Shown one piece after another: positions 1 to 45,521 of a stretch of 45,521 nt of DNA. The DNA is from Erysipelotrichaceae bacterium (GTDB lineage: Bacteria > Bacillota_I > Bacilli_A > ML615J-28 > CAG-313), in the NCBI GenBank assembly GCA_015059015.1, contig SVBG01000012.1:1-45521 (forward strand), given 5' to 3'. Each line of letters starts with the position of its first letter. The first letter of the stretch is position 1. A program made the translations under genes and the position numbers. The notes under the pieces are model-generated. The model was not told where the DNA came from. It was given only the letters and a program-made list of their open reading frames with translations, and searched no databases.

Positions 1-49
1 TTTTACGACTTTCTTTTATTGTTAGGTAATTTCCATTTTTCTTTGCCAT
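1..49 (-). CDS. oppD: Oligopeptide ABC transporter ATP-binding subunit OppD, first 16 codons only
   Basis: The gene runs off the left edge of the window; only the first residues (MAKKNGNYLTIKESRK) are visible. The start has a ribosome binding site (AGGTG) five bases upstream that overlaps the oppC stop codon, so translation is probably coupled. An in-frame ATG two codons earlier (55..53) lies inside that ribosome binding site and is less likely. The identity is inferred from position: oppD normally follows oppA-oppB-oppC, and the opening residues fit an ATPase of this kind, but no Walker motif is inside the window. Confidence 0.6.
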   Translation of the reverse strand, partial: MAKKNGNYLTIKESRK

Positions 50-58
50 TTTCATCAC

Positions 59-1102
59 CTACTTCTTAGATTTTGGATCCATCGCATCACGCAGACCATC
101 ACCAACAAAGTTAAAGCCTAGTACTGCTAGAACAATTAAAATACCTGCTGGTAACCACATATTCATATAATATGATAAGATAACAGGATCTTTAGAACTT
201 GAAATCATTGTACCCCAAGCAGCATATGGTATTTGAACACCTAGACCTAAATAACTTAATGTTGATTCATATAGAATAATAGAACCAAGACCAAGTGTCA
301 TATTAACGATTAATTGAGGCATTACATTTGGAATTAAATGTTTAAAAATCTTTCTCCAAGTTGGAAGACCCATAACGTCAGTTGCAACAATATATTCTTG
401 TTCACGAAGTGATAATATTTGACCACGAACCATTCTTGCACAACCACTCCAACCAAAGACTGTTATAATTACCATTAGGAAATAAATTCTATTGGATGGA
501 TCAAAAAATTCTTTCAATGAATCAAGTACAGCAGACGCAATAAGTAAAATAGGTAACATCGGAATACAGTTGAATACATCAACTATTCTCATAATTATTT
601 GATCTACTTTACCACCAAAATAACCAGCTAACCCACCAAGGATTACTCCAAGGATTGTTTCTAATATTACTACTATAAAACCGATTGTTAAAGATATTCT
701 ACCACCATACATTAAACGAGTAAAAATATCCATACCTTTTTCATCAGTACCAAGTAAATGATCTTTACTAGGTTTTGCTTTTAAATTATCTGTAACAATT
801 TCTAATTGTTGAATAACAGTTTGTTTTTGACCGTATTCATCGATATATTCATGTTCAACTTCAATATAATTAATAACTTGTGTTCTATCTACTTCTGTTT
901 CTCCCCATCTATTATAAATAACAGGACCAAGGAATGAGAATAAGAATAAGAAAACAAGAATTACTAAACCTACAACTGAAAGTCTAGATCTAAAAAATCT
1001 TCTTAAGATAAGTTTAAATGGACTCATCTCTTTATATGTTTCTTCTTGGATAGGAGTTTCTTTTACTTCGTCTATTTGATTAATATTTTCTTTTTCAGAC
1101 AT
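59..1102 (-). CDS. oppC: Oligopeptide ABC transporter permease OppC
   Basis: This is one of the two membrane subunits of the oligopeptide importer. At 347 aa it is somewhat longer than usual. It has a short cytoplasmic N-terminus, a first membrane helix near residues 38-62, and an extracytoplasmic stretch of about 60 residues. The typical OppC core begins at HLLGTDEKGMDIFTRLMYGG, and the cytoplasmic EAA loop that contacts the ATPase is visible (QEYIVATDVMGLPTWRKIF, followed by KHLIPNVMPQ). The start has a strong AGGAGG site. It lies 11 bp after oppB and its stop overlaps the ribosome binding site of oppD, so it is in the opp operon. The acidic, Tyr-rich loop between the first helix and the core is longer than in most homologues I know. 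Confidence 0.93.
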   Translation of the reverse strand: MSEKENINQIDEVKETPIQEETYKEMSPFKLILRRFFRSRLSVVGLVILVFLFLFSFLGPVIYNRWGETEVDRTQVINYIEVEHEYIDEYGQKQTVIQQLEIVTDNLKAKPSKDHLLGTDEKGMDIFTRLMYGGRISLTIGFIVVILETILGVILGGLAGYFGGKVDQIIMRIVDVFNCIPMLPILLIASAVLDSLKEFFDPSNRIYFLMVIITVFGWSGCARMVRGQILSLREQEYIVATDVMGLPTWRKIFKHLIPNVMPQLIVNMTLGLGSIILYESTLSYLGLGVQIPYAAWGTMISSSKDPVILSYYMNMWLPAGILIVLAVLGFNFVGDGLRDAMDPKSKK

Positions 1103-1113
1103 CTTCTTACCTC

Positions 1114-2121
1114 CTATTTACCAAGTTTAACACGTGGGTCAACTACTGAATACATAATATCTGAGAATAATGTACCAATAACAGTTAACACCGCTAAGAA
1201 CATATTATATCCCATTACGAATGGAATATCACCTTCACTAAGTGCTTTATATGCAAGACGTCCAATACCATCAATCGCAAATACTTCTTCGGTAATCATC
1301 ATCCCACCAAATAATGATGGAAGAATTCCAGCAAGTAGTGTAACAAGTGGGATCATTGTATTTCTAAACGCATGCTTATAAATTACTTGTTTTTCAGGAA
1401 GACCTTTTGCACGAGCTGTTCTAATATAATCAGCATTTAATACTTCTAGTGTATTAGTTCTTGTATATCTCATTAATCCACCAAGTGATAAAATTACTGT
1501 ACACGCAATCGGTAAAACTAAGTGATGTCCCATATCAAGAAGTTTTGCCATAAATCCTGCAAAATCTTTTGTATATGTTTCACCTGCTGATATTAAACCA
1601 GTAGATGGGAACCATCCAAGTTCAACTGAAAATACTTTTACTATAATAGCAGCAAAGAAATATGTAGGTAAACTTATACCAATCATTGTAAAGATTGTAA
1701 CCGCATAGTCACGCTTTGAATATTGGTGCGTTGCACTTGTAATACCAAGTGGTATTGCAATAGCAAATTGAAGCACAGTCGCAATAACTGCTATTGCAAA
1801 TGAAACCCACATGTTATCACCAATTACTTCTGCAACAGGTTTTTCATATTTAAATGAAGTACCAAAGTCACCTTTTAACATATTTGTAAGCCACGTAAAG
1901 TAACCATCAACTAACCCTTTAAATGAATTATCACCAATACCATATTGTGCTTTAAATTCAGCTAATTGATCTAACGTAATTGTACCTTGTTGTAATTGAG
2001 ATGAGAATTTGATATCCAAATAGTCATTTGGCATCATTCTAACTAATGTATAAATTATAATTGAAACACCTAGAAGAACAAATATTGAAATGAACAATCT
2101 TTTAAGAATATATTTTAACAT
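1114..2121 (-). CDS. oppB: Oligopeptide ABC transporter permease OppB
   Basis: This is the partner permease of OppC. The 335-aa protein starts with the standard N-terminal helix (MLKYILKRLFISIFVLLGVS). It contains the binding-protein-dependent transport domain with six membrane segments and a clear EAA motif (ADYIRTARAKGLPEKQVIYK, then HAFRNTMIPLV). The C-terminus YSVVDPRVKLGK is typical of OppB/DppB. GAGG lies 7 bases upstream of the ATG. Its gap to oppA is 25 bp and to oppC 11 bp, consistent with one transcript. The exact substrate (di- or oligopeptide) cannot be told from the sequence. Confidence 0.94.
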   Translation of the reverse strand: MLKYILKRLFISIFVLLGVSIIIYTLVRMMPNDYLDIKFSSQLQQGTITLDQLAEFKAQYGIGDNSFKGLVDGYFTWLTNMLKGDFGTSFKYEKPVAEVIGDNMWVSFAIAVIATVLQFAIAIPLGITSATHQYSKRDYAVTIFTMIGISLPTYFFAAIIVKVFSVELGWFPSTGLISAGETYTKDFAGFMAKLLDMGHHLVLPIACTVILSLGGLMRYTRTNTLEVLNADYIRTARAKGLPEKQVIYKHAFRNTMIPLVTLLAGILPSLFGGMMITEEVFAIDGIGRLAYKALSEGDIPFVMGYNMFLAVLTVIGTLFSDIMYSVVDPRVKLGK

Positions 2122-2146
2122 ATTATTCCTCTTTCTAATTCATTTT

Positions 2147-4723
2147 TTATTTTGTTTGATTTAATCTAACTGTATGAAGATCTGATAATAATCCACTATA
2201 AGGAGATAAATCTGAGTTTAGTGATGATTCATCAATTTTATTAATGCTATATGCAAATAAATCATCTCTTTGATATGTAGGAAGTTCAACTGCAAGCATC
2301 ATAACGATATCAAGTGCTTCAGCATAAATAGCAGCACGTTCATCTTGATCTGTAGTTTCACGACCTTCTTCAATTAATTCTGATAATTCTTCAACTAAAG
2401 CTAATTCCTCATTATACTTACCACCAGTATTTTGAAGAATTTGTTTATAACCCCAGTTTAGAGTTGAAGTAGCAGTTGAATCTTTATGATAAACTTGATA
2501 CATATCAGGGTCAATTGTTGAACTCCATGCAGCAGCCCAAACAGCTAAGTCACCATTTGCAAGCTTAGATAATGCTTGAGCATCAGTTGCAACAGTAATT
2601 TCAAAGTTAATTGAATTTAATAATTCACTAGCTTTATAGAATGCATTAAATGCAGGGTGATCAGTTTCACTACCAGCAATAGTAAATGTATATTTAAGTT
2701 TAGTAGAACCATTTGTATAAACACCATCACCACCAACATTGTAGCCAGAATCTTCAACAAGTCTAACTAGGAATTCTTTTTGTTCATCTTCTGTAAAATA
2801 GTCACCTGCTTTTTTACCAAGTTCATCACAATAATCAGCATAATCAGGATTAACAACATCTAAATTAGATGGAACAGGACCACCAATAAATGGATAATAT
2901 GCAGTAGCACCTGTTGGATAAGCCCAGCTTGTAAGTGACATTGAACGATAAATTGCAGAAGCAGTATTTCCATAATAACTAACTGTCATCGATGTATCAA
3001 TTGAATGCATAATAGCTTGTCTAACTTTAATATCAGGAACAAATCCAGCATTAACACCAATATAACCATAACCTGAAGTTTCAATTGATTTATTTTCTAT
3101 ACCTTCACCTTTTTTACCATTTAATTCTTGAATAGTTTTAGGATTTGAGTTAGGTTGAACATAATCTACTTCGTTATTATATAAAGCATTAAGTAAACCA
3201 CTGGATGCAACTACTTGATAGTGAACATATTTAATTTCAGGTACACCACCAATATAGTGTTCATTTCTTGTGAAATATAAAACGTTATTATTTAAGAAAT
3301 CTCCCGCTCTAACACCTTCTGTTTCATGGTTAGAGTTACATGCAACATAAGGACCAGCACCAACTGGAACACCAAGTTTTTCTTCATTTTTAATTACTTT
3401 AGTCATAAATTCTTGACTTGAATATTCAACACCAAAGTTAGATTCAAAGTCAAATGCACTAATATAAGGCTCAGCAGAATAATAATACATTGGAGCAACA
3501 CTAAATGCAAAGTTCCAAATAGCTTTAGGGTCAACACCATTAATAGTGATTGCTAAAACTTCATTTGAACCATTATTAACACTACCATCACTAGCATATG
3601 TAGGAGCAGCATAAGTCTTACCTTTTACAGTAACAGCCTCATCTTTATTGATAAACTGAATACCAGAAATATTAGTATAAGTTCTTTCATGTGTAGCATG
3701 ATATTCTTCTAACGCAACATTTACTAAATAATCATAAAATTTACCCGCAGTTTGCCAATATAATGCAACTTCAATTAATGCCATTGGAAGTTTATCTTCA
3801 TAAATAGTATTAATAGCTCTTTCTTTAGTCCAACTTTTTAACTCTGCTACATTATTTGTAAGTGAAGATTCAAGGCGTGCTTCTTTTTTATTCCATGATA
3901 AATAACCTTCATTATATAAAAACATTTCTACATCTGTAGTAAGTTTAACAGATTGAGTTACACCATATTCATCTTTAAAAGTAACACTCTTATATGCACC
4001 ATCACCAGAGTTTTTGTAGTCAGTTTCTAATTCTTCTTTAAATAATTCACATACTTTATTAAAATCATCAACAATATTTTCAAAGCCATCATCTTCTGAA
4101 TATTCTTCTAAAGCATCTTTAAATTCATCTAATGAATAAGAATAATCCTCTTTATCATCATATATATATTCAGCAGCAGTAATTAAATAATCAATTCTAC
4201 TTGATGCTTCAATATAAAATTGTTCCATAAATCTTTCTTGTGATTTTTCATCACCTTGTTGAGTACGATATTCTTTTAACCCAACAATATCAGTTGAATA
4301 AATTGTACTTGAACCTGTATATACAGGGTCTAAATAAACATATAAATTAAATAGAACATCTTTAATAGTAAGTGGTGATCCATTTGAAAATTTAACGTTA
4401 TTTTTAAGTACTAAATAATATGTTGTTGTATCTTCAATTTCATCGTACACTGAATCAACATCTAGTGCAACAACAGCTTCATCCGCGCCATAAGTAACAT
4501 TACCTTTTGAATCGTTGCCAAGCATACCAATTTGTGTCATACCAACAATTTGGCTATCTGGTGCAGATGATGAATAAAATGGATTAAATACTTTATCTAA
4601 TTCTTGAGAAGCAAGAAGTAGTGGAGTATCTTCATTATTTTTATTTCTTTTACATCCTTTCTTACAACCAGCAGCTGCAAGAATAGTTAACACTACAAGT
4701 GTCAAACAAATAATTCTTTTCAT
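2147..4723 (-). CDS. oppA: Oligopeptide-binding lipoprotein OppA, oversized
   Basis: This is the substrate-binding protein of the Opp importer, held outside the membrane as a lipoprotein (signal peptide ending AAAGC, lipid Cys20). Extracellular solute-binding family 5 features are present: KNNVKFSNGSPLTIKDV near residue 107, IGVNAGFVPDIKVRQAIMHS in the second lobe, and a C-terminal portion with DPDMYQVYHKDS. At 858 aa it is about 300 residues longer than a usual OppA. Most of the excess is an acidic, mainly helical insert at about residues 155-350, plus a further loop near 360-395. GGAGGG precedes the ATG. It sits 16 bp after an InlB-repeat lipoprotein gene and directly before oppB, so it is co-expressed with the surface protease at the head of the operon. 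The insert could alter ligand size or give a partner-binding surface; that is inference. Confidence 0.9.
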   Translation of the reverse strand: MKRIICLTLVVLTILAAAGCKKGCKRNKNNEDTPLLLASQELDKVFNPFYSSSAPDSQIVGMTQIGMLGNDSKGNVTYGADEAVVALDVDSVYDEIEDTTTYYLVLKNNVKFSNGSPLTIKDVLFNLYVYLDPVYTGSSTIYSTDIVGLKEYRTQQGDEKSQERFMEQFYIEASSRIDYLITAAEYIYDDKEDYSYSLDEFKDALEEYSEDDGFENIVDDFNKVCELFKEELETDYKNSGDGAYKSVTFKDEYGVTQSVKLTTDVEMFLYNEGYLSWNKKEARLESSLTNNVAELKSWTKERAINTIYEDKLPMALIEVALYWQTAGKFYDYLVNVALEEYHATHERTYTNISGIQFINKDEAVTVKGKTYAAPTYASDGSVNNGSNEVLAITINGVDPKAIWNFAFSVAPMYYYSAEPYISAFDFESNFGVEYSSQEFMTKVIKNEEKLGVPVGAGPYVACNSNHETEGVRAGDFLNNNVLYFTRNEHYIGGVPEIKYVHYQVVASSGLLNALYNNEVDYVQPNSNPKTIQELNGKKGEGIENKSIETSGYGYIGVNAGFVPDIKVRQAIMHSIDTSMTVSYYGNTASAIYRSMSLTSWAYPTGATAYYPFIGGPVPSNLDVVNPDYADYCDELGKKAGDYFTEDEQKEFLVRLVEDSGYNVGGDGVYTNGSTKLKYTFTIAGSETDHPAFNAFYKASELLNSINFEITVATDAQALSKLANGDLAVWAAAWSSTIDPDMYQVYHKDSTATSTLNWGYKQILQNTGGKYNEELALVEELSELIEEGRETTDQDERAAIYAEALDIVMMLAVELPTYQRDDLFAYSINKIDESSLNSDLSPYSGLLSDLHTVRLNQTK

Positions 4724-4739
4724 TTTTCCCTCCTACAAA

Positions 4740-6443
4740 TTAGTTAGATTCATTTTCAAATAAAACATTTGAATCATCACTAATTAAAACATTATCTAAT
4801 TCTTTATAACAGAACTTATCTAAAACTATAACTTTTTCACATTCAGGAATTCTAGTAATATCGAAACTTCCACTAAATGAAACATTCTCAAGTGTTGTAT
4901 TTTCCATAATAGTAGCAAGTGGAGCAAACACTAAATATTTAATTTGTGAGTTTCTTGTATCAATATCAACAATAACATTATCAAATGTAATATCTTTAAT
5001 AACAGAATCTTTTAATTCAAAGAATAGTGAAACATATAAATAATTAGAACCATTTTCTAAATCATCAATTTCACCTTTTAAGCCAGTTCTTGAATCATCA
5101 TAATCAATTGTAAAATTAGATACAGTATATCCATTACCTAAAATTTCACCTGAATAACTATCAAATATTAATTCATCTTCATCAAAATCAATATCATTAC
5201 AAAGATAAATATTTTCACCCTTACTAATAGCATTCTTAAACTGTTTTGCAGTTTTAACAACCGTATAATCACCTTCAATTAAGTTCAAATATACTTTAAT
5301 TGATAAATCTTCATCACCACCTGGGTGAGTAAAGTTATTATTCCAAGGATTACCAAATTCATCTAAATAACCAAGTGATGTATAACCTTTAACAGTTTTA
5401 ACATCTAATTGACGTTCGCTAAACTTAGCACCTTCTTTACATTCATAATCACTTAAGAATACATCATTTCCATCTTTATCTTTATAATATAATTCATACT
5501 TATAAGTTCTATTTACTTCCCATTTAGCATAAAGAGTAACACCATCTATAGTCATTCGGTCATTTTCAAAATCCCATTTATCACTATATGTTACATTACC
5601 TGATTCATCAACAGTCTTAGTTTGATACCAACCTTCAATATGGTAACCACTCTTTAAAATCATATCGTTTGGATTAGTTTCTAAAACATTTGGATCAACA
5701 ATTAACATATCAATAATAGAACCATCAAAATTATATAAATAACTTACTCTTTCATGAGAGTTTTGACAAACACCACCTTCTAAATAGAAGACAGCTTTAC
5801 CAGTACCAACTTCTGCATAAAGGTATGTTGTATCAATAATTGATGTAAATCCAGTTGGTGATAAATAATTTGCAGAAAAACTCTTTAATTTACCTCCATC
5901 AACCACAATTTTAATGTTCATATTAGATATATTACCTAAGCTTTTATTTAAAAATAATGAGCTTATTTTATTATCTAAAACCTTTGCAGTTAAAGTATAA
6001 GTATCATCATTAACACTTAAATCATAATCATTTTCTAAAAACTCTTCAGATAGAACAAAAGTCAAATAATATGTTGGAACAGTATATGGATTTTCATATG
6101 TTGTACCATCAACTGTAGTATACTTAACATCATCAATAGTTTTATACTCAGTAAGAGATTCATCATAAAGTTGAGTACCTGTTGTTGATAATTTCTTTTC
6201 TAATACGCGTACTTCTGATCTAACTTTTTCACCACGAACAAGTGTAAAATTAGTATTTTTATGATAAACTTCAAAATCACTATCCTTTATTACTTGTGTT
6301 TCGTTATACCCAGCAAGAATACTTTCAGATGCATAAATATCATTAACTAATTTTTCAAAATTAGTTAATTTCTTTTTACCACAGGAGCTAATCATTAAGA
6401 CAAGCACCATAGTAAAAACTAATAATATAATTCTTTTCTTCAT
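4740..6443 (-). CDS. Surface lipoprotein with InlB-type repeats and a beta-helix-like C-terminus
   Basis: This 567-aa predicted lipoprotein has signal peptide MKKRIILLVFTMVLVLMISS followed by lipid Cys21. Residues about 25-230 form a domain I do not recognise. Residues about 240-308 end in the hallmark of the Listeria-Bacteroides (InlB B-repeat/Flg_new) fold, with GYHIEGWYQ and DGVTLYAKW. A second, looser copy follows to about 388. Residues about 395-540 (QFKNAISKGENIYLCNDIDF, then ILGNGYTVSNFTI) look like a right-handed beta-helix with GLUG-like turns. AAGGGG lies 7 bases upstream of the start. It is 15 bp after the giant S8 protease and 16 bp before oppA. The likely role is adhesion or substrate capture at the cell surface beside the protease and importer; no enzymatic motif is visible. 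Confidence 0.75.
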   Translation of the reverse strand: MKKRIILLVFTMVLVLMISSCGKKKLTNFEKLVNDIYASESILAGYNETQVIKDSDFEVYHKNTNFTLVRGEKVRSEVRVLEKKLSTTGTQLYDESLTEYKTIDDVKYTTVDGTTYENPYTVPTYYLTFVLSEEFLENDYDLSVNDDTYTLTAKVLDNKISSLFLNKSLGNISNMNIKIVVDGGKLKSFSANYLSPTGFTSIIDTTYLYAEVGTGKAVFYLEGGVCQNSHERVSYLYNFDGSIIDMLIVDPNVLETNPNDMILKSGYHIEGWYQTKTVDESGNVTYSDKWDFENDRMTIDGVTLYAKWEVNRTYKYELYYKDKDGNDVFLSDYECKEGAKFSERQLDVKTVKGYTSLGYLDEFGNPWNNNFTHPGGDEDLSIKVYLNLIEGDYTVVKTAKQFKNAISKGENIYLCNDIDFDEDELIFDSYSGEILGNGYTVSNFTIDYDDSRTGLKGEIDDLENGSNYLYVSLFFELKDSVIKDITFDNVIVDIDTRNSQIKYLVFAPLATIMENTTLENVSFSGSFDITRIPECEKVIVLDKFCYKELDNVLISDDSNVLFENESN

Positions 6444-6458
6444 ATATTTAGCCCCTTT

Positions 6459-9400
6459 CTAGTAAACTTTTCTTTTAATTAAAATAAACGCAATAGTACC
6501 AATAGCACTAATACCAAGTACACTCGATACAACAATTAGTCCGACTTTATTTACTGATGTTGTAGGTAAGTTACTAATTTCTGTTAAGATATTAACATCA
6601 TCATTTAAATCTTTAAAGTACTCGTCAAATTCTTTTTTAAATGCATCTACATTTGTTTGATCAATATATTTTTTATCATGTCTATTTACAATATCAAGAC
6701 GTTTAACAATTGAGTAATAATCATCAATCTTATCAAATTCATATTTAGCCCCTAGTGCTTCAATATCTTTAATTAAGAATTCATATACATGATTAATTCT
6801 TTCATCATTTAAAGCTTTCCAAGCAGTTTCTGCATTGACTAACTTCGTATATAAACTATCTAAATAGTCTTGTGAATAACCATATTTAGTCAAATCTTGT
6901 GTAACTACATTATAAGCAGTTCTTGCATCTTGAATAATAAGTTCATCAGAAAGTTCAACATTTTCTGGAATCAACACTACTTTATTTAAATAGTCAATTG
7001 AATTTGAATCAAGCGCAACATAATCACTTGCTACTTTATTATCTAAATCAAAATATAATTGATATAAAATATTATCATATCCAGATACATCTTCATTTGC
7101 AGGAATTATAATATTTAATTTTTTAGTTTTACCAACTAAATCTATAAATTGAGCATAATATAATGGATAATAGCCATTGAATTGGAAATATTTATTAAGA
7201 AGTTGATAAATTTCTGAATCTGGTTCATATTCAATACCTAAATCAGTTACAGTACCTTCAAGTGCAGGTGCTTTAACAGACTTAAATTCAACAGTCTTAA
7301 GTCTTGTACAACCATAGAATGCATAATTACCAATATATTCAAGTGTATCAGGGAAAACAAGTGTCTCTAAATTTTTATTAAAATATCCAGCATACTCATC
7401 AATTCTTATAGTATTAAATAATACCTCATAAGTTGAACCATCCTTATTAGTTGGGTATGATGTAAGTAATAATTTATTATTAGCAGTAACAGTATATAAA
7501 ACACCATTATCAAGTTTTATATAATCATTTACATCACAAGTATCATTACCATCTAAATCAGTAAATTGAGTCATATGTTGATTATAATAAAATGCTGTAG
7601 GAGCAATATATTTAATTGTATTAGGAAGTTTAATTTCAGTAACACCAATACAACTAAGTGCTTGAGCTTCAATACGTTCAACAACTTTTAAAGTTACATC
7701 AACTAAATTATTACATGTAATAAACGCTCCAGCTTCTAAAACTAAAACATTTGATAAATCAACACTAGTTAAACCAACACATCCAGAGAATGCTTCCATA
7801 CCAATTGATGTTGCATTTGACAAATCAATACTTTCAAGTGCTGAACAATTCATAAATGCTCCACCCTCAACTGTTTTTATGCCATTAATATTTACTTTTG
7901 TTAAGTTATTATCATTTGCAAATAAACACTCAGAAATAACTTCAAGATTTGAAATAATTGTAACTTCCTCTAAATTAATTAAATTGCTAAAAGCAAATGC
8001 ACCAATTGATGTAATATTTTTACCAAGTGAAATATTAGTAACACTTGTAGAACCATAAAATGCATAATCACCTATTGAAACTAATGCATCACCAAATGTA
8101 ATACCGGTAAGTTTATTAGCCGCTTGATTATTCATTGTACCAAATGCATAATCTCCAATAGTTTCTACGTTTTCAAAACCAATTAATTCAAGATTTACAC
8201 AACCTATAAATGCATAAGACGCAATATTTTTTAAAGTATTACTTGAAACATTAATTAAACTACTACAATTTCTAAACGCACCTTCATTAATATCTATTAC
8301 ATTTTCTAACACTAAATCATTTAAAGAAGTACAATTTTCAAAAGCATATTCTCCTATTACTTTTGTATCAACATTTGCACTTAAAAGACTAGTACAATTG
8401 CTAAATGCATAAGAAGATATTTCATTTGCTTTAACAACAATACTTGTTAATTTCTTCATATTAGCAAATGCACCTTCGCTAATAATATTTGAATTAATAT
8501 TTAACACTTGTAAAGCTGTTGAAGCAAATACATAATCATTAAATGCATCTAAATATTCCATATTATTAACATTTTCAAGACTTACACAATTATTAAAAGC
8601 ATAAGATTGTACATCAATAGTTTTATTAGGTAAATTTACAGTTTTTAAATTAACACAATTTTCAAACGCACGAGAACCAAGTACTTCAACATTATTTCCA
8701 AGTGAAAGTGTAGTTAAATTACTAATACCACTAAATGCACCATCTGCTATATATTTATAAGCATCAGGAACAATGTAATCATTATAAGCATAACCATTAG
8801 CACCAAGATAAATAGTTAAATTATCTAAACTTACAAGTAAATGGTTACTAACTTTATAAGAACTATGATTTTCATCTACCATAAATGTATTTAATTTATT
8901 ACAGCCAGTAAAAATACTTCCATCATTAACTGAAATAACCGAATTAACTTGGAATGTTACTTTACTTAAATTTACACAATTACAAAATGCTTCTTCTTCA
9001 TAATGAGTTGCACTATTTGGAAGAACTACTTCTTCTAAACTAATACAATTATTAAAAGCACTTTGATAAATAAATTCACTTCCTGCATTTTCACTAAAGA
9101 TTACTTTTTCTAATTTAGTACAATTATTAAATGCTTTTGCACCAACATATACTAAATTATTAATTACATTTAATTCAACTAAGTCTTTACAGTTTTCAAA
9201 ACAATTATTAGGAATTCTATCCGCATAATATGTTAAAGTTGTAAGTCCTGAGTTTTTGAACATTCTTTCAGAGAAATTTGTATATTTTCCATTATCAATT
9301 GATTTTAAATTAGTACAATTAACAAATGTTTCAATACCTGCATTTCTTAATGCTGTTATATCAACATATGAAAGAGACTTACAATTTGCAAAAGCACGTC

Positions 9401-12400
9401 TACCAATTGCATATGCACTTTCTAAATTTACATTATCTAATTTTTCACAATCTTCAAAAGCATTATTACCAATCATACCAACATTTTCTAAATTAATATT
9501 TTCTAAATTTGTTGCTTTAGAAAATGCATATTCACGTATAATTTTACAAGATTCACCCTTATCATTTGATAAGAAATTAACAGTCTCTAATGCTGTACAA
9601 TTATAAAATGCATATTTTTGAACTTCTAAAACATCATATGGAATTGTAACACTTGTAACAGTATTATTTGAAGCAGGGGTTTTACCAGCATCATAATCGC
9701 CTTCAGGTAGTTCAATTGTGTAGTCATTTGTATAAAGCGAGAAAGCAAATGGTCCAATATATAATATTCCTTCATCATCAGGTATTACAACATCTCCACC
9801 AAGTCCTTTATAAGCAACTAGAGTTTGTCCTTCAATTACAAATTCATTTTTAACAATAACACGCTTAGAAGCTACTAAAGATGATACTCTACCATCAATT
9901 TCAACTTTTAATGTAATTGTAGCATTACCTTCTTTTAATGCTGTAACAACCCCATTTTCATCTACTGTAGCAACTTTTTCATTAGTAGAAGACCATATTA
10001 AAGTATAATCTTTTAAATTCCATGGTTCTAATTCGTATCCTAATTTCACTTGTTCACTAGGGAACATTGAAATATTAGGTTTTTCTGTAAAGAAGAAACG
10101 ATCACCTGTTTCACCGATATCTGATGTTTCATTTCCATCAATAAAGGCTTTTATTGTATCAAAATAAGTAAACTCAATATCAGTTAATTTCCCAGTTGTG
10201 CTATCTACTTCTTTATCTCTTACTCTAATTCTTAATTTAATTTCATATTTATAACCCATTTGGTCAAGCGTAGAACAAGTTATTTGACATGTTCCAGGAG
10301 CTATTGCTTCAATTTGACCATTTTTTACTTTTATAACATTTTCATCAGAAGATGTCCAATTTAATTTAGAGAAATAAATTGCTTGTACCTCTTCATTTTC
10401 ACCCATTTGAGGATCATTTGAAGTAAGCATTTTAGATAAATCTAATTCATCACCAACATAAATGTCTTTATAATATTGATAAATATTATTACTTTTTGAC
10501 GAATAAAATTCTTCTTTATATGATATTTCAGAAGAGTTTGTACCAGGCAATGTTACAAATGAATATGATTGATTAAGTGCATAGTCATCAACTAAGAAAC
10601 CTAAGCCATTAGTCATTGGGAATTCACCACTTTCAATCTCACCATATTGAAGTAAATCCATATAATCAGTAATTTCTATTGTAACTTTATTAACTTGCCC
10701 TCTTTCTCCATAAATTGGAATTACATTTTCCGATAAAGAAACAAGTTTACCTTCTGAAATTGTAAATGGTCTAATTGATTGAGCATAGTGATTATCATAA
10801 ACATAAACATCACAGTAATAACGATAATCTTTTAATGATTTATCATACTTAGAATAGAACTGTACATCTTTAATAATTGGTGATTCATAATCAACATAGA
10901 ATGAGAACTCAAACGTATTATTAAGATTTGTTGATAAACCACCATCACCATAGTCTAATTCAGCTGTCATAGTAAATGTATATTTAGTATTATTTTGAAG
11001 ACCAAGTTCAAGTGCTGTAACATTAATCATATCATAGCCTGGAATAATTTGACCACCAAAATATGCTTTATGTTCATCATATTTTATATGTTCATAAACT
11101 ATTTCTCCAGTCGAAGCATTTTTAATTACTGTTGTCATCTTTTTAGCATTACGAAGGAGACCTGCATAAACAGTTGTAATACCATTAATAGTTTCCAAAC
11201 TATATCCAATTGCCGCTTTATCTTCAGTAGCAGGAATAGGATCATATTTTGATTCATCAATTTCATACACATAAGTTCCAAGAGGAATTATATAACTATA
11301 ATAATATGTACCTAAAGGAGTAGTAGCATAATAATCAGCTTTTAATTTATCTTCTTCATCTATTGAACCATCATGTGCTTCAGATTCTACTTCAAAATAT
11401 GTTTTATCAAATAAAGGTGCTTTTGTCCAGTCACCAAAGAATGCAAGGAAAGGAATTGAAAGATCAATTTCATCTTCATTTAATGATTCTAATACAACAA
11501 AACCTTCTACATAAATACCATTAATAAATGACTCTCTAATATATTTCTTTTCAGCATCAGTTAAACTAATTATATAAGTAACTTCAACTTTACCATTTGG
11601 ATCAACAATTAACTCATCACCTGATAAAATACCATCACCTTTTACACTTTTTTCTACTTTAGGATTAAGCATATAAGCTTTTTCCGCAACATATGCAGGA
11701 TCAGCAGTAGATAAACTTTCAGTCATCGTAAAATCATTTAAATTATATCTTAGTTCTTTATTTGATGTATTATGAACATTAAATTTAAGTTCATAAACAC
11801 CAGTTTCCTCAGGATCATCTTTGCATTCAATTTTTGCTTTAGTAGAACCATCAACAGAAAGATAAGCAAGAGAATCAAGTGCATATTCTAAATTACCAAG
11901 TCCTGCACCTTGTTTTCTTGGCGAATATGGATTACCATATTCATCTAAAATAATCGTACCAGTTGACATAACAAGTTGATTTGCAAGATTATTAATTTCC
12001 ACTGCAGTCATATCAGGATATCTTTCTTTTAATGCTTGACGCATTAAAATAATAACACCACAAAGGTTTGGACAAGCCATTGAAGTACCAGAAATTTCAT
12101 CATAACCACCACCAGGAACAGAAGATAATATTGAACCACCATGAGCTGTAATTTCAGGTTTAAGTGATAAATCAGATACAGGACCCCAAGATGAGAAATC
12201 ACTCATAAATGGTCCAGCTAAATAATTTTTATCAAGTGTTAATACACCTGTTCCTTTAGCTGCTAAATATTCACCGTCATCTTTATTAATTGAGCATAGT
12301 GGAATAGCAAGACCACTACCTGCATTCATATATACTTCACCAGCGATATTATTATAAATAATACAACCAATTGCCCCTTGTGATAAAGCAACTTGTGCTT

Positions 12401-13940
12401 TTTCTTCAAAACTTGTTTCACCACGTTTAACAAGAGCAATTTTACCTTTAACATCAATATTTGAATAGTTTACTTTTTTACCTACACCTGGAACAGTTAC
12501 ATATTCAATTTCCATTGTAACATCACCAGTATCAAGTTCTTCATATAACATCTTATAAAAATCATATGCTTTACCAGCATTATTATTGGCATTATTAAAG
12601 AAGAATGTATAACCAGTTTCATCAATAATATAACTACTCTTAACACCACTAATTGAAGCAACAGACATTGTCGACTTAAATGTACCTGGACTTCCTACTG
12701 TTGCAGAGTCTGGATTAGACGCTTTATTTGTATTTGAGTTTTCTCCACCATAACCACTACTATAGTCATTACTTGCAGCAACTAAAAGAGAAATACCTGC
12801 AGCTTCAATCTTATCGTAGACTACATTAATATATTCATTATCAGATGAACGTGAAAAACCACAAGCAGAACCAAGTGATAGATTTATAGCATCAACACCA
12901 AGTAGAATTGCATCTTCAAGTGCTGCTAAAATATCATCTTGAATAGCACCATTATTAATATCACCAAATACTTTCATAAGTACAAGTTGTGTATTAACAG
13001 CAACACCAGTAATTACATCATCTTTACCACCAATAATACCTGCAACATGTGTTCCATGATCAGAATCATATGGAGCAACATCAGCATCTTTATCAGCATA
13101 GTCATAAGCAAATGGAATTTTAGCATTTAAATAAACATCTTGTGATTTTATATCTTGTTTATATCCATAAGCCTTAGTATCATATAAAACTTTTTCAACA
13201 TCTTTAATTGATATCATTGGCTGATCAGGCATATTTTGGAATACAGTATGATGTACATCAAAACCAGAGTCAAGAATTGCAACACTTGTATTATTTCCAT
13301 CATACCCAACACCACTTGAATTGAATATTCCCGTTTCATAAACATTAACAAAGTTAGTAACTGTATCACCATTTGATACTTCAGCATTACTAACACTTGC
13401 AACGTTATATTCAGGTTCTGAATATACTTCAGCTATTGAAACATTAATATCTAAACCAGCTTTTTCTAGCGCTTTTAACTGACCATATGTTGTAGTTGCA
13501 GAAAAACCATTAAATAAAGTAGTGTAGGTATGTTTAACTTCATTAATGTATCCTGCATCAATTAATGTGTTCATCATCGCTTGTTGTTCAGCATTCATAG
13601 TCTTAACACTTGAATTTGCATATCTTGACGATGCATATTCATTTAGAGTATGATATCCTTGGTTATTTTCATTGTAACTATCAACCAAGCCAGTAGATTT
13701 AAGTGATATAATAACATTTACCAAATCATCATCTTCTAACATATCAATACTATATAATAAATCTTTGTTCAAATATTTTTCATTATCAGTAATACTTGCG
13801 ATTAAATCTGATTGATAAACATTCAAACTTATTTTATTATCAGTATCAACTTGTTCTTTATTTTCTTCAGTTAGCTTTGTACTACATCCAACTAATAAAA
13901 ACAGCAGTACAAAAACCAACGCTTTTTTAATAAAATTCAT
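6459..13940 (-). CDS. Giant lipid-anchored S8 subtilase with PA, Ig-like and BspA leucine-rich repeat domains (paralogue 1)
   Basis: This is a 2,493-aa surface protease. I start it at 13940 (MNFIKKALVF) rather than at the longer in-frame ATG at 14030. A GAAGGAG site precedes 13940, a consensus promoter lies between the two ATGs, and this start gives a lipoprotein signal (LLVGC, Cys19). Order of domains: a prodomain-like region (40-190); a subtilase core with Asp224 (AILDSGFD), His295 (DSDHGTHVAG), oxyanion Asn391 and Ser620 (SGTSMACP), interrupted by a PA domain at about 440-575; an Fn3-like beta domain from about 715; Ig-like BIG2 domains near 1190 and 1310-1360; about 36 BspA-type LRR_5 repeats at about 1375-2220; a helical stalk; and a C-terminal membrane helix with tail KRKVY. 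The core with a PA insert resembles lactocepin/C5a peptidase. It heads the operon that continues into opp, so the expected job is cutting host or dietary protein for peptide import. Confidence 0.92.
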   Translation of the reverse strand: MNFIKKALVFVLLFLLVGCSTKLTEENKEQVDTDNKISLNVYQSDLIASITDNEKYLNKDLLYSIDMLEDDDLVNVIISLKSTGLVDSYNENNQGYHTLNEYASSRYANSSVKTMNAEQQAMMNTLIDAGYINEVKHTYTTLFNGFSATTTYGQLKALEKAGLDINVSIAEVYSEPEYNVASVSNAEVSNGDTVTNFVNVYETGIFNSSGVGYDGNNTSVAILDSGFDVHHTVFQNMPDQPMISIKDVEKVLYDTKAYGYKQDIKSQDVYLNAKIPFAYDYADKDADVAPYDSDHGTHVAGIIGGKDDVITGVAVNTQLVLMKVFGDINNGAIQDDILAALEDAILLGVDAINLSLGSACGFSRSSDNEYINVVYDKIEAAGISLLVAASNDYSSGYGGENSNTNKASNPDSATVGSPGTFKSTMSVASISGVKSSYIIDETGYTFFFNNANNNAGKAYDFYKMLYEELDTGDVTMEIEYVTVPGVGKKVNYSNIDVKGKIALVKRGETSFEEKAQVALSQGAIGCIIYNNIAGEVYMNAGSGLAIPLCSINKDDGEYLAAKGTGVLTLDKNYLAGPFMSDFSSWGPVSDLSLKPEITAHGGSILSSVPGGGYDEISGTSMACPNLCGVIILMRQALKERYPDMTAVEINNLANQLVMSTGTIILDEYGNPYSPRKQGAGLGNLEYALDSLAYLSVDGSTKAKIECKDDPEETGVYELKFNVHNTSNKELRYNLNDFTMTESLSTADPAYVAEKAYMLNPKVEKSVKGDGILSGDELIVDPNGKVEVTYIISLTDAEKKYIRESFINGIYVEGFVVLESLNEDEIDLSIPFLAFFGDWTKAPLFDKTYFEVESEAHDGSIDEEDKLKADYYATTPLGTYYYSYIIPLGTYVYEIDESKYDPIPATEDKAAIGYSLETINGITTVYAGLLRNAKKMTTVIKNASTGEIVYEHIKYDEHKAYFGGQIIPGYDMINVTALELGLQNNTKYTFTMTAELDYGDGGLSTNLNNTFEFSFYVDYESPIIKDVQFYSKYDKSLKDYRYYCDVYVYDNHYAQSIRPFTISEGKLVSLSENVIPIYGERGQVNKVTIEITDYMDLLQYGEIESGEFPMTNGLGFLVDDYALNQSYSFVTLPGTNSSEISYKEEFYSSKSNNIYQYYKDIYVGDELDLSKMLTSNDPQMGENEEVQAIYFSKLNWTSSDENVIKVKNGQIEAIAPGTCQITCSTLDQMGYKYEIKLRIRVRDKEVDSTTGKLTDIEFTYFDTIKAFIDGNETSDIGETGDRFFFTEKPNISMFPSEQVKLGYELEPWNLKDYTLIWSSTNEKVATVDENGVVTALKEGNATITLKVEIDGRVSSLVASKRVIVKNEFVIEGQTLVAYKGLGGDVVIPDDEGILYIGPFAFSLYTNDYTIELPEGDYDAGKTPASNNTVTSVTIPYDVLEVQKYAFYNCTALETVNFLSNDKGESCKIIREYAFSKATNLENINLENVGMIGNNAFEDCEKLDNVNLESAYAIGRRAFANCKSLSYVDITALRNAGIETFVNCTNLKSIDNGKYTNFSERMFKNSGLTTLTYYADRIPNNCFENCKDLVELNVINNLVYVGAKAFNNCTKLEKVIFSENAGSEFIYQSAFNNCISLEEVVLPNSATHYEEEAFCNCVNLSKVTFQVNSVISVNDGSIFTGCNKLNTFMVDENHSSYKVSNHLLVSLDNLTIYLGANGYAYNDYIVPDAYKYIADGAFSGISNLTTLSLGNNVEVLGSRAFENCVNLKTVNLPNKTIDVQSYAFNNCVSLENVNNMEYLDAFNDYVFASTALQVLNINSNIISEGAFANMKKLTSIVVKANEISSYAFSNCTSLLSANVDTKVIGEYAFENCTSLNDLVLENVIDINEGAFRNCSSLINVSSNTLKNIASYAFIGCVNLELIGFENVETIGDYAFGTMNNQAANKLTGITFGDALVSIGDYAFYGSTSVTNISLGKNITSIGAFAFSNLINLEEVTIISNLEVISECLFANDNNLTKVNINGIKTVEGGAFMNCSALESIDLSNATSIGMEAFSGCVGLTSVDLSNVLVLEAGAFITCNNLVDVTLKVVERIEAQALSCIGVTEIKLPNTIKYIAPTAFYYNQHMTQFTDLDGNDTCDVNDYIKLDNGVLYTVTANNKLLLTSYPTNKDGSTYEVLFNTIRIDEYAGYFNKNLETLVFPDTLEYIGNYAFYGCTRLKTVEFKSVKAPALEGTVTDLGIEYEPDSEIYQLLNKYFQFNGYYPLYYAQFIDLVGKTKKLNIIIPANEDVSGYDNILYQLYFDLDNKVASDYVALDSNSIDYLNKVVLIPENVELSDELIIQDARTAYNVVTQDLTKYGYSQDYLDSLYTKLVNAETAWKALNDERINHVYEFLIKDIEALGAKYEFDKIDDYYSIVKRLDIVNRHDKKYIDQTNVDAFKKEFDEYFKDLNDDVNILTEISNLPTTSVNKVGLIVVSSVLGISAIGTIAFILIKRKVY

Positions 13941-13991
13941 ATTTACTACTCCTTCTAATTTAAATTTTTTTAAAAAAACCATAGTTTCCCT

Positions 13992-14020
13992 ATTATATCT
14001 TATTCTACCAAATTTCTCAA
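13992..14020 (-). promoter_or_regulatory. Sigma-A promoter of the S8 protease-opp operon
   Basis: A -35 box TTGAGA (14020..14015) and a -10 box TATAAT (13997..13992) are separated by exactly 17 bp. Transcription would begin near 13985, leaving a leader of about 45 nt before the AGAAGGAG site and the ATG at 13940. Its position rules out the longer start at 14030. A second TTGAAA lies further upstream (14030..14025) but is badly spaced. Confidence 0.8.
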
Positions 14021-14052
14021 ATTTTTTCAAGTGATACTCCCCTTTATATTAT

Positions 14053-14066
14053 CTAAAGCGTTTACA
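14053..14066. promoter_or_regulatory. Possible cre (CcpA) operator between divergent promoters
   Basis: CTAAAGCGTTTACA matches the catabolite-responsive element consensus at 12 of 14 informative positions, and the half GCGTTTACA is perfect. It lies 33 bp upstream of the -35 box of the protease operon and about 135 bp upstream of the divergent hydrolase promoter. If real, CcpA would tie surface proteolysis to carbon status. In such AT-rich DNA, chance matches are fairly likely. Confidence 0.3.
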
Positions 14067-14199
14067 TTCAAATTTAATATTTTACATTTTTTATATATTT
14101 TTTACTAAATTTTAACAAATGTCCACTTTTTCAACACAATTTAACTTATTAATTATTTCCTATTTTATAATTTTAAAAAAATTAAAAAATATGATTATT

Positions 14200-14228
14200 T
14201 TGAAAAATTAATAAAATTATGTTATATT
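14200..14228 (+). promoter_or_regulatory. Sigma-A promoter of the Ser alpha/beta hydrolase gene
   Basis: TTGAAA (14200-14205) and TATATT (14223-14228) are spaced by 17 bp. The transcript would start near 14235, immediately before the AAGGAG ribosome binding site (14236-14241), so the leader is very short. This fixes the coding start at 14249, because the upstream in-frame ATG at 14219 lies in the promoter. Confidence 0.7.
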
Positions 14229-14248
14229 ATATATCAAGGAGAAAACAT

Positions 14249-15193
14249 ATGAAAGATTGGCAAATTATAACAATTATTATCATTTCAGTATTACTAATAT
14301 TAACAATTCTAACATCACTTATTTGTTACCTAATGGCTTTTTATTCAGGCAATAAAAAACATAAAAACAATGAAATTAATCTACCAAATAACGAAATATA
14401 TAGAACATTTAGAGACCTAATTATCTCTGATATTGAAATAGCAAGAAAACTAAACTTTAAAGAATTTACAGTTAAATCATTTGATGGACTAACATTATAT
14501 GGCAAGTATTTTGAGTCATTTGAAGGTGCTCCAATTGAAATTATGTTTCATGGATATAGAGGTGATGGAGAAAGAGACTTAAGCACTGGTATCAGACGTG
14601 CTAAAGCATGTTCTAGAAATGTTCTAATCGTAGATCAAAGAGGACATGGTAAAAGTGATGGACATACAATATCATTTGGAATAAAAGAAAGACATGATGT
14701 AATAACTTGGACAAATAAAGTAATAGAAGAATTTGGTCCAGATATTCAAATCATTCTAACTGGTATTTCAATGGGAGCCGCAACAGTTATGATGGCATCT
14801 AACCTAGATTTACCAAGTAATGTTATAGGAATACTTGCAGATTGCGGATATGATAGTCCTAAAAATATTATTAAAAAATATATAAGTGATATGCATTTAC
14901 CTGCAACGCTTTTTTATCCATTTGTAAAACTTGGAGCACTACTTTTTGGACATTTTAACGTAGATAGTGCATCTCCAATTAATTCAGTAAAAGAATCAAA
15001 AGTACCAATTATCTTTATTCACGGAGAAAAAGACACATTTGTACCTTGTTATATGAGTGAAAAACTATATAATGCATGTTCAAATAAAAAACACCTTACA
15101 ATAATCAAAGATGCAGAACATGGCATTAGTTACTTATTTAATCCAGACCTTTATGTACAAGAACTAGAATACTTCTTTAAAGACAAAAAATAG
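14249..15193 (+). CDS. Membrane-anchored alpha/beta hydrolase (Ser nucleophile)
   Basis: This 314-aa protein has one N-terminal membrane helix (about residues 8-31) followed by an alpha/beta-hydrolase domain. It has the oxyanion-side HGYRGDGERD, the RGHGKSDGH loop, the nucleophile elbow GISMG (Ser174), the acid Asp262 in HGEKD, and the catalytic His291 in DAEHG. This resembles BAAT/YqkD-type esterases and peptidases; the substrate is unknown. AAGGAG is 7 bases before the ATG, and the longer ATG at 14219 lies in the promoter. It is the only clear plus-strand gene of the window, single and bounded by its own promoter and terminator. Its neighbours are acyltransferase genes, so an acyl-ester or lipid substrate is reasonable but unproven. 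Confidence 0.85.
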   Translation: MKDWQIITIIIISVLLILTILTSLICYLMAFYSGNKKHKNNEINLPNNEIYRTFRDLIISDIEIARKLNFKEFTVKSFDGLTLYGKYFESFEGAPIEIMFHGYRGDGERDLSTGIRRAKACSRNVLIVDQRGHGKSDGHTISFGIKERHDVITWTNKVIEEFGPDIQIILTGISMGAATVMMASNLDLPSNVIGILADCGYDSPKNIIKKYISDMHLPATLFYPFVKLGALLFGHFNVDSASPINSVKESKVPIIFIHGEKDTFVPCYMSEKLYNACSNKKHLTIIKDAEHGISYLFNPDLYVQELEYFFKDKK

Positions 15194-15215
15194 AACCATT
15201 TGGTTCTATTTTTTT
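15185..15215. terminator. Intrinsic terminator, probably bidirectional
   Basis: Stem AAAAAATAGAACC / GGTTCTATTTTTT with loop ATTT directly overlaps the end of the plus-strand hydrolase gene and is followed by a T-run. The A-run on the other side means it can also end the minus-strand acyltransferase transcript coming from 15312. Confidence 0.85.
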
Positions 15216-15254
15216 ATAAGATAATTAAAAATTAAAGTAATTTCAAATAAACCC

Positions 15255-15272
15255 ATTCGAATGCGTTCGAAT
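15255..15272. repeat. Perfect inverted repeat between convergent genes
   Basis: ATTCGAA-TGCG-TTCGAAT is a perfect 7-bp inverted repeat with a 4-base spacer, in the 96-bp gap between two converging genes. It has no T-run on either side, so it is a weak terminator at best; it could be a protein-binding site or an RNA hairpin. Confidence 0.5.
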
Positions 15273-15311
15273 AATTATTATTATTTATATTTCAATTTAG
15301 TATATACTAAA

Positions 15312-16568
15312 CTATTTTTTTAAATTATATTGATATATTTCTTCAACCGCAAAACCAATCTTTGTTATCACATTCGGCTTCTTAGGATAAACAAAATAAG
15401 AATCATCCTCAGTATTAATAACAAAACAATCTTCATGTCTTACATGAACATAATCATATTCAATATGTAGTGAGTTTGCTTGAAGCGGAGTTCTTAAAAT
15501 ACGATAAGGAGCATTATTATAATAACCTTCTAATATAAATCCCTCATTAATTGTATGCGATACTTTCGCTTTACCAAGATATGGTACACAAGTAGTACGA
15601 GGTAATGAATAAACTTCTACATCATCAACAAAACTGTATGTTCCATTTAATACTTCTTTTTTTACTTCTTCTTTTTCCCACAAGTACCAATCAGGAACAT
15701 GACTAAATTCAGTGTTACCATCAAATGCTAATAGGGTTCCATCTTCGTTTAAATTCCATTTTTTACTACATTGTTCACAATAAAGCACTGTGCCTTTTGA
15801 ATTCATTTTACTCTCTGTCTTACAGCAAGGACATTTATATAAAATCTTATGTATTCCTTCTGCACGATATTTTTCTGTAATTAAAATACCATTATCTTTT
15901 TGATACTTATAATCATCATAAATAAATGCATCTTTAATAATTTTATTTATTTCATCAACAGATAAAGTTTCAATTTGTTCTTTAGTTAAAACTTGTGTAA
16001 GCGTTGTATGTAGTGGAACTTTACGTTTCTTTCTGAAGTTCCAAAATGGTGTATGTAAATGATTCCCTCTATGAATTACAACAACAACTGGTACCCCACA
16101 TTTTTTAACAAGTTTTCCAAGTGAATCTGGTATATATGAAGTTATACCACATGCAGAATATCTTGCTTCAGGATACATCCCAAGTACATCTCCACGTTCT
16201 AATACTTTTTTAATTGATTTAATTAAATGAATATCATTAGAGAACTTTCTTGTACAAATACCACCAATTAATCTCATTAACCATGCTCTTTTAATATATC
16301 CATCAATATTAATAACATTATTAACACGATGTGGAAAAGTCCCAAGTGCAGCAAGTTCAAAATCAATAAAATACTCGTGATTTGATAGCATAAAGTATGG
16401 AGGTTTTAATCCTTCCATATTTATTTTTTCTACTTTATATTTCTTCCCCATTAACGCAAACTTGCTTAATACCCAAATTAGTCCTACAATAAATAGTGGT
16501 TGTCTTATTGGGTATCTAGCTGTTTTATATCTTTTTTTGTTCTTATAATTTACTTCTATTCTTTCCAT
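15312..16568 (-). CDS. PlsC-family acyltransferase with C-terminal zinc ribbon
   Basis: This 418-aa protein has a glycerolipid acyltransferase domain in its N-terminal half: HX4D motif NHEYFID (His64, Asp69) and the YPEARYS motif near 132-138. This is the fold that transfers acyl chains to lysophosphatidate-like acceptors at the membrane. It is followed by a four-Cys zinc ribbon (Cys246, Cys249, Cys264, Cys267) and a beta-rich C-terminal domain of about 130 residues that I do not recognise. Usual PlsC proteins are about 200-250 aa, so the second half is an addition. The start is supported by a GAGGATGA site and the promoter upstream. It stands alone between terminators but beside the FakAB operon, which supports a lipid role. 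The acceptor substrate is not known. Confidence 0.82.
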   Translation of the reverse strand: MERIEVNYKNKKRYKTARYPIRQPLFIVGLIWVLSKFALMGKKYKVEKINMEGLKPPYFMLSNHEYFIDFELAALGTFPHRVNNVINIDGYIKRAWLMRLIGGICTRKFSNDIHLIKSIKKVLERGDVLGMYPEARYSACGITSYIPDSLGKLVKKCGVPVVVVIHRGNHLHTPFWNFRKKRKVPLHTTLTQVLTKEQIETLSVDEINKIIKDAFIYDDYKYQKDNGILITEKYRAEGIHKILYKCPCCKTESKMNSKGTVLYCEQCSKKWNLNEDGTLLAFDGNTEFSHVPDWYLWEKEEVKKEVLNGTYSFVDDVEVYSLPRTTCVPYLGKAKVSHTINEGFILEGYYNNAPYRILRTPLQANSLHIEYDYVHVRHEDCFVINTEDDSYFVYPKKPNVITKIGFAVEEIYQYNLKK

Positions 16569-16588
16569 AATTTCATCCTCAATTAAAT

Positions 16589-16617
16589 ATTATACTTTAT
16601 TCTATTATTTTTAGCAA
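16589..16617 (-). promoter_or_regulatory. Sigma-A promoter of the zinc-ribbon acyltransferase
   Basis: TTGCTA (16617..16612) and TATAAT (16594..16589) have a 17-bp spacer, 21 bp upstream of the ATG at 16568. The leader would be very short but still contains the GAGGATGA site. Confidence 0.65.
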
Positions 16618-16662
16618 ATATTTCAATATTATTACCTTATAAAACTAACAAAATATACATAT

Positions 16663-16690
16663 TTGTAATGTCATACCTTTATGATACAAT
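16663..16690 (+). promoter_or_regulatory. Orphan plus-strand promoter facing a terminator hairpin
   Basis: TTGTAA (16663-16668) is followed after 16 bp by an extended -10 (TGA then TACAAT, 16685-16690). Nothing codes downstream on this strand; the transcript would start near 16697 and run straight into the hairpin at 16703-16738, giving an RNA of about 45 nt. Read-through would be antisense to the hydrolase gene at 16740-17702. Confidence 0.35.
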
Positions 16691-16702
16691 ATTTAAATAA
16701 GT

Positions 16703-16738
16703 AAAACGAGTTTTGCATATAGGTGCAAAACTCGTTTT
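16703..16738. terminator. Strong intrinsic terminator of the fakB-fakA operon (bidirectional)
   Basis: A perfect 15-bp stem (AAAACGAGTTTTGCA and its complement) surrounds the 6-base loop TATAGG. It starts one base after the stop codon of the minus-strand hydrolase, so it ends that operon. The longer T-run is on the plus-strand side, and it can act in both directions. Confidence 0.88.
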
Positions 16739-16739
16739 T

Positions 16740-17702
16740 TTATTCTATATTTAATTTATTTAAAAAGTTATTAATAGTTTGATCATATTTTTCCATGTTA
16801 TTAATTCTAACCATAGAATGTTTACCTTCATCAAACCAAACTAACTCTTTTATAGTAGAACCTGCTTTATCAAAAAGTTTTTGTGCAAAGTCTGGTTTTG
16901 AATACATATCTTTTTTGCTGTGTAGCATTAAAAGTGGAACATCAAGTTTATCTATCACATCTAGTGGACCAAATTTCATTGAGTGTTTAGTATAATGTTT
17001 CATCCAAAAGTTTATTAAATCTATAAATATAAAGACTGGTTTTTTCTTTTCTATTAGATTATTTTTCATTGATTCATAGAATCTTGGGAACATTCCTTCA
17101 GTAATTATTGCTGTAACATATGGACAATTCCTTAATATAGCAGCATATATTCCACCTGCTGCACCAATACAAATACCATGGAAGATAAATGAATCAATGT
17201 TATATTCATTGTGAATGTGTTTAACCCAATTATTAATATCTTTACTTTCCTCAAATCCAATTGTATTGTATTTACCTTCACTTAAGCCATGTGCTCTTGG
17301 ATCAAGTACTAAAACATTACATCTATTATAGTAAGGTGCTGCAAAAAAGTATCCATATTTTAAACATTCTGTTCTACCTGATAAAATAACTACGCAAGTC
17401 TTTTTACCAAAGTCATAATATTCACCATAGAGATTTAATCCTTCACTTACGATATGAACATCTTTTTTATATTCAATATTATCCTTACTCCACTTAAGTC
17501 CTATATTATACATTTCAATTGATTGTGGTTCTAGGCTAGATGGAATATCTCTACTCCACACATCTTTTGATACTCTACTTAATGTTTTAGTATATACTAA
17601 GTACGATGCAACAATATATGTAAGTATCATCATAAAAAGTCCAGAAGCAAGTAATATAATAACTATCCATATAAATATTGGATGCGTAATAATATCTAAC
17701 AT
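16740..17702 (-). CDS. Membrane-anchored alpha/beta hydrolase with Cys in the nucleophile elbow
   Basis: This 320-aa protein has one N-terminal membrane helix (about 9-37) and an alpha/beta-hydrolase domain: DPRAHGLSEG loop, acid Asp265 (HSKKD) and His295 (DEGKHS). The nucleophile elbow reads GICIG, so position 178 is Cys (TGT codon) where most relatives, including the paralogue at 14249-15193, have Ser. Cys nucleophiles are known in dienelactone hydrolases and some acyltransferases or thioesterases of this fold. It is the last gene of the fakB-fakA operon, one base after the acyltransferase stop, with AAGGAAG as ribosome binding site. The likely substrate is an acyl ester or thioester made or used by its operon partners. 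Whether it is an active hydrolase is open. Confidence 0.82.
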   Translation of the reverse strand: MLDIITHPIFIWIVIILLASGLFMMILTYIVASYLVYTKTLSRVSKDVWSRDIPSSLEPQSIEMYNIGLKWSKDNIEYKKDVHIVSEGLNLYGEYYDFGKKTCVVILSGRTECLKYGYFFAAPYYNRCNVLVLDPRAHGLSEGKYNTIGFEESKDINNWVKHIHNEYNIDSFIFHGICIGAAGGIYAAILRNCPYVTAIITEGMFPRFYESMKNNLIEKKKPVFIFIDLINFWMKHYTKHSMKFGPLDVIDKLDVPLLMLHSKKDMYSKPDFAQKLFDKAGSTIKELVWFDEGKHSMVRINNMEKYDQTINNFLNKLNIE

Positions 17703-17703
17703 T

Positions 17704-18351
17704 TTATCTTCCTTTCTTTTTAGTCTTTAATATTTCAAGTTCTTCTCTTAGTTCTAAAGCTCTATTATAAATATAATCGTTTAACGCAAGACGTTCTTCT
17801 TTTTTTGTAGTTTTAGAAGTAACATCCATAAATTTAGATATATCAATTTCTTCACTTATAATTACACTTGTACGTTTAAATATTCCATAATTCCCATCAG
17901 TAATTACTAAAACAATTGGAACATTTGCTCTGTGCGCAATTAATGTATAACTAGGCTTAAACTCATGTATTTTACCATCTGGGGTATTTTGTCCTTCTGG
18001 GTATATTTGAACTAGTTGTCCTTTTTTTAGGACATCTGCACATTTATTAATAAAGCTCATATTTTTAGTTTCTCTATTTGCTTCAATAGCACCAAAGAAT
18101 TTCATACCAAATCTAGTTAATTTACTTTTAAATGGAATTTCAGATGCAACAACATTAAGTTTTCTTGGAAATACTACAAATGATGTAAGTACATAATCAA
18201 ACATATTAAAGTGATTTGTAACAATTAATTTACCACCTTTTAAAAGGTGTGTATTTTTTTTATCAACATAATACGTTTTTCTTTTAAAAAACAATAATTG
18301 TAAAGGATAACCTGTTATTAACCCAATTGTTCTAAAAATATCATAAAACAT
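17704..18351 (-). CDS. 1-acyl-sn-glycerol-3-phosphate acyltransferase (PlsC family)
   Basis: At 215 aa this is a normal length for PlsC. The HX4D motif is NHFNMFD (His47, Asp52), the substrate-binding motif is YPEGQNTPDG (from Tyr117), and a hydrophobic segment precedes each. The enzyme would add an acyl chain to a lysophospholipid precursor at the inner face of the membrane. It overlaps the upstream transporter stop by one base (TAATG), a sign of translational coupling, and is followed after one base by the Cys-hydrolase. In an operon with FakA and FakB it could use acyl groups that come from fatty acids outside the cell. PlsC itself uses acyl-ACP or acyl-CoA; the donor here is not shown by the sequence. 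Confidence 0.88.
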   Translation of the reverse strand: MFYDIFRTIGLITGYPLQLLFFKRKTYYVDKKNTHLLKGGKLIVTNHFNMFDYVLTSFVVFPRKLNVVASEIPFKSKLTRFGMKFFGAIEANRETKNMSFINKCADVLKKGQLVQIYPEGQNTPDGKIHEFKPSYTLIAHRANVPIVLVITDGNYGIFKRTSVIISEEIDISKFMDVTSKTTKKEERLALNDYIYNRALELREELEILKTKKKGR

Positions 18352-19700
18352 TATTTAATCACTTCTTTCTCTTTTCCCATAAGTGAAATATCTTGGTTAA
18401 ATTTATAAGACATTATAAATCCAATTACACAAGTAAGACTTGCAATAATAGGTAATAACCAAATACAATCAAAACGTTTTAATGCAACTAAAATAATACC
18501 TGTTGCAATTCCTGCAGCAATACCTTCAAATACACCTTGAACTGCAAAATACATTGCTGATACTGTTTTACCAGTTCTTTGATATTCAAGTTCTGCAATA
18601 TTAGATGGTACTGAATATGTAATAGAGAAAAATGCTCCAATTGAAAATGATATAAATATACCACCAAGCACTGCAACAATATGAAGTCCAAGCGAAGTTA
18701 GATTAAACGGATTAAAATAACAGAATAACAATACTAACATTCCTATTGCAAATACAGTAAGAACAAACCTATACGCAAAACCAAGTCCTCGTTTTTTCAT
18801 AAACTTATTATATGCCATAATTGTAAGTGGAACAGGTGCAAAACTCGATGCCATAACAACCGTCATATTAAGATCAGTTGATGAAAAAACTTCATTAATA
18901 CCACCTAAAAACAGCTGTAATCCAATTGTAACAACACTTATTGTAAACATCCAATAAATAAATGTTTTATTTGTGAAAGAACATTTAAACGCTTCTTTTA
19001 ATGTAATACGTTCTTGTTCTATTAAATTAATATTATTCTCTTCATCTTCATTATTAACATTTTCTTTTAACATAAAGAATGGAATTAACATAGTAAGAGA
19101 AAGTGGTAAGAAAATTAACGCAATAGTTCTAATGTTAAACTTCATTCCAATAAAGATTGGAATAAGCGCAAATCCAAGTGAGAAATAAACTACATCAAAG
19201 ATTGATTTAACATTTGATAAAAACATTACATCTTTTTCAGTTGCACAAACTTCTCTAAATGTTGCATAATAAGTTAACATTGTAAGTGTATAAAATGAAT
19301 AGAATAAACATAATATTACACCAAACCAAACTGTATTAAGAATAGTCGCAGAATCATTAAGTGGTATTAAGAATAATACAAATGTAATAATTGTAGGAAC
19401 AACACCAATTAATAATCCCATTTTACGGCGACCAAATTTACATTTAATTTTATCAATTAAATATGCGAATGGTAAATCAATAAATCCATCTAATGCTTTT
19501 GCAAAAAACGCAAGCACTGTCCAAAGAGCATAAACTACAATATCTTTATTAAGATATGTCCATTGTTCAACATTATTTTCAAATCCCCCAGTCATTAAAG
19601 CACTACATAGATAAGAGCCCATAAATAAAGATAGCATATTAATGCCAAGCCCAGCACATCCATAAAGAATTAATTGTTTTTTACTTGTAAATTTTTTCAT
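18351..19700 (-). CDS. MFS_2 (MelB/GPH-type) transporter
   Basis: This 449-aa protein has about 12 membrane helices. Its signature is in the first loop, AKALDGFIDLPFAYLIDKI then KCKFGRRKMGLLIG, matching the glycoside-pentoside-hexuronide:cation symporter family (D-x-x-x-D pair and R-R near the loop). Most bacterial members carry sugars with Na+ or H+, but the same fold includes the lysophospholipid carrier MFSD2A. Its place between fakA (12 bp gap) and a PlsC gene (1-base overlap) makes a lipid-related substrate worth testing. That last point is inference from context only; a sugar substrate is still the default by family. Confidence 0.82.
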   Translation of the reverse strand: MKKFTSKKQLILYGCAGLGINMLSLFMGSYLCSALMTGGFENNVEQWTYLNKDIVVYALWTVLAFFAKALDGFIDLPFAYLIDKIKCKFGRRKMGLLIGVVPTIITFVLFLIPLNDSATILNTVWFGVILCLFYSFYTLTMLTYYATFREVCATEKDVMFLSNVKSIFDVVYFSLGFALIPIFIGMKFNIRTIALIFLPLSLTMLIPFFMLKENVNNEDEENNINLIEQERITLKEAFKCSFTNKTFIYWMFTISVVTIGLQLFLGGINEVFSSTDLNMTVVMASSFAPVPLTIMAYNKFMKKRGLGFAYRFVLTVFAIGMLVLLFCYFNPFNLTSLGLHIVAVLGGIFISFSIGAFFSITYSVPSNIAELEYQRTGKTVSAMYFAVQGVFEGIAAGIATGIILVALKRFDCIWLLPIIASLTCVIGFIMSYKFNQDISLMGKEKEVIK

Positions 19701-19712
19701 ATTTTTCTCTTT

Positions 19713-21350
19713 CTACTCAAATGTAATTGTTAAACAATAAACTGCTTCATTTGTTTCAACACTTGCTACTTCTACATCTAAGTCTAAGTTTAAAATTAAA
19801 TCTTTAATATATTCAATATATTCATTAGTTACATTACTACCATAATATAGTGTAATAACACTATAATCATTGTTTTCTAAAATATCTTTAACTGTTTCAA
19901 CAGTTACATTATCAAGTGATGGTGCAATATTAAGAATTTTTTGATTACATAATGCAAAAAATTCGTTTTCTTTAACTTGTTTTCTACCATACTTAAAATC
20001 TTTATTTGCTTGATAAATACATAATTGATAAATTTTAGAAATTGTATCATTAACAACTTGGATTGCATTATCAATTGAATCTTCATAATCAATCATTAAT
20101 AATGATGCATAACACTCTACAATTGATCTACAGTTTAATACTGTAACTTTTGCTTTCTTATACATACTACCTGCTTTCATTGATGTTAAAATCGAATTAG
20201 AACTATTAGGAAATACTAATATTTTCTTAGCATTAACTAAACTAAATGCATCAATAAAATCTTGTGCAGATGGTGCTATATCACTTTTAATTACAACATC
20301 AGATCCTATTTCAAACAACTTTTGTTGCATAAACGAATTATTTGCAACAGATATGATTGCAAATTCAGGAACATCATTTGTTTCATTATATAAGAATTTT
20401 TTATCTTCTACTACATTACTATTATTTTGCATACTTTGCACTGTCATATTTTCAATTTTAATCTTTAAAAACTCACCATATTCTTGACAAAGATCAGTGA
20501 CTTCACCTATTTGATGAGCATGAATATGGAGTTTTACTTTATCTTTTTCTTGCGTAGTTACGATTGATTTCCCAACTTTATCTAATTTTTTATTAAAGTC
20601 TTTTAAATCAAAATCAGATAAATCAATGGTAAGTTGTAATACACCTTCTATACAATAACCATATGCGAAATTAGTATCTTTATTAAATAAGGACAAGTCA
20701 ATATATTCTTCTTGTGTAGATTCTTTTATATCTTCAATTTTTTCACCTTTTAAGTATTTCGATATTCCCTCAAAGAAATATACCATACCTGCTCCACCAG
20801 AATCAACAACGCCAGCTTTTTTTAGAATTGGTAAAAACTCAGGAGTTCTTTCAAGTGATATTTTTGCAGCACTTAAAAATATATCAAATAATTCATCAAA
20901 GTTATCTATAGGGAGTTTTTCAATAACTGCTTTTGTAGCATCTTTTAAAACAGTAAGAATCGTCCCTTCTACTGGTTTTGCTACTGATGCATATGCAAAG
21001 TTAACACCACTACCAAGCGCTAGTGCAAAACTTTTGCAATTAATTTCTGTTTTGTCTTTTAAACCCTCTGCAATTCCTTTAAAAAATTGAGATACAATTA
21101 CACCTGAATTACCACGAGCACCAAATACAGTACCAGTTGCAAAACTATTTATTACATCTGCAAGACTTGCATTTTTATTTTTAATTGCTTCATAACCATA
21201 TTTTAATGTCATCACCATATTTGTCCCAGTATCACCATCAGGAACTGGGAATACATTTAAATCATTAACAATGTTACGATGCTTATCAAGATTTTTAATT
21301 CCAATTTCAATTAAATCTATAAAGATTAAATTGTCTATTTTTAATAACAT
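19713..21350 (-). CDS. fakA: Fatty acid kinase ATP-binding subunit FakA (DhaL/YloV-like)
   Basis: This 545-aa protein has the domain order of FakA. An N-terminal DhaL kinase domain carries LNVFPVPDGDTGTNM (metal-binding Asp38 and Asp40) and GARGNSGVIVSQF. A middle domain has VDSGGAGMVYFFEG and a His motif, HIHAHQIGEV. A C-terminal domain resembles a DegV fold. FakA phosphorylates fatty acids presented by FakB to acyl-phosphates, which then enter phospholipid synthesis. The gene for a FakB homologue lies 17 bp upstream, which supports this over a dihydroxyacetone kinase role. The ribosome binding site AAGG is modest and 9 bases from the ATG. The length is close to Staphylococcus FakA (about 550 aa). 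Confidence 0.9.
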   Translation of the reverse strand: MLLKIDNLIFIDLIEIGIKNLDKHRNIVNDLNVFPVPDGDTGTNMVMTLKYGYEAIKNKNASLADVINSFATGTVFGARGNSGVIVSQFFKGIAEGLKDKTEINCKSFALALGSGVNFAYASVAKPVEGTILTVLKDATKAVIEKLPIDNFDELFDIFLSAAKISLERTPEFLPILKKAGVVDSGGAGMVYFFEGISKYLKGEKIEDIKESTQEEYIDLSLFNKDTNFAYGYCIEGVLQLTIDLSDFDLKDFNKKLDKVGKSIVTTQEKDKVKLHIHAHQIGEVTDLCQEYGEFLKIKIENMTVQSMQNNSNVVEDKKFLYNETNDVPEFAIISVANNSFMQQKLFEIGSDVVIKSDIAPSAQDFIDAFSLVNAKKILVFPNSSNSILTSMKAGSMYKKAKVTVLNCRSIVECYASLLMIDYEDSIDNAIQVVNDTISKIYQLCIYQANKDFKYGRKQVKENEFFALCNQKILNIAPSLDNVTVETVKDILENNDYSVITLYYGSNVTNEYIEYIKDLILNLDLDVEVASVETNEAVYCLTITFE

Positions 21351-21367
21351 ATATATAACCTTACTTT

Positions 21368-22303
21368 TTATGCGATTTTTTCAATTGCGCTAGCTAAAGT
21401 TTCCTTTTCAAATTGTAAATCGCTTGTAACAGGATTTCCAAGGAAATAAGCACAAATCATACCTGGTCCTATATTTGTTCCACATCCACTAAATACATCA
21501 CTTACAAATACTTTTTTAAAGTTACATGATGCTTCAAATTTTTCTTTTAATAAATTAGCATAATTATCCCTATCACTATGCATAATTAACAAATATTGAT
21601 TTTCTAAATCAACAGCTAAAGATTTAACATATTCTACTGTTGCATCCATTGCTTTTTTAATTCCTTTTACTTTAGCAAGAACTGTTACATAACCATCAGT
21701 ATTAGAATCACCCATCGGTTTAATGCCCGCAAAGTTCCCCATAATTGCTTTACCTTTGGAAATTTGTCCACGACGTGCTACAAATGTTAAATCATCAATA
21801 GGCCCCATTTGATGAACCTTTGATTTAGTTTCTTCTAAATAATTAATAACTTCTTCAAATGATTTTCCTTCTTTTTGAAGTTCTAATGCATAACATACTA
21901 AAAGGCCAAATGATCCTGACATTCTAGTAGTATCTAAACAATAAATTTCTGCATCATTAATTTCTTCTTTAACACGTTTAGCTGCAAGGCTTGCAATACT
22001 AAATGTACCACTAATTTTAGAAGAAATAGACATACTTATAACTTTATATCCAAGTTCAACATACTTTTTAAATGTTTGATAATAATCTTCAGGTGTTCCA
22101 GCAGCACTACTTACTTGATTTTTCTTATTACTAAGTGTTTTATAAAATTCATCTTTAGAAATATTTTCCCAATCAAGTCTTGTCTTAATACTATTTCCAT
22201 TAATTTGAACATAACCCATTATGTAATCTTCAAGTCCAAAATAATCTCTTAACTCTTTAGATAAATCACATGTTACATCAGGAAGAATTATATATTTACT
22301 CAT
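21368..22303 (-). CDS. fakB: Fatty-acid-binding protein FakB (DegV family)
   Basis: This is a 311-aa DegV-family protein, which binds a fatty acid and presents it to FakA. The N-terminus MSKYIILPDVTCDL is typical. The pocket motifs SSAAGTPEDYY and SMSISSKISGTFS are present, as is the loop DDLTFVARRGQISKGKA. I start at 22303, where GAGGT is 7 bases upstream; an in-frame ATG at 22399 would add 32 residues unlike any DegV protein and would place the start upstream of the promoter. First gene of the operon with fakA, transporter, acyltransferase and hydrolase. It is longer than the usual 280-290 aa. The fatty-acid preference cannot be read from the sequence. Confidence 0.88.
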   Translation of the reverse strand: MSKYIILPDVTCDLSKELRDYFGLEDYIMGYVQINGNSIKTRLDWENISKDEFYKTLSNKKNQVSSAAGTPEDYYQTFKKYVELGYKVISMSISSKISGTFSIASLAAKRVKEEINDAEIYCLDTTRMSGSFGLLVCYALELQKEGKSFEEVINYLEETKSKVHQMGPIDDLTFVARRGQISKGKAIMGNFAGIKPMGDSNTDGYVTVLAKVKGIKKAMDATVEYVKSLAVDLENQYLLIMHSDRDNYANLLKEKFEASCNFKKVFVSDVFSGCGTNIGPGMICAYFLGNPVTSDLQFEKETLASAIEKIA

Positions 22304-22326
22304 ACTTTTTACCTCATTTTTAAAAA

Positions 22327-22350
22327 ATAAAATTATATATATAATTTTAT
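22327..22350. repeat. 24-bp perfect palindrome overlapping the fakB promoter
   Basis: The halves ATAAAATTATAT and ATATAATTTTAT form a perfect palindrome covering the -10 box region and the first transcribed bases of fakB. It could be an operator for a lipid-responsive repressor or an RNA hairpin in the leader. It does not match the FapR or FabT consensus as I know them. Confidence 0.45.
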
Positions 22351-22372
22351 CATATTTTGTCGTAAAAGTAAA
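22344..22372 (-). promoter_or_regulatory. Promoter of the fakB-fakA operon
   Basis: TTTACT (22372..22367), 17 bp, then TAAAAT (22349..22344) preceded by TGA, which makes an extended -10. The start point would be near 22337, about 35 nt before the ATG, inside the palindrome. Confidence 0.5.
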
Positions 22373-22421
22373 GTAATATTCAATACTTATATTTTCCATT
22401 ATCTTTATATTCTATATATAT

Positions 22422-22449
22422 AAAAGACTTCATTAAAAATGAAGCCTTT
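22422..22449 (-). terminator. Intrinsic terminator after azlD
   Basis: On the minus strand AAAGGCTTCAT and ATGAAGTCTTT pair around loop TTTTA with one G-U pair, followed by a short T-run. It lies 5 bp after the azlD stop codon and separates azlCD from the fak operon. Confidence 0.72.
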
Positions 22450-22453
22450 ATTT

Positions 22454-22768
22454 TTAAAATATTAAAATAATTTCTACAATTAATGCCCCTAAACATGCAG
22501 CAACTGCAACAAGTGTTAAATTACTTTTCTTTATTGCAACTATTAATGCAACACTTAGTCCTGCAATTGCAGAATAAATAGATCCTGTAACATATAATGC
22601 AGAAGGAAGTGTCATCGCAGCAAGAACAGTATATGGAATATAAAATAAAAATGATTTTATATATTTATTTGTTACCTTCTTTGTAATAAGAGAAAACGGA
22701 ATAGCTCTTATTAAATAAGTAGATAATGCTACAATTAGTAAATATATGAAAAATAAATTATTATCCAT
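22454..22768 (-). CDS. azlD: Branched-chain amino acid exporter small subunit AzlD
   Basis: This 104-aa protein is nearly all membrane helix, with the conserved LSTYLIRAIPF motif near the N-terminus. It works with AzlC to export branched-chain amino acids or their analogues. I take the start at 22768 (MDNNLFFIYLL), which overlaps the end of azlC by 8 bp, instead of 22810, because the shorter form matches the AzlD length (about 105-110 aa) and AAGGAT lies upstream. In a bacterium that digests protein, export of surplus branched-chain amino acids would make sense; that link is inference. Confidence 0.86.
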   Translation of the reverse strand: MDNNLFFIYLLIVALSTYLIRAIPFSLITKKVTNKYIKSFLFYIPYTVLAAMTLPSALYVTGSIYSAIAGLSVALIVAIKKSNLTLVAVAACLGALIVEIILIF

Positions 22769-23459
22769 TATTATCACAATCCTTAATTGGGAATAATAAC
22801 GCACAAACAAGCGCTGCTAGAATAGCACTAAGACTTATTGCAATACCTGAAGGAACTAAATTCAAAATTGGTACAAAGAAGAAAAGAATACTAAGTATGC
22901 TCGCTATAATAACAGCAATTAAAACTTTATTATTTTCTTTTGCAACGGGAGTTATTATCGCAATAAACATCCCGTATATCGCAAGACATAAAGCATTCAT
23001 TATAAACAAAGGAACAACTGTCCCAACTAAAGTACCAAGTAGTGTTCCTAGCGCCCATCCAAAATAAGGCAAAGTACTAAGTCCTAATAAATATATTCTA
23101 GATACTTCTTTTTTCGTTGACGCAATACCAAATATTTCATCAGTAATAAAAAAAGCTAATAACCACTTCCAAATACCATTAAACTTAGAATCTCTTTTTT
23201 GTGAAAGAACAATTCCCATAAAAGCATATCTAACATTAATAGTAAATTGAGTAACAAACATTTCAAAATATCTTCCTGGATCCACCATTATTCTAACTGC
23301 CGCAAGTTGCCCTGCAGATGTAAGTGTTAACATTGATATTAAAAGTGCCTGCCAAGCGCTTAGTCCAAGTGAAATAGCCATAATACCGAATGTAAAAGAA
23401 ACTGATAAATATCCAAGTCCAATAGGAATTCCATCTTTTAGTCCAGTCTTATAATTCAT
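22761..23459 (-). CDS. azlC: Branched-chain amino acid exporter large subunit AzlC
   Basis: This 232-aa membrane protein of the AzlC/YgaZ family starts GLKDGIPIGLGYLSVSFTFG and has the repeated LTSAGQLAAVRIM and NVRYAFMGIVLSQK motifs. With AzlD it forms the branched-chain amino acid exporter. GGAGGA is 10 bases upstream of the ATG, and a good promoter lies just before that. The two azl genes form an independent two-gene unit with their own terminator. Confidence 0.92.
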   Translation of the reverse strand: MNYKTGLKDGIPIGLGYLSVSFTFGIMAISLGLSAWQALLISMLTLTSAGQLAAVRIMVDPGRYFEMFVTQFTINVRYAFMGIVLSQKRDSKFNGIWKWLLAFFITDEIFGIASTKKEVSRIYLLGLSTLPYFGWALGTLLGTLVGTVVPLFIMNALCLAIYGMFIAIITPVAKENNKVLIAVIIASILSILFFFVPILNLVPSGIAISLSAILAALVCALLFPIKDCDNNG

Positions 23460-23483
23460 GATACTAAAGTCCTCCGTATATAT

Positions 23484-23512
23484 AGTATAACATATTATCT
23501 AGAAGAATTCAA
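23484..23512 (-). promoter_or_regulatory. Sigma-A promoter of azlCD
   Basis: TTGAAT (23512..23507) and TATACT (23489..23484) are 17 bp apart, with TGT directly before the -10 (extended -10). The ATG at 23459 follows after a leader of about 20 nt containing GGAGGA. Confidence 0.75.
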
Positions 23513-23628
23513 AATTAATTCACTAAAACACCATTTAGATTTTAAAGTATTACAAATTTACTATTTTTATAAGTAAAATATGGAAAATGCAACAAGTAAC
23601 ACTATCGTTTCTTAATAGAGCTAATATT

Positions 23629-23941
23629 TCAATTCAAATCAACAAATTCAAAAAAGAATGAAAATAGACTTTTAGGTCGTAGAGTCTGCTGATAAATTAA
23701 TGCTTTTATTTATAGTTTAATTTAAAAAATAAAAAAATAAAAAGTGAATCTTTATCGGATACTAAGTATTTTTTAAATTAACTCCTCTTTAATACTTTGT
23801 CAAATGTATATCCAGGATCATTATAATTAATAATTATAGATAAATCTAATGGAAAAAATTAATTGAATTAGTGTACAATAGTTATTTTATGGATTACTAT
23901 TGTTTGTTTCTGTTGTAGTGTTTAGTAAGTTTTCCATACAT
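23629..23941 (-). pseudogene. Remnant of a transposase N-terminus (IS1182-like, tentative)
   Basis: Reading the minus strand, pieces of one protein can be followed through stops and frameshifts: MENLLNTTTETNNSNP, then PLDLSIIINYNDPGYTFDKV and LKRS, a stop, then FKKYLVSDKDS, and further on KALIYQQTLRPKSL. The order of a PLDL motif, a NDP-x-x-T-F motif, and a KKYL-x-S-x-K-x-S motif resembles the start of DDE transposases of the IS1182/DUF772 type. There is no intact frame longer than about 30 codons. It begins just after an extended -10 sequence in the adjoining repeat. The family call is from memory of the pattern and should be treated as tentative. Confidence 0.42.
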
Positions 23942-23943
23942 AT

Positions 23944-23974
23944 ATTATACCAAAAAAAGGGTAAAAATTCCATT
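23944..23974 (-). repeat. Direct repeat copy 1 (terminator arm plus extended -10)
   Basis: A stretch of 31 bases that recurs at 28289-28318 with a single A insertion. On the minus strand it reads as the 3' arm of a terminator (GGAATTTTTACCC), a T-run, and then TGGTATAAT, a perfect extended -10 box. The transposase remnant begins directly after this copy. Confidence 0.7.
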
Positions 23975-23996
23975 GAGCGGAATTCTTACCCTTTTT
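23952..23996 (-). terminator. Intrinsic terminator downstream of the metalloprotease gene
   Basis: On the minus strand GGGTAAGAATTCC pairs with GGAATTTTTACCC (one G-U pair) around a 7-base loop, followed by seven T. On the plus strand the same position would be an A-C mismatch, so it is built for minus-strand RNA. It lies about 215 bp after the stop at 24211. Confidence 0.8.
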
Positions 23997-24210
23997 GTAT
24001 TTTTTACAGTCTTTTAACTATAATATAATCAGACAAAAGTACAAAACTGAGTGTGTCAATTTACAAGAAGTCGAAATAACAATTTGTTACATTGTCCTTA
24101 TCCTGCCTTAAATGTGCGACTATGTAGAACATTTCTAACTTTACTAATTAATTCTAAACTAATAAATGAAAGTACACTTTTTATAAAAAGGTTAATAATA
24201 TAATCAACTA

Positions 24211-26970
24211 TTAATTTGTTACAGTCAAATTAATTCTTACTCCATAATTATCATTATAAATATAGTTATATCCTTCTATTACAACACTACCTATTCCTGT
24301 AATTGTTACATTACCCCATGCATCAATACTAACACTAGTAATTGTTGATGACTTAGATACTACACGCCATGAGTAATATTGTGCCATTGGATATAGTGAG
24401 TTTTGAACATCTAAGCCTAGTTGATATTCACCATTACTTAATTTATGAGTATCACTAAATTCACTATAAACTACTTCAGAATAAGTTTTAGTATCATGAA
24501 CTACTGTAAATTGTTTTACAAATACAATTGATGGATTGTCTTTATTAACTGCCATAATTTTAACAGTTCCAACTGACTTTCCAAATACTGTTCCATGTTG
24601 TGATACAGTTGCGATACTATCATTACTTGAATACCAATAATAGTCTTCTCTTGAATATTGATCTACATAATGATAATCAATATAAATTACTCTTGTAAAA
24701 CCAATTACGATATTTGTTCCTCTATAACTTCTATCATTTGGCAATAAAGCCTTTTCATATATATTTACTTGACTTCCACCATCAGTAACAGCATCAGGGT
24801 CAGGTATCAAAACACTTCCACCATATTGAGTTACTAGTCTATTAAATGTCACATCAAATGCAGCATTATCATCTTTATTAAAATATGATATAAAATATGT
24901 GCCTTCAGTAAGATTTAATGTATAAGTAAAGGAATCATTTGTTCCATCCATTAATTGTGAAATTAAAGTTTCAATTGTATATTTTTGTGTTGTGCTATTA
25001 TAATTAAGTTTGCTTAAAACAAATAATATATCATTGCTTTGAGTGCCACTATATGAATAATCAATTGTAAATTTGCCTGCTTGTTTTAAATTAACCTTTT
25101 TAGTATAATCACCCTTTGTAGTTTCAGAATCAAGTATTTCCATGGTAGAATTTATTGTTTCAGATTTTGCAAATAAATCAATTGTTTCATATTCAACTGG
25201 TTCAATATTTAATGTTAAAGATTTAAGGCCGTCAGTATCAATGTCTATATATACATAGAAGTATCCTGTCGCATTTAAGTATGCTACAAAGGTATTTTCA
25301 TTATAACCACTTATTGCTTGATTTGAATATCCTGTTAATGAATACTTATCCATAACATCTTCATTCATATGATCTTTAATCATTATAGAACTATATGGAT
25401 ATGTTACTGTGGTTCCATCAGTTTTAACTCCAGTTAATGTAAATCTATAGAATCCTACTCCTCTACTATTTATATAATAGTAATAATTAGTTGGATATAT
25501 TCCATCGTTATAATTATGAGTATTCAACAATACGTCATTATCACCAACTCCTATATATGCTGTTGTTCTTGATACAATTTTTATCGATGTTAAATTTGTA
25601 GATGAACTACTATTCTTTATTTCTAAATAGTATGTTCCCACTTGAAGTTGATTAATAATATGTTCTATTGAATTAGAATCATTCAAATCAGCAATTAATA
25701 TCTCATTAAAGTTTTCATCAAATAATTTTATATCAACACCATAAGTACCATCTACCATAAATTCATAATATTTATTATAATTAGAATTAATCTTATAATA
25801 TTTAGTTTCATTGCTACTTAAATTTACTGTTTTATTGATGGTAGAAGAATAATTACTTAAACTATATTCTTCACTAATTTCAATAGTCTCAATATGTCTA
25901 CAATTTTGACATTTAAAGAAATTTCGTTCACCATCAGTTGCAACCAATAACATATTAGAAATCGTTCCTTCATGATGTTTACAAGCCCAGTATATATTAA
26001 CATGTTGCCCTTGATAAGTTATATCATTTGAATCCATATCAATATCGTATAAAACTCCATTACATTGTGCACAAATTAAATCAATCGTACCATCATTATT
26101 AGTTCTTTTCATCCAAATATGATCTGCATCTGTATGAAATTCTCTTATGATTGATATACCAGCAATATCTTTATAAGTAACATTATCTTGTCTATCTTCC
26201 AATACACCATATCCCATAAGTATCTCATTATGATGTTCGCCATGAGTTATACGTTTAGTGCAACATGCATCAACATCATCTAATCCTAATATATGTCCGA
26301 CTTCATGCATACCTGTTCTTTCCCTCACTACTTTTAGTTGCTCGTCAGTTACTAACTTATTTGTATCATCTCTATAAAAATATTTGATATTAACATTCAT
26401 GTAAAAATCACTAATATGTCTATGAGTAATATTTGTAATATTGGTTGTAATACTTTCGCCATCATGCATATTACCAGTTGATGCTATAGGTGCTGTAAAA
26501 TAATGTTCTAAAGGGTAAATGGATAAATTATGATCATCTTCTGTCCCTTCTTCAATATTAATTAATTTATTTGCAATTCTATTACCATTATTATCATAAC
26601 TATAATAATACACATCATTCCATTTCATCATACTCTCAACATAAGCTGCTTTAATTTCATTCGCCAATTCCTCATCAATATCAGTTGTCCAAGTATATCC
26701 GCTTCCATTAAGAGCAGCATCTTCAAAAAAATACTTTATGGTTGAAATATCTTGTCCAATATGATAATAATCAAAAATTGGGCCTCTAGAATAATTAGTT
26801 TCACATAAATAATACCAAACTTTATCTTCTCCATCAGTAGTACCTTCTGGCAAACACTCATCATATTTTACAGTTAATAAAGTGGAGTGTGCACTTACGT
26901 CTAATGAATTTATAATAATCAAAAAATTTGTTAACAAAAATATAAATGTAAATATAATAATTTTTTTCAT
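24211..26970 (-). CDS. Secreted metzincin-type metalloprotease with PPC and Ig-like domains
   Basis: This 919-aa protein has a Sec signal peptide (about 1-27, ending DVSAHS, no lipobox). The zinc site is HEVGHILGLDD: His222, Glu223, His226, Asp232 as third ligand, followed by a Met-turn (LMGYG, Met252). An Asp third ligand is seen in snapalysin-like metzincins. Residues about 300-357 carry CxxC pairs (Cys300/303, Cys354/357) and Cys330, perhaps a small zinc or disulphide domain. Two or more PPC-type beta domains follow from about 380, and a BIG2 Ig-like domain (YWYSSNDSIATV) lies near the C-terminus. It overlaps the upstream lipoprotein by one base (TAATG), with GAGGTG as ribosome binding site. 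The role is probably digestion of proteins outside the cell, released rather than anchored. Confidence 0.82.
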   Translation of the reverse strand: MKKIIIFTFIFLLTNFLIIINSLDVSAHSTLLTVKYDECLPEGTTDGEDKVWYYLCETNYSRGPIFDYYHIGQDISTIKYFFEDAALNGSGYTWTTDIDEELANEIKAAYVESMMKWNDVYYYSYDNNGNRIANKLINIEEGTEDDHNLSIYPLEHYFTAPIASTGNMHDGESITTNITNITHRHISDFYMNVNIKYFYRDDTNKLVTDEQLKVVRERTGMHEVGHILGLDDVDACCTKRITHGEHHNEILMGYGVLEDRQDNVTYKDIAGISIIREFHTDADHIWMKRTNNDGTIDLICAQCNGVLYDIDMDSNDITYQGQHVNIYWACKHHEGTISNMLLVATDGERNFFKCQNCRHIETIEISEEYSLSNYSSTINKTVNLSSNETKYYKINSNYNKYYEFMVDGTYGVDIKLFDENFNEILIADLNDSNSIEHIINQLQVGTYYLEIKNSSSSTNLTSIKIVSRTTAYIGVGDNDVLLNTHNYNDGIYPTNYYYYINSRGVGFYRFTLTGVKTDGTTVTYPYSSIMIKDHMNEDVMDKYSLTGYSNQAISGYNENTFVAYLNATGYFYVYIDIDTDGLKSLTLNIEPVEYETIDLFAKSETINSTMEILDSETTKGDYTKKVNLKQAGKFTIDYSYSGTQSNDILFVLSKLNYNSTTQKYTIETLISQLMDGTNDSFTYTLNLTEGTYFISYFNKDDNAAFDVTFNRLVTQYGGSVLIPDPDAVTDGGSQVNIYEKALLPNDRSYRGTNIVIGFTRVIYIDYHYVDQYSREDYYWYSSNDSIATVSQHGTVFGKSVGTVKIMAVNKDNPSIVFVKQFTVVHDTKTYSEVVYSEFSDTHKLSNGEYQLGLDVQNSLYPMAQYYSWRVVSKSSTITSVSIDAWGNVTITGIGSVVIEGYNYIYNDNYGVRINLTVTN

Positions 26971-27839
26971 TAACTCACCTCATCTCTAATAATATTAATA
27001 ATATCATCTATTTTTAATTTAGTTTTTTTTATTATGTAAAATGATAAATCATCATTTACTATTTTTTCATCTAGTTTTTCATCATCAATTGTTTTTATAG
27101 ACAAAATATCATAAAATTCACGTAATTCTTTTTCTAATAAATTATTACTTTCTTTTTGATTACTATATACAATTAATTTATCTAATACAACACACAAATC
27201 TTTGTCATTATCTTTTATTATTTCTAATGAATTTTGCAAATCATAATCAGTAAGGCATAGGTCTTTAATATCAACATAATGTGAAGGAATCCATAACAAT
27301 ATTTGATTAATATTTATGTTTTCATCAAATAGGCTACCATCATATAATTTCCATTCAACTTCATTTGTAATATCACGATAATATTTTAAATCAATATTAT
27401 AATCCATATTATTTATTAAATCTTTCTCTAATAAAAAATCATATACTACAAAAGCATCAGAAAATACTAAATCATCTACATATTTTTTTATATCAGATAT
27501 ATTATTGTATGACACCCATTTCACATTTTCTATGTACTTGTCATCCCTTAATCTTTTCGGAATATATAATTCCTCATTAATATATCCACATATTATAGTA
27601 TATTCTTTATTAATTAGTTTTGCACTAAAAAATGTATAATTATTTTCCATTACATAACGAATTTTATCACTTAATGTATAAGTCATTATTTCATTTTTAT
27701 TAGCTACAATTTTTATAATTTGTTGAATATCCTCATTTTCTTTTTGTAAATATTTATATTCATTTTCTTCTATTTCACCACATCCAGCAAGACACATTAT
27801 AAACATTAAACTCATAAAAACTAAAAATACTTTCTTCAT
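26970..27839 (-). CDS. Lipoprotein of unknown function upstream of the metalloprotease
   Basis: This 289-aa protein has a clear lipoprotein signal (MKKVFLVFMSLMFIMCLAGC, Cys20) followed by a Lys/Glu-rich, mostly helical mature part with Ile- and Asp-rich stretches. I recognise no domain. Its stop overlaps the metalloprotease start (TAATG) and its own start overlaps the stop of a 31-codon ORF (ATGA), so the three are probably translated in a coupled way. Being membrane-held next to a secreted protease, it might act as a chaperone, inhibitor or partner; this rests on gene order only. Confidence 0.72.
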   Translation of the reverse strand: MKKVFLVFMSLMFIMCLAGCGEIEENEYKYLQKENEDIQQIIKIVANKNEIMTYTLSDKIRYVMENNYTFFSAKLINKEYTIICGYINEELYIPKRLRDDKYIENVKWVSYNNISDIKKYVDDLVFSDAFVVYDFLLEKDLINNMDYNIDLKYYRDITNEVEWKLYDGSLFDENININQILLWIPSHYVDIKDLCLTDYDLQNSLEIIKDNDKDLCVVLDKLIVYSNQKESNNLLEKELREFYDILSIKTIDDEKLDEKIVNDDLSFYIIKKTKLKIDDIINIIRDEVS

Positions 27840-27931
27840 TTCACATCATTCCTTTCAATCATATCTATATTATTACTTAATAATTCATTTTCAAAGATAA
27901 TCACCATATTAATTAAATAAATCTTAATCAT
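27836..27931 (-). CDS. 31-codon ORF with strong ribosome binding site (possible leader peptide or microprotein)
   Basis: It starts at an ATG preceded by GGGAGGTG, the best ribosome binding site of this module, at 6 bases. The peptide begins MIKIYLINMVIIFENE and ends NDVK. Its stop overlaps the next start (ATGA). It lies 42 bp after an attenuator-like hairpin. It could be a real small protein, or a translated leader that feeds ribosomes into the lipoprotein gene, whose own site (AAAGGAAT, 10 bases away) is weaker. No family is recognised. Confidence 0.5.
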   Translation of the reverse strand: MIKIYLINMVIIFENELLSNNIDMIERNDVK

Positions 27932-27972
27932 GGGTAACACCTCCCGTTATTTATATTATATGTTATATTTGC

Positions 27973-27999
27973 AAAAAACTCTCTTATTTCTAAGAGAGT
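27973..27999 (-). terminator. Terminator hairpin in the leader of the metalloprotease module (possible attenuator)
   Basis: On the minus strand ACTCTCTTA, loop GAAA, TAAGAGAGT and then TTTTTT form a textbook intrinsic terminator, with a stable GNRA loop. It lies about 80-107 nt after the start point of a consensus promoter and upstream of the module's first ribosome binding site, so it would stop transcription unless something opens it. Confidence 0.78.
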
Positions 28000-28022
28000 C
28001 TAATAATTTCTTTCCCTATTTC

Positions 28023-28064
28023 ATTCTAAATACTTAATGTTGCTTATTATTACTATCTTAGAAT
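28023..28064 (-). promoter_or_regulatory. Leader RNA stem able to compete with the terminator
   Basis: On the minus strand ATTCTAA (28064..28058) can pair with TTAGAAT (28029..28023). The same 5' segment, TTCTAAGA (28063..28056), is also complementary over 8 bases to TCTTAGAA inside the terminator (27995..27988). The two pairings exclude each other, as in an attenuator or riboswitch. I do not recognise a known riboswitch class. Confidence 0.4.
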
Positions 28065-28086
28065 ATCAGACCTTCACTACATTAAT

Positions 28087-28116
28087 ATTATACTACTTTC
28101 CAACATACCTTGTCAA
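28087..28116 (-). promoter_or_regulatory. Consensus sigma-A promoter of the metalloprotease module
   Basis: A perfect TTGACA (28116..28111) and a perfect TATAAT (28092..28087) are separated by 18 bp. Very AT-rich DNA lies upstream. Transcription would start near 28080, giving a leader of about 150 nt before the 31-codon ORF. Confidence 0.82.
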
Positions 28117-28288
28117 GTATTTAATATTTAGCATTAACTATTTATTAAATATTAATATACTAAACTTTTAGAATTGTTAATTTATATAAATATTAAATTT
28201 TAGTGAATTTTGTTATTTTTTAATATGTTCAAACAAATAAATGTTTAAAATAATAAACTTATCTAGTTTTGTAGTAAATATATTTTTA

Positions 28289-28318
28289 ATTATACCAAAA
28301 AAGGGTAAAAATTCCATT
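28289..28318 (-). repeat. Direct repeat copy 2 (terminator arm plus extended -10)
   Basis: Same sequence and orientation as 23944-23974, apart from one A fewer in the A-run. Again TGGTATAAT follows the terminator on the minus strand. No transposase remnant follows this copy. Confidence 0.7.
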
Positions 28319-28344
28319 TAAGAAAATTCTTACCCCTTTTTTTT
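28297..28344 (-). terminator. Second terminator downstream of the Ig-lipoprotein operon
   Basis: GGGTAAGAATT and AATTTTTACCC (minus strand, one G-U pair) enclose an 11-base loop, followed by six T. It is about 265 bp after the lipoprotein stop, after a first terminator, and shares its sequence with the one at 23952-23996. Confidence 0.7.
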
Positions 28345-28578
28345 ACATACCCCTTATTCTTTTATATTGTTAATACCCGCATAACCTCTAAAGTGCAAAA
28401 TAAAGTTACCTATATACAAAGGAGTAATAAGAATTTCAATATGATTATTACTTCTTTATAGTAAATAATAAAATTTAAAACTTAAGAATTCTTACAACAA
28501 ACTTATACCATTTTAAGTTTAAAAATCAATAGTTTTTCAATATTTATCAAAAATATAAACTTTTTTCTTATAGTTAAG

Positions 28579-28604
28579 AAAAAGCCTACCACTATAGGTA
28601 GGCT
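28579..28604 (-). terminator. Intrinsic terminator of the oppF-protease-lipoprotein operon
   Basis: AGCCTACC, loop TATAGT, GGTAGGCT and a run of T begin 6 bases after the stop of the last lipoprotein gene. It is the end of the long right-hand operon. Confidence 0.9.
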
Positions 28605-28609
28605 CAAAA

Positions 28610-31600
28610 CTATTTTTCTACAATTTGAATTGCATAACGCATTGTTACATCATTACCGTTTACAGAAACAGTAATAGAGAAGTAATAAATACCTGTATTT
28701 AAGAAATCAATATCATCGATATAAATTAAAGATTTCTTTAAAGTATTATTAGTGATTTCTCCATCTTTTGTAATAATTGTAATATTATCATAGAATGCTT
28801 TTTTAGCTAAAACTTTATTTGTAAATTTAGTTAAAGTAAAGTTTTTAATTGAAACTACAGCACCATCAATAATAAATGCATTTACAAATACTTCTTTATT
28901 AAATTCTTCATTTCCTAAATATTTAACAGTTAAAGTATTATTAAATGTATCCATATATACTGCACCATCAGTTCCATAATTAAATGATGGTGTAATATTT
29001 ACATAATGCATATTAATTAAATTACCAACAGTTGTGTATTCAAATAATGTTTCAGCATATTGTTTTTTATCAAAATTGATTAATCCCATTCCATAACCAT
29101 CAAAGAAGATATACATATTTTCAGATACATATCTACCAAAGTAAGTATCTTTTTCAACAATTGTAAACGTATTATCATCTAGATTAAGAATGAACTTATA
29201 ACTAAATGGACTCTCAGTTGCAGACCCTGCATCAAAAATATAAACAGTATCATTTTCATAATCAATACCACCATATTTTTGATTTCTAACAGCAGCACCA
29301 CTTACGCTAAATATTGAATTACTTCCAATTTTTAAATAGAATCCTTCACTTTGATCAACTGATAAAATTGCAGTTTCACCATTAATTGTTGTAGTAAATG
29401 TTTGATTTACATATTTATATAGAACTTCACTATCTTTAGAATTAATTTGACCAACTTTTTCTGTTGTCATTGTAAATTTATATACATCACCTAAATAAGT
29501 TAAAAATGAAGAATTACCAGTTTCTTGTGTAAATGTATCATCAAATACTACTTCACCATGATTTACAATATATTTATAGTCACTTGAAAGTCTTTCATAT
29601 AAATGAACCTTTAATGCGTACCACATAGTTTCATTAGTTTCTTTATTAGTTACTTCAAAAATATCAAGTGAATAACCATTATAATTTTGTTCTAAAATAT
29701 ATGAACTACTATAATTAATAACTACTTTTTGATTAAGTTCCCAAATTTCTTCATTGAAATAAATTAATGGTCTTTTAGCATCAATAAATGGCATTCTTAA
29801 ACTATTATCTGGATCAATAACAACAATACCATTATTATAACTTAACGTAAATTCGTAATTATTAAATTTAATATACATTGTATTTTCATCAATACCATAT
29901 AAAATTTCAGCTAAAGAGCCGTTAACAGACATTTGTCCATCTGCAGTAATATATAGCTTTTTAAGTTGAGTTACACTAGTACCTTCTTCTTCATAGCCTT
30001 CTTCATCAGTTGATGAACTTGTAGGAATAGTAGTTAATAATGTATCATAAACTCCAACCATTTTTAGGTTTAAAACGATAAATTCAACTGTTTCACTAAA
30101 TCCTTTAAAATTAATTTTAACAGGATATACACCAGGAGCATTTGTATTAATTTTACCTTCTATCATATCTTGTGTAATTTCAACATTTTCACCATTTAAT
30201 AAAACAGTAAAAATATCTTTAGTATAAACAGTAGTTCCTTCAAATACAAATGTTTTATTAACACTAATTTCAACATTTGCTTCAATCATTACATTAAAGC
30301 TTGTTCTAACAGGTTCATTTTCAGGACCATTTACATATACATCAACTAAAACTTCTTGTAAGCCAATTTCAGCAAAATCAATAGTAGAAAGAACTTCTGC
30401 ATAAGTTGCAAGTGTAGAAGCTTGTGATGCAATTTTTGTAAGTTTTTGATTTACGCCATTAATTCGAACTACTAAATTATCAAATGCATCATATGAAGTT
30501 ACACCTTCTTTTAATACAACAGTATCATTTAAAACTATAATACTATAAATCTTATCAACTACTTTATATGTAATTTCTTTAGTAATTGGTGTTTCCTTAG
30601 TTATACCTAAGCTTGAATCAACATATGAAATAGTAATAGTTGCTGTATATGTACCAACAGTATTAAAGTCTACATTATCAGTATTAATATATTGATCAAT
30701 ATCTGTGAAATTAATTCCATTTACAATAACACTAAAATCACCCGCAAAATTATATGAAGTTTTTGAAGTTCCTTTAACTATTTCAATAACATTAGATTTA
30801 GTGTAATTAATGATAACACCTTGTTTTACTTCAACAACAGCAGTTTCTTCATACCCTAGATAATAAAGCTTAATAATGTTTTCTCCAACTTCTGCATAAT
30901 TAATAACACCATCAATCATATCTAAAGTTACAGGAATTTCTACATTATTTTTAACAATATTAAATAAAGTTGTTAAATCAATATAACTACTATTAGGATA
31001 AATAATTAAATCTTTATGAGTAATTACAATTTCACCATTTGGTACCACTTTAATATTACATGAACTAGTTTTAACTGCTTGTCCTTCAGTATATGTAATC
31101 TTAATTTCATAAACTTCATTTTCTACAGCATTTTCTAAACTAGATAAATCAATCATATCTAACGTTACAAGTCTAGCCTGTCCATCAAGATAAATACTAA
31201 ATAAAGATGTATAGTCAAATGAACTTAATTCTTCTTTTGGAATTTCTTTTAAAACATATGAATTAATAATTTCAATATCATGGTCAGAAATTACATTGAC
31301 TGAAAGTGTCATTGAAGTTTCACCAAGTGAAACTTTATATTGATATACACCTACATTAGTTGTTATATTAGACTCTACCATATCAGAAGTAATAGGTTTA
31401 ATTTTACCATCAACAACAACTGTAAAATATTGATTAAAATCATATGTTTCAATTTCAGATTGTTTAATAGTAATTTCATATGTACTTAATTTAATTTGAT
31501 AGTTTATTTCTTCAACATTAACAACTAATTCAAGAATTTCACCTTTATATTTGCAAATAACTTTATAAGCACCAGCTATAGTTCTAAGATTAGATAAATC

Positions 31601-32044
31601 TAAATATTCATCTAATACTTCAACATTTTCTTCATTGTCAGTTATTTCAAAATACTGTTTATAATCATGATTAAATACAGTTAAATTATTTACATTTACT
31701 TCTTCTACATCTTTTAAAGTGATACTTATTGCATCAGCTTTTAACACCTCAACAGTTATAGAGGCCATTTTATTTTTATAAGTACATAATACAATATAAT
31801 TTCCAACTTCAGCTAAAATATTACTTAAATCTAAATATTCTTTTTTAACTTCAATGTCTGAAGTTCCTGATTTAATTGTAAATAAAGTTGTATAATCATA
31901 ATCAAGAACTTCATCGACATTTAAAGTAATTTTTTCCTGATTTGGTGTAATTGTAATGTTTTCAACAGGAGTTTCATCACAACCAATTAAAACAAGGGCT
32001 AATGCAATCAAAACAACAGCTATAAAACGAATATTATTTTTCAT
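28610..32044 (-). CDS. Large surface lipoprotein with eight Ig-like repeats
   Basis: This 1,144-aa lipoprotein has the signal peptide of MKNNIRFIAVVLIALALVLI, then G and lipid Cys22. Eight repeats of about 70-90 residues follow, at about 28-101, 105-178, 183-252, 257-334, 339-406, 411-496, 500-589 and 592-659. Each has an aromatic-rich strand (YDYTTLFTI, FDYTSLFSI), a V-T-x-D-M-I-D type strand, and a closing G-x-Y-x-V...V-x-V pair. They look like a bacterial Ig-like fold, forming a stalk of about 630 residues. The remaining about 480 residues are beta-rich with many Tyr and no motif I recognise. Strong GGAGGG is present. Last gene of the operon that contains the second giant protease. Probably a substrate- or host-binding surface protein; no enzyme signature is visible. 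Confidence 0.75.
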   Translation of the reverse strand: MKNNIRFIAVVLIALALVLIGCDETPVENITITPNQEKITLNVDEVLDYDYTTLFTIKSGTSDIEVKKEYLDLSNILAEVGNYIVLCTYKNKMASITVEVLKADAISITLKDVEEVNVNNLTVFNHDYKQYFEITDNEENVEVLDEYLDLSNLRTIAGAYKVICKYKGEILELVVNVEEINYQIKLSTYEITIKQSEIETYDFNQYFTVVVDGKIKPITSDMVESNITTNVGVYQYKVSLGETSMTLSVNVISDHDIEIINSYVLKEIPKEELSSFDYTSLFSIYLDGQARLVTLDMIDLSSLENAVENEVYEIKITYTEGQAVKTSSCNIKVVPNGEIVITHKDLIIYPNSSYIDLTTLFNIVKNNVEIPVTLDMIDGVINYAEVGENIIKLYYLGYEETAVVEVKQGVIINYTKSNVIEIVKGTSKTSYNFAGDFSVIVNGINFTDIDQYINTDNVDFNTVGTYTATITISYVDSSLGITKETPITKEITYKVVDKIYSIIVLNDTVVLKEGVTSYDAFDNLVVRINGVNQKLTKIASQASTLATYAEVLSTIDFAEIGLQEVLVDVYVNGPENEPVRTSFNVMIEANVEISVNKTFVFEGTTVYTKDIFTVLLNGENVEITQDMIEGKINTNAPGVYPVKINFKGFSETVEFIVLNLKMVGVYDTLLTTIPTSSSTDEEGYEEEGTSVTQLKKLYITADGQMSVNGSLAEILYGIDENTMYIKFNNYEFTLSYNNGIVVIDPDNSLRMPFIDAKRPLIYFNEEIWELNQKVVINYSSSYILEQNYNGYSLDIFEVTNKETNETMWYALKVHLYERLSSDYKYIVNHGEVVFDDTFTQETGNSSFLTYLGDVYKFTMTTEKVGQINSKDSEVLYKYVNQTFTTTINGETAILSVDQSEGFYLKIGSNSIFSVSGAAVRNQKYGGIDYENDTVYIFDAGSATESPFSYKFILNLDDNTFTIVEKDTYFGRYVSENMYIFFDGYGMGLINFDKKQYAETLFEYTTVGNLINMHYVNITPSFNYGTDGAVYMDTFNNTLTVKYLGNEEFNKEVFVNAFIIDGAVVSIKNFTLTKFTNKVLAKKAFYDNITIITKDGEITNNTLKKSLIYIDDIDFLNTGIYYFSITVSVNGNDVTMRYAIQIVEK

Positions 32045-32066
32045 AAACGCCCTCCATCAATTAGGA

Positions 32067-34868
32067 TCATTTTAAAATCCAATCACCTAAGTGATAGAAA
32101 TAAATACTTAAATGTTTAGTATGATTATTAGAAATAACAATTTCAATATTACCTTTTACCATAGTAACATATCTATCGCGTTGACCAGTTGCTCCACCTG
32201 ACATATCAGTATTAGCACTATCTAATGTATAACCTTCTTCTTGAAGTGCAGTAATTAATTCTTCCATTAATTCTTCATAATTTGTAATTCTTACATTTTC
32301 ATCAAATTCGCTACTTTGAACATTAATAGAAATATAATCGATATAATATTCTTCACCAAGTTCATTAGTTCTAGTTCTCCAATCAAAGAATGGACCAAAT
32401 ACTAAATCATCAAATACTTCTAAGAAAATCTTAGGAGAAGGAAGATTTACAACTTCTTCACCAAATACATGTGTAAACGCAGTTAAAGCATTTTCTTCAT
32501 AGCTATTTCCAGTGTGTGTAGGTTGGAAATATTTACAAACATATTGATCCCATGAAGTTCTCCAAACTCTTGGAGTATAACCGTCAAATGCATCAGCAGC
32601 AATTTCTACAGCATTAAAATCGCTATATGTAGTAGTAATAGTACCATAGTAAACACCTGATAAATTGTAAGCAAATGAAGTAGAAACTACATAACCATTT
32701 TTATCAACATCAATTGAGAATGTTTTTGTACTAGATTTTTCAGCATCATCTGCATAACTATGCATTGATACAGCAAGTGCTAAATCTCTTGTAACATCTG
32801 TTGCTTTAAGTTTGAATTGATATACCATTTCATCACCATTACCTTTAGTACCAATAAATTCAAAAATATCACTAGAGAAATCAAAGTTAGGTAAGATATC
32901 AGCAATACTACCTTTAACTTTACGAGTACCTACAAAACCACCAGCTGAAGCTTGATATTCAAATTCATCGTAAGTTCCATCATTATTTTGTTTATAACCA
33001 GAATATTCAGTATGATAAAGTTTATCATCCATAGAGTAAGAATATTTACCAGTATTTTCAATTAAAATAGCATCTTTTGTAATATAACCAACTTCACCAA
33101 CAACACCTACACTTGATGTATAATTATGAATTTTAGCTTTAATAACTTTATCTTGGTTAGTACCAGTAGTACTAATTTCATAATCACCACTATCTCCACT
33201 TGGAGCATATGTAGTTACATCTTTTGCACTATATTTATAGTTATCTAATGCTTGCATATTTGCAAGTGCTTGACTTAATAATTCAGCATTTTCAGGAGCT
33301 TCATATTTTGTAGGTTCAGGAACTACAGTAGTACCAATATTAGCTGGAATAAGTTCAACTTCAGTATAACTCATTGCATCAGCTTCCTCTTGTGTATCTG
33401 AACCATAATATAATAATTCAGTTCTTAAAATAACTTTTCTAATATGACCATCTTCAATTTTAAATGAAATTGAAGCAAGAGTATCTTCTAGTAATGGAGT
33501 TAAACAATATGATAAATAAGTCATTAAGTATAATCCATCCATATCGTTTTGATCTACAGTATAAGTATATAATTCATCATCAGCATTATAAACAAAATCA
33601 GTTACATTTAAGTTACCTAAATGATTCCATAAATGTTGTGCTTCCCAAATAGCAGGAATACTTTGATAATCTTTTACAGTTGCAGCGGAAACTTCATTAT
33701 TTTTATTGATATATAATCTTTCAAGAGCATGACCAACATTTCCATAAGCATCCATTAAACCGTCAACTGAACCTCTTCTATAGTTATCAGTTACAATATT
33801 AGTAGTATTACCTTTTACATTCCATGAACCATACCATCTACCATCTGACATCATTACTAACATATCATATTGGTTAGTAGAATTATTAAATGAATTATTA
33901 AAATCTGTATAATAGTCTGTTAATACACCACCAAAAGTAATACTTAAGTTAGCAATTTCAGAAAGAACAGCAGTAGTTAATTCACCAACTTGACCTTCAA
34001 TAATTGGAGCTTTAACTAAAATAGTCTTAGATTTAAATACACTTTCATCACCAGTAGCAGTTGCAGTAATTGTTACGTTAGTATCAATTTTAACAGTACC
34101 GATTAATGATAATACACCATCTTCAATCTTAACTAAATCTTCGTGAGATACTTTCCAAGTATAACCAATATCACTTAAACCAGTAACAGTTGCAGAAACC
34201 ATAACTGTTTCACCTTCTGCAATTGTATCTTTACTTGTTGTAATAGAAATTGAACCAAATGAACTTGGAGCTTTTACAATAATATTTTTTTCAGCATAAA
34301 CACTATTAGTTTCAACAGAAACAGCCTTGATAGTTACTTCAGTATCAACATTAACTTCTTTTAATACAGATAAAACATTATTATCAACTTTAACCAATGT
34401 ATTATCAGAAACAATCCATGCAATACCTTTATTTTCAAGACCAACTACATTTACAGATAAAGTAATTGTTTCACCATATGTAATTGTATTTCTTTGAGTA
34501 GTAATTTCAATCTTAGGTTCTACATAGTTCTTAATTGTAAAAATCTTTGTAGCAGTTTTACTAGCATCTGCTTGTGCATATGCTACAACAGTAACAGTTT
34601 TATCTTCTGCAACATCACCAATAACAGTTAAAACATCATTTTCAATTTGAACAAGTGATGGATCAGAAATAATAAAACTATAAGCAGTATTATCGTTACC
34701 TGTAACAGCAACAGTTAAATTAGTTGATTCACCGTTTGTAAGAGTTGTCTTATCAGCTTCAAATGTAATAGCAACCTCAGTATTATTTGAGTTATTATTA
34801 CATCCAACAATTGTTAATGCGATTAAGGCAACAAGAACAAAGGCAGCAAATTTTTTAAATAATTTCAT
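32067..34868 (-). CDS. Surface lipoprotein with three BIG2-like Ig domains
   Basis: This 933-aa lipoprotein has signal MKLFKKFAAFVLVALIALTI then VG and lipid Cys23. Three BIG2-like domains lie at about 32-113, 118-198 and 205-286, each with the S-D/H-x-x-L-V-x-I/V-x-x-x-x-L-S/T core (for example ISDPSLVQIENDVLTV). The last about 645 residues form a beta-rich region with many Tyr and Asp, related in layout and some motifs to the neighbour at 34891-37236, so these two are paralogues. Ribosome binding site GGAG/AAGGA. 22 bp gaps on each side place it mid-operon. Binding of a host or dietary polymer is likely; the ligand is unknown. Confidence 0.73.
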   Translation of the reverse strand: MKLFKKFAAFVLVALIALTIVGCNNNSNNTEVAITFEADKTTLTNGESTNLTVAVTGNDNTAYSFIISDPSLVQIENDVLTVIGDVAEDKTVTVVAYAQADASKTATKIFTIKNYVEPKIEITTQRNTITYGETITLSVNVVGLENKGIAWIVSDNTLVKVDNNVLSVLKEVNVDTEVTIKAVSVETNSVYAEKNIIVKAPSSFGSISITTSKDTIAEGETVMVSATVTGLSDIGYTWKVSHEDLVKIEDGVLSLIGTVKIDTNVTITATATGDESVFKSKTILVKAPIIEGQVGELTTAVLSEIANLSITFGGVLTDYYTDFNNSFNNSTNQYDMLVMMSDGRWYGSWNVKGNTTNIVTDNYRRGSVDGLMDAYGNVGHALERLYINKNNEVSAATVKDYQSIPAIWEAQHLWNHLGNLNVTDFVYNADDELYTYTVDQNDMDGLYLMTYLSYCLTPLLEDTLASISFKIEDGHIRKVILRTELLYYGSDTQEEADAMSYTEVELIPANIGTTVVPEPTKYEAPENAELLSQALANMQALDNYKYSAKDVTTYAPSGDSGDYEISTTGTNQDKVIKAKIHNYTSSVGVVGEVGYITKDAILIENTGKYSYSMDDKLYHTEYSGYKQNNDGTYDEFEYQASAGGFVGTRKVKGSIADILPNFDFSSDIFEFIGTKGNGDEMVYQFKLKATDVTRDLALAVSMHSYADDAEKSSTKTFSIDVDKNGYVVSTSFAYNLSGVYYGTITTTYSDFNAVEIAADAFDGYTPRVWRTSWDQYVCKYFQPTHTGNSYEENALTAFTHVFGEEVVNLPSPKIFLEVFDDLVFGPFFDWRTRTNELGEEYYIDYISINVQSSEFDENVRITNYEELMEELITALQEEGYTLDSANTDMSGGATGQRDRYVTMVKGNIEIVISNNHTKHLSIYFYHLGDWILK

Positions 34869-34890
34869 GTCCTTTTCTCCTTTTTAAATT

Positions 34891-37236
34891 TTATCTTTTC
34901 CAAACATAGATAATAAAATCTAGATTTTGGTCAACTGGTGCAATCCAAATATTTCCTTTATTAAATTCACCAGCACTATTTTTCGCAAATCCTTCTTGAA
35001 TTAAGAATTCTTCTATTTTTTCAAGTGAGGAATTGATTGAATAGTCAACATCAAGTGGTACATCATAATAGAATGTAATAGCAGGGTTATTTTTATTCTT
35101 ACTATCAATATGGTATGATTGTAAACCAAACCCATATGAATCACCAAGAGCATCACCAAAGAATGGCATGTCTTTTAAAAATTGTTCTGCTTCAGGTGTA
35201 CCTTCTGTTAAACCAAAGAATTCATATAAGAACTCTAAAGCATTTACTTCATAATCTTCAGCAGTAGATGAAGATAAATCAGATTTTGTAATTGTAAGTT
35301 CACTCCAACTTGTAGGAACTAATCGTGTTTCAAATTCAATATTAGCATCTTCTGGAACTTGAGTATTATTATAATCTGTATAACTAATCTCAACTACACC
35401 ATATAAGTAACCTAGGTAGTAATAAAAACCAGTAGAAAGTAATTCTTTAGTTTCATTGTCTACCACACAATACGGAGTAAATGATTCTGTATTAGAAATA
35501 TAACCAGTACTTGCATAAATACCATATAAATTAATATCATTACCTACACCATAATAGAATGTTGAAGCAACAGGATTCATTAAATCCGTAACATAATATG
35601 TTGTTGTATTGTCTTCTTCATCAATATAATAAGAATTAAAGATTTCTGGAGCAAATGCAAACGATGGTTTACATGCATCAAATGAATCTTCATATGCACG
35701 AGAGGCATAGAAACCTAAGCTTTCACCACGTTCGTTAGTTGCTTCATAATATGCATTATATAATTCATCAGTTATTTTCTTATAACCATATGTTTCATTT
35801 TCACGATAACTATATACTTCTTGTCCGTATTTGTCATATGTTAGATCAAATGGTACAAAGTAGCAATCAGTATCAGTAATGTACTCTTTAAATCCAGTTT
35901 CAAGAATATCACTCATCATACTTGATGCTTGAATATCTTTATACGTTAACGTATAACTTTTAGCACTTTGAATTTTTTCAATTGCTGTTTTTAAATTACC
36001 ATGAATTTCTTCATCATAATAAAACTTAGGAACCTTTCTAACATCTACATTTTCTTCACCATAGTTTACTGCAACAAATAATTCTTGAATAGCTTTATAT
36101 TGTTCAACAATACTATAGTCATCTTGACTCTTAGCATACACACCCATAATTTCTTCATCTTCAATAATTAATGAAAATCCATCAGCCTTAAATTCATATG
36201 GATTAGCAGATGTAATCATTCTATCATCAAGTTTTGGATCATTCCCACTATAAGTCCAACGCCAAGTTTCTTCATCAAATGTAAAGTCACTAACTTTTAG
36301 TCCTTTAAAGTTATTATACAAACCATAACTTTCCCAAGATAATTGATTACCATAATCATCTAGTGCATAATCGTATTGTTCTTCATTCATAAAGTTAAGA
36401 CCTACTTGACAAGCATAGCCATTATGTTTTTTATAATAAACACCAAGTTTAGTCATAGACTCACCATTTTCATATTCAGCATACCAATATTCACCATCAA
36501 GAGCAGTTTTAACTACAGTTGAATAAGTAGTATAAACATTACTTGATCCAAATGGATATAAAGTGATATTAATATAACCTTCAAATGAAATATAGTTTTC
36601 ATTTGCAAGAGCATCAATCATTTCTTGAGTAAGCTTAGGTCTTGCAAGAACTGTAATAATTTTAGTTGCAAAACATTCTTCATTTTCTTTACTAACTGCT
36701 TTAACTTCAATATTAACATTACCTTTATTATCATCAATATCTTTAGCAGTTAATAATCCATTTTCATCAATTGATGCATATTCTGTACCTTTAGAAATTT
36801 TCCATATAACTGCGTCTGTTTCTTTATGACCAGTTACATTTGCAGTTAAAGTAATTGATTTACCATTTTTTACTTCAGATGAACCACTAATACCTACAAC
36901 AATATCAGATTTTTGAGGTTTAGGGTGTTCAATTTTTGCTTGATAAACTAATAAATCACTAGGTGTAGATGATGTATAACCATCTGCACAAGCAATAACC
37001 ATATATGTGAAATCTTTCTTTAAATCATTTACTAAATAAGATGCTTCATTAACAGTAAATGATTCTCCATTAATTAATACAACATAAGATGTTGCATTAG
37101 CAACAGGATCCCAAGTAATTAATCCTTGTTCTGATAAAGAAATATTAGTAGGTGTACTTAAAACTTTTTCTTCATCACAAGAGAACAATGTAAACGCTGC
37201 AATAAGTATTAAAAATACACTAATTATTTTCTTCAT
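34891..37236 (-). CDS. Surface lipoprotein with fibronectin-III and Ig-like domains
   Basis: This 781-aa lipoprotein has lipid Cys20 after MKKIISVFLILIAAFTLFS. A fibronectin type III-like domain covers about 27-96 (ITWDPVANATSYVVLING), and a BIG2-like domain covers about 110-196 (VIWKISKGTEYASIDENGLL). The C-terminal about 580 residues match the plan of the next lipoprotein, with a shared helix-strand unit starting LKTAIEKIQSAKSYTLTYKD. The start overlaps the end of the giant protease gene by 17 bp; AAAGGAGG inside the protease's last codons is the ribosome binding site. This ties its expression to the protease. Function unknown; a surface-exposed binding protein is the simplest reading. Confidence 0.73.
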   Translation of the reverse strand: MKKIISVFLILIAAFTLFSCDEEKVLSTPTNISLSEQGLITWDPVANATSYVVLINGESFTVNEASYLVNDLKKDFTYMVIACADGYTSSTPSDLLVYQAKIEHPKPQKSDIVVGISGSSEVKNGKSITLTANVTGHKETDAVIWKISKGTEYASIDENGLLTAKDIDDNKGNVNIEVKAVSKENEECFATKIITVLARPKLTQEMIDALANENYISFEGYINITLYPFGSSNVYTTYSTVVKTALDGEYWYAEYENGESMTKLGVYYKKHNGYACQVGLNFMNEEQYDYALDDYGNQLSWESYGLYNNFKGLKVSDFTFDEETWRWTYSGNDPKLDDRMITSANPYEFKADGFSLIIEDEEIMGVYAKSQDDYSIVEQYKAIQELFVAVNYGEENVDVRKVPKFYYDEEIHGNLKTAIEKIQSAKSYTLTYKDIQASSMMSDILETGFKEYITDTDCYFVPFDLTYDKYGQEVYSYRENETYGYKKITDELYNAYYEATNERGESLGFYASRAYEDSFDACKPSFAFAPEIFNSYYIDEEDNTTTYYVTDLMNPVASTFYYGVGNDINLYGIYASTGYISNTESFTPYCVVDNETKELLSTGFYYYLGYLYGVVEISYTDYNNTQVPEDANIEFETRLVPTSWSELTITKSDLSSSTAEDYEVNALEFLYEFFGLTEGTPEAEQFLKDMPFFGDALGDSYGFGLQSYHIDSKNKNNPAITFYYDVPLDVDYSINSSLEKIEEFLIQEGFAKNSAGEFNKGNIWIAPVDQNLDFIIYVWKR

Positions 37237-40200
37237 TTTCTTTACCTCCTTTGCCTTTTTTTACATATTTAATAACAAAGAATGCACCAAATGCAATTAC
37301 ACAAACACCTAATAAAGATCCACAAACAATTAAAATAACTTCACCAGTTGATAATCCATCTTCACCTGGAGTTGTTGGTTCTTGAGGATTATTATTATTG
37401 TTTTGTAATTCTAAATATTCTTCATATGCTTTTACTAGATTATCATAATCCTTTAAATCTAGTAAATATTTTTCATCAATAGTAAGTTCGTTTACTAATC
37501 TAGTTACTTCATTTAATTGAGCAATCATTGACTCACTAAATTCAGTAGGTAATTGTTTTAATAATTCATTAGTATCTCTTACTAATTTTTTAGCATTTTT
37601 AATTTTAATTTCTTTAATAGTTAGTTGGGCAGTTTCAACTGCACTTACTAATTCATTCCATTCTACTTCTGCATAACCAAAGAATGTATAATCTTGGCGA
37701 ATAGCTCTTAAAGCAGTTAATGCTTCATTTACTTTATCTTCATGAGCAATAACGATTTGTTCATAATCTTTAATTTCTTTTGCAAGTGTAACAAATTTCA
37801 CTAAATTAGGTTCTTTTGCAAGTGTAGTATTTCTTTCTGCATTTTCTACTTCACCAAAGTATACTAAGTATACAATTGAATCATATCCTTCAACATCTTT
37901 ATTAGCAGGTAGAACCATTTCAATTGGCTCTTTTTTACCAACTAAATCAATAAATGTATAATAATATAATTCAAGGCCAAATAGTTCATATTGATTATGA
38001 ATGATATCATAACCTGGATCAGTTTCTTCTAACACTGCATTAGAATTATATGAACATTCTAAACTTGGAGCAACATAAGAATTAAATTCTACAACTTTTA
38101 ACTTGTCATATCCATAGAATGCATAATTACCAATTGATTCAAGTCCATCAGGAAGCACTACTTTTTGAACATGTTTATTAGCATTACCAGCATAATAATC
38201 AATTCTTGCAGTACCATCTATTACATATAATGCAACAATATCCATATCAGCAGGAACTGATGCAAGTTCTAATTTGCCATTATATAAATATGTATATAAC
38301 ACACCATCAACAAGTTTTGCATAATCATTAATTTCACCAGATTTCTTACCATCTGCTGTATAGAATGATGCAAGTTTTTCACATCCATTAAATGCTAAAC
38401 TATCAATCTTAGATAATTTATCACTAAATGTAAATGAAGTTAAGAATAAGTTATTTTGGAATGCAGCATAACCAATTTCTTCTAAATTAGGAGCCTTAAT
38501 GCTACTAATACGAGCACCTTGGAATGCAAAGTCTTTAACAACTTTTAAGTTATTCATTACAAGATTACCACTTACATATGTATCTGCAAATGCAGCTTCA
38601 CCAATAATTTCAGCACTACTTAAATCAACATTTTCTAAGTATACACTTGATGTAAATGCATAATCACTAAATTCTTTAATATTTTCTAGATTAATATATT
38701 CTAGATATTCACAACCTGCAAATGTATATAAACCAATTTTTTCAATTGTATTAGGTAAATTTACTGTTTCTAGTAATACACAATACGCAAATGTATAATC
38801 ACCCATTGAAGTAAGTGATGATGGAATTGTAATTTCAGATAATTTTTCACAACCTAAGAATGCACCATCACCTAAATGAGTAAGTGTATTTGGAAGTGTT
38901 ACATATGTAAAGATTGGAGCACCACCAAGTGTTGAATATCTTGAGAATGCACCTTCACCAATTGATTCAACTTTTGGCATTAATACACTAACTACTTTTG
39001 AACAATCACTAAATGCATAATTACCAATTTCAGTACAATTTGCAAGATTAACTCTTAATAAATTACTACAACTATAGAAACATTCTTCAGGGATAATTTC
39101 TACATATGATAAATCAATTGTAGATAAATTACCACAATATGCGAAACATCCTCTACCAAATTCAACATTAGCCTCAGGCATAATTACACTTGATAATTTA
39201 GTACAATTTTGGAACGCACCAAGACCAAATGATGTATTAGCACCAATTGTAACAACTTCTACTGTTGATTGGAAGAAAGCACCTTCACCATAAACAGCAT
39301 CACTACCAATAACTACATTTTGTAATCCTGTATTTGCAAATGCATAATCACCTACATTTTTAACACTATCTAAATTTTCTAAATTTACAAGTGCTTTATC
39401 ATAATTAAATGCATGTTGATTGATCGTAACACCACTAGTTGTTGGGAAAATAACTTTTTCTAATAATTCACAATTTGCAAATGAATAATCACCAATAATA
39501 GTATTAGGATTTACAATTGTTAAGGATTTAATATTTACACCAGAGAATGCTGCAGGAGCAATTTCAACATATTTTTCATCTAAAACATAATCATTATATT
39601 CATATGATGGCGCAGCAAAAATAACTTCAGTTTGATCTTTTGAAAGTAATAATACACCATCATTACTAACTGAATAATTATTATTATTTGCATCAACAAT
39701 AAAGTTTGTAATATCTGTTTCTTCAAAAATAGATCCTAAAATTTCACTAACATACGAATTTTCATTAAACTTAATTGTATTTAAACTTGTACATTGATAG
39801 AAACAATAACTACCAAGTGAAACATTAGAATTAGGCATTGTAAATGTTTCAAGTGCTGTATCACCATAGAATGTTTGAGCACCAAAGTATTCTACAGTAC
39901 CATTAATATTAAACTCAGTAAGTGCTGTACATTCACTAAATGCGCCATCTTTAATACCTACAAGTGAGTTATGTAATGTAACTTTTTCTAACCTTTCACA
40001 TAACGCAAAACAATACTCTGGAATTTCTATTTTTTCATATATATCAACCGTTATTAATCCAGTACTTACAAACATTGCGTAAGATAGTTTAGTATTTTCA
40101 TTTAATACAACTGATTCAAGATTTGTACAATCTTTAAATATTTCACTACCTGAATTTCTAAGTGCCGATAAATTTACATGTGTAATAGATTTACAACCTT

Positions 40201-43200
40201 CAAATGCTCTAACACCGATTGCATAAACTTTAGATAATTCATCATTTCCTAGTTCTAGTTTTTCACAATTTTTAAATGCTTCTCTTCCAATTACTTGGAC
40301 TTTTTCTAAGTTAATATCTGCTAAATCATAATCATTATAGAATGCATATTCTCTAACAAATTTAATACTTTCAGGAAGTACTACTTTCTTTAAACTTTGA
40401 CAATTATAGAATGCATACTTTTGTACTTCTTCTACACCTTCTGGAATAACAACTGATGTAACAGAAGTATTCATCGCAGGAATTTTATTAGCATCATAAT
40501 CTTCATCAGTAATTTCAATACTAATATCAGTATCATATAAACAGAATGCATAAGATCCAATATATAAAATACCTTCATCATCTGGAATAATAACTTCTCC
40601 ACCTAAACCTTTATACGCTATTAATGTTCTATTTTCAATTACAAATTCACTCTTAACTGTAACTTGAACTGAAGCCATTAGGTTAGAATCTGTAACTTTT
40701 AGTTCAATAATTGTACTACCTTTTTTCTTTGCGATAACTTTACCATTTTCATCAACATCCGCAATACTTGGATTTTTACTACGATATGTTAACTCATAAT
40801 TATCTTTAGCATACCAAGGATCAAAATCATATGATAGTTGTATTTGTTCACCAGGATACATTGAAATTCCACCAGGTAAACTTGATAAATATATTCTTGA
40901 ACCGGTTGAACCAATTTCACTAGTTTGAGCAGCTCTTGAATATGCAAATAATGTATCAAAATAATCAAATCTTAATGACTTAATTGTTGAATCATCAACT
41001 TTATCTTCAACAACAACATCTTTATTGCTTGAATCACTTTCTGATTTTTTATCTTTAATATTAAGAATTATTACAGCTTGTTTGCCATATAACATTTCTC
41101 TTGCAGTAATTGTTACACGACCAGTTTTTTGTGCCACAACAACACCTTCATTAACAGTTGCAACATCTTCATTTGAACTAATCCATGTTAAATATTTTAA
41201 ATAATCTTTATTTGTATCAACAGTAGTATCAGTAGTAGATAAATATTTTGTTAAATCAATTGCTTCATCTTCGTACATTGAAAGAATAATTAAATCACTT
41301 CCTTCAGGTGTACCATCTTTAGTAAATTTAAAATCACCTTTTGTTCCTGGTAATTGACAAATAAAGATGTCTGAATTTAATGCATAGTCTTCTACAACAA
41401 ATGATAAGGCATTAGGAACAATCGCATCATTTTTAATTTCTTCTAAATAATCAGTAATTTCAAATTTAACTTTTGTATCAGAGCCTTTTTCACCATAAAC
41501 AGGAATTGGATTATCCATTAGTGTTGTATAGCTTGAAGATGATGTAAAGATAATAGGCGTAATAGCTTGAGTATAGTGATTATCATAAACTGTTAAAGTT
41601 ATATAATAACGATCCTTTTTCTTAGCTTTATCATATTCTTTAGTATATTCAACCTTTTTAATTACTGGAGCTTCATCATCAGCATAGAAATCAAATGTAA
41701 ATGTATTACGTGCATTAGTAGTTGTACCATCATTTTCATAATCTAAAGTACCAAACATACTAAATTCATATTGACGATTATTAATTAAACCATATTCTGC
41801 ACTCTTAATATCTAAGAAATCATAATAAGGCATTGCCATACCAGTATAATAAGACTTTTGAGCATTATAATCAACATATTCATAAATTATTTCACCAGTA
41901 AGTTTATCCTTAATAGTGTAAGTCATCGTCTTACAACCTCTAAGAAGTCCCGCATACACACTAGATATACCATCAATTGCACCTAAATAATTTGATATCG
42001 CTATTTTATCTTTTGATGCAGGTATAGCATCATATTTATTTAAGTCAATTTCATAAAGATAAGTTCCGAATGGAATAATATAATTATAATAATAAGAACC
42101 ATAAGGAGTAGTAGCGTAATAATCAGCTTTTAATTTATCTTCTTCATCAATTGAAGCATCATGAGCTTCTGATTCTACTTCATAATATGTTTTATCAAAG
42201 ATTGGAGCTTGACTCCAGTCACCATAATACGCAAGGAATGGAATATTTAAGTTAATAGACTCTTCACTATTTGTACCATTTAAATCTTCTAACTTAGCAA
42301 AACCTTCAACATACATTCCATATGGGAAAGAATCATCAAGTAGTTTTTTGTTTTCTTCAGTTAAAGTATATGTAACTTTTATCTTACATCTACCAGAAGC
42401 ATCAACTGTAACAACATTACCATCTATCTTACCACCACTAATAATTTCAGCTTTAAATGTATCAGTTAAAATTTGTGATTTTTCAGCAACAAAGTTTTCA
42501 TCAGATGTAGAAACAGTTTCTGTCATACCAACAACTGATAACTTATATTTTAAAGGTTCATTTGATAAGTTAACTAAATTAAATTCCATTTCATACACGC
42601 CTGTACGAGCTTGATCATCTTTTAATTCTAATTTTGATCTATCTATTCCATCTACAGTAAGGTATGCTTTAGTATTAACCGCATTGTATAAACTAGCAAG
42701 CCCAGCACCTTGTTTTCTTACTGCATATGGATTACCATTTTCATTTAAAATAATATTCGCAGTTGACATCAATAATTGATTTGCCATAACTGATAATTCT
42801 TTAACTGTCGCATCAGGATATTCTTCTTTTAAATATTGTCTAATTAAAACAACAATACCACAAAGGTTTGGACAAGCCATTGATGTACCACTTAATTCAT
42901 CATAACCACCACCAGGAACTGCTGATTTAATATTACCACCATGAGCAGTAATTTCAGGTTTAATTCCAAGTGAAGGAGTAGGTCCCCAAGATGAGAAGTC
43001 ACTCATAAATGGACCTGCTTGATTTTTATAACTTAATTTTAATGTACCAGTTTCATTTTCCGCAAGTTTAGTACCAAGTTCTCTTGAAATAGAAATCGTA
43101 GGGATATGATCACTCTTCCCCATTGACATTAAAATTTCACCTTCAATATTATTATAAATAATACATGCTACAGCACCTGCTGCTTTAGCATTTTTTGCTT

Positions 43201-44728
43201 TTTCTTCAAATGTATTATCACCACGCTTGATTAATGCAACTTTACCAGTTAAGTCACCAACACCCATAAAGTTAATTTCTTTACCAACACCAGGAATTGT
43301 TACATATTCAAGTGTTAAATCTTCTGTTTCAGATTTACCTAAAGCAAGATACAATTCTTTATAAAAATCATTTGGTAGACCATTCATAGCATTTGATTCA
43401 GAATAGAATACAACTTGATTGTTATTAGCGATTAAGTATTTACTCTTAGTTCCACTGATTGACGCAACACTCATTGCAGCATCATAAGTAGAAGGACTAC
43501 CAACTGTACCAGAATCTGGATTTGTTACTTTATTTGTGTTACCAAGTTCTCCACCAAATGCTGAACTATAACTGTTACTCGCAGCAGTAATTAAACTAAT
43601 ACCACTTTCATTAATTTTGTCATAAACTTCATTTAAATGAATATTATCTTCTTCTCTTGCGAAACCACAAGAAGAACCAAGTGACATATTAATAGCATCA
43701 ACACCAATTAATACTGCATCTTCAAGTGCAGCTAAAATATCTTCAGTTTTACCACCGTCATCTAAGTCTGGGAAAACTTTTAATAGAACTAGTTGAGTAT
43801 CAACAGCAATACCAGTAATTGTATCATCAGCACCACCTATAATACCGGCAACGTGAGTTCCATGTTCAGAATCATATGGGAATACATCATAATCTTTATC
43901 TGCATAGTCATACGCAAAAGGAATTTTTGCACTATAATAAACATCAGATAATTTTAATTCACCAGTTCCTCTATAAAATGTATTTGCAGCATTAGTACTA
44001 GGTAATAAATTTCTAACATCACTTCTTGTAATCATTTCAACATCAATATCATGTTGGAATACAGTATGACTACAGTCAAACCCTGAGTCAAGGATTGCAA
44101 CAGCAGTTCCTTTACCAGTATAATCAACGCAATCTGATTTATAAATACCAGTATCATATACATCAACATCGTTAACAATAGCTGAAGCGTCAGTTGTAGA
44201 CTGTGGTAAATTAAATGTATCAGAAATTACAGTTGATGATACACTTTTTAAAGAATTAATAGTCTTCAAATTACCATATTTAATCTTAACTGCAACAGCA
44301 TTTGTTATTGTATTATAAGTGTTTTCAACACTTAATATTAAACCTTCTGTTTTTAATTCATTAATTAAAGCATCTTGTTCTGCTTTAATTGCTTTAAGTT
44401 GTCTAACCCCTGCATCAGTAGATGCATATTCAGACACACTCTTTACTTTTGATGAATAGTAATTATTATATGTATCAATTAAAGCATCATTACTTAAATT
44501 AATTAATACTACTATTTCATCAGAATCTAAATAACCATTGTTTTTCTTTAAATTCTCTGCTTTAATTTTAGAAAGTCTTTGTTCTTGATCTACTTTAAAG
44601 TCAGTTCTAAAGATTTCTAGTTCTTGAGTAGAATTAGAATTTCCTATATTACTTGAACTTTCAGTACACGACCAACACGCAAAAACACAAAACAGAAAAA
44701 CAACTAAAGTTACTAATTTTAATTTCAC
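37220..44728 (-). CDS. Giant S8 subtilase with PA, Ig-like and BspA leucine-rich repeat domains (paralogue 2)
   Basis: This 2,502-aa paralogue of the protease at 6459-13940 has the same domain order. The subtilase triad is Asp214 (AILDSGFD), His289 (DSEHGTHVAG) and Ser616 (SGTSMACP), with oxyanion Asn385 and a PA insert at about 430-570. Fn3-like domains follow, then BIG2 domains near 1176-1209 and 1309-1346, BspA repeats at about 1370-2213, a helical stalk, a Pro-rich linker, a membrane helix (about 2462-2486) and a basic tail. The start codon is GTG, with GAAGGGAG 10 bases before. The signal peptide has Cys at 18 and 21 in poor lipobox contexts (VFAC, CWSC), so lipid anchoring is less certain than in paralogue 1. 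It follows oppF and a small membrane protein and is translated together with the next lipoprotein. Expected role: protein cleavage at the cell surface. Confidence 0.92.
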   Translation of the reverse strand: MKLKLVTLVVFLFCVFACWSCTESSSNIGNSNSTQELEIFRTDFKVDQEQRLSKIKAENLKKNNGYLDSDEIVVLINLSNDALIDTYNNYYSSKVKSVSEYASTDAGVRQLKAIKAEQDALINELKTEGLILSVENTYNTITNAVAVKIKYGNLKTINSLKSVSSTVISDTFNLPQSTTDASAIVNDVDVYDTGIYKSDCVDYTGKGTAVAILDSGFDCSHTVFQHDIDVEMITRSDVRNLLPSTNAANTFYRGTGELKLSDVYYSAKIPFAYDYADKDYDVFPYDSEHGTHVAGIIGGADDTITGIAVDTQLVLLKVFPDLDDGGKTEDILAALEDAVLIGVDAINMSLGSSCGFAREEDNIHLNEVYDKINESGISLITAASNSYSSAFGGELGNTNKVTNPDSGTVGSPSTYDAAMSVASISGTKSKYLIANNNQVVFYSESNAMNGLPNDFYKELYLALGKSETEDLTLEYVTIPGVGKEINFMGVGDLTGKVALIKRGDNTFEEKAKNAKAAGAVACIIYNNIEGEILMSMGKSDHIPTISISRELGTKLAENETGTLKLSYKNQAGPFMSDFSSWGPTPSLGIKPEITAHGGNIKSAVPGGGYDELSGTSMACPNLCGIVVLIRQYLKEEYPDATVKELSVMANQLLMSTANIILNENGNPYAVRKQGAGLASLYNAVNTKAYLTVDGIDRSKLELKDDQARTGVYEMEFNLVNLSNEPLKYKLSVVGMTETVSTSDENFVAEKSQILTDTFKAEIISGGKIDGNVVTVDASGRCKIKVTYTLTEENKKLLDDSFPYGMYVEGFAKLEDLNGTNSEESINLNIPFLAYYGDWSQAPIFDKTYYEVESEAHDASIDEEDKLKADYYATTPYGSYYYNYIIPFGTYLYEIDLNKYDAIPASKDKIAISNYLGAIDGISSVYAGLLRGCKTMTYTIKDKLTGEIIYEYVDYNAQKSYYTGMAMPYYDFLDIKSAEYGLINNRQYEFSMFGTLDYENDGTTTNARNTFTFDFYADDEAPVIKKVEYTKEYDKAKKKDRYYITLTVYDNHYTQAITPIIFTSSSSYTTLMDNPIPVYGEKGSDTKVKFEITDYLEEIKNDAIVPNALSFVVEDYALNSDIFICQLPGTKGDFKFTKDGTPEGSDLIILSMYEDEAIDLTKYLSTTDTTVDTNKDYLKYLTWISSNEDVATVNEGVVVAQKTGRVTITAREMLYGKQAVIILNIKDKKSESDSSNKDVVVEDKVDDSTIKSLRFDYFDTLFAYSRAAQTSEIGSTGSRIYLSSLPGGISMYPGEQIQLSYDFDPWYAKDNYELTYRSKNPSIADVDENGKVIAKKKGSTIIELKVTDSNLMASVQVTVKSEFVIENRTLIAYKGLGGEVIIPDDEGILYIGSYAFCLYDTDISIEITDEDYDANKIPAMNTSVTSVVIPEGVEEVQKYAFYNCQSLKKVVLPESIKFVREYAFYNDYDLADINLEKVQVIGREAFKNCEKLELGNDELSKVYAIGVRAFEGCKSITHVNLSALRNSGSEIFKDCTNLESVVLNENTKLSYAMFVSTGLITVDIYEKIEIPEYCFALCERLEKVTLHNSLVGIKDGAFSECTALTEFNINGTVEYFGAQTFYGDTALETFTMPNSNVSLGSYCFYQCTSLNTIKFNENSYVSEILGSIFEETDITNFIVDANNNNYSVSNDGVLLLSKDQTEVIFAAPSYEYNDYVLDEKYVEIAPAAFSGVNIKSLTIVNPNTIIGDYSFANCELLEKVIFPTTSGVTINQHAFNYDKALVNLENLDSVKNVGDYAFANTGLQNVVIGSDAVYGEGAFFQSTVEVVTIGANTSFGLGAFQNCTKLSSVIMPEANVEFGRGCFAYCGNLSTIDLSYVEIIPEECFYSCSNLLRVNLANCTEIGNYAFSDCSKVVSVLMPKVESIGEGAFSRYSTLGGAPIFTYVTLPNTLTHLGDGAFLGCEKLSEITIPSSLTSMGDYTFAYCVLLETVNLPNTIEKIGLYTFAGCEYLEYINLENIKEFSDYAFTSSVYLENVDLSSAEIIGEAAFADTYVSGNLVMNNLKVVKDFAFQGARISSIKAPNLEEIGYAAFQNNLFLTSFTFSDKLSKIDSLAFNGCEKLASFYTADGKKSGEINDYAKLVDGVLYTYLYNGKLELASVPADMDIVALYVIDGTARIDYYAGNANKHVQKVVLPDGLESIGNYAFYGYDKLKVVEFNSYVAPSLECSYNSNAVLEETDPGYDIIHNQYELFGLELYYYTFIDLVGKKEPIEMVLPANKDVEGYDSIVYLVYFGEVENAERNTTLAKEPNLVKFVTLAKEIKDYEQIVIAHEDKVNEALTALRAIRQDYTFFGYAEVEWNELVSAVETAQLTIKEIKIKNAKKLVRDTNELLKQLPTEFSESMIAQLNEVTRLVNELTIDEKYLLDLKDYDNLVKAYEEYLELQNNNNNPQEPTTPGEDGLSTGEVILIVCGSLLGVCVIAFGAFFVIKYVKKGKGGKENEENN

Positions 44729-44747
44729 AATAAAATTACTCCCTTCA

Positions 44748-44984
44748 TTATTTTAGCCATAAATAGACAAGAATAACTGCTAATACAAAGCACCCAACTA
44801 CTACTAAATATACAGGAAAATACGTTGCAAGAGCCGCTTTTATTACCGCAATTCTTTCTTTTCTATTCAAATATAACGTCTGTTTTTTTTCTCTTTTAGG
44901 AAGACCATCAACATCCATATTATAATATGTTTGACCATTATCAATAATTTTTTCTTTTTTTGATGGTTTATTTTTCATCTTCAT
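44748..44984 (-). CDS. Small single-pass membrane protein between oppF and the protease
   Basis: This 78-aa protein has a Lys-rich N-terminal half (about 45 residues, with [20 protein letters not shown]) and one membrane helix near the C-terminus ([20 protein letters not shown]). It overlaps the end of oppF by 17 bp; the ribosome binding site is weak (AAGAAG), so coupling to oppF is likely. An in-frame ATG two codons later is an alternative start. No family recognised. Sitting between an importer ATPase and a surface protease, it may be a small accessory protein of either. Confidence 0.65.
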
Positions 44985-45521
44985 TTTGCTTCTTTATCTT
45001 AAATTTCTTATTTTTTGTTTCTTCCAAAGCTTTTTGCTTTTCTAATTCTTCTCTATAAACTTCATACTCTAAATCATATTTATCTAAATTAGCCATAACT
45101 TCTTCATCATACAAGTGACAAGTAACAAAGTGATTTTTAGTATGTTCAATAAACTTAGGAGTTTTAAATTTACATACATTCATACAACTTTCACATCTTG
45201 TATGGAATTTACATCCCTTTGGAGGATTAGCAGGAGATGGGATATCTCCTTTTAGAATAATACGATTCATCTTAGCATCTGGATCAGGTACAGGTACTGC
45301 TGAAAATAATGCTTTAGTATACGGATGAAGAGGATTATCAAATATATCTACAGTATCTCCGATTTCCATTGTATTTCCTAAATACATTACAATAATACTA
45401 TCAGTAATATATTTAACAACAGATAAGTCATGAGATATAAACATATATGTAAGTCCTAGTTCGTTTTGTAATTGTTTAAGTAAGTTAATAATTTGTGCTT
45501 GAATAGATACATCAAGTGCAC
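44968..45521 (-). CDS. oppF: Oligopeptide ABC transporter ATP-binding subunit OppF, C-terminal part
   Basis: The gene enters from the right edge; only about the last 184 codons are present. The frame is open to the window end and begins [18 protein letters not shown], the D-loop just after Walker B. The switch His follows in [10 protein letters not shown]. The C-terminal oligopeptide transporter signature is clear: [12 protein letters not shown], then [19 protein letters not shown] with clustered Cys, and a final VTCHLYDE. An internal Met (45444) is not the true start. A charged tail of about 40 residues ([15 protein letters not shown]) extends past the usual end. It marks the tail of a second opp gene set to the right of the window. 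Confidence 0.92.

Follow-up and report, generated by a model that had tools for sequence, protein, structure and literature searches.

How do uncultured Bacilli and Clostridia of the gut and rumen obtain amino acids, and what might a giant polypeptide that joins an S8 protease to a long array of BspA-type LRR units contribute to this? To our knowledge, amino acid acquisition in these bacteria is poorly understood. The polypeptide considered here, PROT1, is encoded in a 45,521-nucleotide stretch of DNA from an Erysipelotrichaceae genome, the whole of which we refer to as the window. A protease with receptor-like repeats and its own peptide importer would be a concrete candidate for amino acid acquisition. 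We propose, at a probability of about 0.68, that PROT1, together with a paralogue designated PROT2, would act as a cell-envelope proteinase that is tethered to the membrane and supplies an oligopeptide ABC transporter dedicated to it.

PROT1 (6459..13940, minus strand; 2493 aa) was delineated by translation, Pfam domains and orthologues. Its frame is open without interruption from 14030 to 6459 on the minus strand. A TTG is present at 14030, and the likely start is the ATG at 13940, which is directly followed by the lipoprotein signal MNFIKKALVFVLLFLLVGC; residue numbers given here count from this ATG. The best minus-strand -35/-10 match, at 14020-13992, lies just upstream of the ATG and was rejected as a promoter, as the number of such matches equals that in shuffled sequence. 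Within the single chain, Pfam recognizes Peptidase_S8 (E 2e-36), PA (3e-14), fn3_5 (1e-8) and Big_2 (1e-10), all above cut-offs, as well as LRR_5 in eight stretches (E 6e-127, 418 bits). Thus an S8 subtilase, an Ig-like domain and BspA repeats do share one polypeptide, as the original prediction held. The order of parts is a lipoprotein signal, a propeptide, the S8 domain (11901..13298) with its PA insert (12264..12473), fn3_5 (11445..11795), Big_2 (9909..10061), the LRR units, a helical stalk and a C-terminal membrane helix, all on the minus strand. The propeptide region (residues 20-195; 13356..13883) precedes the S8 domain and has a weak Pfam match to Inhibitor_I9, which scores above the cut-off in relatives. 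Compared with a relative from goat cecum (L042), dS is 0.44 in the propeptide but 0.00-0.02 across Big_2, the LRR units and the C-terminal region, a drop that points to a recombination mosaic within the gene.

The catalytic residues of PROT1 are intact. The predicted triad of Asp224 (codon 13271-13269), His295 (13058-13056) and Ser620 (12083-12081), all on the minus strand, is invariant among 24 relatives, as is the oxyanion residue Asn391 (12770-12768), in agreement with the complete triad and PA insert claimed earlier. The S8 domain, which was delimited by Pfam, PDB search and alignment, has the PA domain inserted within it and is followed by fn3_5, the arrangement that defines the S8 cell-envelope proteinases. 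Its best PDB relative is the C5a peptidase 7edd (E 7e-68), and the nearest solved relatives of the catalytic part are C5a peptidase and the chemokine protease. The NCBIfam model NF040553 (SGO_0316/0317 serine peptidase) gives PROT1 256 bits, far under its 1400-bit cut-off, and identity to lactococcal PrtP is 28-31% (tblastn).

How is such an enzyme held at the cell surface? The single signal that had been foreseen is present and is, more precisely, of the lipoprotein type (13884..13940, minus strand), with the lipobox LVGC and its cysteine at residue 19. This cysteine is invariant in 15 relatives and conserved in more than 90% of a set of 24. In the wider family, 49 of 77 members have the lipobox pattern and many clostridial ones have plain signal peptides. 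The lipobox is therefore typical of the nearest relatives of PROT1, and the C-terminal helix is general: the C-terminus is hydrophobic in nearly all complete relatives. In PROT1 this helix (6462..6551, minus strand), which had also been anticipated, ends in a basic tail and follows the C-terminal domain and helical stalk (6576..7253, minus strand), defined by conserved columns and by helices in the model. No LPXTG precedes the membrane helix, with one LPTTS occurring further upstream, and the genome has no match to sortase. Lack of a cell wall was considered as the reason for the missing sortase and is ruled out by seven Mur-ligase-type matches in the genome; the absence of sortase despite these ligases fits anchoring in the membrane rather than the wall. 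Should the propeptide be cleaved away, as commonly happens in subtilases, the N-terminal lipid would be lost together with it, and the C-terminal helix would then retain the mature enzyme.

The LRR array covers approximately residues 1370-2225 (7266..9833, minus strand), as determined by Pfam, a weight-matrix scan and a structural model. The scan finds 26 strong units and a few degenerate ones, against none in shuffled sequence, so the figure of about 36 repeats given earlier was too high. An AlphaFold2 model of this half, built from 32 sequences, is a long beta-rich repeat array with a pLDDT of 90. Its closest match by VIA-align is the TpLRR structure 6mlx (Z 24.2, 2.0 A over 192 residues), followed by 4fs7 (Z 21.1), 4fd0, 4h09 and PcpA 4cp6 (Z 19.9). 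On this modelling, the array has the BspA-type (TpLRR) fold.

The joining of a protease to such an array raises the question of whether the gene is real, and the original prediction had itself allowed for a chimera of assembly, in which a protease gene was wrongly attached to an LRR gene. Near-identical opp repeats at both contig ends do indicate assembly trouble nearby. However, two other genomes encode orthologues of equal length, at 97% and 79% identity, and a profile scan recovered 77 frames of more than 2,300 aa with an S8 domain, from separate assemblies and with the same domain order, the complete ones having both the LRR array and the C-terminal domain. Furthermore, sequence is conserved across the protease-LRR junction, and Pfam confirms the S8 and LRR architecture in three distant frames. 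Recurrence in independent genomes rules the chimera out, and we give it practically no weight. Dozens of gut MAGs from Bacilli and Clostridia encode the architecture at approximately 2,450-2,700 aa, and the S8-LRR combination is thus widespread in these groups and not an oddity of one genome. The records of the best 80 GTDB matches are named Bacilli, Anaeroplasma, Acholeplasmatales and 'Clostridia'; nearly all are MAGs, and animal guts are their source. One record with the architecture is that of a named strain, Pumilibacter intestinalis CLA-AA-M10, which makes the locus testable. One locus (L205), from Candidatus Fimimonas, is assigned to Myxococcota in the NCBI taxonomy and groups among clostridial loci, perhaps through a slip of taxonomy. 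The next-nearest proteases are divided. LRR_5 finds no match in L135, L138 or L064, of which L064 is truncated at a contig end, whereas G008 (L063:1834-11313) has a distant sister architecture, an S8-PA-fn3-LRR_5 protein that at 3,159 aa is longer still and has 14 LRR_5 stretches; no opp gene is found in the 8.7 kb downstream of it.

The two halves of PROT1 evolve at very different rates. In a comparison of this genome with G004, dN is 0.034 and dS 0.63 for the S8 domain, against a dN of 0.30 and a dS of 0.74 for the LRR array, so that dN in the array is about nine times that of the catalytic domain at similar dS. The trend is the same in further species pairs, for the most part at lower strength. 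Change is concentrated in the middle of the array (residues 1620-1860; 8361..9083, minus strand), where identity drops to 25% over a stretch of 60 residues and the repeats best keep their structural Phe, Ala, Cys and Leu. When burial was approximated by hydrophobicity in other relatives, dN/dS was 0.77 (0.59-0.99) at exposed LRR positions, 0.23 at buried LRR positions and 0.05 in the S8 domain. The data do not establish positive selection on the middle of the array: a first dN/dS of 1.64 used core positions chosen after viewing per-position identities, and with the independent proxy the exposed middle gives 1.13 (95% 0.73-1.79).

A fast surface over a conserved core and a conserved protease fits a recognition surface, and it fits an unconstrained stalk as well. 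The array could be a stiff support that raises the protease and has no binding partner, its surface drifting freely and the nutritional role unchanged; we regard this as possible, though on the doubtful side. Lost constraint would also be expected to give a dN/dS of 0.77 at exposed positions and of about 1 in the middle, with buried positions conserved, and other S8 envelope proteases carry spacer domains, which likewise counts for a stalk. Against this, about 850 LRR residues with similar repeat number are kept across Bacilli and Clostridia, which is more than a spacer would seem to need when a few Ig domains could take its place. Additionally, the BspA-type LRRs of other surface proteins have been linked to adhesion (PMC5476646). 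The earlier suggestion that the repeats aim the protease stands insofar as the fast LRR surface fits recognition, but nothing points to the host or mucosal ligand that was proposed with it, and the accompanying label of 'adhesin' is no more than an analogy to BspA.

The genes beside PROT1, about which the original prediction was silent, suggest what the protease may be for. PROT1, LipoA, oppA, oppB and oppC lie on one strand with gaps of 15, 16, 25 and 11 bp, and by this spacing PROT1 apparently opens an operon with a lipoprotein and oppABC. These are LipoA (4740..6443; 567 aa), OppA, a substrate-binding lipoprotein of the SBP_bac_5 family (2147..4723), and the permeases OppB (1114..2121) and OppC (59..1102), all on the minus strand; the contig ends before oppD and oppF, and both of these subunits are found in the second opp cluster of the genome and in relatives. 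The best matches of OppA, OppB and OppC are Opp4 (oligopeptide) models, all below cut-offs. The sole PDB relative of OppA at E 1e-5 is an OppA; the OppA of the window is distant from characterised peptide binders, and its Pfam family also has binders of other solutes. In LipoA (model pLDDT 89), two lipoprotein genes that stand apart in L146 and L167 are fused, and the form that the loci conserve corresponds to its C-terminal half. Support for LipoA as a PrtM-type foldase was sought and not found: neither Pfam nor NCBIfam finds a foldase domain, and a fold search with the whole model gives a weak match to LprF/LolA.

This neighbourhood recurs in two gene orders. In order A the protease precedes LipoA and oppABCDF, the protease and LipoA genes often overlapping or lying 10-15 bp apart; in order B LipoA and oppABCDF precede the protease, which is often followed by three lipoproteins. 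Among the 80 best relatives, oppBC lies alongside the protease in 66 (32 in order A and 34 in order B), all of their opp genes sharing its strand, and 13 of the remaining 14 are cut by a contig end. The single other locus, L148, has approximately 10 kb on both flanks without opp, and together with G008 it weighs against the link between protease and permease. Given that genome-wide searches match just four SBP_bac_5 genes and three S8 genes, the linkage is far beyond chance. Moreover, distances in a concatenated OppABC tree correlate with those in the protease tree (r 0.947), although this correlation alone is not proof, related genomes sharing their descent. The stronger point is a comparison of paralogues: the second opp copy of this genome lies at 0.30 from the order-B opp of other species and at 0.88 from its own first copy, from which it follows that protease-opp modules are inherited as units.

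The second module of this genome contains PROT2 (37220..44728, minus strand), a paralogue 42% identical to PROT1 and composed of the same domains, which the original prediction likewise left unmentioned. It is followed by three lipoproteins of 781, 933 and 1144 aa (28610..37236, minus strand), which are kept behind order-B proteases in many species. No NCBIfam model matches any of them; the 781-aa and 933-aa proteins are distant paralogues (22%). The C-terminal part of an OppF-type ATPase of the second opp cluster (44968..45519, minus strand) is cut by the contig end. Both contig ends (1-58 and 44968-45521) fall in opp ATPase genes, and the assembly was probably broken by the C-terminal oppF copies of C6 and C10, which share 96% identity. 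A circular contig was considered and rejected, as the window ends do not overlap and both lie in oppF repeats, which indicates an assembly break. Elsewhere in the window, a 919-aa secreted protein (24211-26970, minus strand) contains a Big_2 domain and the metzincin-like motif HEVGHILGLDD; neither a Pfam peptidase family nor a PDB entry matches it, and it is possibly another surface protease. Two alpha/beta-hydrolase-like paralogues lie near two acyltransferase (PlsC-like) paralogues at 14219-18351.

What, then, is the protease likely to serve? The genome has no match to the ILVD family, nor to IGPD, for which the control search missed B. subtilis. These two enzymes are needed for branched-chain amino acid and histidine synthesis, and their absence, together with the near-constant opp linkage, argues for protein nutrition and not for adhesion or immune evasion. 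We consider it unlikely that PROT1 is instead an adhesin-protease that some ligand of the host or mucosa directs and that acts on a host defence factor in the manner of C5a peptidase. That reading draws on the nearest solved catalytic relatives, C5a peptidase and the chemokine protease, on the resemblance of the BspA-type LRR to known surface adhesins and on the animal-gut origin of the MAGs; yet the near-constant linkage to an oligopeptide permease speaks against it, and PrtP uses the same S8-PA-fn3 core for milk protein nutrition (PMC2827410). The carriers are moreover a broad range of gut commensal MAGs, and no host target was found.

Signalling peptides enter some Gram-positive bacteria through Opp systems, and PROT1 could accordingly process such peptides or the cell's own envelope proteins, with Opp importing the signal; in another variant it would attack neighbouring bacteria, some carriers being named Anaeroplasma and rumen mycoplasmas having been called bacteriolytic and proteolytic (PMC8941964). 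However, no response regulator or small peptide gene is seen beside the loci, Pfam finds no muralytic domain in PROT1, and enzymes of 2,500 aa, encoded twice in each genome, seem better fitted for bulk work. Taken together, both variants seem improbable.

In the nutritional reading that we prefer, PROT1 would be exported as a lipoprotein, its propeptide would probably be removed, and the C-terminal helix would then keep the mature enzyme at the membrane, with the Ig/Fn3 domains and the LRR solenoid carrying the protease outward. The LRR array would probably bind protein substrate or protein-bearing material, the S8 domain would cut the protein into oligopeptides, and these may be handed over to OppA and imported through OppBCDF. 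More tentatively, gut Bacilli and Clostridia might here possess a protein-utilisation locus, a protein counterpart of polysaccharide-utilisation loci, in which one polypeptide both captures and cuts, diversification of its LRR surface selects the protein substrate, and its own permease and accessory lipoproteins are co-inherited with it. A protease and importer joined as in the preferred reading would suggest that BspA-type LRR repeats can serve substrate capture, and not adhesion alone.

Literature searches, whose coverage excluded most subscription journals, found no description of a bacterial S8 protease and BspA-type LRR in a single chain, and no paper on a cell-envelope proteinase with oligopeptide transport and LRR; LRR_5 and Peptidase_S8 occur together just in a Gemella paper, as separate proteins. 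The sole earlier joining found is a TvBspA protein of Trichomonas vaginalis with BspA-type LRR and a partial S8 domain (PMC2843621); unlike PROT1, it is eukaryotic, a single entry and without an operon. The BspA-type (TpLRR) surface proteins share the LRR_5 repeats and fold with PROT1, but those compared here are not proteases. The streptococcal C5a peptidase and chemokine protease and the SGO_0316/0317 family are the best relatives of the catalytic half, from which PROT1 differs in lacking an LPXTG and a genome sortase match and in having the LRR array in its C-terminal half. Lactocepin and C5a peptidase-type proteases had been contrasted with PROT1 as bearers of Fn3 and wall-anchor regions; the wall-anchor part is indeed replaced, whereas an Fn3-like domain, fn3_5, is present. 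Experimental precedent for the proposed flow comes from Staphylococcus aureus, in which the collagen products of secreted aureolysin support growth via Opp3, with a different protease and no LRR reported there (PMC6495380). The closest parallel is lactococcal PrtP with Opp, likewise a surface S8 protease with a PA insert and an oligopeptide ABC transporter, in which protein is cut outside and the peptides are imported (PMC2827410). PROT1 departs from PrtP in its membrane anchors in place of a sortase anchor and in its long LRR array, and no PrtM-like foldase is seen alongside; furthermore, protease and opp genes are neighbours in the PROT1 loci, whereas in L. lactis SK11 prtP/prtM and the plasmid-borne oppABCDF lie on different plasmids (PMC2827410). 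By analogy, the locus is best read as the known concept of PrtP and Opp, here gene-linked and with an LRR array in place of wall-anchor regions, and if this is true it extends the lactococcal concept to a large unstudied group.
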